A DNA stretch of 64,000 nucleotides from a virus. Below the pieces are notes generated by a model. The model searched no databases and had not been told where the DNA came from. It saw nothing but the letters and a program-made list of their open reading frames with translations. Made by a program: the position numbers and the translations under genes. The stretch spans positions 98,881-162,880 of the IMG/VR virus record IMGVR_UViG_3300035698_022838; one strand, 5' to 3'. The first letter of the stretch is position 1; each line of letters starts with the position of its first letter. Below are positions 1-64,000 of this stretch, one piece after another.

Positions 1-380
1 ACGGTAGCAGATGAAACTACTGTATTTCTTCCCTGTACTACTTGATTAAGGTCTGTAATCGGTTGGTTTAGTTGATTTGGTTGTGACTCTGAATTAATAC
101 CATCAAAATCAACTTTGGTTGCTGGAAACAAATCTATAAACTCATCAAGTAGGGTTAAATTTATTCTTCCACTATCTTTAAATTCAACAAATATCAAATC
201 CCCCTCTGCGGTAACGTCTGAATACTTTTCCATGTTACCCATGCGGTCACCTTTTTTCCACATGAAATCTTTGGTAGAGAGTTCAGCTTTAATCTCTTCT
301 AAACTTTTATCTTTGAAATTCATTTTTATTCTTTTTTTATCAGAGAAGTATTTTTCTCTCCATTTTTTAAGCAATCGCAT
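1..380 (-). CDS. Partial hypothetical protein (3' end outside window)
   Basis: The reading frame is open on the minus strand from an ATG at 380 to the left edge, giving about 126 residues of N-terminal sequence. The start is chosen because GGAGGA lies four bases upstream, one of the few clear Shine-Dalgarno sequences in the window. The protein begins MRLLKKWREKYFSDKKR and continues with mixed alpha/beta-type sequence (GDLIFVEFKDSGRINLTLLDE near residues 65-85). It becomes Gln/Asn-rich towards the cut end. I recognise no family. A plus-strand ORF at 115-447 overlaps it and looks like a shadow. Confidence 0.6.
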   Translation of the reverse strand, partial: MRLLKKWREKYFSDKKRIKMNFKDKSLEEIKAELSTKDFMWKKGDRMGNMEKYSDVTAEGDLIFVEFKDSGRINLTLLDEFIDLFPATKVDFDGINSESQPNQLNQPITDLNQVVQGRNTVVSSAT

Positions 381-499
381 TTATCCTCCAAATAAAGTTG
401 TACAGTTTACTCCTGCGCTACGTATTTCTAAATACTATTATGGGTAGCATTCATTACGATTAAGATTTATACAATAAAAAGTTGGTTATGTTCCAATAA

Positions 500-533
500 A
501 TTATACTTTTGTTGCAAATTTTTGACGTGCGTT
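500..533. repeat. Direct repeat, left copy flanking LRR gene
   Basis: These 34 bp match 1443-1476 at 31 positions. In the right copy they encode the last residues (NARQKFATKA-stop) of the 308-residue protein at 1444-2370. In this left copy they still read NARQKFATKV-stop but have no gene upstream. It is therefore a duplicated 3' gene end left downstream of the leucine-rich-repeat gene. Confidence 0.85.
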
Positions 534-547
534 ACTCTAATAAACAT

Positions 548-1444
548 TTAAAACCCTATAGAACTAAGACCAGACACTAGATCCATTACTTTTTCATATT
601 CCTTAGGAATTATTATATCTTTTCTAATATCTGCAAAATCTTCATTATTCCACATATCTTTAAGCATTATTATAACCCTACCTGGATTTAACTTAAGTTC
701 TTTATTGAAATAATCAGGGTCCAATAAACTTAAAATAAGATCACTCGCTCTTTTCTTATCACTAATTTCGATATGGTATCCAGTTTCATAGTAATCAGTA
801 TCAATATTTCCATTAAGTATACGTAACCATGTTTCTATATTCCACCCAAATTCTTTATCTGGACGTATTAAAAAAGCATCACATTGAAACATTCCACCAA
901 TTTCATTTGGTGCTCCTTTAAGCGAGATCAAGCTATTACCGAAACACGAAAAATCTCCACCAACTTTATCTGGTGCTCCCTCTAAATTAATTAAATTATT
1001 TTCATAACAAAGAAAATCCCCAGGAACCTCTAGTGGTGCTCCTTTTAGTGTGGCTAGCTTATTGTTGGAGCAATCAAATAGATCACCCATATACTTTTTA
1101 GGAGACCCATCTAAAGTAGTTAGCATATTACTAGAACAATTAAACCATCCACCAACATATTCGGGTGCACAATCTAAAGAAATTAAATCTCTCTCGTAAC
1201 AATTAAAATGTTCAGTAACCTGTCCAAATTTTATACCTTTTATCTTTCCAAACCAAACCATCTTTCCCTTGCTATTAGCAAAATCAAAGCTACCCTTTAT
1301 ATCTATAGTTCCATCAAGATTTTCTTTCCAGGTTCCTGTTGTGCATTTATTCAGAAAATTAACTTGCCTTTTAGTTAGGTTACTATTTTCTTCAGTTGAA
1401 TAGTTTTCGTATAATTTTATATGTTTCATATTCATTTTATTCAT
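548..1444 (-). CDS. Leucine-rich-repeat-like protein
   Basis: The protein has 298 residues. Residues about 90-190 hold five copies of a roughly 21-residue repeat of the form CxxNxLxxLxGAPxxVGGDF, an LRR-like solenoid likely to bind another protein. Its N-terminus (MKHIKLYENYSTEE after two upstream Mets) resembles the head-targeting leaders seen on other proteins here. Starts are possible at 1444, 1435 or 1429; the ATG at 1444 overlaps the stop of the upstream gene. The gene is bracketed by 34-bp direct repeats, so it may be a recent insertion. The biological target is unknown. Confidence 0.75.
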   Translation of the reverse strand: MNKMNMKHIKLYENYSTEENSNLTKRQVNFLNKCTTGTWKENLDGTIDIKGSFDFANSKGKMVWFGKIKGIKFGQVTEHFNCYERDLISLDCAPEYVGGWFNCSSNMLTTLDGSPKKYMGDLFDCSNNKLATLKGAPLEVPGDFLCYENNLINLEGAPDKVGGDFSCFGNSLISLKGAPNEIGGMFQCDAFLIRPDKEFGWNIETWLRILNGNIDTDYYETGYHIEISDKKRASDLILSLLDPDYFNKELKLNPGRVIIMLKDMWNNEDFADIRKDIIIPKEYEKVMDLVSGLSSIGF

Positions 1445-1476
1445 TATGCTTTTGTTGCAAACTTTTGGCGTGCGTT
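1443..1476. repeat. Direct repeat, right copy flanking LRR gene
   Basis: This segment is the 3' end of the gene at 1444-2370 and the parent-like copy of the 500-533 repeat. The two copies differ at three of 34 positions. Confidence 0.85.
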
Positions 1477-2370
1477 GGTATACATCTCCTCGATATGTGC
1501 CTCGGGGATTGTATTCTTTAACATTTCCATGACTTGCTTAAGTTCTTTGGATTCTGTTTCGTGTCTAGATTTAATAGTATCTGATGCCTCATCATTTATG
1601 TCCCATTTATGATATTTAAACAACTGCATCAGATGATCTACAAGGCCTCTTTGTTGTATTTCTGAATCGTGACCTAAACCAACTTTAATTAGATAAGATG
1701 TACTTGGACTACTTAATGCATCATGTAAAGAATCATGTTCGCACTCATGAACACCACTTTTAGTTCTAAATTTAAAGCATGTTTTTCCACCTTTCTTTTT
1801 CATAGTAACAGCTGGATGTATTTCATTCTCATTGGTATAAACTCTAAATCCTTTGAATGGATCTAATTTATCTCTTTTAGTTAGTTCTACTTGCATACCA
1901 TTATCAAGATCAAGTTCATATATGCCATTTGAAGTTTCCATAAATGATTTTGAGTTTGATTGTATTCCTAATAAATCACAAAGTATATTTGCATCTTCTT
2001 CAATATTATTGATTTTATCATCAGACCTAAACATATCTTCTATATAGGATTCTACAAAAGTATCAAATGAATCAGAATTCTCTTGAGTTTTAAACCAATT
2101 CATATCAGTTTTAATATTGACAACATCAAACTCTGGTGATGATTCATCAATATCACAACATTTTTCTGGTATCGAAACTGAATTGTTTCTGTACTTCATT
2201 GCAACATTACCATCATTAATACCATAGGATAAATGCTTCTCTCCTTTCTTAGGTATTCTAATCTTTAACGTATTATCATCTAATGGTCCTATTATACCAA
2301 TATCACTTTTTCCTTGCATCTTTGATTCATTTATGCTGGAATATTCAGAAAAATAATATATTTTATTCAT
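1444..2370 (-). CDS. Hypothetical protein with head-protein-type leader
   Basis: No family is recognised. The frame opens at 2391, but the ATG at 2370 is preferred because GGAG lies just upstream and it overlaps the previous stop by 8 bp; this gives 308 residues. The N-terminus MNKIYYFSEYSSINES carries an aromatic/acidic core followed by I-N-E before S, the form of a T4 prohead-protease leader. The rest is soluble and charged, with Cys and His scattered near residues 200-225 and a helical C-terminus. It is translationally coupled to the gene at 2363-2800. A role as a packaged internal protein is inference. Confidence 0.65.
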   Translation of the reverse strand: MNKIYYFSEYSSINESKMQGKSDIGIIGPLDDNTLKIRIPKKGEKHLSYGINDGNVAMKYRNNSVSIPEKCCDIDESSPEFDVVNIKTDMNWFKTQENSDSFDTFVESYIEDMFRSDDKINNIEEDANILCDLLGIQSNSKSFMETSNGIYELDLDNGMQVELTKRDKLDPFKGFRVYTNENEIHPAVTMKKKGGKTCFKFRTKSGVHECEHDSLHDALSSPSTSYLIKVGLGHDSEIQQRGLVDHLMQLFKYHKWDINDEASDTIKSRHETESKELKQVMEMLKNTIPEAHIEEMYTNARQKFATKA

Positions 2371-2800
2371 TTTCTCCAAAAAAGACCTCAATTCTAAAAT
2401 CCTTAGGATTCATAGATTTTTTCATATCTATAACTGCTTTGGATGGTTTAGATGGTATGAGTTTACTTAATTTTCTACAGTGAACAGAAGAAAGCGGAAT
2501 ATTCTCATCAGGTACAATATCTAATTCAATTTCATTAGGTTCATTGGGATAATCATCTGTTTTAATTTCTAGTTCTATATTATTAATCTGGAAATTAATG
2601 TCATTGATACCTTTCTTGTTTCTGTCTATAGAAATTGTATATTCAACCTCACAATCAAGTCCATCTATATCAGAAACTTCAGGTGGACGGTTTATAACAT
2701 CAACATCTAGATATTCTAATTCGCAGGAAAAAGTATATTCGCTAGTAACTTTTTTCTTATTGTCACTATTATATGATTCATAGTCGTAGATTCTCGGCAT
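2363..2800 (-). CDS. Hypothetical protein
   Basis: The protein has 145 residues and is acidic and beta-rich. Segments such as EYTFSCELEYLDVDVINRP and ISIDRNKKGINDINFQINN alternate hydrophobic residues. It starts at an ATG 27 bp downstream of a GATATATA octamer, so it is probably the first gene of a short late unit with the two genes that follow. No family is recognised. Confidence 0.6.
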   Translation of the reverse strand: MPRIYDYESYNSDNKKKVTSEYTFSCELEYLDVDVINRPPEVSDIDGLDCEVEYTISIDRNKKGINDINFQINNIELEIKTDDYPNEPNEIELDIVPDENIPLSSVHCRKLSKLIPSKPSKAVIDMKKSMNPKDFRIEVFFGENE

Positions 2801-2826
2801 TTCGAATGTTCACTTTTTTTATGTAT

Positions 2827-2834
2827 TATATATC
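2827..2834 (-). promoter_or_regulatory. Candidate late promoter GATATATA
   Basis: The minus strand reads GATATATA, ending 26 bp before the start codon at 2800. It is one of a family of identical octamers in front of gene units in this window and resembles the T4 late promoter TATAAATA. Confidence 0.55.
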
Positions 2835-2897
2835 TCACTCAATTTTTTATTATTTAAAAGTCATCAACAATCCAATATTGTCAATATATAAGACGAA

Positions 2898-2905
2898 TAT
2901 AAATA
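2898..2905 (+). promoter_or_regulatory. Candidate late promoter TATAAATA
   Basis: This is an exact match to the T4 late promoter octamer, 7 bp before the ATG at 2913, in the divergent gap 2801-2912. If used like a T4 late promoter it would give an almost leaderless message, so the assignment is tentative. Confidence 0.4.
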
Positions 2906-2912
2906 GTACACC

Positions 2913-3644
2913 ATGAAAGAACTTAAACCCGAATGGTTCATCCAGCATCCAATAGATCAGGAGCATAAGCAGTACATTTTATTAGACTTCTTAAAAAGTG
3001 TAAATTCTGATATCAAAAAAGATGACATCTATCATCCAATCAAAAAGATACTTACGATCATAAATGAAATTTCAATTGCAAAAAAATTTATAAAAGATGG
3101 TATGAAAAGAATTGACGTAAACCAATCATCAAGAACTAATGATATGTTGGATAAGATTAAAAAAATCCAATTATCACAAGAAGAAAAAATAGAAGTACAT
3201 GGAATTATAGATTCATCACTTGACATTCTGTATAAATATGCAGAATTAGGAATGGATTTATGGAAAAACGCAGAAGATCGGATTAGTATATTTGAACTTG
3301 ATAATCCAATAAATGCAGAAAGATCTATAGATTTTGGGTTTCTAGTTTTTAGAAATATGGTTAATGACGAATTACTAGCCTATTTCTGGCAAAATGGAAA
3401 TCTTAATGCTGATGCAGTAGGTACTGTTATGAAAAAAGTATCTATGATAAATCCACGTTTTTCATTGTCATATGATTTTATAGCACATGAACTAACGCAA
3501 TCAATAGATATTAATAGTAAATTTTCACCAAGAGTAACAATAGTAGAAATTGCAGAAGACTTCGGAGAAGATTCAGTTATAATAAAGATTGCAAAAGAGA
3601 TCTTTATGAATGAAATGTCATCTAATAAAGAAATGGAAAGATAA
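2913..3644 (+). CDS. Hypothetical protein on the minority strand
   Basis: The protein has 243 residues, is mostly helical and charged, and shows no signal peptide or membrane segment. No known family was recognised. It is one of only two plus-strand genes here, is divergent from 2363-2800 and converges on the gene ending at 3647. The plus orientation suggests separate transcription. TATAAATA just upstream may be its promoter. Confidence 0.7.
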   Translation: MKELKPEWFIQHPIDQEHKQYILLDFLKSVNSDIKKDDIYHPIKKILTIINEISIAKKFIKDGMKRIDVNQSSRTNDMLDKIKKIQLSQEEKIEVHGIIDSSLDILYKYAELGMDLWKNAEDRISIFELDNPINAERSIDFGFLVFRNMVNDELLAYFWQNGNLNADAVGTVMKKVSMINPRFSLSYDFIAHELTQSIDINSKFSPRVTIVEIAEDFGEDSVIIKIAKEIFMNEMSSNKEMER

Positions 3645-3646
3645 TT

Positions 3647-4318
3647 TTATTTTTTATCTCTCCATACATTATCTATTAAAGAAATACCCTCGTGTTGTGA
3701 TGCAAGTTTCTTTTTGATTATACCAAACCTACGGTTATCCATGGTCCAAAATGCTTCATTAAACCATATATCTGGGCTATCCCAAGATAACTTATCTAAT
3801 GCATTTAATATAATATTTCTTGATGATTGAGGTAACATTATACAATGTGCTAATATAATCTTATTTGTTATATAAAAGTCTGGGTAATTATCATCAAATC
3901 CAAGTATAGGTGACTGTAAAAACGTACCAACATGCGTATCTCCCAATGATAGGTATGCTAAATTGTTAAAGTCAGCAAAAGCGATAGCCTCTTCTACCTT
4001 TTTAATGAACGTCAAATAATCGGTTTCTAATATACAATCACATTCACATAGCATTAAGGCATCAATGTCATCTGTGAAATTATCAATTATTGCTTTCTTA
4101 AAAGATTGGAATGCACCATAGTGTCCAGGTCCATGGTTGGTTGCTTCAGAAAACGTTATTGCAGCAGGATCTTTCCAATCATCGCCATGATATCTCTCAT
4201 TGAGTTGCATAATATATTCCATTCCCGCTTTCGCGCCTAAAGGAGCTAATGATCTAATAGATGCTGTTTCTCTAGCATCATCAGGTTCAGTTAGTATATG
4301 TACTAGTTTTATATTCAT
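3647..4318 (-). CDS. Glycosyltransferase-like (GT-A type) protein
   Basis: The protein has 223 residues from the ATG at 4318 (MNIKLVHILTEPDDARE); the frame opens six codons earlier. Several features recall GT-A glycosyltransferases: a start strand, a middle strand ALMLCECDCILETDY with an acidic cluster in the DxD position, and a C-terminal region with aromatic and acidic residues. The acceptor is unknown. TATAAATA lies at 4323-4330 on this strand, directly before the start. The family assignment rests on fold-like features only. Confidence 0.5.
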   Translation of the reverse strand: MNIKLVHILTEPDDARETASIRSLAPLGAKAGMEYIMQLNERYHGDDWKDPAAITFSEATNHGPGHYGAFQSFKKAIIDNFTDDIDALMLCECDCILETDYLTFIKKVEEAIAFADFNNLAYLSLGDTHVGTFLQSPILGFDDNYPDFYITNKIILAHCIMLPQSSRNIILNALDKLSWDSPDIWFNEAFWTMDNRRFGIIKKKLASQHEGISLIDNVWRDKK

Positions 4319-4334
4319 TTTATATTTATACCAC

Positions 4335-4367
4335 AAAAAAAAGACAAGTTTCGATAAACTTGTCTTT
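4335..4367 (-). terminator. Rho-independent terminator
   Basis: A perfect 12-bp stem (4340-4351 with 4356-4367) and a 4-base loop are followed on the minus strand by a run of T (plus-strand A at 4335-4340). It lies just after the stop of the gene at 4390-4740. Confidence 0.8.
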
Positions 4368-4389
4368 GTATATACTGATTAAAAAAAAA

Positions 4390-4740
4390 TTATTCGAAAT
4401 CCTCTAAACTAATAATAGTTGATTCATTCACTGTACTTTCATTTTCATTAGTGGCGCTACCAGTTTCTGGTAATCCAGGACCTCCAATCGCATTAATATA
4501 TTCTCTATCTTTACTTGCATTATATCCTGGAACTTCTATACCAGCTTTTTCTGGATTAAATATAGCATCTGCATACCCAACCCAATCATAAGCAGGTTCC
4601 CTTTTAATTTTATGTAATCCTGTCCTTTCTTCGCTAGTTTGATTTTCCTTAGAAAGGGGTTTGAAATTCTCATCATGTACCTTTGCTTTGAATTGATCAA
4701 AGTCTAGTAATTCTCTTTTTGAAACGTCGTTTATATTCAT
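4390..4740 (-). CDS. Hypothetical small acidic protein
   Basis: The protein has 116 residues, is hydrophilic and probably largely disordered, and ends in an acidic tail. The N-terminus (MNINDVSKRELLDFDQF, then a V-H-D-E motif near residue 35) weakly resembles the head-targeting leaders of neighbouring genes. It lies 14 bp downstream of 4755-5450 and is followed by a strong terminator. No family is recognised. Confidence 0.6.
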   Translation of the reverse strand: MNINDVSKRELLDFDQFKAKVHDENFKPLSKENQTSEERTGLHKIKREPAYDWVGYADAIFNPEKAGIEVPGYNASKDREYINAIGGPGLPETGSATNENESTVNESTIISLEDFE

Positions 4741-4754
4741 AGTTGTATTTTTTA

Positions 4755-5450
4755 TTAATCACCCAAACTTTTACCATCGGTAGTACCTAGTGAATTTTTA
4801 CTTCCTCCGCCTATAGAACTTAGCTTATTCATAAAAGTAGTTAATATATTTTCAGGCTCTGCTTGTTTAGAGGTTAATTTAGTTCCCTTCTTTTCCATTT
4901 CATCTCTTAGTGTCCTAGCCATTTTACTTTTTTCTCCACCATCTAACGATTTTACAAAATCGTCGCCAGTGGTTGGTTTAAAATCACCAAACACACCAAG
5001 ATAAAAAGCTTCAAGTTTTTCTCTAAATTCTGCTTTTTTGGTCTCGTTGCTGAACATTTCAGCAATTGTTCTATATAGATAACCAGTTGGATCAATCCCT
5101 AAATTCTCAGCAATACCATCTAAACCTTTTTCAACTAAAAATTCCATAGTAGCATCAGCAGCCTTTGGTGCTAAATATTCTGGTTTTGCTTTTGCACCAA
5201 ACATAATAGGAACGAAATCCATTATAGGTATCTGTTCCACAAAGTTTTGTACTAGTTTACTGAAAATGGAGGTTTCCATTATACCAAGGTGACTAAGAAG
5301 AAATGCTGAGATCTTACCTTTAATAACATCAGTGATTGAATCATACCCTTTACCTAATAGGGTACCAATGTTATCAAACAGACCTTCATCTAATCTAGTT
5401 TCTGGATCCAACTTACGAAAGTCGTTGAAATTCTTTATATTATTATTCAT
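4755..5450 (-). CDS. Hypothetical protein with predicted head-targeting leader
   Basis: The protein has 231 residues. The leader MNNNIKNFNDF is followed by R-L-D-E before G at residue 23, a prohead-protease-type site. Residues 25-110 contain several amphipathic or moderately hydrophobic stretches (SAFLLSHLGIMETSIFSKLV), and the C-terminus is Gly/Ser/Lys-rich. A GATATATA octamer lies 21 bp before the start. A packaged virion protein is the best guess; no family is recognised. Confidence 0.65.
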   Translation of the reverse strand: MNNNIKNFNDFRKLDPETRLDEGLFDNIGTLLGKGYDSITDVIKGKISAFLLSHLGIMETSIFSKLVQNFVEQIPIMDFVPIMFGAKAKPEYLAPKAADATMEFLVEKGLDGIAENLGIDPTGYLYRTIAEMFSNETKKAEFREKLEAFYLGVFGDFKPTTGDDFVKSLDGGEKSKMARTLRDEMEKKGTKLTSKQAEPENILTTFMNKLSSIGGGSKNSLGTTDGKSLGD

Positions 5451-5470
5451 TAGATAGAATTCTTTTTCTT

Positions 5471-5478
5471 TATATATC
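5471..5478 (-). promoter_or_regulatory. Candidate late promoter GATATATA
   Basis: The octamer ends 20 bp before the ATG at 5450 in the short gap after the asparagine synthetase gene, and matches the other GATATATA sites. Confidence 0.55.
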
Positions 5479-5503
5479 TATCCTTGAATAAATTATTTGG
5501 TCT

Positions 5504-6898
5504 TTATTCGGTGTATAAATTAACCGCTTTGTATCGATATGCTATCTTATCAGCTTTTATTTGTGGATTCTTGAGAGCTTCTTTTTTCCTGCTTACAATT
5601 TCTTCAGGTAATAAAGGACCAAATGTATCCTTTAATATCTTTTTGTCAGTTCTCCATTCCAAAGGTAAATGTAAAGCAAACCTAATAATATCGAGATTTA
5701 AGAATGGACTACGTAGCTCTAATGTATGTGCCATAGACATCTTATCAAGTCTTGGTAAATGATAATACGTAAGCTCTTCGAAAATGTCGGATTTCTGAGA
5801 ATCGTATTCGTGGATTCTTTTATACCCACCAAATGATTCATCTGCACCATCCCCGCTAAGTACAATACGATAACCACCAAATCTTTTCACTGCATCAAAC
5901 AAATGATATTGAGGAAGAACAGATCCTAAATCAATTGGGCTTTCGTTCCATTTCTTATAGATTTCTACGTTCTTGGAATCATCCATATGGTAATCAAGAA
6001 AAGATACTTCGGTATCTAAGTACTTGGATAGTAATTCAACATATTCTCGTTCACCATTTTCAATACTAAACCACCTAACATCTGCTTTCATTTGATGTAA
6101 AATAGCAGCAATAATCGATGAATCTAAACCACCAGAGATCAAAAGTGATATTGGATAGTCTTTTGAAACTAATCTATTCTTAACTGCTTCGAACATTTTA
6201 CCCCATAACCATTCCATATGGGTTTCATAGTCTGCTCCAATAAGTTCAGCTATAGGAACATCAAAACCTTTATAATATTCTTTGTAAATATTCTTAAACT
6301 CAGGAACATCAATATTATAAGAATAAATATTATTTGGAATGAATCTTTTGATGTCTGAATACATCGTGCGATCATCAGTATTATATCCCCATTTTCTAAT
6401 GGTACTAACTAAGGTTTCATCCTTAGTAGAATTATCATACACTAAACCTTTAACTTCTGAGCAAACTTCACCCATAGCATTATAATAAAGGCATTTCTTA
6501 CCAAGTGGATCTGTGAAAACTATTAGATCATTAGTATTCGCATCCCATATTGTTATCGCCCAAAAACCATCCCATGTTTGAATTTCTGGTAAAAACATAC
6601 TACAAAACATTTCAAATGATCCACCTTTATATCTTCCAAATAGATTACATAGATATTCTATATCAGATGCAAATTGGCTGGTGTCATAGTTGAATATCTC
6701 ACCATTAAACATTAGATAAATACCAGGGGAAACTTCTTTTGGCTGATTCCATTCATCATGATCTGCAGTTTGAATAGGTAATCTATGATGACATAAAAGA
6801 AGATCATTCATAAAAATGGAGGATTTTTCAGTTCCTCTATGTTTTATTGAGGCTATTCTTTCTTCTGTACCATCTCTGGTAATTATAATTCCGCACAT
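5504..6898 (-). CDS. asnB: Glutamine-hydrolysing asparagine synthetase
   Basis: The protein has 464 residues. Family knowledge: class-II glutamine amidotransferases use Cys2 to release ammonia from glutamine, and the synthetase domain adenylates aspartate to make asparagine. Seen here: Met-Cys2-Gly-Ile, the glutaminase segment with RGTE at residues 21-24 and FNGEIFN near 64-70, the PP-loop SGGLDSS at 255-261, and SGDGADESFGGY at 348-359. It is about 90 residues shorter than E. coli AsnB but both active sites look intact. It lies 3 bp after a P-loop kinase gene. It could also amidate another carboxylate, as some AsnB relatives do. Confidence 0.9.
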   Translation of the reverse strand: MCGIIITRDGTEERIASIKHRGTEKSSIFMNDLLLCHHRLPIQTADHDEWNQPKEVSPGIYLMFNGEIFNYDTSQFASDIEYLCNLFGRYKGGSFEMFCSMFLPEIQTWDGFWAITIWDANTNDLIVFTDPLGKKCLYYNAMGEVCSEVKGLVYDNSTKDETLVSTIRKWGYNTDDRTMYSDIKRFIPNNIYSYNIDVPEFKNIYKEYYKGFDVPIAELIGADYETHMEWLWGKMFEAVKNRLVSKDYPISLLISGGLDSSIIAAILHQMKADVRWFSIENGEREYVELLSKYLDTEVSFLDYHMDDSKNVEIYKKWNESPIDLGSVLPQYHLFDAVKRFGGYRIVLSGDGADESFGGYKRIHEYDSQKSDIFEELTYYHLPRLDKMSMAHTLELRSPFLNLDIIRFALHLPLEWRTDKKILKDTFGPLLPEEIVSRKKEALKNPQIKADKIAYRYKAVNLYTE

Positions 6899-6901
6899 AT
6901 A

Positions 6902-7453
6902 TTAAAATAGTTTTTCAAATTGTGTTAATACCTTTGTGTCAAAAGTATTCTGTATAAGGTGTGTCTCAATGTTATATGGATGATTAGCTAAAATGTCCCT
7001 GAATTTTTCAGATAGTTCTATTTCTTTTTGATTACCATCCCAAGAATCCCAATTGTCCTTAGCCCGCGCAATAGCCCCCGCGACTGGGTTTTGTCCACTC
7101 ACATGTATAATTCTGCAATTATCCAATAGGTTCATATCACAGACTAATTTCAATTGTAGCATTGCTTCATCCTCAGAAATCCGTTCAGTCAAAACACCCC
7201 AACTAAAAACGCTTATTATACCTCGATCAATAACTAGATTATCTTTTATAATACCATCTCGATTTAGTTGTAATAACATGGATTCCTTACCTAGGGCAAA
7301 TAGATGAGCTCTTTCATCATCATTTATTAAACCCAATCCACTAAACCATTCACCAAAGTCATATCTAAACTTCCTGTGGCCACTCATATTGGAATAATAA
7401 TTTGCTAGAAAAGATTTACCTGAGCCTCTAGCACCCTCAAATATTGTTAACAT
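6902..7453 (-). CDS. P-loop nucleoside/nucleotide kinase-like protein
   Basis: The protein has 183 residues. The Walker A motif GARGSGKS is at residues 7-14. NLVIDRGIISVFSWG resembles the D-R-x-x-x-S segment of thymidylate and deoxynucleoside kinases, and RIIHVSGQNP forms a later strand. A lid-like Arg/Lys region (IARAKDNWDSWDG) follows. The substrate cannot be fixed from sequence; thymidylate or deoxynucleoside are the natural candidates. It precedes asnB with almost no gap, so the two are likely co-expressed. Confidence 0.65.
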   Translation of the reverse strand: MLTIFEGARGSGKSFLANYYSNMSGHRKFRYDFGEWFSGLGLINDDERAHLFALGKESMLLQLNRDGIIKDNLVIDRGIISVFSWGVLTERISEDEAMLQLKLVCDMNLLDNCRIIHVSGQNPVAGAIARAKDNWDSWDGNQKEIELSEKFRDILANHPYNIETHLIQNTFDTKVLTQFEKLF

Positions 7454-7510
7454 AAATAAATTTACTTTATAATTTTACAACTAAAACCAATAATAATTTC
7501 GTCACATATT

Positions 7511-7537
7511 AAAAAAGCAGGAATTAATTCCTGCTTT
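7511..7537 (-). terminator. Rho-independent terminator
   Basis: A self-complementary stem (7514-7525 with 7526-7537) is followed on the minus strand by a T run (plus-strand A at 7511-7516). It ends the unit of coiled-coil genes that stops at 7564. The rest of the gap 7454-7563 holds nothing else visible. Confidence 0.75.
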
Positions 7538-7563
7538 TGTTTCATTTAAAATGAGATATACTA

Positions 7564-9966
7564 TTAATTCTCATTTTTTCTGAGAATTTCAATATTCTTT
7601 GATATTGATGGTTTAATATCATCTACCTCAGAAATTTCAATTCTTGTTAAATGCTTATCTTTTGCATTTGTAATATACTTTATCTTCTTTAGAGTTTCGC
7701 CTACTTTATCAATAGTATTATCTTTCATACCATTATTAATCTCATCAAAGCCAATAACTTCTATTCCTGAATTTTCCTTACTTCCGATCTTACTCTTTAG
7801 GAAAGTAAGATTTTCTTTACTTAATGTTCCTTTTTTACCAAATGTTTTGTTCTTCACAATTGTTTTTAACATTTCAGTTGGTTGGGTTTCGAACTTTTCT
7901 GCCATATAATCTAGAGCACAAACCCAATTTTTATCCTTAGCATCATATGTAATTAAATATGATAATAGTATACAAACATTATAAATAAATCTTAATTCAT
8001 CAGGATCTAGATTCTCTGGATTTATTTTTGAACCAGCTATACTTTTTATTGCCTGGTAAATATCATTAAAATCATCAGGTCTTAAGTAACCTTCTTCTAT
8101 ATCCTCTTTATGTGGTCTGATTGCATCCATAACTGAATTGTATGAAATTTCTATATCAGAACCTCCATTCTTTGCCATTCTCATATTATAATCTAATACA
8201 TCATCCACAAGATTTACTTTTGATTCCTTTTCCACACCAGCAAAATTCTTATAATATGAGGTATACCATTTACCAAAAGCATTTATATCTTCTTCGTCAT
8301 CACCATTAATTTCACTATACTTTGACCAGTTACATGGCTTATTCACATTAGACTCGGTTCTTTTGGTTGAGTATAATCCACCATTACCATCTTCGTCCTC
8401 GATGAAGAAATAAGAATTCTTTCTGTCACCTCTAACTGCTTCTATCCAGGAACTTAAAAACTCATGCGGGTAAGAACCTTTTAAGCTACCATCATCCCTA
8501 AGAAAATCTTCGCTTTCAACGTGCTTATTATAACCTTTTGTTCTTAATAGTTTAGCTAGTTTTTCAGCTAATGCTACTTCAGTCTTTGCTGCATGTCCAG
8601 GATCATCTGATGATGCTGGTCCAAGTTCTTCAGAATATTTTTTAATCTCCTCCTCTATCTCATCAGGATCAATGTATGTTGATTCTAACATTTTCATAAA
8701 TCCGCTAGATTTTAATACAGATCTAGATTCACTAATACTAGAATAATATTTCCTTAATTTAGCTAAACTGTCTTTTATAGCATCTTTATCATCTTTTGAA
8801 ACCTGGTCTAGCTTCAGTATAGAATCTAACATTGCTTTGTCGAACTTACCATCGGCATTCTTATTACCTAACGTACCCTGTATGGTCTTAATAGCTACAG
8901 AGGTCCCAGCTTCAAATTTACCATCTGCTCCACCTCTAGGTGAAAGTAAATTCTTAATAGGTACGTAAGCATTTATTAGGGCCTTCTGTAATGCTTCAAT
9001 TATACCAGAGCCTTTTAATCTAGCATCAGCATCTTTATCCCCAATCTTAAGTGGAAAAACCCTATCGTTCATTTTAGATTCTTTTTCCTCTAAATCTTCC
9101 CTGATCTTTACCTCTGCTATTCCTTCTTGTGTAAATGCTTTAGTAATATAGTCCAATGCATCAGTAAGAATATCATTTAGATCACCAAACTTCTTTCCTA
9201 AATCTTCATCTTTTGCAATTTTCTTCATTATCAATTCAGTTGCCTTAACTTTATATTGACTATATTCTTGCGAAAGATTATCAACTTTCTTCTCTAGTTC
9301 AGCTAATGTTTTTCTATCCGATTCTTTTATAGTTGCTTTTTCAAGATCCATTGCCTTGGTTTTTTGCTCTAAAGTACTAAATAATCTATTCCAATCTCTA
9401 CCATAACCATTCTTTGCATCCTTTCCTTTAGAATCAGATATTAGATTAATCAGAATTTTTTTAAGTCTATCAGCTCTACCATGAAAACCTATCATCAAAG
9501 ATTCATTTAAGGCTTTTTCCATTTCTCTTGCAATAGCATCCATAGTTTTCTGTACCTTATCGCCATTGGATATAAATTTATCTATAATCTTAGCTTCTAA
9601 GGATGGATCTAATTCAACAGCTCTTTTGATTGCATCACCTATTTTATCTATGCTCTCAAGGTATAATTTTTTAATCTCAGCATAACCAGGATCAATCAAT
9701 TCAACATCAGTAGCATGATCTTTTATTTTTGCGAGCATACCTTTTACGCTAGATGAATTACCAACATCTTCTATCTTAGATCTAAATGAATCAGGATTTC
9801 TATTTTTATTAGAAGCTACATCAAAAACTATTTTTTTGAATGCGCTAAGTAATAGCTCATTCGTTTTCGATAATAAATCATTAACGTCTTCGTTTTCGAA
9901 TAATCTATACGTATCTATAGAGATCTGTTTTGCAACAGGATTTGTTTTTAAATAGTCGTTTTTCAT
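7564..9966 (-). CDS. Large charged helical protein, probable internal virion protein
   Basis: The protein has 800 residues from the ATG at 9966; the frame opens further upstream but would overlap the preceding gene. It is Lys/Glu/Asp-rich and almost wholly helical, with coiled-coil-like stretches around residues 200-260. No enzymatic motif is seen. It lies 1 bp after 9968-10237 and follows two more coiled-coil genes, so all four probably form one unit. The leader MKNDYLKTNPVAKQISIDTY then LFENE is only weakly like the head leaders. The proposed role is inference. Confidence 0.6.
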   Translation of the reverse strand: MKNDYLKTNPVAKQISIDTYRLFENEDVNDLLSKTNELLLSAFKKIVFDVASNKNRNPDSFRSKIEDVGNSSSVKGMLAKIKDHATDVELIDPGYAEIKKLYLESIDKIGDAIKRAVELDPSLEAKIIDKFISNGDKVQKTMDAIAREMEKALNESLMIGFHGRADRLKKILINLISDSKGKDAKNGYGRDWNRLFSTLEQKTKAMDLEKATIKESDRKTLAELEKKVDNLSQEYSQYKVKATELIMKKIAKDEDLGKKFGDLNDILTDALDYITKAFTQEGIAEVKIREDLEEKESKMNDRVFPLKIGDKDADARLKGSGIIEALQKALINAYVPIKNLLSPRGGADGKFEAGTSVAIKTIQGTLGNKNADGKFDKAMLDSILKLDQVSKDDKDAIKDSLAKLRKYYSSISESRSVLKSSGFMKMLESTYIDPDEIEEEIKKYSEELGPASSDDPGHAAKTEVALAEKLAKLLRTKGYNKHVESEDFLRDDGSLKGSYPHEFLSSWIEAVRGDRKNSYFFIEDEDGNGGLYSTKRTESNVNKPCNWSKYSEINGDDEEDINAFGKWYTSYYKNFAGVEKESKVNLVDDVLDYNMRMAKNGGSDIEISYNSVMDAIRPHKEDIEEGYLRPDDFNDIYQAIKSIAGSKINPENLDPDELRFIYNVCILLSYLITYDAKDKNWVCALDYMAEKFETQPTEMLKTIVKNKTFGKKGTLSKENLTFLKSKIGSKENSGIEVIGFDEINNGMKDNTIDKVGETLKKIKYITNAKDKHLTRIEISEVDDIKPSISKNIEILRKNEN

Positions 9967-9967
9967 A

Positions 9968-10237
9968 TTAATAAATATTTGTCTTATCACCAGCGTCTTC
10001 TTTAGATAATATTGCATTGGCAAATCTATTCAAAAGTACTGGCATTTGTGAATATAAAGATGCTTGTTTCTTTAAACTTGCAGCTTCATCAGCAGGAGTT
10101 TCTGCATCCTTTCCATTTCTAACCTCTTCCGAAATCTCTTCCTTCTTAGTATTAATAGCAGCTCTTGCTTCAGTAACATCATTATTTACACTTTCGTCTA
10201 TATGGAAATCTTCCCATTGTTTCAATTTATTATGCAT
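9968..10237 (-). CDS. Small helical protein with head-targeting leader
   Basis: The protein has 89 residues from the ATG at 10237; an upstream TTG at 10249 is less likely. The leader MHNKLKQWEDFHIDE precedes Ser, a clear match to the aromatic/acidic-core plus I-x-E pattern. The remainder is a short helical, charged protein. Its start overlaps the stop of 10230-11114, so the genes are coupled. A packaged internal protein is plausible. Confidence 0.6.
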   Translation of the reverse strand: MHNKLKQWEDFHIDESVNNDVTEARAAINTKKEEISEEVRNGKDAETPADEAASLKKQASLYSQMPVLLNRFANAILSKEDAGDKTNIY

Positions 10238-11114
10238 ATCTTCTAGCAATAGTTATTTTAGTTCTCAAATCCCTAATTTGTTCCATTAGTAATTCTCGAA
10301 TTTCTTTAATGTCTTTGACGATTTGTTCCTTGTCTGCTCCTTCCTTATCACCTTTATCCTCCAGCTTTTCCTTTTCGAGATCTAACGTAACATATCTCTC
10401 ATTCCTTTCAGTTATAAGAAAACTTACTAATTTCTTTGCACTTGGCTTATCTAACCCCTGTGCAAATTTAGTAAATTGTGCTGCGTTCATACCTAAAAGA
10501 GGATCGATATTAAACTTTTTCTTACTTTTAGAAGCTGGTTCTATTTCTTTATCTACCTCTTTAGCTTTTTCAAGATCACCGAATCTTTCTCTAAATAATC
10601 TATCCTTCCTTTTGGCTTCTAGTGCTGCAGTTTTATATTTATCGTATAATTCATCAGCAACTGATTCATCAGTTAATTCTTTAGCAAGTTTATACAAAGC
10701 TTCTGCCAATTCTGCTTCAAGTTCAGATTTCTTAAGATTCCAATATGATATAAGTCTTTGGTTACCCTCAGTAATTTTTTCAACCTTATCATCAATTTTA
10801 TCTACGTCTGCAGTTTTCTTCTTAAGTAATGCAGTTAATAATTTTTCATTTCGGTCAATCATTCTTTCGAGCTTTTTAATCTCTGCAGCATCACTTTTAG
10901 TTTGTGCTTTTTTAATTTCCAACGAATCTATATCTGTTTGTATTACATTCCACTCATCTGTATATTCGGTTTCAATTTTGGAAATTCTGGAAAGTAAAGC
11001 ATCTATTTTACCTATAGAACCACCGAAATTTGCACTAAGCCAATTTACGATTTTCTCCATTGGTTTAATACCTTCATTTATTTCCTCGTCCCATTCTTTA
11101 AATTTCAATAACAT
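10230..11114 (-). CDS. Coiled-coil protein with head-targeting leader
   Basis: The protein has 294 residues. The leader MLLKFKEWDEEINE is followed by Gly, matching the I-N-E cleavage form. Most of the chain is predicted coiled coil, rich in Lys, Glu, Leu and Ala, with basic patches (EAKRKDRLFRERFGDLEKAK). No catalytic motif is seen. It lies 3 bp after 11118-12200 and overlaps the next gene. A packaged, possibly DNA-associated protein is inferred. Confidence 0.65.
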   Translation of the reverse strand: MLLKFKEWDEEINEGIKPMEKIVNWLSANFGGSIGKIDALLSRISKIETEYTDEWNVIQTDIDSLEIKKAQTKSDAAEIKKLERMIDRNEKLLTALLKKKTADVDKIDDKVEKITEGNQRLISYWNLKKSELEAELAEALYKLAKELTDESVADELYDKYKTAALEAKRKDRLFRERFGDLEKAKEVDKEIEPASKSKKKFNIDPLLGMNAAQFTKFAQGLDKPSAKKLVSFLITERNERYVTLDLEKEKLEDKGDKEGADKEQIVKDIKEIRELLMEQIRDLRTKITIARRYA

Positions 11115-11117
11115 AAT

Positions 11118-12200
11118 TTAAGCTAGTTTTTTTATTAGAGTTTTTATTTTATCAACACCAGGTTTACTTATAATTTCAGCAACATCTAGACTTAATCCAC
11201 TATCCATTTCCTTACCAGTCAATATCGCATTCTTAATATTACTTAGTATATTAGAAAATCCAGACGAATTAGCAAGTTTCTTATCGATTGATAATTTAGT
11301 TTTACCAACTTTTTTATATTCGTTATATAGATTTTTTAGCATATCAATTTCATTAGCTAAACCTTTAACTTTATTCAAATCAACTTTTGTTGGTTTACCC
11401 GAGGTTAAATTCTTCTCTATAGCTCTAAGTCTTTCTCTACAGTCTTTTTTTACTATTGTAAATTTTTCCTTAGTTTTTTCTTTCAATAATAAAATAATAT
11501 CAGCATCTTTTTCTGAAATCTTCTTTCTGAGATCTGTTATCTTAGTAAGCTTAATTTCACCCATATTTGTTATTTTTGCTGATTTACCGGATACATCAGT
11601 TGATGTGTCTTTGATATCAGCTTCTGCTTTTTCTACTTTTTCCTTAGCTATCTTAACCTCATCAGCATCATAATGCTTAGATTTAATAAGATCATATTCG
11701 AATTTAGCAAGTTCATATTTATCATCAATTAAACCAGCATCATAGTATTCCTTTCTTCTTGCATTTCCTGCTATAGCTTTATCAAGGATTTTCATACCTT
11801 TAGCAATCTGCATTCTTTTAAGTTTTACGAAAGAATTATATTCCTTTTTCTTAGTTGCTATATCTCTTTGTAATTTTGGTGCTTTGTTATCTTTATCATA
11901 ACCTCTCCTTTCCTTATATACAGCATCTTCTAGTTTTTCAACCTCGTCGTTGATTTTATCCTTTTCTTTAATGATCTCTTTTTCTATACCAATATTACCT
12001 TTGCGTATCTCATCAATTACACTGAGCTTAGATAACTTACCAAATACGGTTTTATCTAAAGAATTTTTTAAAGCATCTAATGCCTTTCCTTCGTTTAGAC
12101 CTTCATATTCTAAATATAGATCTACTGATATCGAATCGTTTATAGGTTCTGATAAATCCCTTTCTATTAAAAATTCATTATGATTTAGTATTCTGTCCAT
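11118..12200 (-). CDS. Coiled-coil protein, first gene of its unit
   Basis: The protein has 360 residues. The N-terminal 45 residues include EYEGLNEG, an L-N-E before G, which may be a cleavage site, plus an earlier FLIER. The rest is long charged helix (KEKDKINDEVEKLEDAVYK and similar), with a C-terminal globular-looking segment. The start is 32 bp downstream of a GATATATA octamer at 12233-12240. It heads a four-gene unit of coiled-coil proteins ending at the 7511-7537 terminator. Confidence 0.65.
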   Translation of the reverse strand: MDRILNHNEFLIERDLSEPINDSISVDLYLEYEGLNEGKALDALKNSLDKTVFGKLSKLSVIDEIRKGNIGIEKEIIKEKDKINDEVEKLEDAVYKERRGYDKDNKAPKLQRDIATKKKEYNSFVKLKRMQIAKGMKILDKAIAGNARRKEYYDAGLIDDKYELAKFEYDLIKSKHYDADEVKIAKEKVEKAEADIKDTSTDVSGKSAKITNMGEIKLTKITDLRKKISEKDADIILLLKEKTKEKFTIVKKDCRERLRAIEKNLTSGKPTKVDLNKVKGLANEIDMLKNLYNEYKKVGKTKLSIDKKLANSSGFSNILSNIKNAILTGKEMDSGLSLDVAEIISKPGVDKIKTLIKKLA

Positions 12201-12232
12201 TTTACATTTTTACATTTCTCTCTAAGTATCTA

Positions 12233-12240
12233 TATATATC
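12233..12240 (-). promoter_or_regulatory. Candidate late promoter GATATATA
   Basis: The octamer ends 32 bp before the ATG at 12200 within the divergent gap 12201-12350. It matches the family of sites listed for other units. Confidence 0.55.
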
Positions 12241-12350
12241 TTATTTAAAACACTAAATCGAAGTAGGAATAAAAACAAAAATAACCAATGTTTCATTTTT
12301 TTTATACGACGGAATTTATTATTTTTATATCACATTAAAACAATAAGATA

Positions 12351-13052
12351 ATGAAAAAGAAAATGTCATATTTATTTTTATTCTTAGCAATCTTCGCACT
12401 AACATCATTTCAGAATACATATCGTATTGCTAATAAAGGAGCAAATGTAACACAAAGTATGAAATTCAACGTTATTACTATAGATAAGGATGAGATGGAT
12501 TTTAGTGTATCTGAAAAAAGACCTATTAATGCAGATTTCTACATTAATAGTAATTTCTTTACGACAGGAGCAGATCCTATTGGTTTAGTAGTAATTGATG
12601 GTAAAAGAAAAAGTAAAAGAACCAAAGGTGGCGGATTTTTCTATGTTGCTAATGGTAAAGCAATGGTAAAAGCAAAACAGTGTCCAACAATAACACAATA
12701 TGCATCACAAACTATTCTATGGGGAATTGATAATGGTAAAAGAAACATAGGATTATGTAAGACTACACATGGAAATCAAATAAGATACCGTACGATAATG
12801 GGTGAAAATAAGAAAGGGCAAATAGTAATTATCTCATCAAATAGATTAGGTAGAGTAACAATAGACGAGATAATCACGTTTGCTGAAAAAGTAGGATTAA
12901 CCGAAGCAATCCTACTTGACGGAGGAACTTCAGTCGATTATAAATTCTCTGGTGAAAATAAAACAGTTTATTTCCAATCAGTTCCTGATATAGGGAAAAA
13001 AATGTTTGATATTATAACACCAACAACATATATTTGTGGAAATTTTAATTAA
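12351..13052 (+). CDS. Secreted phosphodiester glycosidase-family protein (NAGPA/DUF2233 type)
   Basis: The protein has 233 residues. A signal peptide is obvious: a basic MKKKMS, a hydrophobic stretch to about residue 19, and cleavage near SFQN. The mature part has the family hallmarks NSNFFTTGADPIGLVVIDG and ILLDGGTSVDYKFSG. Characterised members cleave sugar-phosphodiester links such as GlcNAc-1-phosphodiester. This protein would act outside the cytoplasm, in the periplasm or on the surface. It is one of two plus-strand genes, with a private 150-bp upstream region, and its stop overlaps the convergent 13049-14917 by 4 bp. A host-derived accessory gene is likely; the phage role is unknown. 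Confidence 0.75.
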   Translation: MKKKMSYLFLFLAIFALTSFQNTYRIANKGANVTQSMKFNVITIDKDEMDFSVSEKRPINADFYINSNFFTTGADPIGLVVIDGKRKSKRTKGGGFFYVANGKAMVKAKQCPTITQYASQTILWGIDNGKRNIGLCKTTHGNQIRYRTIMGENKKGQIVIISSNRLGRVTIDEIITFAEKVGLTEAILLDGGTSVDYKFSGENKTVYFQSVPDIGKKMFDIITPTTYICGNFN

Positions 13053-14917
13053 GTAATACATCTAAAAGACTTAATACGCTCAACAACTTCTTTAACATAA
13101 TTATGTGTTCTTATATCAACTTTTGGTTTGTACCACACATCCTCGCTTTTACCATAATTAGGTAAATAATTTTCAACATGTCTATCTGAAACTGTTTTAC
13201 CATTTTTAAGCGTTTTTCCCTCGAGCGAACATGAAGCTTTTATATCAGGATCTGAGGTTTCGCAATATTTCCTGATTTTTGTCATACCGCAATTATATGA
13301 GCCAATTGCAATATCCAATGCTGCATTACCAGTACCATATTTAAAATTTGATGATGGTTTATGCTCAGAATATCCAGTCTCAACAGCTTTCTTATATGCT
13401 TTCTCTATATACATATATGCAGCTATTAGTGCACCTTTTAAGGTAAGTATATTTTCTTTTACCCCGAGTTCATCTTTTGTAGTCATTTTCATTTGGGCAG
13501 GACCTATTGAAGTACCATAGCCTACTACAGAAGCAAGTATTTCTGGAACATATATTGACCAATATCTTTTTCCTTTTTCAAAGCTACTTTCTCTTCCTAT
13601 AATACCTAATGCAACTTTTAAGGTATCTTTATCATAACCTTGTTCAATTAGATCATCAGCAATATATCCAAATTCTTTATCTGGTAAACATTTATACCTT
13701 CTTTCTAATTCTTTATCATTAAGTTTTTCTAAATCTACACTTTTAATATTTAAAGCTACGTCTAAATCTACATCTAGTTTTTTACTAAAAGCTTTTAAAT
13801 CACTATCGGTTAAACCTAAATCTACTCTTTCAGCCTCGTTCAAAAAAAAATCCTCTGATTCATTCAATAATGGAACTGCTTTAGGTTTTCTTTTAGGTCT
13901 CCTAACCCAAGCTATTTTAGAATGCCCATGGATTTTATTAGCAGGATCAGAATATATCCTGCCATATACATTATGTAAAATCAACGGTACACCATCTTTA
14001 ATTGCACCAACAATACCAACATGAGTATTCATACCAAATGCATCACCGTTAGTAAGTGTTTTACCAGGGGTAACCTTACCGTCTTTATTGGTAATAAAAT
14101 ATGGTTTACTTCTAAACCCTTTGTTTTCTCCGCCCCTATAAAGTGCTACCTCGTGATAGTTTGAATCTGGATAAAATAAACCAACAACATCACCTAATTG
14201 TAATTTTACATTAGGTTTATCTGGGATTAGTTTATCTATTATTTTCTTAGCCTTTTCTACGTATTTTCCTTTATAGACACCACCGCCATTTCTATGTATA
14301 GCTCCCCACATAGCAGTAATTCTGTTTATCTCATTTTCATCAAGATCAGTAAATGCACTATAAATTCTCTTACCTAATTTTTCATTAGCGTGTGCCAGCC
14401 ATGCATCACCAACACCATCAATATCATCACTGAAAAGGTTAACGAATGAAGCACAACCTATATCTTTATTTATTTTAAATATCAATACTGAATCCTTTGG
14501 ACTTATTTTATCTGCGTGCATTTTTTCTAAATATTCAGGATTAGTATCTTTATTAACTAAAACCGTAGTTGGTATTTCATTAGGACCTATAGGATATGGA
14601 TCATTAGTGAATGGATCACTTGCCATAGCAGCTTCATGATCATAGCTAGACTTCTTAGAACCTATTTTAACTCCTATCTTAGCAGCTTTTGGATCTAATT
14701 GTGCAGGTGCTCCTTTAGGAAAATATTTCTTATTAAGTTTGGCTACCGCAGATTTGATCTTTGTGATATCTCTCCAAGATCCCTTTGAGGTCTTCCTTTT
14801 AGTTAACCATTTACCATTATCAAATTTATAATCCCAGACGGTATCAAAATCCTGATATACTTTTGCTTCTGATACATTTGAATTTGAAAAATCTTTGAAA
14901 TTTATAGCTTTATCCAT
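13049..14917 (-). CDS. Two-domain peptidoglycan hydrolase: CHAP/NlpC-like plus SLT transglycosylase
   Basis: The protein has 622 residues. The leader MDKAINFKDFSNSNVSE precedes Ala. Residues about 140-335 resemble a Cys/His peptidase or amidase: C155 in DIGCASF, then LGDVVGLFYP at 241-250, H299 in NTHVGIV and H315. Residues about 405-620 are a soluble lytic transglycosylase domain with catalytic Glu443 in IIGRESSFE, GTSIGPAQM and SYNCGMTKI. The linker holds two L-N-E sites at 351-353 (before Ser) and 359-361 (before Ala). Family roles are cell-wall cleavage during entry or lysis. The leader and linker sites suggest a virion enzyme processed by the head protease. Confidence 0.8.
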   Translation of the reverse strand: MDKAINFKDFSNSNVSEAKVYQDFDTVWDYKFDNGKWLTKRKTSKGSWRDITKIKSAVAKLNKKYFPKGAPAQLDPKAAKIGVKIGSKKSSYDHEAAMASDPFTNDPYPIGPNEIPTTVLVNKDTNPEYLEKMHADKISPKDSVLIFKINKDIGCASFVNLFSDDIDGVGDAWLAHANEKLGKRIYSAFTDLDENEINRITAMWGAIHRNGGGVYKGKYVEKAKKIIDKLIPDKPNVKLQLGDVVGLFYPDSNYHEVALYRGGENKGFRSKPYFITNKDGKVTPGKTLTNGDAFGMNTHVGIVGAIKDGVPLILHNVYGRIYSDPANKIHGHSKIAWVRRPKRKPKAVPLLNESEDFFLNEAERVDLGLTDSDLKAFSKKLDVDLDVALNIKSVDLEKLNDKELERRYKCLPDKEFGYIADDLIEQGYDKDTLKVALGIIGRESSFEKGKRYWSIYVPEILASVVGYGTSIGPAQMKMTTKDELGVKENILTLKGALIAAYMYIEKAYKKAVETGYSEHKPSSNFKYGTGNAALDIAIGSYNCGMTKIRKYCETSDPDIKASCSLEGKTLKNGKTVSDRHVENYLPNYGKSEDVWYKPKVDIRTHNYVKEVVERIKSFRCIT

Positions 14918-14939
14918 CTTACTAAATTATTTTATAAAC

Positions 14940-14947
14940 TATATATC
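14940..14947 (-). promoter_or_regulatory. Candidate late promoter GATATATA
   Basis: The octamer ends 22 bp before the ATG at 14917 and sits immediately after the terminator that follows the capsid gene. Confidence 0.6.
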
Positions 14948-14950
14948 ACA

Positions 14951-14982
14951 AAAAACCCTAGGTAATTTATACCTAGGGTTTT
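14951..14982 (-). terminator. Rho-independent terminator after major capsid gene
   Basis: A 13-bp stem (14952-14964 with 14970-14982) around a 5-base loop is followed on the minus strand by T residues. It lies 28 bp after the capsid stop codon and before a GATATATA site. Confidence 0.85.
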
Positions 14983-15010
14983 GATTATATAAGATTTTAC
15001 TCTTTTACGA

Positions 15011-16714
15011 TTATGCTATACCGCCTAATGGGATATTAACATGGAATCCAATATACATTGTTTCTGGATGGAAGCCTGCTTCCACTAGAGCGTATCTAGA
15101 TTTAACTGCAATCTTAGGAGACATTGTACCTTCTGAGATTGTTTGGATTGATTCTGCCATCATATAAGGCATGAATTTTAGACCTGGTTCATCATCACCA
15201 CCTTTTCTTCCAATAAGTACTCTATTATCGTTGAACTTCATGTTTTGATCAACATATACAGTCATACCTGCAAGCGAACCTACTGGGTAAAGTGTACCGT
15301 TGTTTTGAGTCAATGTGTTAGAGAATGGAGCAAAAGTGAACTGAGAAATATCTTGCAATGCACTTGCAACGTTAGCGTTAGTAACGATGAAGTTAGCAGG
15401 ACCTCTTCTTCCTCTGTTAGATACTACGTTAGCAGCAGCTAGAATTCTAGAGAATAATCTTCTTTGTAGAGTTGATAAGTTCTCATATGTTCCTGTAGCA
15501 GGGCCAGCAGGAGCACCAGCAGTACCAACAACGCTTGTAACTGCGTTATCATCTTTACCAATATAAGAAGGTATAGTATAACTACCAGCAGTACCACCAA
15601 TAACTAGGTTAAGGTTTAAAAGCTGACCTTCAGTTGTATAAAAATCACTGTGATTTGACCAACCTAAAGCAAATGCTCTAGAAAGGATATGCTTATTAAT
15701 AGCCTGAGAAACCTCGTTAACAAGTGCGTTCTCGATCATAGAAATAACATCGATACCGAATTGCTTGTTAAGGTCTTGGATTTGCTCAGTTGTCACTGAA
15801 GCAGCTACTTGGAAAGTGTCAGCCTCAACGAATTTCGTGAACGTTGAAAGTCCCATTGACTGGTAGTAATTAGTCTCACCATATGCTCTTAACATTGGAT
15901 TATATGACTTAGTACCGTCAACAAATGGTCCTTGCCAGTCGTCAGTATTCTGGAAACCAGCTCCAGAGAAACCTTGAATATGATCTTCAAGTGCTTTTAC
16001 TAGTTCTGCAGAAGCAGTAGTACTACCAACTTGAGCTCCGTCAAGTGCATTACCAATCTTAGTTGCTCCACCATCAATAACTGAACCAATTGATTCACCT
16101 GCTGTAAGAGCAGTAACTTTAAATATTGGGTAGCAGTCAATTCTAGAAAGACCAATAAACTCAGTAGTAATATATGCACTAGCTGAAGTTGCATTAGTGA
16201 TATAGAAAGTTGTACCAACTACAAGAAGAGCCATTGATGTTTGAGTAGTAACACGTACTTTGATCATTGTAGGTGCAGCAGCAAGTGCGTCAGCAGCTGT
16301 GCTTCCTACGCTTGTTGGACTTAATTTTCCACCTGCGTATACGTAATCTAAATAAGATAGTACGCCTGTAGGTCCAGACATTGGGATAACAGGTACGATG
16401 TCAAATCCAACAGTCTTCGCAGCTACCTGAATAGCTAATGGAAGTAATGAAGGAAATTTATCACCTGATCCTTGATTTGATGTGGTATAAAAACCAGCAT
16501 TTGCGTTACCTGTAGTAGGGAACGTTGGAGGTGCAACTGCACCCATGCCATTCACAACGTTCAGAGACTGATATGCACCAGCTGATTCGTTTAATGAATG
16601 ATAATGGCAATACTTAGATAGCCATTCTTTTTTTTCGGTATCTACGATTCCGGCCTTCTGCTCAATTATAGGAGACCATGTTTCGAAAATTTCCGCTTCG
16701 TTAATTAATTTCAT
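15011..16714 (-). CDS. 23: Major capsid protein (T4 gp23-like)
   Basis: The protein has 567 residues, close to T4 gp23 (521). The N-terminal arm ends in a gp21-type site, S-L-N-E before S-A-G at residues 40-46. Then comes FPSLLPLAIQVAAKTVGFDIVP-type sequence characteristic of gp23, and a C-terminal half with RRGPANFIVTN and VYVDQNM. Family role: it forms the hexameric lattice of the head after cleavage of the N-terminal arm. The gene follows the protease-scaffold gene by 19 bp and is terminated by a strong hairpin. Its leader is A-rich with no Shine-Dalgarno. Confidence 0.93.
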   Translation of the reverse strand: MKLINEAEIFETWSPIIEQKAGIVDTEKKEWLSKYCHYHSLNESAGAYQSLNVVNGMGAVAPPTFPTTGNANAGFYTTSNQGSGDKFPSLLPLAIQVAAKTVGFDIVPVIPMSGPTGVLSYLDYVYAGGKLSPTSVGSTAADALAAAPTMIKVRVTTQTSMALLVVGTTFYITNATSASAYITTEFIGLSRIDCYPIFKVTALTAGESIGSVIDGGATKIGNALDGAQVGSTTASAELVKALEDHIQGFSGAGFQNTDDWQGPFVDGTKSYNPMLRAYGETNYYQSMGLSTFTKFVEADTFQVAASVTTEQIQDLNKQFGIDVISMIENALVNEVSQAINKHILSRAFALGWSNHSDFYTTEGQLLNLNLVIGGTAGSYTIPSYIGKDDNAVTSVVGTAGAPAGPATGTYENLSTLQRRLFSRILAAANVVSNRGRRGPANFIVTNANVASALQDISQFTFAPFSNTLTQNNGTLYPVGSLAGMTVYVDQNMKFNDNRVLIGRKGGDDEPGLKFMPYMMAESIQTISEGTMSPKIAVKSRYALVEAGFHPETMYIGFHVNIPLGGIA

Positions 16715-16733
16715 TGTTTTTTTACAATTTTTT

Positions 16734-18767
16734 TTAAAGCTTACCTTCGAGCGACTTCGCGACCCATGCTAGGTAATCATTTGAATACCCTTGTGGGCTT
16801 TTCGTCGTTGCCGACTCTGGTGTTTCCTGACCTTCGTTCAGTTTCTGAAGTCCGACTGGTTTAGCACCAAGTTGACGAGTTGACCAGAAATTCTTAATTT
16901 GGTACTCAGTGTCTAAGTTATAGAAAGAAGCTTGAGCAATCACAGATTGCTTTTGTCCCTCATTTAGACCTTCCCAAAGTTCAGAATATGCTGATGGTAT
17001 TTCATCAATAAATTTGTAACCTGATGTTTCAGTGTTTTCTTCGTTTACCGCACTTACGGTCGTTTCTGCTTTTTGTGTTTGAGCAGTAGGCTCGACTTTC
17101 GTCTGTGCCTCATTTATATTATCTTCAGTCTTTTGTGTTTTGACTGATTCTATCAATGAATCGATTTTATTACCAAGTGATGAATAATCACCTGCAAAAC
17201 CAGATTCTACTAATTCTACTTTAGATGCACCTTCTGCGTTTTCTCTTGCGCTTTCATTTAAGGATGGTGCTGCTGTTCCTAATGATTCTGAGATTGATCC
17301 AACCTCATCGATATTTGTATTCAATTTTTCTGCAATGTAATCTGAATAAGCTATACCTTTATTAAGGCCTTCTGCAATATACTCACTATAAGAAATTCCT
17401 TTATTAAGGTTTTCTGCAATATATTCGCTATAATTAATATCATTTTCTAATTTCTCTGCAATATATTCTGAATAAGCTATTCCCTTATCTAAATTCTCTG
17501 CCAAGTATTCTGAATATGAAATTCCTCTATCTAAATTCTCTGCTAAGTATTCTGAATATGAAATGTTCTTACCAAGATTTTCTCCTAAATATTCTGAATA
17601 TTGTAAACCATCATCGATTTTTTCTGCTAGATACTTAGAATAAGAAATGTTCTTATCTACACTTTCAGCAACATATTCTGAATATGAAATTCCTTTATCA
17701 ACGTTTTCTGCAACATACTTAGAATAAGAAATATTCTTGTCTAGATTTTCAGCAATATACTTAGAGTAAGAAATACTACTATCTAAATTTTCTGCTAAAT
17801 ATTCGCCGTACTTAATTGCACTATCAAGGTTTTCTGCTAGATAACCTGCGTATTTTTCAAGTTTAGTAACCCTTTCTTGTAGGGATATATCTTCAGGTGA
17901 CGATTCAATGGCTTCGGGGGATTCTACCTCAGAAGATTCCGCGACCGCTCCTACTTGTTTCATTTCACTGATCTGTCCTTCGAGTTTACCCATTGCTTCT
18001 TTAATAAAAATGGAATATTTGTTTAACTCTTCAGCAGTTACATATTCTTTGTTAGACTCCATAATGTCGGATTTATTTTTTTCTTGATCAAAAATCTTTT
18101 GAAATTCTTCGTTATTCTCAACACTATATATCTTTACGTTTGACTCATTTTCGATACCAAAAGACTCATTTATACATTCTAGTGAATTAACCAATGAATT
18201 TTTACTCCTTGTTTCCATGAAATCTGCGTCTAAACCGCAACTTTCATACACTCTTTCAAGTTGTGCATCTGGAAATCCAGGGTCAGCTACTAAGTCATAG
18301 GTAAAGATTTTTTTAATCTGTACTTTCTTATCTGGACCAACATTTCCTGCTGCTCTTGATGAAATAGACAGTGGTATACCCTCGTCTACTAGTTTCTTAG
18401 CAATTTGTCCTGCTGGGGTATCAAGTAATTTTACCTTAATCTTTAAAACTCTACCAGCCTCGTCATATTCTAGGTTTTCTATAACATGGGAAATATTCTT
18501 AAGAGATATGTCAAATTTCTCAGGGTGATCTAATTCACCAACGAGTCTTTTCTTACTCATTTTGGTTTTAAGATAGTCTAAATGAGGAAGATATTCGCCT
18601 TCTTCATAAATCCTTTTGTTATTATTCTCTTTACCAAACTGAGCTGCAATACCCTGAAGAATATACTCATCGTTATTCCCAGTCTCTACCTTAGAAACAG
18701 TTAAACTGTTGTCTTGCTTTTCTAAAATAAAGAGTAATTGTTCTTCTATTGATGGAAGCTCTTTCAT
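16734..18767 (-). CDS. 21: Prohead protease fused to scaffold core protein (gp21-gp22-like)
   Basis: The protein has 677 residues. Residues 1-185 match the T4 gp21 prohead protease: catalytic His in GELDHPE (H81), Ser in PLSISSR (S136/S137), and Asp in YDLVADPGF. The C-terminal part is scaffold-like: an acidic helical segment, then thirteen 14-residue repeats at 305-486, then a helical tail. Five [I/L]-N-E sites before S, G or A lie after residue 190 and none in the protease. In T4, protease and scaffold are separate genes; here one chain probably supplies both. It precedes the capsid gene and has a GATATATA site 26 bp upstream. Confidence 0.88.
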   Translation of the reverse strand: MKELPSIEEQLLFILEKQDNSLTVSKVETGNNDEYILQGIAAQFGKENNNKRIYEEGEYLPHLDYLKTKMSKKRLVGELDHPEKFDISLKNISHVIENLEYDEAGRVLKIKVKLLDTPAGQIAKKLVDEGIPLSISSRAAGNVGPDKKVQIKKIFTYDLVADPGFPDAQLERVYESCGLDADFMETRSKNSLVNSLECINESFGIENESNVKIYSVENNEEFQKIFDQEKNKSDIMESNKEYVTAEELNKYSIFIKEAMGKLEGQISEMKQVGAVAESSEVESPEAIESSPEDISLQERVTKLEKYAGYLAENLDSAIKYGEYLAENLDSSISYSKYIAENLDKNISYSKYVAENVDKGISYSEYVAESVDKNISYSKYLAEKIDDGLQYSEYLGENLGKNISYSEYLAENLDRGISYSEYLAENLDKGIAYSEYIAEKLENDINYSEYIAENLNKGISYSEYIAEGLNKGIAYSDYIAEKLNTNIDEVGSISESLGTAAPSLNESARENAEGASKVELVESGFAGDYSSLGNKIDSLIESVKTQKTEDNINEAQTKVEPTAQTQKAETTVSAVNEENTETSGYKFIDEIPSAYSELWEGLNEGQKQSVIAQASFYNLDTEYQIKNFWSTRQLGAKPVGLQKLNEGQETPESATTKSPQGYSNDYLAWVAKSLEGKL
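17310..17855 (-). repeat. Thirteen tandem 14-residue repeats in scaffold
   Basis: This 546-bp segment encodes thirteen uninterrupted copies of a 14-residue unit with consensus YSEYLAENLDKGIS. Two heptads per unit suggest a continuous helical rod. The copies are diverged, for example YSKYVAENVDKGI and YSDYIAEKLNTNI, so the array is not a recent slippage product. Confidence 0.92.
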
Positions 18768-18793
18768 TTGTTGACTTGTAGTTTATTTATTAT

Positions 18794-18801
18794 TATATAT
18801 C
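18794..18801 (-). promoter_or_regulatory. Candidate late promoter GATATATA
   Basis: The octamer ends 26 bp before the ATG of the protease-scaffold gene at 18767, in the 72-bp gap after the 894-residue gene. Confidence 0.6.
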
Positions 18802-18839
18802 TTTTTAAATTCAAAGAAATTTGGACGTTTTTTTATAGG

Positions 18840-21524
18840 CTATTCATATTTAATACCATTCTCTATACCATTAACAAAATCAACAGCCTCTTTAAATCCC
18901 TGATCCCCTGGCTTTATTCTTATAATACGATCACCTGGTTTTTTATCTCTATTCTTGATTATAACCCTTATTGGTTTATCATTCCTATCATATCTAATTT
19001 TAGCAGATGTTATTCTTTTCCAATCTTGAATTCCTAATTTTTTCTTTAAATCATCACTTGCGAATTCATCGAATACATTTACTCCACCTTCAACATCTTC
19101 ATCCTTAATTGTTAATGAATTCTTTCTTTCCTTTATTCTAACATCACCTTTTGTAGTTTTTATTGCTTCTCCTCCCTCGTCCGCATCATCTTCCCTTTCT
19201 ATTGGGTCAATTTCTACTCCATCCTCTTCATCAGGTCCAACAGGTTTTTTAACCCCGATTTCTATTAAACCATATCTAGGCTCATTTACAGGATCCATTG
19301 ATGTAACTTCTACCGAAACTGTAGCATCTTCCTGTGGATTTAAACTATCAACACCAACTTGGAAATATTTATAAGATCCAACTTTGCCACTTTTTTCTGA
19401 ATTTGCAAAAGATTTTTCCTTTACCATATATGCAATAACCACAGATTGTGGATAGTCAAGTTCTATTTGTGGTTCCAAATCATCTATGCGTTTAACATAT
19501 TCATTTGCCCATTCATTTTCACTTTTAAATTCTTTTTTCTCTTTACCTTCTTCTTTATCTTCTTCTTCTAAAATAGCATCATTAAAACTATTGAATGAAT
19601 GTAGTGACTTAGAAAATGCTACATCCGATTCATAACTCTCAACTAATTTTGTATTTCTGTCGACAGGAAATAATTCTGCAACATCCATAGCTTCTAATGA
19701 CTTTTGACCAATCAACGTACCACTTACATTTATATCATCCCCATTATCATTTTTATAGTGGAATTCGTATGTAGGTTTAGCACTTCCAGGTACTTTAAAT
19801 GGACTATCTGGTGCATTATTATATGCTTCTTTTATTTTCTCCCAGTCGCCATAACCAGCAAAACCAGTAGGATATGTGTATTCAACAATATCAGGAATTA
19901 GAATAGTTTCAAATTCTAAATCGTCATTATCTAAATATCCTCTTTCGAAAACATCTGAATTATTAAATGCTAACATTATAAGGTCATTGTCTTTGAGTAG
20001 TTTTTCGTAGGATTTTGAGTTTACATTAGCTAGTATGAAAATTGATTTTTCATCAAACTCACCAATCTTAACAAGACTCATAGTCGTTCTCGTATCATTA
20101 GAACCTATTAAACTTCCAAGTTCTTGTCCAAAATTAGAATTCTCGTCCATTGTCCAACAAACTGTAATTGGTTTTCCAGTTTCAATTTGTGCAGGATTGA
20201 ATTTCTTATACGCAAAATCTTTTACCTTAGTATACGTAGGTGCTTGGTTAGAACTAGCCCAATTAAAAATTCGTTGTACTCCACCAACAATTTCAATCGC
20301 AGCAGCAACTATCCAACCAACAGGATTCGAAGCAAGACCAACTCTTGCAAGAGTTTTAATAGCAACTTTACCTGCTCCTCTAGCAGCAATTTTAGTTATG
20401 AGTCTAGCAGTAGTCTTACCTATAACACCTTTAGTAGCACCAAGTTTAGTAAATGCTGTTCTAGCTGCACCTTGACCTAATTTCTTTCCGGTTTTAACAC
20501 TATACATAACGCCTCTTCTCATAAATGAGCCACCACTTTTTGCACTTGCTTTAGATACTACTACTTTTTTACCACCATTCTTAGCCCAATTTTTAAGTGC
20601 TGTCCATCCTGCTTTACCAGTTTTTCCTGCTTTACTTGTTCCAGCTGCTCCAGCTGTACTCGCTGCTTTACCAAATATTAAATTACCAACTTTTGGGAAC
20701 GTATGTCTAAATGTATTATATGCAAGTTTACCTTTGCCCCAATTATTATAAACACCGCCTACTGCTTTATACATTTTCCATACACTATACACACTAGCCG
20801 CACCCCATGCAACTGCCCATGTAGCACCAACACCAAGAATAGCAAGTCCTACATCTCGTGAATAATTATTAGTCTTCTCTATGAATGTACCTGGATCATC
20901 AATTTTACCTAATGGTATACTATGATCTAGATTAGCTAATATAACTGCTCCATTTTCATTAAGGGTTGTTATTCTAACTACTTGTCTAGCAGTTTCATTA
21001 GTATTACCTTCACCGTCAATTTGATCTATTATTACTCCATATGGTATATTTTTTTCAAGATCTTCTATATTAAGCACATCTTTTATTTCACCAGAATCTC
21101 TTAAAGCTTCTATTGCAAAACCAAGTTTTATGTATTTTTTAAGTGATTCTTTTGAACCACTAGTATTACCTTCAGCTTCTAATAATTTATGATATTTCTG
21201 AAACGATATGAATTTACCATCTTCAGTAAGATTAGTTAAATTTTCATTAATAATGCTACCTTTAACAGAATCTCTTGCTAGTAAACTCTCTAATAAACGC
21301 TCACTAGAAAAATCTTCATCATTTTCAACTGCCTCTGCTTGCCATTCTCTTGGGTTTTTCTCCAACCACTTATTCCAATCTTCTGAGTATGCCCACCATT
21401 GGAAATCATTAAAATCAGTTTCTTCACCCTTTCTATCTAATGGTAATGTCATTATGGGGAACATATTACTCTCACCTTTACTTGATGTTGTATATTTAAC
21501 ACCCTTTTTAAAAACTAAAATCAT
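18840..21524 (-). CDS. Large protein with basic Gly/Ala-rich hydrophobic core
   Basis: The protein has 894 residues and no recognised family. Residues about 1-215 are soluble and acidic. Residues about 220-420 contain hydrophobic helices (DVGLAILGVGATWAVAWGAA; SNPVGWIVAAAIEIVGG) around a strongly basic Lys/Gly/Ala/Thr stretch. Residues 430-894 are acidic and beta-rich with an Asp/Glu-rich linker near 750. Such a middle region could interact with membrane or DNA. It lies between the nucleotidyltransferase and the capsid protease genes. It may be an ejected virion protein, but this is inference. Confidence 0.6.
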   Translation of the reverse strand: MILVFKKGVKYTTSSKGESNMFPIMTLPLDRKGEETDFNDFQWWAYSEDWNKWLEKNPREWQAEAVENDEDFSSERLLESLLARDSVKGSIINENLTNLTEDGKFISFQKYHKLLEAEGNTSGSKESLKKYIKLGFAIEALRDSGEIKDVLNIEDLEKNIPYGVIIDQIDGEGNTNETARQVVRITTLNENGAVILANLDHSIPLGKIDDPGTFIEKTNNYSRDVGLAILGVGATWAVAWGAASVYSVWKMYKAVGGVYNNWGKGKLAYNTFRHTFPKVGNLIFGKAASTAGAAGTSKAGKTGKAGWTALKNWAKNGGKKVVVSKASAKSGGSFMRRGVMYSVKTGKKLGQGAARTAFTKLGATKGVIGKTTARLITKIAARGAGKVAIKTLARVGLASNPVGWIVAAAIEIVGGVQRIFNWASSNQAPTYTKVKDFAYKKFNPAQIETGKPITVCWTMDENSNFGQELGSLIGSNDTRTTMSLVKIGEFDEKSIFILANVNSKSYEKLLKDNDLIMLAFNNSDVFERGYLDNDDLEFETILIPDIVEYTYPTGFAGYGDWEKIKEAYNNAPDSPFKVPGSAKPTYEFHYKNDNGDDINVSGTLIGQKSLEAMDVAELFPVDRNTKLVESYESDVAFSKSLHSFNSFNDAILEEEDKEEGKEKKEFKSENEWANEYVKRIDDLEPQIELDYPQSVVIAYMVKEKSFANSEKSGKVGSYKYFQVGVDSLNPQEDATVSVEVTSMDPVNEPRYGLIEIGVKKPVGPDEEDGVEIDPIEREDDADEGGEAIKTTKGDVRIKERKNSLTIKDEDVEGGVNVFDEFASDDLKKKLGIQDWKRITSAKIRYDRNDKPIRVIIKNRDKKPGDRIIRIKPGDQGFKEAVDFVNGIENGIKYE

Positions 21525-21541
21525 ATTTTCTTTTTTATTAA

Positions 21542-22333
21542 TTATTCGGAATAAATCCTGGAATAAGCTTTAGAAGCTAAATCTATTAGCTTCTCTATAT
21601 ATCCTTCATTTCTGAGCTTTTTAAAGGCGAGATTACCAATAGAAAGTTCTCCTCCATCGGAAAGTCCTTCCTTTCTCATCTTCTGTATTTTCTCTTTGAG
21701 TTTCAGTAACCTATCATAAAGCTCTTTCGCATCTTTAGGTAGATCCGGAATTAATATAAGTTTAGATTCTAATTTGTTTAAATCAGAAACTATTCCCTCG
21801 AATTTTTTATTAACGTCCTGATCATCAATATCTGGTGGATTAAATTTAGGTTTTTTAATCCATTTATTTTCTTTTAGCGAATATAAACCAGATGCAACAT
21901 GAGGTTCTTTAGTATCTTGGATATAAAGTTCAACATCATGCCCTCTCATAACTATATCATGTCTTAGATTCCAAATAAATCTAACACCATCTACTGCTGC
22001 TTTTGTAACTTTCTTTGGTGCTTTTATTTTATTCAGGTCAATTAGTACATGTATATCTAAATCTGATTTAGACGTATATGTGTAATTAGCACTAGAGCCG
22101 GTTAATTGAATATCATCTATTGGGGTAGTACCAAGAATATCATCGAATTTCTCATAGAAATCCTTAGCTATTTTCAAAAGTTTCTTTCTAACTAATGAAT
22201 CGAAGACCCATTTTACTTCTCCATCCTTCTTTTTATACCTATCCCAAAATTTTGGATTAAGTTCGTCATTATAGAAGGATCCTATTTTCTTCTCGTTTAT
22301 AGAGAAATCTTTAAAGTCTTTTACTGTATTCAC
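21542..22333 (-). CDS. Nucleotidyltransferase of the pol-beta superfamily with head leader
   Basis: The protein has 263 residues. The start is GTG at 22333. Residues about 55-80 hold the fold signature TGSSANYTYTSKSDLDIHVL: the G-S motif followed by D-x-D, which binds metal in enzymes transferring a nucleotide to RNA, protein or antibiotic. The leader MNTVKDFKDFSINE (then Lys) nearly repeats the leader of the peptidoglycan hydrolase. The substrate is unknown. The gene begins directly after the T run of a terminator hairpin whose loop holds a GATATATA site. Confidence 0.75.
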   Translation of the reverse strand: MNTVKDFKDFSINEKKIGSFYNDELNPKFWDRYKKKDGEVKWVFDSLVRKKLLKIAKDFYEKFDDILGTTPIDDIQLTGSSANYTYTSKSDLDIHVLIDLNKIKAPKKVTKAAVDGVRFIWNLRHDIVMRGHDVELYIQDTKEPHVASGLYSLKENKWIKKPKFNPPDIDDQDVNKKFEGIVSDLNKLESKLILIPDLPKDAKELYDRLLKLKEKIQKMRKEGLSDGGELSIGNLAFKKLRNEGYIEKLIDLASKAYSRIYSE

Positions 22334-22373
22334 AAAAAAGGATTATTTGGTTTATATATCCAAATAATCCTTT
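22334..22373 (-). terminator. Terminator hairpin with late promoter in its loop
   Basis: A perfect 14-bp stem (22337-22350 with 22360-22373) encloses a 9-base loop and is followed on the minus strand by TTTTTT, then immediately by the GTG start at 22333. It would end transcription from the 22397-22741 gene. Confidence 0.85.
22353..22360 (-). promoter_or_regulatory. Candidate late promoter GATATATA inside terminator loop
   Basis: The octamer occupies the loop and first stem base of the 22334-22373 hairpin, ending 19 bp before the GTG start. It matches the other sites. Confidence 0.55.
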
Positions 22374-22396
22374 GAGTTATTCTTATGCTCTATTAT

Positions 22397-22741
22397 TTAT
22401 GGTGGTCCTGTAGGAAATAGTGGTTGTCGATATTTATACGTCAGATCACATTTCTTACATGCAACCTTTCCATCTGTGATAATTCCAGAGTGGAACCATT
22501 TACAATACTCTAGTTTTATATAATTAAGGAATTTAGAAATTGAGGAAGAAATAGTAAATCTAACATACCTATATTTCCAATATTTTATGACGAACCATGA
22601 GGTTGGGCTTATTAAACCAGGAATATTTAAGCCATATTTAATTCCACCATTTCCCCAATCCTTACAATAACTGCACCTACATACTATCCAATCATCACCC
22701 CATGTTGATCTACCTTTTATATGAACATCATGCAATATCAT
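22397..22741 (-). CDS. Small Cys-rich, probable zinc-binding protein
   Basis: The protein has 114 residues. CRCSYCKDWG near residues 22-31 and CKKCDLTY near 96-103 form two C-x2-C knuckles, consistent with one zinc ribbon. The middle is aromatic and basic. Its start overlaps the stop of 22741-22977 by one base. No family or function is recognised. Confidence 0.6.
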   Translation of the reverse strand: MILHDVHIKGRSTWGDDWIVCRCSYCKDWGNGGIKYGLNIPGLISPTSWFVIKYWKYRYVRFTISSSISKFLNYIKLEYCKWFHSGIITDGKVACKKCDLTYKYRQPLFPTGPP

Positions 22742-22977
22742 TACTTTACAAAATGTGGTTTATTATCAAATACTTCCCACCATAAATGTCTCCAACCTGG
22801 TTGGATATAATGGCTTCTTTCAGCTTTATTTAATATTCGATGTCCTCCACTTTTACTCACATGTAAATGTGTTGGTTCTTTGATTGTAATAGTCTCACCA
22901 TCCGGATATTTATAAGTTCTATATCTTTCGCTACTAATATCAGTAAATTCTAATCCGCTTTCGTTTCTTAATTCCAT
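22741..22977 (-). CDS. Hypothetical small protein
   Basis: The protein has 78 residues and is basic, with HLHVSKSGGHRI in the middle and a Trp/His-rich C-terminus (HYIQPGWRHLWWEVF). It is coupled to the zinc-knuckle gene downstream. No family is recognised. Confidence 0.55.
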   Translation of the reverse strand: MELRNESGLEFTDISSERYRTYKYPDGETITIKEPTHLHVSKSGGHRILNKAERSHYIQPGWRHLWWEVFDNKPHFVK

Positions 22978-22979
22978 AT

Positions 22980-23144
22980 TTATGTTGTTTTTAGATCGTT
23001 TACAATTTCACTTAAAAGCATATAATACATATTTCCCATAGTCATTGCATCATCATTTCCCTCCATCTGCGACTCTAATCCAAGTTTCAACTCTTCAAAA
23101 CCCTTTAGCTTTTCTTTGTATTTTTCTAATAGTAGATTTTCCAT
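22980..23144 (-). CDS. Small hypothetical protein (54 aa)
   Basis: A 54-residue frame begins at an ATG at 23144 that overlaps the stop codon of the exonuclease gene by one base (TAATG) and ends 3 bp before the next start. The protein (MENLLLEKYKEKLKGFEELK..., ending VNDLKTT) is helical with several Met residues. Coupling and exact filling of the gap support it as real. Function is unknown. Confidence 0.6.
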   Translation of the reverse strand: MENLLLEKYKEKLKGFEELKLGLESQMEGNDDAMTMGNMYYMLLSEIVNDLKTT

Positions 23145-23851
23145 TATCTAGCTGTTAATATCAAAATGTCAACTACTGCTTTTACATCTCTTTCACAATA
23201 ATCCTTAATTTGTTCGATTTTTCCTTCAACCCAATAAGCTTCACTTACCATAGATCCATCCATATCTTCCTTTGGCGACTGTATACCTAGTGAACATGCT
23301 AAAAGATCTAAGCTTAAATATTTCTGTTGACTCCAACTACCAAAAGCAAAAACTTCAGATGTATCGATATATGCAATCTCCCAAGGTTTTTTACCGAATA
23401 CCATCAAGTTAGTAGGTACGGTATGTGATGATTTGGACGTGTAAATTATTCTCTTAGCTATACAAGGTACATCAAAACCTTTAACATTATGTCCAGTGAT
23501 CTTTAAACCTTTATCTGCGGCATTCTGTAATACCTTAGCAGTATTCATTAAAATCTCTTCCTCGTTAGCACCATAGAAAGATGTTATTCTAGCACTCTCG
23601 TCATGCCATATACCAATTGAAACACACACTATTCTAGCAAATTCTGGTTCTAAGCTTGCTTTCTCTTTATAGATTTCAGCATTTGTAGCAGTAGAAAATT
23701 CAGGATATGCTCCTTTATAATACTTACATCTACGATCCCACATTTTGGCTAAACGGGAATTTTCTTTTTCCATTGTTTCGTAATCTGGATAACCTGTTGC
23801 GGTTTCAACATCCAAAAACAAACACTTGTCTAATTGACTCTTGTCTATCAT
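23144..23851 (-). CDS. DnaQ-like 3'-5' exonuclease
   Basis: The protein has 235 residues. LFLDVETATG at 11-20 supplies the D-x-E of the exonuclease I motif. ITGHNVKGFDVPCI near residue 118 is motif II, and YCERDVKAVVDIL near the C-terminus is motif III. It resembles the proofreading domain of family-B polymerases as a stand-alone protein. It likely trims 3' ends in replication or repair. It lies between a UVDE-fold gene and a small gene, with one-base stop/start overlaps on both sides. Confidence 0.8.
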   Translation of the reverse strand: MIDKSQLDKCLFLDVETATGYPDYETMEKENSRLAKMWDRRCKYYKGAYPEFSTATNAEIYKEKASLEPEFARIVCVSIGIWHDESARITSFYGANEEEILMNTAKVLQNAADKGLKITGHNVKGFDVPCIAKRIIYTSKSSHTVPTNLMVFGKKPWEIAYIDTSEVFAFGSWSQQKYLSLDLLACSLGIQSPKEDMDGSMVSEAYWVEGKIEQIKDYCERDVKAVVDILILTAR

Positions 23852-24729
23852 TATTTTTTAAGTTTTTTATTTATAACTATTGGCTTTAGTGACATAGCCT
23901 CTGATCTGTATTTAATACATGCTTTTTCTTCAACCGGTGAATCTAACAAAACATCCATCTTAAGGCCAAAAGTTGGTATGCGTCTTGTTAGATAGTCTGT
24001 TGTTTTAGTACTGAGTATTTTTCCGCCCTCGTCAATATCATCTGATTCACTATGTATGAATAATGGATTACTATCAAACCACGTAGAGCAACTTAAGAAT
24101 AAAGCTTCTCTGATGGATAAACCACCACTATTGAATCCATGGGCTAGAAATCTAAAACATATTGGTATATTAGTTCTGTAATAAATACCAGACATTAAAT
24201 CAGTTACTGAAAAAAGACTTGGTTTGTCATCATTACAAACGATTAGTAACTTTTGGATGAATTTAGGAAGTAATTCAACTTCATCACAGAATCTACTCAT
24301 GGTTTTCTTACGTGCGCCGTACGCGCTCCCGATGCGAATTATTATAGAGGGTTCTTCCACACCAATAGCTTCTAGAAATCCACCCATTAATGTAAGAGTG
24401 GTTTTGGTTGTACCCAAACTTTCTGGTAATTGACTGCCAAGAAAATAAAAAGCTGGTAAATAGAAAACAATTCTATTCCCCTTTCTAATTCTTTGAGTGA
24501 TATTATTTAACAATTCACTATACTCATCATCCTCTTCAACTATAGATACATCAGGAAATGTGATATTTATTGGAAAATTAAAACAAGAAACCTTTAAACC
24601 ATTTTTATGGTCTAGGTCAAGTCTTTTGTCTATTATGGTAAGAAATTCTGCTAGAGAATTAATCGGAGGGATCTTAAATAGATCTCTATTAATACATCCT
24701 AAATTATTGCTATCTCTACTTAATATCAT
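23851..24729 (-). CDS. UV-damage endonuclease (UvsE/UVDE) fold protein, active site degraded
   Basis: The protein has 292 residues. Residues 127-215 line up with bacterial UvsE by recalled sequence: IIIRIGSAYG, LLIVCNDDKPSLFSVTDLM, the IPICFRFLAHG strand, and a Trp-containing segment near 217. UvsE is a metal-dependent TIM-barrel endonuclease cutting beside UV lesions. Several ligand positions differ here: His to Arg at R132, Glu to Cys at C165, Asp to Arg near R193. Only H197 of the later histidine pair remains. It may bind DNA without cutting, or have a changed chemistry. It is coupled to the exonuclease gene downstream. Confidence 0.6.
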   Translation of the reverse strand: MILSRDSNNLGCINRDLFKIPPINSLAEFLTIIDKRLDLDHKNGLKVSCFNFPINITFPDVSIVEEDDEYSELLNNITQRIRKGNRIVFYLPAFYFLGSQLPESLGTTKTTLTLMGGFLEAIGVEEPSIIIRIGSAYGARKKTMSRFCDEVELLPKFIQKLLIVCNDDKPSLFSVTDLMSGIYYRTNIPICFRFLAHGFNSGGLSIREALFLSCSTWFDSNPLFIHSESDDIDEGGKILSTKTTDYLTRRIPTFGLKMDVLLDSPVEEKACIKYRSEAMSLKPIVINKKLKK

Positions 24730-24762
24730 TAATGATTTTAGTAGATAATAGATAGAAAGTTT

Positions 24763-25245
24763 CTAACTTCCTACACCTTCTTGACCTAAAGATGTATTAT
24801 TATATACCGTTGGTGAATTATATACTCCACCAGGCAATTCATTGAACTTAAATTGTGAAATTATTTCTTGATGTCCCTTATCTCCCTTATCAACAAATTC
24901 TATGCTATTTGCTTTTAATTCAATTACTTCCTCTTTATCAGCTTTCTTTGAACTTACTTGGACAAAGTATTTATATGATTTACCATCAGTATTTTTAGCT
25001 CTTCTAACTATCATACCAGCAACCTTTTTATCTGAGTCCATAGGTTCACCTATAACAATATCACCAATCTGGTATTGTGAACCACTATTGGTTCTTTTTA
25101 CATTTGGATCTGGTCCAACTGAAGTTCCTAGGTCTTTATATGGCTTATATTGGATTTTAAATATACCATTTGCTCCACCATACCCGTAGGTATCGCCAAA
25201 AGTACCAGCATCGAAAAATTCATTTATATGTTTAATGTGTTTCAC
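24763..25245 (-). CDS. Hypothetical protein with head-type leader
   Basis: The protein has 160 residues and a GTG start. The N-terminus MKHIKHINEFFDA resembles the leaders of other presumed packaged proteins. The body is beta-rich, with QYQIGDIVIGEPMDS and YFVQVSSKKADKEEVIEL, suggesting an SH3-like barrel. The C-terminus is Gly/Asn/Ser-rich. A GATAAATA variant octamer lies 19 bp upstream. No family is recognised. Confidence 0.6.
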   Translation of the reverse strand: MKHIKHINEFFDAGTFGDTYGYGGANGIFKIQYKPYKDLGTSVGPDPNVKRTNSGSQYQIGDIVIGEPMDSDKKVAGMIVRRAKNTDGKSYKYFVQVSSKKADKEEVIELKANSIEFVDKGDKGHQEIISQFKFNELPGGVYNSPTVYNNTSLGQEGVGS

Positions 25246-25264
25246 AGAATAGTTTTCTTTTATC

Positions 25265-25272
25265 TATTTATC
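25265..25272 (-). promoter_or_regulatory. Candidate late promoter variant GATAAATA
   Basis: The minus strand reads GATAAATA, ending 19 bp before the GTG at 25245. It is intermediate between the local GATATATA motif and T4 TATAAATA. Confidence 0.4.
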
Positions 25273-25276
25273 TAAT

Positions 25277-25798
25277 TTATTCCTCAATATTTGAGAGTTT
25301 TAGAATATCTCTTATTTTAGAGGCTATTTCATAGTCTTCTTTACCAAGAGCTTTTTCTAACATACATCTTAAAACTGTGACTTCTGATCCTTCATTGGTT
25401 TCTTCTGGAAGAGGTTCTGCATTTATACTTGCGGCCATTCTTTGTGGTGCATAAATAACCTCTATACGAGATTCCATGCGAATATCTTCATCATTATATT
25501 CAGAATCAGTACCATCATCTAACCCAAGATCCCAATCTTGATTAAACCAAAATATCATCCATTGACCATAAACAAGTCTAGGCACATCATTATTAATAGC
25601 AAATTGGAGTAATATCTTAAGTTCATTCCTAACATCAGCTTTTGTTAACTTCTTGCTAAAAATCTTTCTTTTTAACCCTGGTATGGTCTCACTACCTTCA
25701 CCAATACCAAATTTAAACGTTTTGTGTATTTCGTAGATTGAGTTCCAATCTAAATTGCGGAGTACTTTTGTTATAAGCTTCTGAAAACCCTTTCTCAT
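25277..25798 (-). CDS. Protein with C-terminal UVR domain
   Basis: The protein has 173 residues. Residues about 137-164 (LRCMLEKALGKEDYEIASK and what follows) are a UVR motif, the helical hairpin by which UvrB binds UvrC, also found in McsA and some Clp proteins. The first 125 residues are unrecognised and include an acidic stretch DLGLDDGTDSEYNDEDIRM. A GATATATA site lies 22 bp before the start. It sits beside a UVDE-fold gene and an exonuclease, so a repair-related partner role is possible. Confidence 0.65.
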   Translation of the reverse strand: MRKGFQKLITKVLRNLDWNSIYEIHKTFKFGIGEGSETIPGLKRKIFSKKLTKADVRNELKILLQFAINNDVPRLVYGQWMIFWFNQDWDLGLDDGTDSEYNDEDIRMESRIEVIYAPQRMAASINAEPLPEETNEGSEVTVLRCMLEKALGKEDYEIASKIRDILKLSNIEE

Positions 25799-25820
25799 GT
25801 ATTTGATATATGTTGTGGTC

Positions 25821-25828
25821 TATATATC
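25821..25828 (-). promoter_or_regulatory. Candidate late promoter GATATATA
   Basis: The octamer ends 22 bp before the ATG at 25798, in the 32-bp gap after the gp62-like gene. Confidence 0.55.
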
Positions 25829-25830
25829 TA

Positions 25831-26268
25831 TTACTTTGATATGGATCGTAACTGTTCACCGATGGATTTTATCCACTTTTGATATTCTTTAGGGTAGAAA
25901 GTTTTTAGCTCATTCATTTCACGTTTAGATACCTCAAACCTTTCACATATAAACCTTTCAGTTGCTTCGTCTGGTGTATTTACTTTAGTCTTACCTTTAG
26001 TTTTGCTTTTGAGTGTTTTAGTGAATACCCAACCAGGTGTTCTTTGATATCCTTGTTTTTGTACCATAGGACTTAGGGCACTATGCCACCAATCAATTAC
26101 AGGTCTGGGAGTAATTTTTAAATGATTGAATTGATTTGCTTGTAGTGGATATTGGATAGACATGATTCTATTAATCATAAAGAAATTACGAGTCTTATCA
26201 TATTTAGATACCTTATTCCATTCCTTATCGGATTTGAATATTTGTTTTATTACGTCGAAAAGTTCCAT
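25831..26268 (-). CDS. 62: Clamp-loader small subunit (gp62-like)
   Basis: The protein has 145 residues from the ATG at 26268, just before the stop-proximal boundary of the RNase H gene; the frame opens 15 codons earlier. Family role: gp62 joins gp44 to load the sliding clamp on DNA. Seen here: FFMINRIMSIQYP near residue 27, comparable to the gp62 FMVENALSQFP segment, and ERFICERFEVSKREMNEL near 108, comparable to the gp62 LLAKRYQVNTNDA region. Its closeness to gp44 supports this. Similarity is judged by eye and is modest. Confidence 0.55.
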   Translation of the reverse strand: MELFDVIKQIFKSDKEWNKVSKYDKTRNFFMINRIMSIQYPLQANQFNHLKITPRPVIDWWHSALSPMVQKQGYQRTPGWVFTKTLKSKTKGKTKVNTPDEATERFICERFEVSKREMNELKTFYPKEYQKWIKSIGEQLRSISK

Positions 26269-26269
26269 A

Positions 26270-27406
26270 TTAAAAATTCTTAAATGGGTCAAATTGTTTA
26301 GGTGTTGCAACATTACCTGATGTCCAAGGTGTATTTTCTATAATCTTAAACCTATCTAATGTTACTACTCTATCTTCTTTAGAAAGCCCTCTTTTTAGTT
26401 CCTCTATCACGTCATCTATTACCCATCTAGGTATCACAGTTTTGTCTAACCACATTAATGTATAATTACGTAATAAATTTTGTATTAGTTTTTCTCTATT
26501 TTCAGTGCTGTCAATTGCTTTCAATACTCTTAGTGAAACCCCAGAAACCCACTTTAGAAACTCGTCATTCTTTATTAATTCAATAAAATCAACATCTCGC
26601 CAATCAGAATTATCCATAGCTTCCATGACTTTATCAGATTTTGATGGAGTCATTCTAGTAACTTTTTCCTTTTCTTTTATTACCTCAACAGATTCCCAAA
26701 CACTAGGTACAGTATCCCCTTTATCCCCAAGTAGCATTTTCTCAAATATAAACGTTCGGTGATTAACTTCTTGTATAGTAAGATTATTTGAGAATTTTTT
26801 TAACTTCTCTCTGTCAAGATCCATTACATCACCCATATTAAAAACACTAGCAACACTAGATTTATTAAGATATCTTTTCTCCCAATCCTTAGGTACAGTT
26901 AATAAATTATTTTTAGAATTATTACTCCATACAACTGTCCAATTATCACCCTTCCATTTTGCTAACTGGTGTAAATCTCTATCACCAGTTATAATTATAC
27001 AATCTTCACCTTTACTATTAAAGTAATCTGCCCAGAAATATAATAGATCATCACCCTCTGCACCATTTACTTTTGAATGTATGAATCCCATCGTTTCTAG
27101 GTGTTCAGTATATGACGAAAGTAAACTATAAAAGATCGACCAATCTCCTGTACGCTCACCGCTTTTATATCCGCCTTCTTCTATTTCAACATCCTTTCTC
27201 CAACTTTTGCTATCTGAGGTAAATATTGATCTTCCTCCTGTTGGTAATTTCTTAAGTGCAGCACATAAATCGGTGCTTATCTTTTGTATAAACAGTGATT
27301 GATCACCAGTAGTTTCCAACACCTCTGCTGGGTCTTTTCCATAGCCACCAAATACTCCAAAGGTCTTGTGAAAAATATAGTTCCCATCGCTGCACACATT
27401 TATCAT
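26270..27406 (-). CDS. rnh: RNase H / 5'-3' flap exonuclease (T4 rnh-like)
   Basis: The protein has 378 residues from the ATG at 27406; the longer frame would overlap 27474-27983. MINVCSDGNYIFHKTF gives the first metal-binding Asp (D7). FTSDSKSWRKD near 62-72, GAEGDDLLYFWADYF at 115-129 and IITGDRDLHQL at 138-148 are the remaining acidic motifs of the FEN/5'-nuclease family. In T4 this enzyme removes RNA primers from lagging-strand fragments. It lies directly before the gp62-like gene. Confidence 0.85.
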   Translation of the reverse strand: MINVCSDGNYIFHKTFGVFGGYGKDPAEVLETTGDQSLFIQKISTDLCAALKKLPTGGRSIFTSDSKSWRKDVEIEEGGYKSGERTGDWSIFYSLLSSYTEHLETMGFIHSKVNGAEGDDLLYFWADYFNSKGEDCIIITGDRDLHQLAKWKGDNWTVVWSNNSKNNLLTVPKDWEKRYLNKSSVASVFNMGDVMDLDREKLKKFSNNLTIQEVNHRTFIFEKMLLGDKGDTVPSVWESVEVIKEKEKVTRMTPSKSDKVMEAMDNSDWRDVDFIELIKNDEFLKWVSGVSLRVLKAIDSTENREKLIQNLLRNYTLMWLDKTVIPRWVIDDVIEELKRGLSKEDRVVTLDRFKIIENTPWTSGNVATPKQFDPFKNF

Positions 27407-27473
27407 AATTTTAAGTTTTATCTCTTTGCAATTATTTATTCCACTATTATTCCTTCCAATTTTTATTAATCGT

Positions 27474-27983
27474 TTACTGTAAATAAATTTCACCACCAAA
27501 TAAAGAAGCAAGTTTTACAATCTTCACATCAAGTTCTTCTAATCCCTCTGCATTAGGAATTACAAAATCTGAATACTCCCAAATGTTTATATCAAAACTA
27601 TCTTCCGGTTCTAATGGTTTTCTATAATCATACACACCAATAATTAAATCAAATATCTTTTGATCTTTACATGCATTTATTTCCCTACCAGACCGCATAC
27701 CAACATACATATCGTTAATTTGCACCATTTCCTTAGCTAATCTAGCACCATCATCTTTGTTATATTCACAAATCATATCATGCCATTCAGCTCTATGGTT
27801 TGACCTATCCTCGTAGCATTCCTCAAATGATCCATAACCATAAACATGTTTCAATCTATTATAAATAAATATCCCTGCACATGCCATTGAACTTGAATTA
27901 AACGACAAACCATAATGTTTGCTTATCATTTCAGCTACTGTATCTTTACCATGTCTCCCATGACCTAAAATTAAAATTTTCAT
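27474..27983 (-). CDS. Deoxynucleoside monophosphate kinase-like protein
   Basis: The protein has 169 residues. MKILILGHGRHGKDTVAEMI begins with a strand and a Walker A-type loop (GHGRHGKDT at 7-15), the form seen in T4 gp1-like dNMP kinases. A later MRSGREINACK resembles the nucleotide-contact region, and the C-terminus forms a strand/helix pair. It would phosphorylate dNMPs for phage DNA synthesis. It sits between the clamp loader and RNase H genes. The exact substrate is not visible. Confidence 0.7.
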   Translation of the reverse strand: MKILILGHGRHGKDTVAEMISKHYGLSFNSSSMACAGIFIYNRLKHVYGYGSFEECYEDRSNHRAEWHDMICEYNKDDGARLAKEMVQINDMYVGMRSGREINACKDQKIFDLIIGVYDYRKPLEPEDSFDINIWEYSDFVIPNAEGLEELDVKIVKLASLFGGEIYLQ

Positions 27984-27984
27984 A

Positions 27985-28281
27985 TTATTCAGGGTTTAAT
28001 TGGGTTTCTTCAATCTCATCAAATCTTTCTTTTGCTTTTTCGAATGAGTGCATAGACCAAGCCCATTTACCAAAGTCCTCGTTACCTGGAAATATTTCTC
28101 TTTCGTTCAATTGAATACCAAAAAGAACTTTTGGTTTGTCAATTTTTCTTTTGAAAACCTCCCATGCCCATGTACGTCCATCCTCTTTATCTGTCTGCTC
28201 ATAAATCATTGCTTTTTCCCCTCTTAAAGCAAGTTTATACAAAAATCCATTTTTGCTAATTTCTTTTTCGAGTAATTCCAT
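27985..28281 (-). CDS. Hypothetical protein
   Basis: The protein has 98 residues, with alternating strand-like segments (FLYKLALRGEKAMIYEQTD; RTWAWEVFKRKI) and an acidic helical C-terminus. Its ATG overlaps the stop of the gp44 gene by one base (TAATG). No family is recognised; position suggests a replication-region accessory protein. Confidence 0.6.
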   Translation of the reverse strand: MELLEKEISKNGFLYKLALRGEKAMIYEQTDKEDGRTWAWEVFKRKIDKPKVLFGIQLNEREIFPGNEDFGKWAWSMHSFEKAKERFDEIEETQLNPE

Positions 28282-29228
28282 TATGCTATTAGTTTTTGTA
28301 AATTAAACATTAAAGCTAATAAACTGACAACCGGGTCTATCACTACTTGTCTTTGTGCTTGATGCTCAGCAACCAATACTGCTACAGCTGGTATAATCTT
28401 AGCATGGTCTGGTTTATTCTTGATTATCCAATTGATAAACTCGTCACCAAGTGCTGACATTACATCATCAACCTTTGATGAATATTGGCCAACTATAGTC
28501 TGATAATTAAGAATTGGATTTTTAGGACCAAACATCATCTTATATACATCTTCGTACGACCATCCGGAGTCGCGTACTCGAGAAATATCAATATTCTTTA
28601 TACCTTCAATTACCCATGCTTGTATTCTATTTAAAGCAGATCTCATATCAGGAAAATATTCCTTCTGGAATTCAGCAATCGAGTCTTCATCTATAGTAAT
28701 CCCAAGTTTACCAAGTATTAATTTTACTCTATCACTCCAATCTTTCTTTAGTAGTTCTTCCTCTTCTGTTGTAATTGGATCAAAATTAATAACTTCAAAT
28801 CTACTTTGAATTGCTTCAGGTACTTTATTAATCCAATTACAAGTAGCAATAAATCTTGTATTTCCTGCAAACTTCTCGATTGTACCTCTTAGGGCTTTAT
28901 AAAACTGATCTGATGCACCATCAAACTCATCTAGTACTACAACTTTCTTTGATGACTTACCATCCATGATGCTAACAGTTGAACAAAAGGCGTTTACCTT
29001 ACTTCTTATCGTCTCTACTGAGCTTTCGTCTGATACGTTGATGAATATGTGGGGTAAATCATTTGATAAAATTTTGGATAGTGTAGTCTTGCCACAGCCA
29101 GGGGATCCTGCCAATAAGATATTCTGGTTTAATCCTTTATCTTGGAAAAGCACACGTATCCTATGAGGAAGGATCATATGCTTAATTTCTTTTGGTCTTA
29201 ATTTTTCCGTAAGGAGTTGATCTATCAT
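28281..29228 (-). CDS. 44: Sliding-clamp loader ATPase (gp44-like)
   Basis: The protein has 315 residues from the ATG at 29228, close to T4 gp44 (319). It starts MIDQLLTEKLRPKEIKHMIL, then Walker A GSPGCGKTT at 41-49 and Walker B VVVLDEFDG at 96-104. Next come the sensor-1 segment RFIATCNWINKV and the SRF/Arg-finger segment AIQSRFEVINFD. With gp62 it opens the sliding clamp onto primer-template DNA. A terminator hairpin abuts its start, so it probably has its own promoter or is read through. Confidence 0.92.
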   Translation of the reverse strand: MIDQLLTEKLRPKEIKHMILPHRIRVLFQDKGLNQNILLAGSPGCGKTTLSKILSNDLPHIFINVSDESSVETIRSKVNAFCSTVSIMDGKSSKKVVVLDEFDGASDQFYKALRGTIEKFAGNTRFIATCNWINKVPEAIQSRFEVINFDPITTEEEELLKKDWSDRVKLILGKLGITIDEDSIAEFQKEYFPDMRSALNRIQAWVIEGIKNIDISRVRDSGWSYEDVYKMMFGPKNPILNYQTIVGQYSSKVDDVMSALGDEFINWIIKNKPDHAKIIPAVAVLVAEHQAQRQVVIDPVVSLLALMFNLQKLIA

Positions 29229-29263
29229 AAAAATGCCTTTTATCTTTTTATAGACAAAAGGCA
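29229..29263 (-). terminator. Probable terminator before gp44-like gene
   Basis: An 8-bp stem of TGCCTTTT (29234-29241) with its complement (29256-29263) encloses a partly paired loop and is followed on the minus strand by TTTTT just before the gp44 ATG. It would end or attenuate transcripts from 29291-29638. Confidence 0.65.
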
Positions 29264-29290
29264 CTTTAGTTTCTCAAATTACAATGTATA

Positions 29291-29638
29291 TTATCTTATA
29301 TAATCCTCAATCTCATTACGTAAATCTATCTTAAGACCAAAGAATAAATTATAACCAACTATTTTGAATCGAAAATCTATAATATTTCGGAGTGAATTTT
29401 CATCGGTTGGTAACCATATACTCTCATCGAAAGTAATATGCCAATCAGTAACCATGTCTCTAATTAATTTCAGATCAAAGACCGCTGAAACAGCTTCCTT
29501 ATATGCATCCGGTCCTTTTTTCTGAATTATAGGTATGTTATGAAAAGCTCTCAGAATAAGATTATCAATTACGTATCTCTTAGTGATGTGTAATGGTGTA
29601 AAGTGAACTGATTTTTTATATTTAGTTAATTCTTTCAT
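29291..29638 (-). CDS. Hypothetical protein
   Basis: The protein has 115 residues and is mixed helical/beta. Notable segments are KSVHFTPLHITKRYVIDNLI at the start and VGYNLFFGLKIDLRNEIEDY at the end. It lies 5 bp after the Cys-rich small gene and is followed by a hairpin terminator. No family is recognised. Confidence 0.6.
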   Translation of the reverse strand: MKELTKYKKSVHFTPLHITKRYVIDNLILRAFHNIPIIQKKGPDAYKEAVSAVFDLKLIRDMVTDWHITFDESIWLPTDENSLRNIIDFRFKIVGYNLFFGLKIDLRNEIEDYIR

Positions 29639-29643
29639 ACCCT

Positions 29644-29871
29644 TTAATTAAAAGTTTCGGTCATTAATTGTAAACATGCTTTGCACATTATAATAACATT
29701 ACTACCTAAAACATCAGTAAAATGAGCACAAGGTTTTTTTTCATCACAACAATCACAAATATGAGGTTGGTCAGCTCCGTCAGTATACAATAGACCAACC
29801 TTTCTTATCTCTTGCCCATTTGGACCTATACCTGTAGCATCATACAAATTATCTATTGTGAAATTCTTCAT
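29644..29871 (-). CDS. Small Cys-rich zinc-binding protein
   Basis: The protein has 75 residues. ICDCCDEKKPCAHF (residues about 38-51) and IIMCKACLQL near 61-70 supply several Cys plus a His, consistent with a treble-clef or zinc-ribbon site. The N-terminal half (GQEIRKVGLLYTDG) is strand-like. It may bind nucleic acid or protein; no specific family is recognised. Confidence 0.6.
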   Translation of the reverse strand: MKNFTIDNLYDATGIGPNGQEIRKVGLLYTDGADQPHICDCCDEKKPCAHFTDVLGSNVIIMCKACLQLMTETFN

Positions 29872-29878
29872 GTGGCAT

Positions 29879-30094
29879 TTATTTAAAATTCTTTATCGCT
29901 TGATCAATACCTAATGCCATATCACAGTTTGCAACTTCTTTTAGTTTATCCGCAATCATATACAGTCCTTCAGGTCCATATTTATTTAATAATGCATCAT
30001 AATCAACTGCACTATTAATCATTGCTTTCATTGCTTCTTTATTAACTTTACGTTTCTCTTTAAATTCAAGAAGTTTCTTTTTATCTATTGCCAT
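29879..30094 (-). CDS. Hypothetical small helical protein
   Basis: The protein has 71 residues from the ATG at 30094 (MAIDKKKLLEFKEKRKVNK); the frame opens further upstream but would overlap the previous gene extensively. It is basic at the N-terminus and helical throughout. Its start lies 14 bp inside the end of 30081-30368, implying coupling. No family is recognised. Confidence 0.6.
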   Translation of the reverse strand: MAIDKKKLLEFKEKRKVNKEAMKAMINSAVDYDALLNKYGPEGLYMIADKLKEVANCDMALGIDQAIKNFK

Positions 30095-30368
30095 TTTTTC
30101 CTCCAAAAATATCACCAAAACTATCAAATATATTATTATCCTTAAATGTATCACCAAAAAGATTATTAAAGAGCTTTTCATTTGACTCATCGGTGCATTT
30201 ATGTATTACAAGTCTATGAAAATTTTCATATTTCTTTTTCAAAAATTCCTCAAATGAACATTTAGCATCTAATTCATTAATCTTATTCTTAGCTCTAGTT
30301 TCTCCAGTTTTTACTATAGCATTATTTTTATCATATATTGTGTAGACAATTAAAAAAGTCTTATTCAT
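30081..30368 (-). CDS. Hypothetical protein
   Basis: The protein has 95 residues. The N-terminal MNKTFLIVYTIYDKNNAIVK is strand-like, and the C-terminal 35 residues are Phe/Gly/Asp/Asn-rich (FGDTFKDNNIFDSFGDIFGG). This tail could be a flexible protein-binding segment. No family is recognised. Confidence 0.55.
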   Translation of the reverse strand: MNKTFLIVYTIYDKNNAIVKTGETRAKNKINELDAKCSFEEFLKKKYENFHRLVIHKCTDESNEKLFNNLFGDTFKDNNIFDSFGDIFGGKNGNR

Positions 30369-30378
30369 TTGATCGGCT

Positions 30379-30510
30379 TTATAAAAAAATTATTAATGCG
30401 ATTGCTACAGCAATCATTACCATCCAGAACATGAGTCTTGGGCTACAAGGCCAACCAATATCCCATTGATTTTTTGTGGTTATATTTAACCAATTTTCTT
30501 TCCAATTCAT
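30379..30510 (-). CDS. Small single-pass membrane protein (43 aa)
   Basis: A 43-residue frame starts at an ATG at 30510, 10 bp after the ligase stop. It has a polar, Trp-rich N-terminus (MNWKENWLNITTKN), a Cys-Ser-Pro turn, then a single hydrophobic segment (MFWMVMIAVAIALIIFL) to the stop. It fills the gap 30369-30520. TATAAATA overlaps the ligase stop at 30522-30529 and could promote it. Small phage membrane peptides often act on the host envelope, but no role can be assigned. Confidence 0.55.
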   Translation of the reverse strand: MNWKENWLNITTKNQWDIGWPCSPRLMFWMVMIAVAIALIIFL

Positions 30511-30520
30511 ATTACGTATT

Positions 30521-31876
30521 TTATTTATAATCTAATCCAGATAAATCATCTGCTTCTGTTTTATCGTTACGTATATCAATAAGTCTCGGTAGGAATAAAC
30601 TCTTGTTCCCATGCTTATCCATGATCGGTTCGTTATATTGTGCAGCAATAATTCGACCAATATATGAATCTGGATCTTTACTTATTGTTTGTAATTCAAG
30701 ATCTGTAAAACCAGAGCCAACATTTACCTTCATTGTCCCTGATGCGTCAGTGGTATTAAATCCACCAATTAAACCTTCTCTTTTACCCTCGCCAGCATAC
30801 CAACCAGTAATAATAAGATCGCAATCAACAACTTCTTTCATTTTGATCCAATTCTTACTTCTCTTACATTCATATAGATGGTTGTTCTTAACAATAACCC
30901 CTTCACCACCACTAGCTACGATTTTATCATAAATAGTAAGAATTTCTTCCATTGAATGAACTACCCATTGTTCTCCGAGTTTAACTTTAGAGTCTGAAGG
31001 TAAATCACCTAATACTCTTTCAAGGTTTTCTCTACGTTCAAGATACCAGGTTTCGCCTATCTTATTTTCGAGTGTTTTATTATCATCAATATCAAATACA
31101 TTGAATAAGAATCCTTCATCAATATCAACAGGAGCAGTTCCTTTTAGAATTTTTGTTACCTTACCTGAAACAGATTTACGATTATAATCAGTTAATTCAC
31201 CATCAAAGAAAACATCTTTTAGGTTATGTTTAAGAGCAATTGCTTTTAGTTCTGCTGAAATGTTGGAGAGTCTGGTTGGATCAATTACATTAAATGCTCT
31301 GGTATAGAAAAGAAATTCGCCCATGTCGTCCATACGTGCGACCACACGAACACCATCATATTTATTCTCGCAATAATATATTTCCCATTCTTCTAATCTA
31401 GCAGGATCAGCATCTGCTATCATAAGAGATGGGTTTGGGATTTCTTCGCGTTTTAAAGATTTATTAATAAGTTTTGCGCCAACACCAATATTCATATTCT
31501 TGGTTAAGATCTTCATAAGCATCTTGCGAAGTTCTAAATCTTCTTCGTCTGTCATGTCAAACGACTTAAAAGAATAACTAAGTAAGTTAGTAGCTCTTTC
31601 TCTTAATGAACTATTAGCAGCTTTCGCTATCTTTAATTCTTCAACCAATATAGTAAATTTTTCCCAAAATAATTTAGGGGCACGTAGATAATCTTCACTA
31701 ACCTCTGGCATTTCGAGTTTATTCAATTTTGTGGTTACGAAAGGATTCCAACCAACATCAAATAAATATAGAAGCTCCGGTGTTTCGTTCTCCTTAATAA
31801 GTTGGGATTTTACTTTCTGTGATCCATTACCAGTGGCTTTTTCTAATTTGATAAGGGTTTTAAGTTCATTCAGCAT
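30521..31876 (-). CDS. 30: ATP-dependent DNA ligase (gp30-like)
   Basis: The protein has 451 residues; T4 gp30 has 487. The adenylated Lys lies in ENKYDGVRV (K172), the K-x-DG-x-R motif I. FFDGELTDYN is motif III, GEGVIVKN motif IV and NWIKMKE motif V; an OB-fold domain follows. It seals nicks in replication and repair. The helical N-terminal domain (1-160) is as in T4-type ligases. Confidence 0.92.
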   Translation of the reverse strand: MLNELKTLIKLEKATGNGSQKVKSQLIKENETPELLYLFDVGWNPFVTTKLNKLEMPEVSEDYLRAPKLFWEKFTILVEELKIAKAANSSLRERATNLLSYSFKSFDMTDEEDLELRKMLMKILTKNMNIGVGAKLINKSLKREEIPNPSLMIADADPARLEEWEIYYCENKYDGVRVVARMDDMGEFLFYTRAFNVIDPTRLSNISAELKAIALKHNLKDVFFDGELTDYNRKSVSGKVTKILKGTAPVDIDEGFLFNVFDIDDNKTLENKIGETWYLERRENLERVLGDLPSDSKVKLGEQWVVHSMEEILTIYDKIVASGGEGVIVKNNHLYECKRSKNWIKMKEVVDCDLIITGWYAGEGKREGLIGGFNTTDASGTMKVNVGSGFTDLELQTISKDPDSYIGRIIAAQYNEPIMDKHGNKSLFLPRLIDIRNDKTEADDLSGLDYK

Positions 31877-31977
31877 ACTGTATAGTTTTTATTTAATACA
31901 AAGATAATGAATCTTATCGTTATAAAAAAACTATAGTCCTAAATAATCACTATATTTCCACATATTAAAGCTTATTT

Positions 31978-33591
31978 TTAAAGAGTAAATCCACCTCCAC
32001 CATCTGCAGGGGCATCGCTTTTTCCTTCCCCTTCTTCACCTCCGCCTTCTTTAGCAGCTTGTTTCTCTTCGAGTTTCTTATATTGTTCGTTCTTTTGATA
32101 TTCGTCTCTTGTCATACCTAAGAATCTTTTAATAAGGAATTCTTTATCAAAATAAGGTACTTCTTCCTCTCCCACTTTTTGTCTTAATTCACCTAAAGAA
32201 TTTATAAACTCGCTTTTCTTATTATAATTTCTTAGCTTAATAAGTCTTTCGAATTCATTTTCTCTTACGTAATTTAAACCAAGATTAGTTTTAAATGATC
32301 TATCTTTGGCTAATTCTGGATAATCAAGACACATTTGTATATAAAGTGGTTTGATTAATAATTCTTGGAATATGGAGCGAAGTCTACTCAAGAATTTCTC
32401 ATATCTAATCTCGTCTCTTTCTAATTGGTCTATAGAGATCTGATAGTTAGCTGGAGTTCCACCTTTGAATGCAAATCTAGCATAAGGTAATTTAGAATCC
32501 ATTTTTAGTTTATTAAAGAAGTAAAGGACATTTTCCATAACATTGAAATCTGGACCATTAGGATCAAGAGTTTCAATCTGGGGTGATTGTCCATCTTTTT
32601 CAGGAAAAAGGTAGTTTTTATAAAATTGTACCTTAGGTCTTCCATTAACAGTTAATTCACCAGATGTATCATTCAATTCAATATCTTCCTTGTATATTGA
32701 CATTAATTGTCCTAATGTCTGCATACCTTTTTGTGCTGATTGGCTACCTATAGGAATTATAAACTTTAATCTATATGATGCATTCATAACATTCCAGATT
32801 ACCCTGGTGTTTTCCATTATTCGTAGAATGTTATAAGATCTAATTAATCTTTCAATGTAACTTACTCTAGAAACTGTATTACCTTTAGCATAGGACAGGT
32901 AAATTACTTGCTCATCCTTAAGTTTACGAGTCATTTTTACATCATCCGGATACTGAACCCATATTTGAGAATATTCTCCATTTGGTTGTAATTCTGTTGA
33001 TGGTTGTAATGATGTTGCATCTAATTCCTTAAACCCGACCACTTTTTTACCACTTGTATCATATACAATCTCAAATGCTAAGAACCCATCGATAAGAAAC
33101 TGTCTAAAATATTGCCAACCTAAAACACCTTGTTGGAATCCAAATAGCATATAAATATATTTGAATGTATCCTGGACTTTCTCTAATATTTCTGGTTTTA
33201 AATCAGTATCAGAAAGCGAAGGTCTACCGTAAACATTCTTTGTATCATAATTTATGCTATCATCAGCAAGCGTATCTAATATAAAATCAATTTCACCATT
33301 CAACGAAAACTTTCTCAGAAAATCTCTTTTTCCTAAATAGTCCTTGTCAAAATATGCTATATACTTTCTTATCTTGGTATCTTGGTAGCCCAATGTCCAG
33401 AAAAACGCATCTTTATTTGCTGTAGTACTTCCTTGCTCCCCTACGTAACTTGCCTCTGTTGCACCAATAGCTTGGGAGTTTCTGATGACCATGTCATCAT
33501 ACTTCATGCCAAATCTACCAATTTTATTAAGGTTCCTATAAAGTGTACCAAGGAACGATTTTTCTGCTATATTATCTAAAAATCCAGCCAT
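31978..33591 (-). CDS. 20: Portal protein, copy B (gp20-like)
   Basis: The protein has 537 residues, close to T4 gp20 (524). It shares with its upstream neighbour long blocks such as DMVIRNSQAIGATEA, YIAYFDKDYLGKRDFLRKF, YFRQFLIDGFLAFEIVYD and QVIYLSYAKGNTVSRVSYIERLIR. Portals form the dodecameric ring through which DNA enters and leaves the head. Its C-terminus ends in a Gly/Glu-rich tail. It starts 13 bp after copy A, so both should be translated from one message. Confidence 0.9.
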   Translation of the reverse strand: MAGFLDNIAEKSFLGTLYRNLNKIGRFGMKYDDMVIRNSQAIGATEASYVGEQGSTTANKDAFFWTLGYQDTKIRKYIAYFDKDYLGKRDFLRKFSLNGEIDFILDTLADDSINYDTKNVYGRPSLSDTDLKPEILEKVQDTFKYIYMLFGFQQGVLGWQYFRQFLIDGFLAFEIVYDTSGKKVVGFKELDATSLQPSTELQPNGEYSQIWVQYPDDVKMTRKLKDEQVIYLSYAKGNTVSRVSYIERLIRSYNILRIMENTRVIWNVMNASYRLKFIIPIGSQSAQKGMQTLGQLMSIYKEDIELNDTSGELTVNGRPKVQFYKNYLFPEKDGQSPQIETLDPNGPDFNVMENVLYFFNKLKMDSKLPYARFAFKGGTPANYQISIDQLERDEIRYEKFLSRLRSIFQELLIKPLYIQMCLDYPELAKDRSFKTNLGLNYVRENEFERLIKLRNYNKKSEFINSLGELRQKVGEEEVPYFDKEFLIKRFLGMTRDEYQKNEQYKKLEEKQAAKEGGGEEGEGKSDAPADGGGGFTL

Positions 33592-33604
33592 TTATTTATT
33601 TATT

Positions 33605-35185
33605 TTATTCCTTAGTTTCAGGCTCTTCGGAATCCTTATCCTTTTTACCTTCTTTCTTTTTCTTTTTCTTTTTATCTTCTATGGCTTTTTTATTCGCTCT
33701 GATATCCTCGTCGCTTAAACCTAAAAACGATTCAACTAAGAATGCTAAAGAGAAAAATGGTTTTTCTTCCTCTTCAGTTAATGCATATAAACCATCTATA
33801 GCATCTTTCTTAGCTTGCATGGTTTCTATTTCTTGATTTGCTCTAAACGCATTATCTGATATAAAAGTTAAACCAAGTTGACTTTTAAACATGTGATCTT
33901 TTTGTAATTCCGGAAAATCTTTACACATTTGAAGCCATAATGGCTTTATAATAAGATCTTGAAATCCGATTCTAAGTCTATTTACAAACTTACCAAATCT
34001 AATTTCTTCTTTATCTAAACCTTCTGCACCATCGCTATATTGGCCAATTGAGCCTCCATCAGGTCCTTGGAATCTTGAAGTTGGAACTTTTGATTCTTGT
34101 ACTAATTTATCAAAGAAATATGCAAGGGGTGCAGGATCATTAAGATTTGGTCCTGTACTATTCAATGGTTCTATTGTTGGAGTTCCATTTACACCAGATG
34201 GCATTAGATAATTTTTGAAGAATTGTACCTTAGGTCTACCATCAATACTTAATTCGCCACTATCATCATTAAATCTAATATCTTCTTTATAAATACTCAT
34301 TAATTCTCCAAGAGTTTGCATTGCTTTCTGTGGAGATCTAGATCCAATAGGAACAGTCATTTTCATTCTAAATGATGCGTTCATAACAGACCAAATAACT
34401 CTAGTATATTCAATTATTCGTAAAACATTATATGGTCTAATAAGTCTTTCTACATAACTAGCTCTAGTAACACTGTTACCTTTAGCATACGAAAGATATA
34501 TTACCTGTGAATCGTATAACATTCTTCTTTTTTCAAGATCTTTAGGATATTGATACCAAACATTTAACCAAGTACCGTCTGGCTGTTTCTCGACAGATGG
34601 CATAAGATGTATTGAATCAAGTTCTTTAAATCCAATTATATTTTTACCATCATCATCATAAACTATTTCAAATGCTAGAAAGCCATCTGTTAATAATTGT
34701 CTAAAATATTGCCAACCAGTAATATCATCAGAAAAACCAAGCATATCATAGATTTTCTTATAATTACTATTAAGTCTCTCTATTACTTTTTCTTTTAGAT
34801 TAGTTAAATTAGGAAATGATGGGTATGCAAAGAAATTATTGCTATCATACACAATACTCTCATCACAAATAGTATCTACGATATATTCAACCTCTGGGTT
34901 TAATACAAACTTTCTGAGATAGTCTCTTTTACCTTCATAATCCTTATCGAAATATCCTATATATTGTTTAGTTGAAACGTCCTGCTTACCTAGGGTATAA
35001 AGCATTGTTTCATCCTCTATGGTACCTTTCTTCATGAATTCTGCTTCGGTTTGTCCGATAGCTTGTGAATTCTTAATTACCATATCTCCATATCGCATGC
35101 CAAAACTACTTAAAGATTTTACTGAATCTCTAATCTTTTGGAAAATAGGATTGGTGTTTTCTGTGTTTTCTGTAAATCCTGCCAT
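33605..35185 (-). CDS. 20: Portal protein, copy A (gp20-like)
   Basis: The protein has 526 residues. It aligns with copy B over its full length (DMVIKNSQAIGQTEAEF; YFRQLLTDGFLAFEIVYD; QVIYLSYAKGNSVTRASYVE), at roughly half identity by eye. Its C-terminus ends in a Lys-rich then acidic tail (DKKKKKKKEGKKDKDSEEP). Both copies keep the core motifs, so neither looks decayed. It could form a mixed ring with copy B or a ring used at a different stage. Confidence 0.9.
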   Translation of the reverse strand: MAGFTENTENTNPIFQKIRDSVKSLSSFGMRYGDMVIKNSQAIGQTEAEFMKKGTIEDETMLYTLGKQDVSTKQYIGYFDKDYEGKRDYLRKFVLNPEVEYIVDTICDESIVYDSNNFFAYPSFPNLTNLKEKVIERLNSNYKKIYDMLGFSDDITGWQYFRQLLTDGFLAFEIVYDDDGKNIIGFKELDSIHLMPSVEKQPDGTWLNVWYQYPKDLEKRRMLYDSQVIYLSYAKGNSVTRASYVERLIRPYNVLRIIEYTRVIWSVMNASFRMKMTVPIGSRSPQKAMQTLGELMSIYKEDIRFNDDSGELSIDGRPKVQFFKNYLMPSGVNGTPTIEPLNSTGPNLNDPAPLAYFFDKLVQESKVPTSRFQGPDGGSIGQYSDGAEGLDKEEIRFGKFVNRLRIGFQDLIIKPLWLQMCKDFPELQKDHMFKSQLGLTFISDNAFRANQEIETMQAKKDAIDGLYALTEEEEKPFFSLAFLVESFLGLSDEDIRANKKAIEDKKKKKKKEGKKDKDSEEPETKE

Positions 35186-35190
35186 ATTAG

Positions 35191-35204
35191 TGCTTACGTA
35201 AGCA
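35191..35204. promoter_or_regulatory. Perfect 14-bp palindrome before portal genes
   Basis: TGCTTACGTAAGCA is a perfect palindrome centred 13 bp before the ATG of portal copy A, in the 36-bp gap. No T run follows, so a protein-binding or messenger-structure role is more likely than termination. Confidence 0.4.
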
Positions 35205-35221
35205 TATTTTTCTAGTCGATA

Positions 35222-35827
35222 TTAAGCTTTTAATTTCGATCTGTAGTTAGTATATATCATGTTGAGCGAAATTCCTTGTATAACAGCATCTCCGAGATAT
35301 GGTAATTTACACCAATCCAGATAATCTACAATCTTTATATCTTTGAAATATTCTCTACGAAACCCAGTTATTGCTTTCTTATAACCCGTATCCTTGAATA
35401 AAGTAGATAATCGATCACTATTTAAAATAATTGGTATTTGCTCGCCATTGATTATAGTATCATTAGCTGAAATGATATCAAAAAATTGATTATAAAATTT
35501 TAAAAGAATCTTACCTCTATCATCAGGTGGGATTACATTTAGATCTATTCCTTTAATAATCACATCATTACCTATTTTCTTTCTTGATAAAAATAAAAAC
35601 GTTGGATATCTGTTTATATATTTTACAGTAGGAGATAGTGGTGTTTTTGTAAGATATTCTCCGACGTATATCTTACCAGGTATAAACGAATTAGTAAAAG
35701 TTTCTTTACCCCCCTTTCCATCTATACCGTATTTTTCGTTGTAATATAAATCAGTTTGCTTAGATAGTACCGAAATCGATGGTGCTTTCTCTTTATATTT
35801 TTTTATTTGTTCTATAAATTGTATCAT
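35222..35827 (-). CDS. Conserved-type phage structural-region protein
   Basis: The protein has 201 residues. A middle block (NRYPTFLFLSRKK ... IKGIDLNVIPPDDRGKILL) has the form Y-x-x-x-P, strand, then L-N-x-x-P-P, which I associate with proteins of unknown function near head-completion genes in T4-like phages. Its start overlaps the stop of the gp4-like gene by 4 bp, and the portals follow. A connector or DNA-packaging accessory role is likely but not provable here. Confidence 0.5.
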   Translation of the reverse strand: MIQFIEQIKKYKEKAPSISVLSKQTDLYYNEKYGIDGKGGKETFTNSFIPGKIYVGEYLTKTPLSPTVKYINRYPTFLFLSRKKIGNDVIIKGIDLNVIPPDDRGKILLKFYNQFFDIISANDTIINGEQIPIILNSDRLSTLFKDTGYKKAITGFRREYFKDIKIVDYLDWCKLPYLGDAVIQGISLNMIYTNYRSKLKA

Positions 35828-36306
35828 TTACTAAAAAGAAAATTTTCATTAACTACTCCAAATTTATAACCTCTACCTTCTGCCCATTGCTTTGCAGCTT
35901 TAAATTTAGATTGATTTGTAATCCAAACTTGCATTTTATGGTTATAGGACTTTAACTTTTTCATAGTTACGTTCCCTTCAAGTTTTGGTTTGGTGTGCTG
36001 TTTTTCTGGTTTTACCTCTATTAACCAATCCTGTTCTGTATTGTCATCCTTTAATACCCTTATGTAATTATCAACATTATAAACGTGATCTTTTTTATCT
36101 AATGGATTATAATATGGGATTGGTACTGGTTCTGAACTCCACTTCAATATTCTTTCATTACTATCACAGTACTTAGCAAATCTAAATTCCCAGGATGATC
36201 TACATATTATATTATTAATATCACCAACATACTTATCCGGATTATTAGGAACATAAAATCCTGTTTTATATGGACCGTTAGGTTTTATTTTTTTTATATC
36301 AGTCAT
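35824..36306 (-). CDS. 4: Head completion protein (gp4-like)
   Basis: The protein has 160 residues from the ATG at 36306; a GTG one codon upstream is possible. T4 gp4 has 150. Shared features are CRSSWEFRFAKYCDSNERIL followed by W-S-S-E-P and IPYYNP, the strand plus WLIEVKPEKQHTKPK, and a final KAAKQWAEGRGYKFGVVNE. These give E-x-K and acidic residues of a nuclease-like fold. In T4, gp4 completes the packaged head before tail joining. Confidence 0.85.
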   Translation of the reverse strand: MTDIKKIKPNGPYKTGFYVPNNPDKYVGDINNIICRSSWEFRFAKYCDSNERILKWSSEPVPIPYYNPLDKKDHVYNVDNYIRVLKDDNTEQDWLIEVKPEKQHTKPKLEGNVTMKKLKSYNHKMQVWITNQSKFKAAKQWAEGRGYKFGVVNENFLFSK

Positions 36307-36315
36307 CACAACAAT

Positions 36316-36675
36316 TTAAGCGTTGTAACTATTATCTTTTCCTGTGATATAGGAAAATGGAATTGTTTTTGGTGCTTTAGGTGGATGTATTTTTTTCCAT
36401 CCCTTTGCAAAGCCATTTTTTGCAATTTGTGTATAGTATGCAAATGGGTTATTAGATTTCTCTGGGTTAAATCGATTCCAGTATTTACATAAATCTTCCA
36501 TAGCAAAAGCCATACAATCTTTTTTATCTTCTGGATCTCTATATGCCATCTTCTTAGAAATTCCTGCTATCATCAATTCAAACATATCAATAGTTGGTCT
36601 AGTTAATTTACCTTTTTCCTTTGATTCTATAATGGCAGCTAGAAGATCAGCATTTTTTACATATACTTTAGCCAT
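36316..36675 (-). CDS. 55: Late transcription sigma factor (gp55-like)
   Basis: The protein has 119 residues, shorter than T4 gp55 (185). YVKNADLLAAIIESKEK, IDMFELMIAGISKKMAYRD and the region 2-like segment with NNPFAYYTQIAKNGFAKGWKK parallel gp55 NNKELLQAIIDWK and NPHAYITQACFNAFVQRI. gp55 directs host RNA polymerase to late promoters of the TATAAATA type. The C-terminal clamp-binding tail of T4 gp55 is not evident; the last residues are Pro/Lys-rich then FSYITGKDNSYNA. Recurrent GATATATA sites in the window fit its activity. Confidence 0.8.
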   Translation of the reverse strand: MAKVYVKNADLLAAIIESKEKGKLTRPTIDMFELMIAGISKKMAYRDPEDKKDCMAFAMEDLCKYWNRFNPEKSNNPFAYYTQIAKNGFAKGWKKIHPPKAPKTIPFSYITGKDNSYNA

Positions 36676-36730
36676 AATTTATTAATTTTTGTTCTATACT
36701 TTTATCCTTAACCTCGAGGTTAGTTTCGGG

Positions 36731-36916
36731 CTACTTATCCTCTTCTTGTTCAGATCCGTCTTCAGCAGAAATGAGCGCACTACCCTTGGATTTCTTCTTT
36801 CCATCAGGAGCTACACTCATTCTACCCTCAAAATCATCAATAAATGGCTCTGGGTTTTTGTTTTGGTCTTTGCTCGATGGAGCGATAGACCAAACTTTAC
36901 TAATTATTTTTTTTAG
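36731..36916 (-). CDS. Possible -1 frameshift extension of the 933-residue protein
   Basis: In the -1 frame relative to 36913-39714, coding sequence continues for 61 codons beyond the zero-frame stop, from LKKIISKVWSIAPSSKDQ to a Glu/Asp-rich end at a TAG. The frame has no ATG, GTG or TTG before residue 33. The zero frame ends A-AAA-AAC then TAA, the classic slippery heptamer. An internal ATG with GAGGG ahead could give a 29-residue peptide instead. A homopolymer sequencing error is the main alternative. Confidence 0.45.
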   Translation of the reverse strand, partial: LKKIISKVWSIAPSSKDQNKNPEPFIDDFEGRMSVAPDGKKKSKGSALISAEDGSEQEEDK

Positions 36917-39714
36917 TTTTTTTTTGACTCAATGCTTTCAGTAACTGCGTCTTCACCTTCTTTAATACCATAGCCCATTTCTTTATTAACTTTTATGTTA
37001 ACATCGCCATCTGCACCTTTACTAGGAGCTTCTGCTAATTTCTGGTCTATTTTCATAACGTCAGGATTTTTAGCTTTACCTTTTACAGTTTTAGCATCAT
37101 ATTTAATTTCCTTACTTCCACCTGGGGCTTTAGCTAATTTCTGGTCAGTTTTTTCAAGATCAGATTCGCTAGTATTGTAACCCATTTCGTTATCAACTTT
37201 ATGAGTTAATGCTTTACCTTTCTCATCACCCGGTGCTGAAGCAAGCTCCTGATCAATCTTTATGATGTCAGGGTTATTAGATTTACCTTTTACAGTTTTG
37301 TTAGGATATTTGATTTCCTTACTTCCACCTGGGGCTTTAGCTAATTTCTGGTCAGTTTTTTCAAGATCCGATTCAGACATATCAGTTTTACCTTCCTCTG
37401 GTGCTACTGCTAAATTATCAGCTTTTTCTGCATTCTCTGCATTCTCTGCTTCTTCACTAACATTATAACCGATTTTACCACCAATGTCAGTTTTAACTTT
37501 TACTTCGAATTTAATATCTTTATTCTTGTCATCTGGAGTATCTTCAAGGTTTGCATCTTTAAGGTTTACTACATCTTTCTTACCATTCTTATCTTGTTCT
37601 TTAGTCTTAGGTGCAGCAGTTGTGCTTTTCTTTAAAGTAGCTGCTGGTTTTGGATCTGACGAAGTTGATTTCTTTTTAGCAGGAGCTTTTGCTAATTGCT
37701 GTTCTCCTTCTTTAACTACTTCTTCACCATCTTCTTCAGCATCTTCTTCAGCAGGCATTTCAACATTTACTTCTTCATCAGAAGGTGTTTCTGTTGGATC
37801 TTCAGCTAAAGCATCTTCAATATCAATAATATCTTCTGTTCTAAAATCACCAGTTCTTCCGTTATCCATCAATACTGTATAGTTACCAGTTGTACTATCA
37901 ACTGAAATTACTTTACCTGTATTTCCTGATTCCTTTACTTTAACATAAGCACCAATAGTAAATTTATCATCTTCGTTTATATCGATTTTTTCAACTTGAC
38001 CACTATCGATTTTTTCAATTTCTTCATTGATTGCTTTCCATTTATTTCTAAGAGTTCTTAATTCAGTCTCTAATAAACTTTGTGTTCTTTCAATTTCTTT
38101 TGAATTTGAATATAATGGATTGGTTTCGGTAAGTGTTTTAAGCTTGTTTATTTCACCTTCAACGATTGCAATATTTTCCATGATCTGTGATCTATCATTA
38201 AGCATAATAGACTTAATTTTAGATTCACCTTCTAAGAATTGCGTTAAACCTTCAGAAATATCATACTTAAGGAAGTCCTTAACCATATTTGTTGCTTGTG
38301 TCCCGTTTACATCGAATATTGAATTTTCATTCATAGATTCGTTGATCCTGTTCAAGTAAATTTTACCTGCCCATTTAATAAGGTTTATAGATGCACCTTC
38401 ATATAAGTTAGATATAAGTCTTTTTGCAAAGTCTAATTCAACAACTTTGTCATAATTCTCATATAATCTAATTACGTCAGCAACTGCTTGTGATTCATTT
38501 ACACCAAAGCTTCCTGAAATTTCTAATGCAATTTGACTTGCCAATTTGTTTCTATCTGCGGTTTGCAACTGTAAGTCTTTACTATAAAGATTTACTGTTT
38601 CATTTTCTTCTATAATTCTAAATGACTTCGATCCAACATAAATACTTAGCCCTTGCTCGTTAACTTTAACTGCTGGAGAATAGAATGAAACCAATAAAGC
38701 TCTAAATTCTTCTGGTAACTCATCATATTCATTTTTCTTCAATCTTTTAATTGTTTCTTCGCTACCCTCAAAGATATTGTTTCCTATAGTGAACACAGTT
38801 TTACCACCGCCAACTAATACTGGTGAGAATATTCTTTTCACCTGTGAATTACCAACATTAACTGGAATATTTAGTTTATCACTGTCGTTTTCCATCAATG
38901 CTAATGTATTAACAAGATTTCTAACTACAGGATTGAATGACCAACGTGTAATTTCTTTATTAAGTAAGGAAACTGATTTGTTCTCTGCAACCAACCATTT
39001 ATTCAGAGATTCTGTTACCGGAGAATAAAAATCTGCTCCTGCATTTTGCTCAATAGCATAGATCGCTTTTGAAACTTCAATTTCAGGTTTTAAAGTATTA
39101 ATCTTTTCTGAAATTTCTTTATGTGTAGCTTTGATTCCATCATCCCAAGTAAAATTAGAAAATTCGGTAACAAATGCTTCTGCAACTAAATACTCTGGTA
39201 AATTAGTAGTCTTGATTAAATGTACGTATTTTTCACAAAGTACTTTAATATTAGGATGCTCGTAAATACCCTTACTTTGTAAGCTTACTATAGCCTCATA
39301 TACACCAAGATCATTCACACCTTGTGATGTAACAAATGCTTTTGCAGCACCATCATCAACATTGGCTAAACTTTCCGATATATTTTCGGTTTCTTTTTTA
39401 GGCTCATCTTTTTGACCTTCGATATAAGATCCTGACGTCTTTTGAGCACGTGAGTCAATACCTCCCCAAGATTCCATAAGTCTTTGTGCAGCAGCTTTAG
39501 ATCTATCTAGCTCCTCATTTCTTATTGTTTCTAACGGGTTCGTTTCTTTAGGTGTTGGTTCCATATTCTCTATATTTTTTACAGACTCGAGTAATTCTGT
39601 TTCGTTAATTGGTTTACCACTCTTGATCTCTTGTATGTGAGATTCACAGATAGTTTTTACATCTGGTGATTTGGTAGTGTCCCTTAATATTTCTAATTGG
39701 TTGAGCAAATTCAT
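36913..39714 (-). CDS. Long acidic virion/core-type protein with repeats
   Basis: The protein has 933 residues and no recognised family. Residues 1-580 are helical, with several [I/V]-N-E sites (RINESMNE, FGVNESQ). Residues about 590-640 look like a KOW/SH3 barrel (FTIGAYVKVKESGNTGKVIS). Residues 640-933 are low-complexity Lys/Glu/Ala/Pro with repeated D-Q-x-L-A-x-A-P motifs and a 69-residue tandem duplication. A GATATATA site lies 24 bp upstream. It may be a prohead core or tail-associated protein. See the adjacent entry for a possible frameshifted C-terminus. Confidence 0.65.
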   Translation of the reverse strand: MNLLNQLEILRDTTKSPDVKTICESHIQEIKSGKPINETELLESVKNIENMEPTPKETNPLETIRNEELDRSKAAAQRLMESWGGIDSRAQKTSGSYIEGQKDEPKKETENISESLANVDDGAAKAFVTSQGVNDLGVYEAIVSLQSKGIYEHPNIKVLCEKYVHLIKTTNLPEYLVAEAFVTEFSNFTWDDGIKATHKEISEKINTLKPEIEVSKAIYAIEQNAGADFYSPVTESLNKWLVAENKSVSLLNKEITRWSFNPVVRNLVNTLALMENDSDKLNIPVNVGNSQVKRIFSPVLVGGGKTVFTIGNNIFEGSEETIKRLKKNEYDELPEEFRALLVSFYSPAVKVNEQGLSIYVGSKSFRIIEENETVNLYSKDLQLQTADRNKLASQIALEISGSFGVNESQAVADVIRLYENYDKVVELDFAKRLISNLYEGASINLIKWAGKIYLNRINESMNENSIFDVNGTQATNMVKDFLKYDISEGLTQFLEGESKIKSIMLNDRSQIMENIAIVEGEINKLKTLTETNPLYSNSKEIERTQSLLETELRTLRNKWKAINEEIEKIDSGQVEKIDINEDDKFTIGAYVKVKESGNTGKVISVDSTTGNYTVLMDNGRTGDFRTEDIIDIEDALAEDPTETPSDEEVNVEMPAEEDAEEDGEEVVKEGEQQLAKAPAKKKSTSSDPKPAATLKKSTTAAPKTKEQDKNGKKDVVNLKDANLEDTPDDKNKDIKFEVKVKTDIGGKIGYNVSEEAENAENAEKADNLAVAPEEGKTDMSESDLEKTDQKLAKAPGGSKEIKYPNKTVKGKSNNPDIIKIDQELASAPGDEKGKALTHKVDNEMGYNTSESDLEKTDQKLAKAPGGSKEIKYDAKTVKGKAKNPDVMKIDQKLAEAPSKGADGDVNIKVNKEMGYGIKEGEDAVTESIESKKN
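37070..37380 (-). repeat. 207-bp tandem duplication in low-complexity tail
   Basis: Two near-identical DNA blocks are offset by 207 bp (for example 37081-37167 against 37288-37374). They encode SESDLEKTDQKLAKAPGGSK followed by EIKY and KTVKGK. The high DNA identity points to a recent duplication or ongoing homogenisation. Confidence 0.85.
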
Positions 39715-39738
39715 TTTTTACTTAGTTTTTTTACTTAT

Positions 39739-39746
39739 TATATATC
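39739..39746 (-). promoter_or_regulatory. Candidate late promoter GATATATA
   Basis: The octamer ends 24 bp before the ATG at 39714 in the 93-bp gap 39715-39807. Confidence 0.55.
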
Positions 39747-39807
39747 TCCACAGAAAGGGAAACTTTTCTATTATATATTCATTTCTTATCTTAAAACTTC
39801 AAGTTTA

Positions 39808-40353
39808 TTATCTCGCAACAAGAATTTCTAATTTTACATCAATATCTGAGTGAGGATTTGTAAAGACTATACCTCCATCTGTATACGGTAATGTATCCTC
39901 TGATAAGTTCCATCCGGTTTTTTCTGAATCAGTAGAACCAACCTTACTACCACTTAAAACCATTAAATCTCCAATGTTATAAGTAAATCCTTGATATGTC
40001 CAATAGATATATTTCTTGGTTTGTGCAATACCATTACTAGGTGTTGGTGTTCCAGGGATTATTGGAACTTGCGAACCATAAATTAAAGAATTAACTGGTT
40101 CTGGATATTTTACCTTAACAGCAATCCATTTAACATATCCATTCTCATCACCTAAGTCAGTTTGACTTATTTTTATATTTTTTTCTGCTTTTAATGTGAC
40201 TCTGAGTCTAGAATAAGCTACTACCTCATCTAACATATCTCTGAAATCAAAGAATGTTATTTTATTATTATCTTCTTCTAATACGAATTTATCTCGAAAG
40301 AAGATGAAACCGTCTTGGTTTCCTGCTGCACATGTTATAGGTCTTGTTGCCAT
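39808..40353 (-). CDS. Virion-type protein, paralogue of next gene
   Basis: The protein has 181 residues and is beta-rich. Its C-terminal 100 residues match 40353-41024 in pattern: YWTYQGFTYNIGDLMVLSG, then W-N-L, G-G-I-V-F-T-N-P, and an end in V-K-L-E-I-L-V-A. The compact, Gly/Thr-rich composition suits a head or tail surface protein. The start codon lies at the stop of its paralogue. Function is unknown. Confidence 0.6.
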   Translation of the reverse strand: MATRPITCAAGNQDGFIFFRDKFVLEEDNNKITFFDFRDMLDEVVAYSRLRVTLKAEKNIKISQTDLGDENGYVKWIAVKVKYPEPVNSLIYGSQVPIIPGTPTPSNGIAQTKKYIYWTYQGFTYNIGDLMVLSGSKVGSTDSEKTGWNLSEDTLPYTDGGIVFTNPHSDIDVKLEILVAR

Positions 40354-41024
40354 TAGCTTGCTGTAAGTATTGTTAATTTTACTGGATATTCAGTTGGGTT
40401 TGAAAATACAAATCCACCGGTTGCTGCACCCGTATAACCTACTTGTTCTGAAACATCGGGGTGTACTTCCCATCCTTTCCAAGTATATCCATTTTTTACT
40501 TGACCGGTTAAAACCATGAATTTGCCCATTACATATCTTTCTATTCCCTTGTAATGCCAATATAATATTTCTTGATCCTCCGTTGCTTCTGCATTATATT
40601 CGGCAGTTGCCATCAATAACCCAACCTCACCTAAAGTAGTATCAAAATCCCCGGGATCTAAATTAATAGAACTTTCTGTTCCAATTACAAATGTTTGTTT
40701 TTGGTAACCGGAAAAATCTTGTACAGGATAGAAAAAATCAACAAGATCAAGCTTTTCCATAGTATCTGCTTGTTTTATAACATTCAAAGAACTATTAAAG
40801 ATCCTTGCTTCATGTGGATCATTGTAATTACAAAAGGTCAAATTTACTCTTTTTAAAGAGCCTGCGGTACTAGCTATTAATGTATATTCAGTCTCAAATG
40901 GACCACTATGTCCTGAACTAAGTCCAGAAACACCATCACCTTCGCCAAAATGAGGAAATGCTCCAGTGCCCGCCGATGCATCACCACCATAAATATTTAG
41001 ATTATCACCTGTTATATCGCTCAT
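40353..41024 (-). CDS. Virion-type protein, paralogue of previous gene
   Basis: The protein has 223 residues. The N-terminal 40 residues are Gly/Ser/Asp-rich (GDASAGTGAFPHFGEGDG). The C-terminal half shares with the 181-residue neighbour YWHYKGIERYVMGKFMVLTG, G-G-F-V-F-S-N-P and V-K-L-T-I-L-T-A. It is coupled by overlap to the genes on both sides. It is likely a virion decoration or fibre-associated protein by composition only. Confidence 0.6.
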   Translation of the reverse strand: MSDITGDNLNIYGGDASAGTGAFPHFGEGDGVSGLSSGHSGPFETEYTLIASTAGSLKRVNLTFCNYNDPHEARIFNSSLNVIKQADTMEKLDLVDFFYPVQDFSGYQKQTFVIGTESSINLDPGDFDTTLGEVGLLMATAEYNAEATEDQEILYWHYKGIERYVMGKFMVLTGQVKNGYTWKGWEVHPDVSEQVGYTGAATGGFVFSNPTEYPVKLTILTAS

Positions 41025-41791
41025 TATTCTATTTTTGTTGGATCCTGTGATGATTTAGGAATTATCCCAGGTCTGTCTCTATTTACGTCCTTATTACTAT
41101 TTGTATTTACAATAGCAGGTATAGGGACATTCTCTACATCTGGCAGAGGGGTTTCAGTTTGGGTTATCATTTCGACACTTTCATCAAATTTATGAATTAA
41201 TGGCTCACTAATGTCTACTACATCTTTTTCTTGGTCTACTAATAACGGCTCGCTAATATCAACTGGTGCTTCAACAACTTCTACCAGTTTCTCATCTTCA
41301 TCAGTATCCTCAGCGTCTATGCTATCGAGTAAATCTCTCTGAACTTCTGAATCAGGTCTTATATAATCAACTAATGCTTTTATGAATCCTAATGCAACCA
41401 ATGGTAATATAGCACCACTAACATAGGAAAGTATACGCTTCTGATATATTAAATCTTCTTCGAATAATCCAAATAACTCAACCCATCCGCTAAAATCAGC
41501 TAGATTAACGTATGCATAATATGTATTTCCCATAGCCTGCATGCCCGTAAGTACAAAAAATAAGGCCCACACTAGAGTTTTATTCATCTTATCCATAGCA
41601 ACAATAGCTGCTAATGATGCTGCTGCTCCAATCTCGAATGCAACAGCTAATGTTATCGCAAGCCATTTAGGATTTGATAATTCGAAGAATGATACTACAT
41701 GAATAGTAGATATAATTGAAACCATTAAATATAATGAAACAAAGATCCCTATTATAAACTTATTTACTATTTCTGCTTTTTTATTTCTCAT
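41024..41791 (-). CDS. Integral membrane protein with acidic tail
   Basis: The protein has 255 residues. Four hydrophobic segments are visible: FIIGIFVSLYLMVSIISTI near 12-30, the KWLAITLAVAFEIGAAASLA region near 42-62, VWALFFVLTGMQAMG near 73-88, and the YVSGAILPLVALGF region near 122-136. The last 110 residues are soluble, acidic and Pro/Val-rich. It overlaps the membrane-anchored coiled-coil gene upstream by 11 bp. The pair probably acts together at the host inner membrane, for example in lysis control or exclusion. No family is recognised. Confidence 0.65.
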   Translation of the reverse strand: MRNKKAEIVNKFIIGIFVSLYLMVSIISTIHVVSFFELSNPKWLAITLAVAFEIGAAASLAAIVAMDKMNKTLVWALFFVLTGMQAMGNTYYAYVNLADFSGWVELFGLFEEDLIYQKRILSYVSGAILPLVALGFIKALVDYIRPDSEVQRDLLDSIDAEDTDEDEKLVEVVEAPVDISEPLLVDQEKDVVDISEPLIHKFDESVEMITQTETPLPDVENVPIPAIVNTNSNKDVNRDRPGIIPKSSQDPTKIE

Positions 41792-42101
41792 TTTCCTTTA
41801 TCTTTTCCTTAATTTCAGATAATGATATTCTCTTGTGATCGAAGTCATCTTCATATATTAAAAACTCGAACATAACAACTGTCATCTCCTTTCTCATTTC
41901 TTCTTTGTTTAGAGTATGGGTACTAATATATGTATTTAACGAATCGATTTTTTCATTAGCTTTTACTAATTCAGTCTTGATAGCTTTGTCCTCTTTGTTA
42001 ATTTTATCCATATCTCGATTAGCTCCGCACTGACGGAAAAATATTAATATGAGAAATGCCAAAACTACAAAGTGAAAATTTTCTTTTATCTTTTGAACCA
42101 T
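41781..42101 (-). CDS. Membrane-anchored coiled-coil protein
   Basis: The protein has 106 residues. One N-terminal membrane segment (FHFVVLAFLILIFF near 9-22) is followed by RQCGANRDMD and a coiled-coil domain to about residue 70. This architecture resembles inner-membrane spanins, but no partner outer-membrane lipoprotein is seen. It has a GATATATA site 23 bp upstream and follows a terminator, so it starts a unit with the multi-pass membrane protein. Confidence 0.6.
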   Translation of the reverse strand: MVQKIKENFHFVVLAFLILIFFRQCGANRDMDKINKEDKAIKTELVKANEKIDSLNTYISTHTLNKEEMRKEMTVVMFEFLIYEDDFDHKRISLSEIKEKIKENEK

Positions 42102-42124
42102 AATTTTAATGTTTAATGTTTAAC

Positions 42125-42132
42125 TATATATC
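42125..42132 (-). promoter_or_regulatory. Candidate late promoter GATATATA
   Basis: The octamer ends 23 bp before the ATG at 42101, directly after the 42155-42188 terminator in the transcribed direction. Confidence 0.6.
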
Positions 42133-42154
42133 CACTTTAAAAAAGTTTACCTAC

Positions 42155-42188
42155 AAAAAAAGCATCCTCTGACTTAAGAGAATGCTTT
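42155..42188 (-). terminator. Rho-independent terminator
   Basis: A 12-bp stem with one mismatch (42159-42170 with 42177-42188) is followed by a T run on the minus strand. It lies 34 bp after the stop of 42223-42744. Confidence 0.8.
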
Positions 42189-42222
42189 AGTACTAATACG
42201 ATAATTATAATAAAGAGCCTTA

Positions 42223-42744
42223 TTAGGCGGTTTTTAATCCTTGCTTAGCTGCATTTAACTCAACCTCTAGTTCATTGATATATTTAGTATCTTGATCTAT
42301 TGCATTTTTCGCACCTTCGAATGGTTTTAGCATATTAACGAATTCATTTGCTTTATCTAAACCAACTCCTTTGGCTTTAGATATGAAATAGTGACTTGCT
42401 CTTATTTCATTAGCATTAAGATAAATGATGAAATCTTTTGTTACTTCCTTAATCGCTTCACGATATGATTTAGAAATCTGTATAATACCAAGAGCTTCCC
42501 TGTTATTCCATTCTGCTTCATTTTCAATGAAGATTATAAAGCTTTCCATTGACGCATTACTTTCGAATTGTAACGTATATACTTTATCCTCAAGTTTTTC
42601 CTTAGCGTCTGCTAATTCTTTTTCTGCTGCTTTTATTTTATTCTCATCTAGCTTATCAACTAAACCACCTTCTAAGTCTTCTGGTTTAATTTTTACTACC
42701 TTTCCTTTAGGTAGTGTTTTATTTGATTTTTTCTTTTCTGCCAT
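42223..42744 (-). CDS. Hypothetical helical protein
   Basis: The protein has 173 residues. The N-terminus is basic (MAEKKKSNKTLPKGKVVKIK), followed by a coiled-coil stretch (IKAAEKELADAKEKLEDKVY) and a compact helical domain. TATAAATA lies at 42754-42761, just upstream on this strand. It is closed by a strong terminator. No family is recognised. Confidence 0.6.
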   Translation of the reverse strand: MAEKKKSNKTLPKGKVVKIKPEDLEGGLVDKLDENKIKAAEKELADAKEKLEDKVYTLQFESNASMESFIIFIENEAEWNNREALGIIQISKSYREAIKEVTKDFIIYLNANEIRASHYFISKAKGVGLDKANEFVNMLKPFEGAKNAIDQDTKYINELEVELNAAKQGLKTA

Positions 42745-42791
42745 TGTAATATTTATTTATAATTTTATCAATTTATAGGATTTTGTTTCAT

Positions 42792-43592
42792 CTACACATT
42801 GAAAATATCAGTATTTTCTCTGTTATTCTGTAAATAAACTTTAAGTCTCTCCCTGAAATCTTTTATTGGTATTATTTTACCTTCATCATGAGGCCCAAGA
42901 TATGCAAGAAATCCACCATGTGTTTCCATCCCTGTCTGATCTTCAATGATTAATCTATATAAGCTTATTTGTATAGAATATAAGTTTATTGAATTCTCCC
43001 ACAGATCAGCAAATGGATGTAATAGTTTCTTATATTTACTTTTTGGATGCTTATCGTCTTTAAACTCTTTATCAGTTTTCCAATCTGCAATTAACAATAA
43101 GACCTTTTTATCCTTCGTATCCCAAAGCAAAAAAGGTTGATCTATCGTTCCAGCAAGTTTCCATCTCTTAGAAAATATTTTAAGTTCTGGATATATCGGA
43201 ATTAGATTCTTAAGTTTAGCTTCATATAAACGCATAAACTTTAACACTCTCTTCTTAAATTCAGATTCCTCCTCTGGAATTTCTGGATTTAAACCATTCC
43301 AGAAATCTTCTATCCAGGCGTGTACTTTGGACCCAAGTGTAGTTCCAATAAGAGCTTTTGCATCCCATTCAGCTGCAATAACAGAAACATCCACGTTTCT
43401 TTCTCTTGCTTTACGAGGCAACCAATAGTCTCTATCAAAAGGAACTTTAAATCTATCTTTAAATGTTGTTACTGATTCAAACTTCACACCATCATAATGA
43501 TATTCATGTTCAGCTTCAGCAAACGTAAACTTTGAATCGAAAAAAACTGCAAAGTTAAATTCATATTCTTGTTTTAGATGACTTATATCCAT
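42792..43592 (-). CDS. PD-(D/E)XK nuclease-like protein (RecB/Cas4 family type)
   Basis: The protein has 266 residues. An early TTLGSKVHAWIEDFW region carries the G-x-x-x-H helix of RecB-type nucleases. AGTIDQPFLL supplies the motif II Asp, and LLIADWKTDKEF the D-x-K of motif III. Then YSIQISLYRLIIED is the Q-x-x-x-Y helix. These residues form the metal site of a DNA exonuclease. It overlaps the membrane-protein gene upstream by 10 bp. The substrate end is unknown, but recombination or DNA degradation is likely. Confidence 0.75.
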   Translation of the reverse strand: MDISHLKQEYEFNFAVFFDSKFTFAEAEHEYHYDGVKFESVTTFKDRFKVPFDRDYWLPRKARERNVDVSVIAAEWDAKALIGTTLGSKVHAWIEDFWNGLNPEIPEEESEFKKRVLKFMRLYEAKLKNLIPIYPELKIFSKRWKLAGTIDQPFLLWDTKDKKVLLLIADWKTDKEFKDDKHPKSKYKKLLHPFADLWENSINLYSIQISLYRLIIEDQTGMETHGGFLAYLGPHDEGKIIPIKDFRERLKVYLQNNRENTDIFNV

Positions 43593-44050
43593 GAAAACAT
43601 TCCTATTATAAATTCAGTAATAGGAGTCCAATTACGATAAAGATATATTATAGTAATAATTTCACCAATAAATCTAATTAACCACCACCAGGTGAAATTT
43701 CTAAATAAAAATGAATAATAATATAAATATGATTCATCGTTCGTATGTTTAACAGGTCTCATCGAAGGTACGATAAGCTCTTGTAGATTAAGTTTAGTTA
43801 GATAATCATTTGCTGGATGCATCTCCTCGAAAACATACGCAGGACGAGATGCAACAGGGAAATCTCTAGACATAGTAACCTCTGGAGGAAGATTTACGAT
43901 AGTGTAAATTCTTTTGAACCAATCAAGTCTTAATTTTAGCTTAGCCCAAACTGGAGAGTTTTGAGACTCTAATTTAACAATCTGGCAATATTTGGAATAA
44001 AGGATAATATCCTTTATTATCTTCGGTAATCTTAAAATGGCTAACCACAT
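43583..44050 (-). CDS. Predicted membrane-associated protein
   Basis: The protein has 155 residues. A soluble, Pro-containing middle (FPVASRPAYVFEEMHPANDY) is followed by an aromatic C-terminal region (FTWWWLIRFIGEIITIIYLY) likely to enter the membrane, with a second hydrophobic end (FIIGMFSWI). The N-terminus is hydrophobic and basic. It lies 6 bp after the ECF-like sigma gene. No family is recognised. Confidence 0.6.
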   Translation of the reverse strand: MWLAILRLPKIIKDIILYSKYCQIVKLESQNSPVWAKLKLRLDWFKRIYTIVNLPPEVTMSRDFPVASRPAYVFEEMHPANDYLTKLNLQELIVPSMRPVKHTNDESYLYYYSFLFRNFTWWWLIRFIGEIITIIYLYRNWTPITEFIIGMFSWI

Positions 44051-44056
44051 ATAATT

Positions 44057-44689
44057 TTATATTTTTATTGAAGAATTACGATTAGCTTTTTTAGCTGCAT
44101 CCTCCATTGTCTTCTTAATTTTAGTTCTAGCTCTACGTATTCTTGTAGCTATAGTTCTCTTCTTTTCTCCATATTTATCCGCAATATCTTTATATTTCAT
44201 GCCATGTATCTCTCGATCGATCATAATGTCTTTATATAGAGGGAGTAAAGCATTAATTTCATCAACTGCTTTATCATATACATCATCCACAGTTGACCCA
44301 CCAGATAAAAACTCCCATAATGGATCTTCATCAGGTTCGTATGTATTATTTTTGTCGACCTCTTTACTTGATACATATTCTATTTCCTCTGCAGATTTTG
44401 AAATATAACGTATTCTACTTTTTATCAATAGTAATGATTCATTTCTTGCAATATTATAACACCACGTAGAAAAGTTACCTCTCTCGCTGTCATATTGATC
44501 TATCTTTTGCCAAATTTTTGACATCGTATTTAGGAATGCATCTTCTGCTAATTCAAAATCTTTGAGATATGAATAACAATGGTTTAAAACCCCTGGTTTT
44601 ATTCTCACAAACAATGCATTGAAATCCCTCTGAGTACGAGTTTCTATAAAATTTTCCGCTAGCATTTGAATATTTTTTTCTTTACCCAT
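44057..44689 (-). CDS. ECF-like RNA polymerase sigma factor
   Basis: The protein has 210 residues. Region 2 is clear: FELAEDAFLNTMSKIWQKI and YDSERGNFSTWCYNIARNES, the core- and -10-binding helices. Region 4 is LPLYKDIMIDREIHGMKYKD then IADKYGEKKRTIATRIRRAR, a helix-turn-helix for -35 recognition. This is the two-domain plan of cellular ECF sigma factors, unlike gp55. An acidic linker of about 45 residues separates the domains. It probably redirects host polymerase to a phage gene class, perhaps middle genes. It overlaps the dCMP deaminase gene by 8 bp. Confidence 0.85.
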   Translation of the reverse strand: MGKEKNIQMLAENFIETRTQRDFNALFVRIKPGVLNHCYSYLKDFELAEDAFLNTMSKIWQKIDQYDSERGNFSTWCYNIARNESLLLIKSRIRYISKSAEEIEYVSSKEVDKNNTYEPDEDPLWEFLSGGSTVDDVYDKAVDEINALLPLYKDIMIDREIHGMKYKDIADKYGEKKRTIATRIRRARTKIKKTMEDAAKKANRNSSIKI

Positions 44690-45299
44690 TTAGTAACCCT
44701 TTAGTTTTTATTAAATTATCTGAAATTCGCACAATTTCTATACCCGCTTCATATAGAAATCTTATAGATTCAGTTTTTCTGTATAAATTTTTAAACACAA
44801 CCCTTTTAATTCCGGATTGTATTATTAATTTTGAACACTCGAAGCACGGAGAAACCGTAACATAAAGAGTGGAGCCATCAGAGCTTTGTGTACCCTTAGC
44901 TATTTTAGTAATAGCATTAGCTTCCGCATGTAATACGTATTGTAACGTATTATTCTCTTGGTCTTCGCAATCATTAGCAAAGCCAACAGGAGGACCATTA
45001 TACCCGTCGGATATTATGGATTTATTTTTTACTATCAGACTTCCCACTTTATTCCTTTTACAATAAGAATTTTCTGACCATACATCTGCCATTTTTAGAT
45101 AGACAGTATCCATTTTTCTATCCTTTCTGGAGTAAAAAGTTTCGTCTAAATTCCGAATATAATCACCAGAGACTATAAACAATCTATTTAACTTTGGTTT
45201 CAGTATCCACATTTCCTTAGATACTAGATTTTTTTCTGGGTCGAGAAGTGCATCAATCGGTAATACCGATATTACATCAACCCCAGTAGATTTTATCAT
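44682..45299 (-). CDS. cd: dCMP deaminase with N-terminal extension
   Basis: The protein has 205 residues. The zinc site is H-A-E (124-126) and PCFEC (151-155), with a preceding DGYNGPPVG block as in phage dCMP deaminases that make dUMP for dTTP synthesis. The usual start matches MDTVYLKMADVWSENS at residue 63 (45113). The upstream 62 residues are also well formed (LNRLFIVSGDYIRNLDET), so either an extended protein or a shorter one from 45113 is possible. A GATATATA-like AATATATA lies just upstream of 45299. Confidence 0.88.
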   Translation of the reverse strand: MIKSTGVDVISVLPIDALLDPEKNLVSKEMWILKPKLNRLFIVSGDYIRNLDETFYSRKDRKMDTVYLKMADVWSENSYCKRNKVGSLIVKNKSIISDGYNGPPVGFANDCEDQENNTLQYVLHAEANAITKIAKGTQSSDGSTLYVTVSPCFECSKLIIQSGIKRVVFKNLYRKTESIRFLYEAGIEIVRISDNLIKTKGLLNG

Positions 45300-45393
45300 A
45301 GAATTTCTTCACTTATATATTATACACTACTATCGCTAAGTGCAAATGTAATACTATTTATCGGCAATAAAAAATATAAAGTGTTAATATACG

Positions 45394-46830
45394 TTAAAAT
45401 TGATTTGTCTCCGGTCTATATGGTTGGTCAGAAGCAATATTGAGTGGACTACTCAATGACCTATTTATAGCAACTAATAGAGATTTTATATCCTGTAAGT
45501 CCTTAGCTGTTATTGGGTTTACTTGCTCAACCGGTTTATCTTTCTTTTTCTTTCTTCTTTGTTCCTTAGGTGCATTTGTTTCAGTAACATTATTTGAATT
45601 ATTTACTGAAGCTTCCTTAGGTTTAGAAGTTTCTTGTTCTATGTCATCATTTTTAGCTGGTTGCTTTTTCTCAACCATAGGTTTCAGTGCATCTACACTT
45701 CTATCAAGTACAGCATTTTCAGTTTTCATTTCTTGTTTACTGTCCTCGCGGTTAATTTTATCTAGGGTTTTTATATTTTTACTCTTAAGTTCTTGTGTTT
45801 GAGTAGGATTTGATGTCTCTGGTGTATCAAGATAACTTGATGTTAGCATACTCAGCTCAGGCGATAGTGATTCAACACTTGCCTTTTTAGTATCAGTTGT
45901 TATATCTTTAAAGAGATCTTTTGATTTCTTTGCAAGTTTAGATAAAAATCCACCCTTTTGCTTCCTTTCTGTTACTATACCATCTGTTGTTTCGATGTTC
46001 TTATTAACTGGTTCATTAAGCTTTACTACGTCCTCTTGTGTAAAAGTTTCTCTATTATATTCATTCACGTAGTAATCAACGTCATCCTTTAATTGATCTG
46101 GATCATCTTTTAAACTTGGATCTTCCTTTATTAATCTTTCCCTCTCTAGATTAATCTCATTTTCACTGGGTCCGCTTTTATCCTTTATTGCAAGGGTGGG
46201 TTCATCAGTCATTACTTCATCTTTTACATCAGGTATCTCATTCAAAGATTCTTGTACTGTCTCGTTTTGAACACCTTTGGATTTCTTATTATCAGCAAGT
46301 TCGTCTTCAAACATTTGCTGTTCAATAGTCCTAACATTATCACCTTTTTCCAATTCAACAAGTTCAGGTCCGCCTTCACCAACTATAACAGATCCTTCTT
46401 CTTCTATTTCTCCACCTTCTTCTAAACCAGGTATAGCTTTAGCAGCTTTACTTATTGAATCCTTAATCTTATTGTTTTTGAAAATATCACTAAATTTAGA
46501 ATCAGCTTTAACCTTAGCAATGTTAGTAGGTATACTAGATTCCATAGTCTTCGAAACCATATCCTTTATACCTTCATTACTATCGCTCATTATTTTCTCG
46601 AATGACTTAGTAAGGTTATCAAATAGTTTTTCTTCTGGTTTATTATGATTGACTATATCGGGTCTATTAGAATCAGTTCTATCTTTTTCTATATTATCAG
46701 TTAGGTTGCTTACGTTTTCAGCAACCTCTTTATTTGATTTTACACTATCCTTAAGTTCTTTAGCTAGTACATCCATATTAGATGTAAGATCCGAAAGTTC
46801 TTTTAGTATTTTTCTTGTATTGTTAGCCAT
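45394..46830 (-). CDS. Tail-region coiled-coil protein with GEGGPE motif
   Basis: The protein has 478 residues. Coiled-coil N-terminal 60 residues are followed by helical and low-complexity acidic/lysine-rich sequence. Near residue 155, SVIVGEGGPELVELEKGD matches a G-E-x-G-P-E motif common in tape-measure and related tail proteins. It directly follows the gp26/gp51-like pair, where a tape-measure gene would be expected. It lacks long hydrophobic segments, so this is only a possibility. A GATATATA site lies 24 bp before the start. Confidence 0.5.
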   Translation of the reverse strand: MANNTRKILKELSDLTSNMDVLAKELKDSVKSNKEVAENVSNLTDNIEKDRTDSNRPDIVNHNKPEEKLFDNLTKSFEKIMSDSNEGIKDMVSKTMESSIPTNIAKVKADSKFSDIFKNNKIKDSISKAAKAIPGLEEGGEIEEEGSVIVGEGGPELVELEKGDNVRTIEQQMFEDELADNKKSKGVQNETVQESLNEIPDVKDEVMTDEPTLAIKDKSGPSENEINLERERLIKEDPSLKDDPDQLKDDVDYYVNEYNRETFTQEDVVKLNEPVNKNIETTDGIVTERKQKGGFLSKLAKKSKDLFKDITTDTKKASVESLSPELSMLTSSYLDTPETSNPTQTQELKSKNIKTLDKINREDSKQEMKTENAVLDRSVDALKPMVEKKQPAKNDDIEQETSKPKEASVNNSNNVTETNAPKEQRRKKKKDKPVEQVNPITAKDLQDIKSLLVAINRSLSSPLNIASDQPYRPETNQF

Positions 46831-46854
46831 TAATTAATCTAATATTTCATTGTA

Positions 46855-46862
46855 TATATATC
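46855..46862 (-). promoter_or_regulatory. Candidate late promoter GATATATA
   Basis: The octamer ends 24 bp before the ATG at 46830 and sits in the 40-bp gap after the gp51-like frame. Confidence 0.55.
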
Positions 46863-46870
46863 CAGATTAC

Positions 46871-47143
46871 CTAGCTCTTAAAACTGAAGATTTCACTTTT
46901 ACCCGAATCTGCTAATGCCTTCTTATTTTCTTTTTCTATTGAATCATTAAGCTTATCAAGCCATATTTGGTATTCATAAAACGGTATAGATTCAAGCCAA
47001 CCTGGATCCATTTTATGTTCATTCCATAAACGAAATTTAATGTCGAAGAAGTTCTCCAAAGATATCTGTAATAACGAAAAGAGATCTGAACCTTCCGGGA
47101 AAATAGATTGGTGCAATGACCTCCCCAGCATTGCATACATCAC
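46871..47143 (-). CDS. gp51-like frame overlapping the baseplate hub gene
   Basis: The frame spans 90 codons from a GTG at 47143 (ATG at 47140), overlapping the end of 47037-48062 by 107 bp in the +1 frame. The unique part is helical, with FSLLQISLENFFDIKFRLW and IPFYEYQIWLDKLNDSIEK. Up to the overlap its translation looks unnatural, while the hub frame reads well up to YFPG. A +1 shift at TTT-CCC-G would join them as ...IYFPEGSDLF.... It is either a separate gp51-like assembly factor or the frameshifted C-terminus of the hub protein. Confidence 0.55.
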   Translation of the reverse strand: MMYAMLGRSLHQSIFPEGSDLFSLLQISLENFFDIKFRLWNEHKMDPGWLESIPFYEYQIWLDKLNDSIEKENKKALADSGKSEIFSFKS

Positions 47144-48062
47144 ATTTTAATTTTAATTCTAATTTAGTTCCAATATTTATTAATTCAGATAACATGAAAT
47201 ATGCAGAAAATTCTTCCTTACTCCAATTCATGGAATCAATCATGGCTTCTCTTATTACATTATCATTAAGTTCTCTCCAATCATCAAAATAGAATGGCGC
47301 GATTTTTATAAACGCTTCATCTATCTCAATACCACGTTTAACTGAGTTTCTTACAAAATTAGAAATTGCTTTTGATACACCAATTGATGGTACGTGCATA
47401 GATATTGTCTTTCCTGTTTTAACTATTGGTAATATGAATTTCCTATCGATTGATGAATAGTATTGCATTAATTGTGGACTTACTTCATAGTTACTTAATA
47501 CACCAGTTCTTAACTCAATAGCCTCTATTCCTTCACACCCCTCAGTGCTACATCTTTTCTTTGGTCTAATTATTATTCTATTTTCACCCTTTATGAACGT
47601 AAGATCTCTTATTGCCATAACAATAAAAAATCTATCTTCTTTCTTTAGATCTAAATATGTTACTACACCTTGATTTCCAAATTTTACACGCGAGCACTCG
47701 TCAAGTACGTAATTAAGTTTTTCGTCAATGTCTAGCATATCGTCCTCATCGATCATAGAATATAATCTGATTTCTTTTACGTCCGCAGCTCTAATCGCTA
47801 TCTGTGTACCTTCTGGGTAATAATCACCCATCGACGGTATGATATTTAATGGTAGATTTTTCCACCCAAGTTCAAGTGATGGACTTGGTGGTGGCTGGGT
47901 TGGTGGTGTTGCTGTATCTGGGGGTTCAACAACAGGTATTCTTGGTGATACGTAAACATTAGTTTCTAATTCAGTAGTTACAGTATCTGTAGGAGAACTA
48001 TCATATTGATGTCCGCCTTTGATTTCTTTCTGTCTGAGAATTTCTTCAGGTGATAAATCCAT
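47037..48062 (-). CDS. 26: Baseplate hub protein (gp26-like)
   Basis: The protein has 341 residues. A Pro/Thr-rich N-terminus (35-70) precedes the T4 base-plate protein fold: NIIPSMGDYYPEGTQIAIRA, an acidic helix pair, and KKEDRFFIVMAIRDLTFI. Then Cys knuckles CSTEGCEG and, near residue 308, CDVC. T4 gp26 is a hub assembly protein beside gp51. The final 20 residues after YFPG read as an unlikely tail, which may reflect frameshifting into the 46871-47143 frame. Assignment is by recalled family pattern. Confidence 0.65.
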   Translation of the reverse strand: MDLSPEEILRQKEIKGGHQYDSSPTDTVTTELETNVYVSPRIPVVEPPDTATPPTQPPPSPSLELGWKNLPLNIIPSMGDYYPEGTQIAIRAADVKEIRLYSMIDEDDMLDIDEKLNYVLDECSRVKFGNQGVVTYLDLKKEDRFFIVMAIRDLTFIKGENRIIIRPKKRCSTEGCEGIEAIELRTGVLSNYEVSPQLMQYYSSIDRKFILPIVKTGKTISMHVPSIGVSKAISNFVRNSVKRGIEIDEAFIKIAPFYFDDWRELNDNVIREAMIDSMNWSKEEFSAYFMLSELINIGTKLELKLKCDVCNAGEVIAPIYFPGRFRSLFVITDIFGELLRH

Positions 48063-48148
48063 AGTTAATTTTTACTTTATATAACACTTCCACCCAAAAT
48101 AGTGGAAAAGTAAAAATTATAGAATAAAATTGTTAATTAGTTCCTAGT

Positions 48149-48727
48149 TTATAGGAAAAGGTCATTCCAGTGATCTGACTTCCAAGTAGTGTCTATGATA
48201 TAAAGTACATCACCAGTATCATAACTTAGATTCATAGCAGTAATTGGTTCTATAGGAAAACAATTATTTAGATTAATTCTTCTAAATACATCACCTTCTT
48301 TATTGAATATCGATACTACCATATTTCCAACATAGTCTCTTTTCAAACCCATAGCCCCAGTTAATGGATTATAAATTAGATCTGACCATTGTCTTAGTAT
48401 TTTATAAACTGACATTGAATTTTCTGAATTCAGATTTACTTCAAAACTCATATTAAACTGAACATCAGATGTTGATGGTTCACCACCAGCATATCTTCTC
48501 TCAGCAAACTTGTAGTATTGAGTTACTGGACCAGTTGGTTGTATATCAACTTGGAGCGCATTCATACTCTTAACTTGTTGAGTTAATATACTTTCTCCAT
48601 TAAAGTTTGTGTTACCAACGCTTACTGGAGCAGGCGGAGTAATAAGTACTTGAAACTGATTTAAGAAAATCGGTTCAAAGTTATTTCTTCCTGCCTTTGA
48701 ATTATTGAAATGTGATAGACCTGCCAT
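48149..48727 (-). CDS. 19: Tail tube protein, copy B (gp19-like)
   Basis: The protein has 192 residues; T4 gp19 has 163. Shared with copy A are NFEPIFLNQFQVLITPPAPV, KFAERRYAGGEPST, ILRQWSDLIYNPLTG and an end in S-D-H-W-N-D-L-F-L. The tube is the inner channel around which the sheath contracts. It lies 16 bp after copy A. Both copies look intact, so the tube may use one type mainly and the other at an end or on a variant. Confidence 0.88.
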   Translation of the reverse strand: MAGLSHFNNSKAGRNNFEPIFLNQFQVLITPPAPVSVGNTNFNGESILTQQVKSMNALQVDIQPTGPVTQYYKFAERRYAGGEPSTSDVQFNMSFEVNLNSENSMSVYKILRQWSDLIYNPLTGAMGLKRDYVGNMVVSIFNKEGDVFRRINLNNCFPIEPITAMNLSYDTGDVLYIIDTTWKSDHWNDLFL

Positions 48728-48743
48728 TTAGTTGTTCAATTTT

Positions 48744-49298
48744 TTATAGGAATAAATCATTCCAGTGATCTACTGCCCAGACCATATTAATTTCATATAG
48801 ATTAGTACCATTAACATACTCAAGTTCCATAGGATCAATAGCCTTTAGTGGAAAAACATCTTTACATGATATTCTTCTAAATACATCACCATTTTTATTG
48901 AATACTGATATGACTATACTTCCTGTGTAATCAGCTTTTATTCCTTGTGCACCTGTTAATGGATTATATATTAAATCTGTCCACTGTCTAAGTGTTTTGA
49001 ATACAAACATTGAATTTGAATCATCAAGGTTTACAGTAAACTTTACATCAAGATCTAGTGTAGTTGTATCAGGCTTACCACCTGCATAATTTCTCTTAGC
49101 AAACTTATACTTCTGTGCAACAAATCCTGGATTTTTGTCAACATCCAAGCCGCTAACTGATATAACTTGCTCCAATAATATTTCCCCTCCACCAACTGGA
49201 GCAGGAGGAATAACAACAACTTCGAACTGGTTTAAGAAAACCGGTTCGAATTTGTTTATTGAATTTATAGAATTTTGATAGTGTGCTAATCTCGCCAT
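48744..49298 (-). CDS. 19: Tail tube protein, copy A (gp19-like)
   Basis: The protein has 184 residues, colinear with copy B (KFEPVFLNQFEVVVIPPAPV; KFAKRNYAGGKPDT; TLRQWTDLIYNPLTG; V-D-H-W-N-D-L-F-L). It follows the sheath gene by 42 bp, the T4 order 18-19. A GATAAATA octamer ends 20 bp before the start. Together the two copies account for an ancient duplication, with roughly half of positions identical. Confidence 0.9.
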   Translation of the reverse strand: MARLAHYQNSINSINKFEPVFLNQFEVVVIPPAPVGGGEILLEQVISVSGLDVDKNPGFVAQKYKFAKRNYAGGKPDTTTLDLDVKFTVNLDDSNSMFVFKTLRQWTDLIYNPLTGAQGIKADYTGSIVISVFNKNGDVFRRISCKDVFPLKAIDPMELEYVNGTNLYEINMVWAVDHWNDLFL

Positions 49299-49318
49299 TA
49301 ACTTTAGTTATTTTTTTA

Positions 49319-49326
49319 TATTTATC
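49319..49326 (-). promoter_or_regulatory. Candidate late promoter variant GATAAATA
   Basis: The minus strand reads GATAAATA, ending 20 bp before the ATG of tail tube copy A. It is close to the T4 late consensus TATAAATA. Confidence 0.45.
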
Positions 49327-49340
49327 TCAATCGACGAAAA

Positions 49341-52300
49341 TTATGCAAATTGGATAAATCCACCAGAAGCAATACCTCCTGTTCTCGTAACAGTAATTCT
49401 ATTAATGAATTTTTGGATACCTCTAACTGGCTCAACTATAATGTCTATAATACCCATATTTTGATCTATGATCGCTGGAGTATTGTTTGATGAATCCATA
49501 ACCACTTGGTAAGCATAAATACCACCACCGGCTTTTACTCCATCTAGATAATTATCGACTAGAGTTTTTATTTCTAATCTTATTGAGTCCTCGTTAAAAT
49601 CAAATAGATAATTCGACATTACTTCTTCAACATCAGTTTCTAAACTAATTAGAAGATCTCTAACGTGAATTAAATTGAATGCTGAATTTACAGTTTGATA
49701 TGCAGTTTGATTACCGAATATAGTTACACCCTTGCCTCTTTTCTTAATCAGAGGATTAAGTCCTACTGGCTCTAGCCATCCTCTATCCTCATCAGTGAAT
49801 TCATATTCTACACCGACTAAGTTATTACCTGATATTATTCCCCTCTTTTCACCAGCTACTAAACTATAAGGTTCTCCATTTGCAAATTTTCTTACAAAAT
49901 TATTTGAAATGTATGCTGCTGGTGGAACTTTAATGTTCCTGTTATTCTCTCTCATTACTAAATAAGGCATAAAATAAGCTGCATATTTAGATCCTTGATC
50001 TTCAGTAGGTAAACTAAACGTATAAGATGGGTTTAATGAAAGATTTCCACCCTCTGCAATATACTGTGCCTTTAATGGTGGATACGGATCAACCGATGTT
50101 GGTGCAGCGGTAAACCTAGGATCTGTTGAGTTTCTAAATTGTGTCATCGACGGAGCATTAATAAAAGCTAATGCTTTCTGTCTTAATTTAGCCAATCTAC
50201 TCAATTGATATTTAGAACCAGGCCCTATAACTCCACTGAATGTATCGACGATGTATCTATATGAAATAATATCTTTAGCTGCTAAAGTAGCAGATATATT
50301 AGTATCATACATAACATCTAAGATTTCTCCTATTCTATCATCAGTACCATTTGGTCTGTGTGCATCTGTCATTGTAAATCCAGCTAAATACGTAAAATCA
50401 AATGATGTTGTAAATTGAGGGATTGACTTAAACTTCTGTACAGTTAATGTTGTACCAGCATAATAATATACTGGTCTGGCAGTAGTAACCTGTACTACAT
50501 TAGCGGTTAATGTTTGTGCTACTGCAGTTACTGCAGTTAACCTCTTTTGTTGGTTTGCTCCTGTTGGTATACAAACATCTAAATCAGTAGAAACTAATAA
50601 ATCACCTACTGAAATCGCTGTAGTTGGTGATGATGTTATAGTGAAATTTGTAGGGTCTACTTTTGTTATAATATCAACGAATTCATTAATTGATCCAACA
50701 GAAGAAATTATATTTGTTTTACCATTAGCTACTGGGTTACCTATATTATCAGTAGTATATACACTTCCTATTGTAACTGATGGATAATCAGTTAATGCAC
50801 TAAACGGCATGCTTTCATTACTATACGCTCTTGCTCTAGTGATAGAATATTGATCTCTATCTATAGTATTTTCATAGGTGATATAATTTTCGCCATTAGC
50901 AGGATCTGATGCTAACCATAATTGATCCCCATCAGCTAATTCACCTTTTAAATTGTCATAATAAAATTGACTTTTTAATTGACCAACTAAAACATCAGCA
51001 GTTCCTCCAGTAATACCGGGAACGTTTGCTACTACATCAATATAATCTGCACTTGCGAATTGATAATAATTCTCAAATGCTAAACCAGTAGGACCAACAA
51101 TATCATATACAGGGGTAACTGATACTCCATCTGCCACATATGCGGCACCATCCAATGGATGGGTAAAAGTAACAATTAAATTACCACTTGATTGTATAAC
51201 TCCACTAACCTTAAGCTTAACTAAATCATTTTCTTCAAATTGATTTATAACGGACCCAGTAACACCAGTAAGACCTGTAACACGACCAACAATATATGGT
51301 TGATCTGTTGCGGTTGGGGTTAAAAACTCTAATAATTCAGTTTTTTCAGTTGAGGTTAAAGAATAACCCGTAACACCCGTATTAGTTTGTAAATAATGTA
51401 ACCCACCATAAGTTGCAGATGCATTATATGTTTCAAAAGACTGATATGGTACACCAGATGTTGGACCGGTAACACCAGGTATTCTATATACAGTACCAAC
51501 ATTAAATGAAGTTATATTAGGTGCGCCAGAAGAAGCTCCAGTTAAACCAAAAGTATTTTGTGTGTATAGATAATCAGCTAATAAATTTTGATCATAACTT
51601 AAGAAATTTAATCTCGTATCAGTCAAATCTCTATCAGCTGTCATTTCATCAATTAAATGGTGACCAACTAAGTCGATCTTAAATGTATTGTTGCAAAGGT
51701 TTTCCATCCCCTCTTCATCAACAGCACAAAATAGACCAGTTGATGGACTATTATTATTAATTAAGGTTTGGATATATTGGTTATTACCGTTTAGATCAAC
51801 AAAATTAGGAATTAAACATCCCGTTTGTTGTGTAATTATATTAACCTCTGGTTGTGATAAGAAATTAGTTATCTGATCCTTATCAAATCCATTATTAGTA
51901 AAATAGCTCGACCACTTTGGATCCAATGATAATGTTTCATAATCAGTCCAATCTCCAGAAACAGCAATTATGTCAATAAAATAATCAGAAATATAATCGT
52001 GTGGATGCATAAAACTAGGAACTTTATCCGCTCCATACCAATCTAAAGCAAAAACATCAAAACCTGCTAGAGGTGGTGTATTGTCAGTAGATTTTCTAAC
52101 GATAATACTCATCGCTTCTTTACCTAGATTTACAAGATTGAATAATCTTCCAGTATCAACAGTAGAAAGTGTTGCTAAGAAATAATCAGGATCTGCGAAC
52201 CAGAATCTTTCTTTGTTATAGAACGATGCATATAATTTAGACGTTAAAACGCCATTAGATTGTTCTGTGTCGATAGAATAACCGAAGTAATTAACTTTAT

Positions 52301-52622
52301 CTGCGGTTGTACTAGTCTCGTCATTATTAAGACTTAGCAAGTTTAATGCGAACACAGGGCCAGTATTAAGACATGCTAATATCGATCTATGGAAATAAGA
52401 ACCCTTAGCTTCTAAGGTCTTATCTATATCACCAAATACTGCTAATGCTGTAGTAACGTCCGGAACGTATACCGGTGCGTTAAAAGGACCTTTATTGGAG
52501 AATCCCACTACCAATCTGATCGTCTGGGAAGTTAATATTACATTTTCAGACGCATCAAATTCAAGCGTATATACACCAGAAGCTTTAAATTGTGATAAAT
52601 CAAGTTTGATTTTCTTTGCCAT
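49341..52622 (-). CDS. 18: Tail sheath protein with large insertion (gp18-like)
   Basis: The protein has 1093 residues; T4 gp18 has 659. The N-terminus (SGVYTLEFDASENV; LVVGFSNKGPFNAPVYV) and the C-terminal core (GRGVTIFGNQTAY-like KGVTIFGNQTAYQ; LISLETDVEEVM; FINRITVTRTGGIASGG) are sheath hallmarks. Residues about 355-740 are an extra Gly/Thr/Val-rich beta region with repeated T-G-x-T-G, probably protruding domains on the tail surface. The sheath contracts to drive the tube through the envelope. A GATATATA site lies 27 bp upstream. Confidence 0.9.
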   Translation of the reverse strand: MAKKIKLDLSQFKASGVYTLEFDASENVILTSQTIRLVVGFSNKGPFNAPVYVPDVTTALAVFGDIDKTLEAKGSYFHRSILACLNTGPVFALNLLSLNNDETSTTADKVNYFGYSIDTEQSNGVLTSKLYASFYNKERFWFADPDYFLATLSTVDTGRLFNLVNLGKEAMSIIVRKSTDNTPPLAGFDVFALDWYGADKVPSFMHPHDYISDYFIDIIAVSGDWTDYETLSLDPKWSSYFTNNGFDKDQITNFLSQPEVNIITQQTGCLIPNFVDLNGNNQYIQTLINNNSPSTGLFCAVDEEGMENLCNNTFKIDLVGHHLIDEMTADRDLTDTRLNFLSYDQNLLADYLYTQNTFGLTGASSGAPNITSFNVGTVYRIPGVTGPTSGVPYQSFETYNASATYGGLHYLQTNTGVTGYSLTSTEKTELLEFLTPTATDQPYIVGRVTGLTGVTGSVINQFEENDLVKLKVSGVIQSSGNLIVTFTHPLDGAAYVADGVSVTPVYDIVGPTGLAFENYYQFASADYIDVVANVPGITGGTADVLVGQLKSQFYYDNLKGELADGDQLWLASDPANGENYITYENTIDRDQYSITRARAYSNESMPFSALTDYPSVTIGSVYTTDNIGNPVANGKTNIISSVGSINEFVDIITKVDPTNFTITSSPTTAISVGDLLVSTDLDVCIPTGANQQKRLTAVTAVAQTLTANVVQVTTARPVYYYAGTTLTVQKFKSIPQFTTSFDFTYLAGFTMTDAHRPNGTDDRIGEILDVMYDTNISATLAAKDIISYRYIVDTFSGVIGPGSKYQLSRLAKLRQKALAFINAPSMTQFRNSTDPRFTAAPTSVDPYPPLKAQYIAEGGNLSLNPSYTFSLPTEDQGSKYAAYFMPYLVMRENNRNIKVPPAAYISNNFVRKFANGEPYSLVAGEKRGIISGNNLVGVEYEFTDEDRGWLEPVGLNPLIKKRGKGVTIFGNQTAYQTVNSAFNLIHVRDLLISLETDVEEVMSNYLFDFNEDSIRLEIKTLVDNYLDGVKAGGGIYAYQVVMDSSNNTPAIIDQNMGIIDIIVEPVRGIQKFINRITVTRTGGIASGGFIQFA

Positions 52623-52649
52623 TATTATTCAAGAGATATTTTTGCTTAC

Positions 52650-52657
52650 TATATATC
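52650..52657 (-). promoter_or_regulatory. Candidate late promoter GATATATA
   Basis: The octamer ends 27 bp before the sheath ATG at 52622, in the 109-bp gap after the large terminase. Confidence 0.6.
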
Positions 52658-52731
52658 CAAACTAGAACATATAATTATGTATGTTACACAGATTGGCTTA
52701 TGTATTTATATATCGTCAGGAATTCAATTAT

Positions 52732-54531
52732 TTATAGCAGTTTGCTGAAGTCTTTATAAAAACCACCTTCTTTAGAGATGCCATCAGCTTGTGCACCCTC
52801 ATTTAGCTTATCTTCGATGAGTGCTCGATAGTCCTCACTGAGATTATCATAGATATCACTTATTAAATCATAAAGATCTACTGATTCGAATAATGCGGAG
52901 GTATTTACAGCTGACATTGCAATATCGTCATGTCCACTTTGACTTGAATATGTACCCCTACCATTCATACCGAAGGAAAACATTTCAGGAACTGTATATT
53001 TCTTCTCGTTTAGAATTACTTTATTCGATCTGGTTTTAGATCTTAATATTTCACAATATCTTAATTTAATCTTATCGTTACCATATTTTATACCTGGTTT
53101 TTTATGTCTTGCAGCCTCTGTATGTTTTGTGTGTACAAATATTTCAGGCGGAATATCATCATTTAAAAGCATCTTATCATGGAGAAAATCACCTTTAAAG
53201 TTCATCTCCAATAAAATACGTATATTTTCAATATCAAAAATATCAATAACTAGCGTCTCCAATATTTTCTTGAAATCCTCAATTTCAATATCATTAGCTC
53301 TGAATAAACCAACTTGCAAAAGACCAAAGAAATCGGATTCATCAGTAAAGTCTGTCATCTCCTGAATTACCTTCTTTGGTAATGGAACAACTTTAAATAT
53401 ATTAATCACTGTATAGTCACCCTTTCCACCACCGGCAAGATCCACAGAAAGTACATATTTATTATTCAATAACGTATCTTCTTCGAGCCTAAATTTAGGA
53501 TGCCACTTTAAATGTTCATAAGATACGCCAAGATCCTCTAATACATCAATCTCGCGCCAAGTGTATTCAGACTCATTATTCTTCATTTTATTAAGTTCAT
53601 TCGAACCTATCAACAAAGTATCTGAACTTAGAAATTGATTACCATATTCCTGGTTGAATGCCTCCTCGCTGCCTAGTGTAGCAATTTCCTCAGCTTTCCA
53701 TGCTTCATCTCTACCTGGTACTTGCCACCAGTCAACCCGGATCGGGTTAAATCTGGTTAGACCTAGTAGTGCATCATTATAAATATCATAAAATTTATTC
53801 CTACCATTGGGGGTAGATGTAATAATTACTCTAGAAATCTTGGATGCTGATACTGTTGGATATGTTGATTTGAAAAAACTCTCCATGAAATTCTCATTAA
53901 TATGAGCAAATTCATCCATATACAAAAAGTGGATAGTAAAACCAATACCTGTTGTTTTCGTAGTCGTTTTTGCCTGTACTCTACAGCCATTATCAAATCT
54001 CATTGACATAACATTATTAACAATCATACCAGGTTTCAGAAAGAATGGTAAACCCTTAACCATAGATTTAATCTTATCTATTAATTCTTCAGCAGTATCA
54101 CCTATATTTGCAAGAATCATTGCATTTTTATCATGATTGAATAGAAGATACCAAAGTAAGATAATTGCTGAAGTAATAGATTTACCAACCTGTCTAGGTG
54201 CAACAAAAACATTAAATCTATGTTTTTGATATTCCTTAATAACAGATTCTTGATAGTCCCTAAGCGTGATGAACTCATAGCCATCATCGGTCATTACTTT
54301 ACAATATTTAGCAAAATAAATAACGTCACGACTACATTTCTCAATTTCAAGAATTTCATCTTGGGTATATTCCCAAAGTAGGTTTGGTTTTTTTAACTCG
54401 GGATCTCCGTCATGGAATGGATTTTCGACTTCTTTAAAGTCCAATCCTTCCTCTTCTATTTTTTGGAGTAATTCATTAACTCTTTCAGTAGTCCAATAAT
54501 TAGATCCTGATCCTGCTGCTTTCTTACCCAT
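52732..54531 (-). CDS. 17: Terminase large subunit (gp17-like)
   Basis: The protein has 599 residues; T4 gp17 has 610. Walker A APRQVGKS is at 111-118, Walker B FLYMDEFAH at 202-210, and the coupling motif IITSTPNG near 236. The C-terminal RNase H-fold nuclease begins with VLSVDLAGGGKGDYTV near 363. It pumps DNA into the prohead and cuts concatemers. It lies 11 bp after the small terminase gene, as in T4 order 16-17-18-19. Confidence 0.95.
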   Translation of the reverse strand: MGKKAAGSGSNYWTTERVNELLQKIEEEGLDFKEVENPFHDGDPELKKPNLLWEYTQDEILEIEKCSRDVIYFAKYCKVMTDDGYEFITLRDYQESVIKEYQKHRFNVFVAPRQVGKSITSAIILLWYLLFNHDKNAMILANIGDTAEELIDKIKSMVKGLPFFLKPGMIVNNVMSMRFDNGCRVQAKTTTKTTGIGFTIHFLYMDEFAHINENFMESFFKSTYPTVSASKISRVIITSTPNGRNKFYDIYNDALLGLTRFNPIRVDWWQVPGRDEAWKAEEIATLGSEEAFNQEYGNQFLSSDTLLIGSNELNKMKNNESEYTWREIDVLEDLGVSYEHLKWHPKFRLEEDTLLNNKYVLSVDLAGGGKGDYTVINIFKVVPLPKKVIQEMTDFTDESDFFGLLQVGLFRANDIEIEDFKKILETLVIDIFDIENIRILLEMNFKGDFLHDKMLLNDDIPPEIFVHTKHTEAARHKKPGIKYGNDKIKLRYCEILRSKTRSNKVILNEKKYTVPEMFSFGMNGRGTYSSQSGHDDIAMSAVNTSALFESVDLYDLISDIYDNLSEDYRALIEDKLNEGAQADGISKEGGFYKDFSKLL

Positions 54532-54542
54532 ATTATTTAATT

Positions 54543-55325
54543 CTATTTAAACAATTCATCATCAATCTCTAGGTTTTCCTCTGTAGTATGTACACTTCTA
54601 TCCAGATTCAATGCTGCTTTTTTCCTAGCATCAACTAATGAACTCTCATCAATATCTTCATCGTTAATTTCTTCTGCCTTAACATCTTGTATTTCAGAGC
54701 TTATTATATCTCTCAAACCCTCCATTAAACCTTTGGTTCCTCTGACTTTTATTCCTCCGCGATCACCAATAACCGGATTATATACATTTCCGCCACTACC
54801 GCTAGTTTCTAATTGTACTGAACCAGATTTGGCTTTATCTTCTAGGTAGGTTTGATTCTTTTTATAGCTTTCCTCCATTTTTTCCATGTACACCTGGTAG
54901 TCCTTGGGCATTTGCATAATCTGAGATTGTAATTGTGCTAATACCTCAAAATTTCTAACGTTTGTATCTCCCAAATCTATTTCCTCTTGTAGTTTTATAA
55001 TAGAATGCTGTGCGTTTTTTAATTGCAGCATCATAGAAGCAAGATGCATAGCATCTATTTTCTTTTTGTAACTAAAATATGTAGCATCATCAATTAAATT
55101 TTCATCAAGATAAAACTTAAGTACTGAGTCCATTAATTCATTAGCATCACTTCCCGTAGTCTGTGTAGCTTCCTTGAAATCCATTATATCTGTAGTTTTT
55201 ATTCTAGGTAAATCTAGAGTTCCAAGTCCTTTAAAATCTATTTCATCATCACTCAATATAGCATCAAGTGATTCTTTTATCTTTTCCTGTACTACCTTTT
55301 CTGGTTTTGGTTTTCTTCTTGGCAT
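54543..55325 (-). CDS. 16: Terminase small subunit (gp16-like)
   Basis: The protein has 260 residues; T4 gp16 has 164. The central coiled coil VRNFEVLAQLQSQIMQMPKD corresponds to RHMEVFATLMGQM of gp16, followed by a Gly-rich linker and VYNPVIGDRGG. The flanking basic N-terminus (MPRRKPKPEKVV) and acidic C-terminus are longer than in T4. It recognises phage DNA and stimulates gp17. Position immediately before gp17 supports the call. Confidence 0.8.
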   Translation of the reverse strand: MPRRKPKPEKVVQEKIKESLDAILSDDEIDFKGLGTLDLPRIKTTDIMDFKEATQTTGSDANELMDSVLKFYLDENLIDDATYFSYKKKIDAMHLASMMLQLKNAQHSIIKLQEEIDLGDTNVRNFEVLAQLQSQIMQMPKDYQVYMEKMEESYKKNQTYLEDKAKSGSVQLETSGSGGNVYNPVIGDRGGIKVRGTKGLMEGLRDIISSEIQDVKAEEINDEDIDESSLVDARKKAALNLDRSVHTTEENLEIDDELFK

Positions 55326-55327
55326 AA

Positions 55328-57874
55328 TTATCTGTTTCTAGCAAATTTCGGTAAAATAAGTTTAGGTTTAGCATTATCTACAAAATATGCTAAATGTTCA
55401 TCCCTAACTATATTTTGGTTTAAAACAATAGATTGCTTATCTATATCTATCATATTTTTAAATAATCTTATGTTACCCAATAATATAGGGGAAGTATGTA
55501 TTTTATATGAATTATTATCTGTACCATATAATGGATTATCAGTATCAGTAACAATATCTGTTGGTGCACTAAAAATATACGGTACAGTCAATGCTCTATA
55601 GTCCTCGTGTACTTTTATGAGATTACTACTTTGTTGTGATGGGTTAATAGGATCATATGACATTTTCCATATATTAATACCCATTTGTTTATATTTATTT
55701 GATATATTAACTACTATTCCATACCATTCACCTTGTTCAGGTACAAATTGTAATCTTGAATCATAAGTTAAATCGTTCAATATCAATTCTATACTACCAT
55801 TCTGTATAAAGTTATTATTAGCTGGTTCATTACTACCAGAGTGAACTAAATCTATTCTAAGTCCTTTTGTATCTAAATTGGCATCTAAATATGTACCATC
55901 AATGAGATTCCTAGCCTGTGCCTTTTGCATTTTTAAAGGTATTCTATTATTATTAGCATATGGTAAATTAGTATTTACAACTGAAAATTGGAATTCATCA
56001 ATGACTCTTCTTACTTTAAAACCTCCATTGTGGTTAGTATCACTTTGTATTGCTACATATCCCTCCGGATTATCTGAATAGTTTCTGAACATATCTAATC
56101 CATGCTTATATGGAGAGGTACTGTATATTATCTCATTAATATCTTCTGAAATTTTAGTTATAGATAAGGGTGAAAATGGTTTCTTAGATAGATTATTCTC
56201 GTTGATATAATTCTTCATATTAAACCAACACGTATATGAAAGTTCACCTTCTTCAGTTAGGTTAGGAGAGCTTTTATATCTAACCGCTGTTCTATATTTA
56301 TTTGGTTCGAATATGAATTCCGAATCAGTAAGAAATGAATCTGACATATCATAATAATTATTAAATATAATAGTCCAGTTATTATTCAAATCATACCCAA
56401 CAATTGGTAATTTTTCATATATGTAACTTCTAACCGGATCTTCTTCTCGCCTTTGACTAGATGTAGCATATTGTTGTGGCTTTGTAATTTTTTTCTGCTC
56501 ATCCTCTTCTTCAGCACTAAATAAATCAATAGTACTGATAGCAATACCCTCTAGTTCTTCCTTGTATGCAGGATCTCTGAAATAAGTATTTGATTTTGGG
56601 TTGTATTTTTTCAATTCTATTTTATAATAAACTGGGGAATACATGAAATCTCTGAAAAGATATGTTGAATTAATTTCATAGATACGATTTGTTAATTCAA
56701 AATATATAATATCTCTTTTTCTAGGTTGTGAACCTTTTCCGAATATACTCTCGAAATATGTTTTATCTATGTGTATTTCGAATGGTTCTTCAAACTGAAT
56801 ACCAAATGGGTCTATATTAACCTTACTATCCGGAAATTGATTCTGTGGAATTACTACCTTTACACATTTTTCATCAACTACATCAAATAGTGTATATTCT
56901 TTTAAAACAACATCTTCGCCACGAGCTTGTGGTTGCACTGAATAATAGTTAACATCAAAACCAAAAACTTTATTAACAATAAGACTTAAATCTTTATATA
57001 GATTTATTCCCTTATTAATTGCGTATGGATTAAATGTAAAATTATTGTTATCAAATACAACTGGTTTGTTTGATTTTTCATTAGAACAATCAGCTGCTGG
57101 TTTTTTTATAACTGTATCTTGTGGTCCATAAGGATCTGGATCATACGTAAGATCCAAATCAAAACTAATTAAGGATAACGTAGGATCTATTGGTTGGTCA
57201 CTTTCCCATGCAATACTACCATCATTATTACGTAGGACAGAGGTAAATCTAAATTCAGGATAAAATGGTTGGGATGGATCTAATGTAACTTTAAAAATTT
57301 CAGAATCTAAATTTGATGTGTATCCTTGTGAAAATCCAGTTAAAGCAGTTCCAACATTTGCCCATAACGACCATGTTTCACCATCTATAGAATATCTAAA
57401 ATCTATAGCAATATCATTATCAATTTCAGCATTAGCAACTGTGTTTAGTAGAACTGGTTCACCCTCTATTGAAGTACCAACATCTATAATCCAACCATTA
57501 ATAGAGGAAACATAATGAAATGGTACGTCCCATGTTAAAACTCTATAGTTACCTATATAGGTAAAGTTAATAGCACTATCTAAATAATCTAATTTATTCG
57601 CAAGTTGTTGTGCATCGTCACATGGTACATAATGATAAACCCCACTAGAATCAATAGCTGTGTGGTAACCATTACATCCTATTTGTACCGCTCTCGCGAG
57701 TGCGGCCCCGGTCGTACCATAATAATTATCGGTACTAGAGTCTGCAATTTTCTCAGTATTTTCTAGCTCATCCTGATATCTATATCTAGGATCAGATATA
57801 TTCAGTTGCTCACCTGCACTATTGTAAACAGGAATACCTTTTTTTGGAAATCTATTTTCTGGGTTAAAAGTCAT
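55328..57874 (-). CDS. 14: Giant neck protein with gp14-like domain
   Basis: The protein has 848 residues; T4 gp14 has 256. Residues about 356-440 match gp14: D-P-F-G-I-Q-F, an acid-rich strand, and RDIIYFELTNRIYEIN, comparable to gp14 GDLIYFPMDNSLFEIN. Residues 540-720 (LSYTCWFNMKNY; GEWYGIVVNISN) look like a LamG/concanavalin-type sandwich. The N-terminal 340 residues are another beta-rich region. A GATATATA site lies 42 bp upstream. It probably joins head and tail while displaying a carbohydrate-binding module. Confidence 0.7.
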   Translation of the reverse strand: MTFNPENRFPKKGIPVYNSAGEQLNISDPRYRYQDELENTEKIADSSTDNYYGTTGAALARAVQIGCNGYHTAIDSSGVYHYVPCDDAQQLANKLDYLDSAINFTYIGNYRVLTWDVPFHYVSSINGWIIDVGTSIEGEPVLLNTVANAEIDNDIAIDFRYSIDGETWSLWANVGTALTGFSQGYTSNLDSEIFKVTLDPSQPFYPEFRFTSVLRNNDGSIAWESDQPIDPTLSLISFDLDLTYDPDPYGPQDTVIKKPAADCSNEKSNKPVVFDNNNFTFNPYAINKGINLYKDLSLIVNKVFGFDVNYYSVQPQARGEDVVLKEYTLFDVVDEKCVKVVIPQNQFPDSKVNIDPFGIQFEEPFEIHIDKTYFESIFGKGSQPRKRDIIYFELTNRIYEINSTYLFRDFMYSPVYYKIELKKYNPKSNTYFRDPAYKEELEGIAISTIDLFSAEEEDEQKKITKPQQYATSSQRREEDPVRSYIYEKLPIVGYDLNNNWTIIFNNYYDMSDSFLTDSEFIFEPNKYRTAVRYKSSPNLTEEGELSYTCWFNMKNYINENNLSKKPFSPLSITKISEDINEIIYSTSPYKHGLDMFRNYSDNPEGYVAIQSDTNHNGGFKVRRVIDEFQFSVVNTNLPYANNNRIPLKMQKAQARNLIDGTYLDANLDTKGLRIDLVHSGSNEPANNNFIQNGSIELILNDLTYDSRLQFVPEQGEWYGIVVNISNKYKQMGINIWKMSYDPINPSQQSSNLIKVHEDYRALTVPYIFSAPTDIVTDTDNPLYGTDNNSYKIHTSPILLGNIRLFKNMIDIDKQSIVLNQNIVRDEHLAYFVDNAKPKLILPKFARNR

Positions 57875-57916
57875 TTTAATAGAATATATTATAGAACTAA
57901 ACTTGTTCTTTATAAG

Positions 57917-57924
57917 TATATATC
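57917..57924 (-). promoter_or_regulatory. Candidate late promoter GATATATA
   Basis: The octamer abuts the stop codon of the glycosyltransferase gene and ends 42 bp before the ATG at 57874. Confidence 0.5.
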
Positions 57925-59118
57925 CTATTCAGTGCTTATGTCTTCTTTTATAATCAATTCATCAATCTTTTCTTTTACCATTTTTGGGGTAATTAATTTG
58001 GTGCATTGAAAAATATCATCAGTTCCTTCTAGCCTAGGACACCAATTCCAATTGTTTCTATCAAACTTATGTGATATATCATTAAAACATCCATGACAAA
58101 CATCATTATTTATAACTCTATAGTTTTTATCATTAAATTCACAGAGAGGTAGTGAAAAACCAGATATCATCACGACTGGCCTATGTAAAAACCAAGCTAG
58201 CCATGGAAGCCCTGAACCTATACCTATGCTAAAATCTGCGTGGTGTATATCAATGGCCCTTTCCATAATGTTACGATCACCAGTTTTATCTATCACACCA
58301 TTAAGAGTGGTTGATTGCTTCTGTATAACAACAACCTCGTAACCAATAGTTTTTAGATAATCAACTATTTTCTGCCAACCATCTGGGTAATGCCAATGTT
58401 TAGCATTGGCAGTAGATTCCATTGATATACAAACATATTTACCATCAATAGTTCTTTTAGAATCTTTGATTATATCAGGGATATATTGTGTTTTAATATC
58501 ATTATCTAATTCAATGCCTAATATATCTCCAGCTACCTGTTGTAATGATATTATTCTTGGATCTCTTTTATGCATACTTCTATCTTCTTCAGTATACCAG
58601 CCAAGGCCAAAAATAGTATTAGTTCCTGGTTCTCTAGTACCAGGAGGTTTAAACCTTATATCAGGATAAAAATGTAATAGTAAATCATTCCAAAAACTCG
58701 TTACATATAAATCGCATTTATATTTCTGTCTAAATATTTCAGCTACTGTGATCCAAGCTAATGTATCACCTAAAGAGCGACTATCTATAGAAATACATAT
58801 CTTGTTATTATATAAAGATTCTTCAAAATCCAACTCATAAACAATATTATCATCAGTGTCATAACATCGGATTAGCCAAGGCGTAAACCATCTACGATAC
58901 ATCATAGAAAATAAACCCGTTGAAATCTTACTTTCAAAATATGTTATATTATCTCTTTTATCTATAAACTTAGCTGTATATTCAGATCTATTTAAAGATT
59001 GTTTAGCTGCTATTTTTGGATTATAATCAAAGGTAAATTCGAATATAGGAGGGTGATCAAACATCATTTTCTTTGCTCTGATATTATTCTTATAAGCATC
59101 TATATTCCTTATTTGCAT
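57925..59118 (-). CDS. Autotransporter heptosyltransferase-like glycosyltransferase
   Basis: The protein has 397 residues. A GT9-type fold is indicated by SIDSRSLGDTLAWITVAEIF, the central segment with KYVCISMESTANAKHWHYPD and the IGIGSGLPWLAWFL loop. Near residues 340-372 lies C-x2-C-x15-C-x11-C, resembling the iron finger of TibC/Aah bacterial autotransporter heptosyltransferases. Those enzymes add heptose to Ser residues of surface autotransporter proteins. The gene overlaps a GT4-like gene by 10 bp and lies close to the tail-fibre genes, so fibre glycosylation is possible. Confidence 0.8.
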   Translation of the reverse strand: MQIRNIDAYKNNIRAKKMMFDHPPIFEFTFDYNPKIAAKQSLNRSEYTAKFIDKRDNITYFESKISTGLFSMMYRRWFTPWLIRCYDTDDNIVYELDFEESLYNNKICISIDSRSLGDTLAWITVAEIFRQKYKCDLYVTSFWNDLLLHFYPDIRFKPPGTREPGTNTIFGLGWYTEEDRSMHKRDPRIISLQQVAGDILGIELDNDIKTQYIPDIIKDSKRTIDGKYVCISMESTANAKHWHYPDGWQKIVDYLKTIGYEVVVIQKQSTTLNGVIDKTGDRNIMERAIDIHHADFSIGIGSGLPWLAWFLHRPVVMISGFSLPLCEFNDKNYRVINNDVCHGCFNDISHKFDRNNWNWCPRLEGTDDIFQCTKLITPKMVKEKIDELIIKEDISTE

Positions 59119-60149
59119 AAATTTAAAAATTTTAATATAGCCTTTAGATTTACCTCTTCTGTATTCGACATATAATGAACTAATGGATTATTGTCATACG
59201 TATCTAAATACGGCTCAAGTTTTCTTATCATTATAGGTAATCCCCAGGATAGTGATTCTTTTATTGTAATTGGGTTTAGTTCCCATATACTATTGAAAAC
59301 AAATAAATCCACTGCGCTATAGAACTTATCAGTATCATCAGATTCACCCCATAATATACAATTCTTTGGAAGGTCCTGTATTAATGGCTCCCAATATTCA
59401 GCAAAATTAGCAGCAGTATTACCTATGAAATGAAATTCAATCGGATAATCAATTAGTGCTTTTGCATATCTTATTAATTCACCTTGATTTTTACCTGGTG
59501 TAAATAACCCAACATTAATAATATGTTTTTTATTTGGATCAAGGCCTAAAGAAGTTAATGCATTGGTTCTATCAGGTCTTTTAAAAGCATTTATTGGGTA
59601 TTCTAGTATATCCATAGGTACACCAAGATGTTCGAATTTATTAACCATCCATTGGTTAACCATTATAAATTTGTCTGGTCTATATAATTTATCATTAGGG
59701 GATGCATTTGAACTGTGGCATGTCTCGTATATAAAATATGGTCTATCTAAAGAATATATTTTTTCTATGATTTTATCATCAATAAAGAATTCAACAAAAT
59801 CATCAAAATGTATTATATCTGGACAAATTTCTTCGATTAGGTCTAATATTTGATTCTTATCCTTACCCATACATGTAAATTTATCTCCTAATAAGTCTCT
59901 TATTCTATTTCTCTGAACTGCATATATTTCAGCAGTATTTGAATATTGTATACAATAAACCTCAGCATTCTCACTTAATATTTCTATTTTCTTATATAAA
60001 TATTGAGGCATTCCTCCGGTTGATAAGTGAGGAGCTACAAAAAGAATTCTGGGTTTATTACCAGAAATAGCTGATATGGATTTCTCGAGTTTACTTAGAG
60101 TCCGTGAAATATCATATTTGGTTTTTCTTAGTATATTGGATTGATCCAT
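59109..60149 (-). CDS. GT4-like glycosyltransferase
   Basis: The protein has 346 residues. The N-terminal domain starts RILFVAPHLSTGGMPQYLYK, the nucleotide-sugar family GT4 opening. The C-terminal domain has INVGLFTPGKNQGELIRYAK and FYSAVDLFVFNSIWELNPIT followed by IKESLSWGLP, with the E-x7-E donor-binding motif. It would transfer a sugar from a nucleotide donor with retention. It is one base after the 88-residue gene and overlaps the heptosyltransferase-like gene. Substrate unknown; virion fibre or host polysaccharide are both possible. Confidence 0.82.
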   Translation of the reverse strand: MDQSNILRKTKYDISRTLSKLEKSISAISGNKPRILFVAPHLSTGGMPQYLYKKIEILSENAEVYCIQYSNTAEIYAVQRNRIRDLLGDKFTCMGKDKNQILDLIEEICPDIIHFDDFVEFFIDDKIIEKIYSLDRPYFIYETCHSSNASPNDKLYRPDKFIMVNQWMVNKFEHLGVPMDILEYPINAFKRPDRTNALTSLGLDPNKKHIINVGLFTPGKNQGELIRYAKALIDYPIEFHFIGNTAANFAEYWEPLIQDLPKNCILWGESDDTDKFYSAVDLFVFNSIWELNPITIKESLSWGLPIMIRKLEPYLDTYDNNPLVHYMSNTEEVNLKAILKFLNLCK

Positions 60150-60416
60150 TTATACTTTATGATAAATATTAGTTTCAAAATCTAATCTACCTTCCCCATA
60201 TTTAGCAACAATTTCATTTATTTTTGCTTTTTCCTTTTCTTCAAGTACACTAGATTGAATCAATACAAGATCGAGTTCATCATTAAGATCTTTAGTTATT
60301 ATATGTTTTTTAATATTTAATCTACCAACAGTTTCTATGTTTATTAAGATCTCCTCTCTTAATGTGCTAATTGAATTTATTTCCTCTTGGGTAAGTTTTA
60401 CTTCTTTTTCTTCCAT
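60150..60416 (-). CDS. Hypothetical small helical protein
   Basis: The protein has 88 residues, a helical charged chain ending in VAKYGEGRLDFETNIYHKV. This K-Y-G-E-G-x-L/D-x-x-T ending is a pattern I associate with small coiled-coil proteins of other tailed phages. It lies between the tail-fibre region and the glycosyltransferases. Function is unknown. Confidence 0.6.
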   Translation of the reverse strand: MEEKEVKLTQEEINSISTLREEILINIETVGRLNIKKHIITKDLNDELDLVLIQSSVLEEKEKAKINEIVAKYGEGRLDFETNIYHKV

Positions 60417-60479
60417 AATTAATTTTTCTTATTATATGGTAATTCATTAATAAGATTTCATTATAGATTAAAAAATAAT

Positions 60480-61028
60480 TTAAGTTAAATAATCATCAAA
60501 TATATCATAAGCCTCTACAGCTTCTATTTGAGCTCTAACTATATCTACTAAAGTATTAACCTGAGCATATGTAGTTTTGGTTTGAATAGTTTCAAAGAAT
60601 TGTTTTCTTTTATCCCTTGCAGTATTTCTAATCTTATTAAGTCTGGTAATATTAACTCCGCAATTACTATCTGCAATATATGAATCATAAGCTTCTCTGG
60701 TAAGATTTATAATATCATTAATCATTCCTACTATTTCTCTTGCGCGACTTTTCTTATATTCTGTTAAAGTTATACCATCATATATTGATTTCTGAGTTCT
60801 TGTAAAAGTATCAGCTTGGTTATCATAAGTAACAGGTCCATAGATATAATCAGGGAGTAAAACCTCTATTACAACTAAACGAAATCCTTCATCACTTATA
60901 ATAGATGGATGTGCTGATCTAAAATTATATATAACCGCACCATCATTTTTTTTCCATTTTAAAGGTAATCTATGATATACTTTAAGTCCTTGTGTCCAAT
61001 CTGCTAAATTTTTTAATCTTGCGTACAT
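60480..61028 (-). CDS. Hypothetical tail-fibre-region protein
   Basis: The protein has 182 residues. The N-terminal half is strand-rich (KVYHRLPLKWKKNDGAVIYN) and the C-terminal half helical (TRLNKIRNTARDKRKQFFET). It follows the propeller-like fibre gene by 14 bp. It could be a fibre connector or assembly factor; no family is recognised. Confidence 0.55.
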   Translation of the reverse strand: MYARLKNLADWTQGLKVYHRLPLKWKKNDGAVIYNFRSAHPSIISDEGFRLVVIEVLLPDYIYGPVTYDNQADTFTRTQKSIYDGITLTEYKKSRAREIVGMINDIINLTREAYDSYIADSNCGVNITRLNKIRNTARDKRKQFFETIQTKTTYAQVNTLVDIVRAQIEAVEAYDIFDDYLT

Positions 61029-61042
61029 AATATATTAATTTT

Positions 61043-62149
61043 TTAATACCAAGCCCTATTATACTGTTGTAACATTATAGTACCTGTATCTGGAGACCAT
61101 GAGGTGCTAGGGGTTCTGTCAGTTTCACTTACACCTAAATCATCACTATAATATAGTTTATCATCACCACTTTTAACATACATTATATGATTACCATCTC
61201 TTGACATAAATACAGCATGTCTATATAATCCATTAATAGCATTACCATCACATACAGAGTTACTAGTATCCATATTTACCAGCCATTCTACAGTATTATC
61301 ATCGTCAGTCACTAAAAATGTTTCTGTACTACCTTGCTGTGTCATTGTCGTTGCATTATTAGCTTCCCAATATTTATTATCAGTAGATGCATATCCATAT
61401 ACGTTATTTTTTAAAGCATATGTCTGACCCACACCAGATTGGACTTTACTATACATTGTACCAAATCCCATTACATTAGACCACCTTACTTGAGTTTCCC
61501 AATCAGTTTCACCAGCCATCCAACCAGATTCATCAGGCGATATACCTATACCACGATAAGCACCCCAACTACCGTTAGAATAACCCATACTCCAACTACT
61601 TTCATCTAAATAATTACTGTTTTGAGCAATACCCTTACCCCGACTACCAGTATATGTATACTCACCTGAACGTGACATACCCGACCTTGCACTACCACCA
61701 TATTTAGTACTATACATCACAGAATCTGGCATATTATACCAACCATCTGTCGGATTATAAAATCTCTGACGTGCCGCTAGCGCTGACTGTGAACTATCAC
61801 TACCAAGTGCTATATAGTCTCCATCATCAGATAGCGCAGCATTTGCACAACTAGTTGGTGCTGTGGTATTACTCCAACTAATACCACCATTCGTTGTCCA
61901 ATAAAATGTCATATTACTTGCACTAGTTCCACCTGTATACCAACCAATACCTGAATTACCACCAACAAACCCAGCTCTATGTAAATGTGTATAAGTTGCG
62001 TAATTATCATCAGTTTCAAAATAATCATCTGACCAATGAACGGTAGTTGCGTTTGTTTCAATAACTACAAATTCTTTATAGTCCACGGGAGGAGCTACTC
62101 CTCCAGTACCACTCAAAAATAATTTTTCTACTCCTATACTTGGTATCAT
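61043..62149 (-). CDS. Tail fibre protein with BNR/propeller-like repeats
   Basis: The protein has 368 residues, rich in Ser, Gly, Trp, Tyr and Asn. Asp-box-like segments recur (WTTNGGISWSNTT; WSDDYFETDD; YYSDDLGVSE), the S/D-x-D/G-G-x-x-W form of sialidase-type beta-propellers. Short GYxxG-type turns separate strands. It likely forms a receptor-binding or glycan-binding head of a fibre. It lies 3 bp after the 180-residue fibre gene. Confidence 0.65.
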   Translation of the reverse strand: MIPSIGVEKLFLSGTGGVAPPVDYKEFVVIETNATTVHWSDDYFETDDNYATYTHLHRAGFVGGNSGIGWYTGGTSASNMTFYWTTNGGISWSNTTAPTSCANAALSDDGDYIALGSDSSQSALAARQRFYNPTDGWYNMPDSVMYSTKYGGSARSGMSRSGEYTYTGSRGKGIAQNSNYLDESSWSMGYSNGSWGAYRGIGISPDESGWMAGETDWETQVRWSNVMGFGTMYSKVQSGVGQTYALKNNVYGYASTDNKYWEANNATTMTQQGSTETFLVTDDDNTVEWLVNMDTSNSVCDGNAINGLYRHAVFMSRDGNHIMYVKSGDDKLYYSDDLGVSETDRTPSTSWSPDTGTIMLQQYNRAWY

Positions 62150-62152
62150 ATT

Positions 62153-62695
62153 TTATCCTTCTTGGTTTATAGTACCCCACACAATTTCAGAACCACTGGT
62201 TGCACCAGCACAATATAATACAATTAAATTAGGGGAAGCCGTAGCGTAGGTTCCAGAAATTATATCAACATAAGCAGGTAATGTTAGAGATTCATCTCCT
62301 GAAATAGTAAGTGTAATTGTTTTATTAACCCTTAAATTACTAAATGTTAATGTTGTACTACCAGTTAAATCTTTAGTAAACTGCATAGCAGTATCCCAAT
62401 CAACAGCACTAGCAGAAATAAGAGCTGATCCAACGAGATCAGTATCTAAATCATCAAACTCAACAAGTCCACTTGCTGTTAAAGAAACCCATGCTCCATC
62501 TTCATAACCTTGAAAATTATTTAATGTATTATCATATAATATCATACCACTTACTCCGGTAAGTAAATTTTTTTCACTAGTACTCATTCTAGGTATTAAT
62601 ATGGCTCCTCTAGTGGAATCAACTTGAAATTCAACATTATCTGCAATTCCAGTAATACAATTAATACCAACACTTCCCGATATTATATAAGGCAT
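62153..62695 (-). CDS. Tail fibre component
   Basis: The protein has 180 residues. RGAILIPRMSTSEKNLLTG and MILYDNTLNNFQGYEDGAW form the strand-turn motif that starts many phage fibre and collar proteins. The C-terminal part is a Thr/Ser/Gly-rich beta domain (GDESLTLPAYVDIISGTYAT). AATATATA and TATAAATA lie at 62706-62721 on this strand, just upstream. It is probably a fibre shaft or connector. Confidence 0.65.
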   Translation of the reverse strand: MPYIISGSVGINCITGIADNVEFQVDSTRGAILIPRMSTSEKNLLTGVSGMILYDNTLNNFQGYEDGAWVSLTASGLVEFDDLDTDLVGSALISASAVDWDTAMQFTKDLTGSTTLTFSNLRVNKTITLTISGDESLTLPAYVDIISGTYATASPNLIVLYCAGATSGSEIVWGTINQEG

Positions 62696-62721
62696 TTTAT
62701 TTAATTATTTATACTATATAT

Positions 62722-64000
62722 TTAATATGTTTCTGTATATCTAACATACGCTACGACTTGGAGGTTATGAAATCCTAGATTTTCAGTAACAGCTATATTT
62801 AATTCATTAGCTACAATAGTAATTGATGTACTTAACTGATTATTATTATCCTCAGCTACTATCATTTCAGTAACACTACCAACAATTTCTGCACTTACTG
62901 TATCATATTTAGCCGCACCGTGATATGTTCTAAATGATAAATCTCCACCTGATGTTTTTACTATCATCTGTATTTCAAATCCGATAAACCACTTATTTGG
63001 AACTGTTATTCTATCACCTGCACTATTAATAAATATAGACGTAGTCGCATTTTTAAGAATTGTACCTGAGTATATTACCTGATTTGTTTGTGTATCACCA
63101 GCAGCTGCAAACTTTGTGTTTGAATGTGATATACTATTTTCATCTTTACCTTTTGCTTCAGAACCCATTAAAAGAGCAAGAGGAACTGATGTACTTTCCT
63201 TTACTGGATATACGGTATTCCCAATTGTTGTGGTAGTTACAAATTTGGTATATGTATTACCAGTTCCACTAATAGCAGCTGAATTACCACTTGTTCCTGA
63301 AGAACCACTAGAGCCTGCAATACCACTTGTTCCTGAAGAACCACTAGAGCCTGCAATACCACTTGTTCCTGAAGAACCTGAAGAGCCTGCAATACCACTT
63401 GTTCCTGAAGAACCTGAAGAGCCTGCAATACCACTTGTTCCTGAAGAGCCTGAAGAGCCTGAAATACCACTTGTTCCTGAAGAACCTTCGTATCCATGTG
63501 CTACCCAAGATATGGTGTATATTTCACCTTGACTTAAACTATTATTAGCAACAAGATATGTTTCAAATACCCATTCGTACCATGTACCATATTGCCAATA
63601 TTCAGTTAACTTCCATAAACCTAAAATATCACTACTACCTACTTGATATAGCTCAATATAAATTTCAGAACCAGCATCAAAAAACTCTTTTTCTGCGTTA
63701 AACCATTTACTATAATCAGCAGTATCCTCATTTTCACTATGTATACAGATATTTGTTATATCAGAAATAAGATCATAATTTGCGGTAAAATAAGTTGAAC
63801 CAGGGTCAGCAGTTGCTCCAGCACCATTATAAACCCATCTACCTGAGTTTGAACTATCCATACCTTCAACTCCAGGAGAGCCAGTATTACCACTAGACCC
63901 GCTAGAACCACTTGTTCCTGAAGAACCACTAGAACCTGCAATACCACTTGTTCCTGAAGAACCACTAGAACCTGCAATACCACTTGTTCCTGAAGAACCA
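62722..64000 (-). CDS. Collagen-like tail fibre protein (5' end outside window)
   Basis: The frame is open from the stop at 62722 to the right edge, over 426 codons; an internal ATG at 63861 is not the real start. Two tracts of GSSGTSGIAGSS repeats flank a 125-residue globular domain (Trp/Tyr-rich). The second tract is followed by a beta-rich C-terminal domain of about 190 residues ending VAYVRYTETY. Gly-x-y triplets suggest a trimeric collagen-like shaft. It lies first in the visible fibre cluster. The N-terminus, probably the tail attachment region, is not seen. Confidence 0.75.
   Translation of the reverse strand, partial: GSSGTSGIAGSSGSSGTSGIAGSSGSSGTSGSSGSSGNTGSPGVEGMDSSNSGRWVYNGAGATADPGSTYFTANYDLISDITNICIHSENEDTADYSKWFNAEKEFFDAGSEIYIELYQVGSSDILGLWKLTEYWQYGTWYEWVFETYLVANNSLSQGEIYTISWVAHGYEGSSGTSGISGSSGSSGTSGIAGSSGSSGTSGIAGSSGSSGTSGIAGSSGSSGTSGIAGSSGSSGTSGNSAAISGTGNTYTKFVTTTTIGNTVYPVKESTSVPLALLMGSEAKGKDENSISHSNTKFAAAGDTQTNQVIYSGTILKNATTSIFINSAGDRITVPNKWFIGFEIQMIVKTSGGDLSFRTYHGAAKYDTVSAEIVGSVTEMIVAEDNNNQLSTSITIVANELNIAVTENLGFHNLQVVAYVRYTETY
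63285..63489 (-). repeat. 36-bp collagen-like tandem repeat, inner tract
   Basis: Five full copies and a partial copy of a 36-bp unit encode GSSGTSGIAGSS-type triplets. Copies differ at a few positions (ACTAGAG or TGAAGAG), so the tract is slightly diverged. Confidence 0.9.
63902..64000 (-). repeat. 36-bp collagen-like tandem repeat, edge tract
   Basis: At least two full copies and a partial copy of the same 36-bp unit as 63285-63489 run off the right edge of the window. Copies here are more uniform than in the inner tract. Confidence 0.88.

Follow-up and report, generated by a model that had tools for sequence, protein, structure and literature searches.

Throughout a broad clade of huge, uncultured phages, two full-length, adjacent genes for portal proteins of the T4 gp20 family are fixed, and we propose that their products could assemble together into a single mixed portal ring. 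The pair was studied in a window of 64,000 nucleotides that forms the end (positions 98,881-162,880) of a 162,880-bp IMG/VR record, and the entire record holds exactly these two portals. Portal A, the upstream copy (33605..35185, minus strand; 526 amino acids), and portal B, the downstream copy (31978..33591, minus strand; 537 amino acids), are separated by an AT-rich spacer of 13 bp (33592..33604, minus strand), which ranges from -1 to 23 nt across the complete pairs of relatives. The two proteins are 50% identical (253/503) and 69% positive by BLASTP over nearly their entire length. Both matched Pfam Portal_T4 (PF07230; 199.8 and 193.4 bits against a cut-off of 22.9, E = 8.5e-59 and 7.9e-57) and the portal family phrog_213 (E = 2.9e-55 and 1.2e-56). 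The open reading frames, BLASTP, Pfam and phrog_213 thus agree with the initial annotation of the window, made from the letters alone, which had described two full-length tandem portals 13 bp apart at roughly half identity.

T4 gp20 (PDB 3JA7, 6UZC, 9MKB) belongs to the same family as A and B by HMM, sequence and fold search: it was the best PDB structure for both copies in the sequence search, and the best Foldseek matches were likewise T4 gp20 structures (E = 8e-19 for B and 2e-16 for A, TM 0.4-0.6, with the clip and loops modelled with low confidence). The AlphaFold monomer models behind these matches had a mean pLDDT of 65-70 and a pTM of 0.57-0.59. Alignment with T4 gp20 gave the same order of wing, stem, clip, stem, tunnel loop, wing and crown in A and B, and a search of both for a domain missing from one copy found none. 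The further statement of the initial annotation that the core motifs are intact also stood, as 128 columns that are at least 90% conserved carry the same residue in both copies (53 representatives).

The loci examined for the distribution of the pair (n = 246) came from scans of viral contigs with A, B and divergent members, supplemented by relatives of a 462-kb phage. Of these, 224 loci, from IMG/VR, had a tandem, same-strand portal pair in constant A-B order. Complete pairs numbered 192, of which 106 are distinct at the protein level, the latter being the safer count because some contigs were fetched twice in different scans. Recurrence on this scale, in 224 fetched loci and 106 distinct complete protein pairs, shows that the pair is not an effect of chance or assembly. 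Three further loci (L034, 10001-11617; L049/L340, 1542-3164; two contigs) have a frameshifted A beside an intact B, the frameshift probably being a sequencing error. Every in-clade locus with a single copy ends at a contig edge where the other copy is expected, no lineage loss of A or B was found among the sampled clade loci, and contigs of up to 373 kb carry exactly two portals each.

One portal is found in the 462-kb phage LR756500 and its relatives (L173-L178), in the 636- and 642-kb phages, in Lak phages and in locus L377, while the 735-kb phage has one full-length portal and a gene for a shorter portal-like fragment (342 amino acids). LR756500 and IMGVR_UViG_3300042897_000994 (locus L175) are the closest relatives, with a portal that shows 43-44% identity to each of A and B; they share the neighbourhood of the pair (late sigma factor, gp4-like protein) but have one full-length portal and one tail tube. 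The portals of Lak and of the 636-, 642- and 735-kb phages (Al-Shayeb et al., 2020; PMC7162821) are 33-37% identical, and each of these phages again has one full-length portal and one tube. Portal duplication goes unmentioned in the main text of that huge-phage survey, and searches of the open full-text literature turned up no account of a tailed phage with two portals. Two fragments in the single-portal phages deserve a separate remark. The 342-amino-acid protein of the 735-kb phage (L171; LR756501 142302-142841) aligns to portal residues 66-273 and, by eye, runs straight on into the second stem and wing as if it had no clip; it is a separate, truncated portal paralogue outside the two-portal lineage. 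In the 462-kb phage, a 190-amino-acid frame (L172; LR756500 256133-256351) matches the portal clip region only, over 38 amino acids at 47%, which suggests a clip-like fragment or remnant.

In a maximum-likelihood tree of 64 portals all A proteins form one clade (support 100/99.8) and the 462-kb lineage lies outside the two-portal clade (support 100/99), while a single B clade was not rejected (p-AU 0.47), so that a single origin of B is compatible with the tree but not fully settled by it. These groupings indicate a single duplication, later than the divergence from the 462-kb lineage but earlier than the separation of subclade I, which holds the window, from subclade II, the other large subclade. 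The portal neighbourhood of late sigma factor, gp4-like protein and portal is identical in the single-portal relatives, which implies that the duplication happened in place. Independent duplications giving rise to A in subclades I and II were also considered and are ruled out by the grouping of all A proteins. The mirror-image trees of A and B are what linkage alone would produce.

Strong purifying selection acts on A and B alike, at equal rates, and is relaxed in neither. Values of dN/dS were 0.031-0.045 for A (about 0.037) and 0.035-0.054 for B (about 0.050), approximate figures because only few unsaturated pairs were usable (five for A, four for B); the dN values of the two copies, taken across all pairs, showed a correlation of 0.987 and a median ratio of 1.05. 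The initial annotation had allowed that one copy might prove free of purifying selection in relatives; instead dN/dS is about 0.03-0.05 in both and neither copy has been lost. An artefact or a pseudogene is excluded by the same dN/dS values and by the universal retention of both copies.

The duplication of the portal has a parallel in the tail, which the initial annotation missed, as it did the C-terminal tail described below. The tail tube paralogues T1 (48744..49298, minus strand; 184 amino acids; phrog_32623 / phrog_3629) and T2 (48149..48727, minus strand; 192 amino acids) are in tandem and 54% identical, and the portals and tail-tube genes are the only pairs in the 162-kb record that are at least 50% identical over their length. 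Both tube copies were present in 78 of 80 tube loci, the other two being cut loci. The tube was doubled in 15/15 two-portal genomes with a complete tube locus (one more was cut) and single in 8/8 single-portal genomes with a tube match. The tube tree is compatible with one or two tube duplications. As portal and tube doubling fall on one and the same part of the tree, their joint occurrence amounts to few events or even one, and should be read as a single historical coincidence and not as repeated evidence. The major capsid protein (15011..16714, minus strand), a prohead maturation protease (16734..18767, minus strand; phrog_207 to the N-terminal part, followed by a long extension), the large terminase subunit (52732..54531, minus strand) and the tail sheath (49341..52622, minus strand) lie in the same window as the portals and give them a head and packaging context. 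Across contigs of up to 373 kb terminase and sheath are single and the capsid protein has one full-length copy, so that the ring proteins lining the DNA path have been doubled and the shell and motor have not. The record contains a further, more distant paralogue pair (window 548-1444, minus strand, and G000:C1:83894-84898) with 31% identity over 349 aligned columns.

Domain boundaries mapped from T4 gp20 (PMC4493910) were used to locate the differences between A and B. The same majority residue is found in both copies at 64-79% of columns in stem helix 1, the clip and the wing, at 41% in the N-terminal region, and at 32-35% in the second stem helix, the tunnel loop and the crown. Strict fixed differences amount to seven sites, too few for a functional map. 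At an aligned position of the N-terminal helix, A has D/E20 where B has K/R19, fixed in both subclades, and the tunnel loop is near neutral in A and carries a charge of +2 to +3 in B, again in both subclades. The tunnel loops of adjacent subunits interact in T4 (PMC4493910), so the tunnel-loop contrast would suit a contact between A and B, and as marks of such a subunit contact the charge differences are suggestive only.

A and B carry a flexible, low-complexity tail of 30-60 residues after the crown, whereas T4 gp20 has a short disordered end, and this tail can finish in [F/V/I]-[T/K]-[L/I]-COOH. In the window, portal B ends in GGGGFTL, the motif codons (FTL) lying at 31981..31989 (minus strand), and portal A has a charged tail without the terminal motif. 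Of the first representatives, 52/52 had the strict motif at the very C-terminus of one or both portals, compared with 2/524 other open reading frames of the same loci (0.4%). In the wider set one or both portals carried it in 180 of 192 complete pairs: B alone in 77, A alone in 77 and both in 26, which leaves 12 with neither. Members of subclade I have the motif on B, with one group having it on A as well, and in members of subclade II only A carries it. A rule that every genome has at least one tail-bearing portal failed in this wider sampling, at 12/192 loci in about five lineages, some with variant endings: the motif is absent from both copies in lineages L372 and L374/L375, and a few others have a variant ending. 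The exceptions imply that the motif is dispensable or replaceable. One such variant is shared by the two copies, as in L307, L308, L309 and L311 A and B have the identical last ten residues AEAGGDMGTI within each genome.

In genomes with a tail ending on both copies, A and B agree over their last eight residues (identity 0.775, against 0.547 when shuffled; 0/5000 shuffles reach it) better than orthologues match between genomes (A-A, 0.49; B-B, 0.58), in contrast to the overall A-B identity of about 50%. The match is not merely that of a recent copy, since several pairs differ at synonymous sites. Because the two tails of one genome resemble each other more than orthologous tails do, the simplest reading is that both dock to a common partner and that either copy can do the job. 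A tail that switches carriers would come naturally with one ring and would be awkward if A and B held fixed, different places, and therefore appears to fit the former better.

We propose the following sequence of events. The ancestral gene of the T4 gp20 family would have been duplicated in place in the ancestor of the clade, after which both copies became obligatory. Most likely made together from adjacent genes, A and B are likely to serve as portal subunits in the same virions; that they share one mixed ring of twelve subunits, perhaps alternating, is the reading we favour with middling confidence. Such a ring would probably be dodecameric, with A and B contributing six subunits each. The shared surfaces, the stem and the clip that serves terminase and neck, would have been conserved in both copies, while specialization between them would have affected the channel and tunnel loops that face the DNA, the N-terminal helix and the crown. 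The C-terminal tail with its terminal hydrophobic motif is a likely docking peptide for an internal head partner, for example the scaffold core, and may ride on A, on B or on both because it would be needed on only some subunits.

The tail tube appears to have been duplicated in the same ancestor as the portal, and the joint doubling raises the possibility that the conduit went from 12- to 6-fold symmetry at the portal and from 6- to 3-fold in the tube, a tube of three T1 and three T2 being C3. The T4 portal and gp13 are dodecameric and gp14 is hexameric (PMC12270204), which would make a C6 portal a good match for the six-fold parts below it. That the whole DNA conduit is built of alternating paralogues, a C6 portal (six A, six B) on a C3 tube (three T1, three T2), is a more tentative extension that we regard as possible but doubtful. 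If true, it would represent the first naturally heteromeric portal and a coordinated reduction of symmetry in successive phage rings. Three known systems offer partial likenesses. The T4 portal is a dodecamer of one gene product, whereas here there are two paralogues. The portal ring of phage lambda contains gpB and its processed form gpB*, both made from one gene by proteolysis; it thus also has two subunit forms in the ring, but from one gene where there are two here. In the T5 tube protein pb6, which carries a duplicated MTP domain, the duplication lowers ring symmetry (PMC8718954), but the domains are fused in one protein and not encoded by two separate tandem genes.

One alternative is that the virion contains two homomeric rings, a packaging portal of one copy and a second ring of the other in the connector or inside the head. 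Two such rings would equally keep both complete copies under selection, and A and B differ most in the channel and tunnel loops, the N-terminus and the crown, as might be expected of proteins at different positions along a channel. Against this, the clip, the site for terminase and neck, is conserved in both copies, and the tail sits on different copies in different subclades and co-evolves between A and B, so that the rings would have had to swap or share a partner. Known connectors lack a second ring of portal fold, and we know of no exception. We therefore consider this arrangement unlikely. Of the three options offered by the initial annotation, placement of one copy elsewhere in the connector thus fits less well than one shared site, the mixed ring is favoured, and distinct particles are disfavoured for the reasons given below.

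Another possibility is that only one copy forms the structural portal, the other acting as a low-copy assembly factor, such as an initiator or membrane anchor seeding the ring, or joining it at random in minor stoichiometry. T4 portal assembly begins on the inner membrane with helper factors (PMC5694885), and the tail is asymmetric between the copies in most genomes, both of which would suit such a role. However, the copies evolve at equal rates, their domains are equally complete and the tail moves between them, and we judge this division of labour distinctly improbable. A still poorer prospect is that A and B belong to two particle types or infection phases with one portal each. Two full portals could seed two heads, and the pair might be translated differently, but terminase and sheath are single and the capsid protein has one full-length copy, separate regulation is unlikely for genes 13 bp apart on one strand, and the doubled tube would be left unexplained by a switch of head type. 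Tandem duplications are common in T4-like phages, but a neutral or dosage duplication without specialization, or an annotation or assembly artefact, is scarcely credible for a duplication that predates the clade, with 106 distinct pairs, no in-clade losses, a dN/dS of about 0.04 and fixed differences, dosage moreover leading one to expect gene conversion or losses.

The mixed ring would matter beyond this clade. Few machines of tailed phages and herpesviruses are as conserved as the portal, which is regarded as a homododecamer. A portal that nature has long encoded in two genes would offer a genetic handle on the long-standing question of whether the twelve subunits act alike in packaging, in gating and at the 12-to-6-fold mismatch with the tail. 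The parallel duplication of the tube suggests a general route by which ring proteins may specialize in huge phages. One portal per genome is also an unsafe assumption when huge phages are counted.

The ancestral portal neighbourhood comprises a late sigma factor (T4 gp55-like; 36316..36675, minus strand; phrog_234 and synteny) and a T4 gp4-like head completion or head-closure protein (35824..36309, minus strand; phrog_218, a TnsA-like Pfam match and synteny), whose gene is upstream of the portal in single-portal relatives as well. Between the gp4-like gene and portal A lies a gene for a fast-evolving protein of 201 amino acids (35222..35827, minus strand), which is present throughout the two-portal clade and had no family match among phrog and Pfam profiles. 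The gene was not detected by tblastn at this place in the outgroups, though a gap of similar size is there, and its product is a possible partner of the portal. No RNA families were found close to the portal locus, and a scan of bacterial genomes returned a single weak match of 51 residues that gave no clue to the host. The portal region also encodes a protein of 933 amino acids (36913-39714, minus strand) with repeated C-terminal segments (KTDQKLAKAPGGSKEIKY-like). Elsewhere in the record, a protein of 160 amino acids (G000:C1:39163-39645) resembles the N-terminal part of the major capsid protein over 49 residues (49% identity); in relatives there are versions of 153-159 amino acids and a separate, distant capsid-like protein of 305-316 amino acids.
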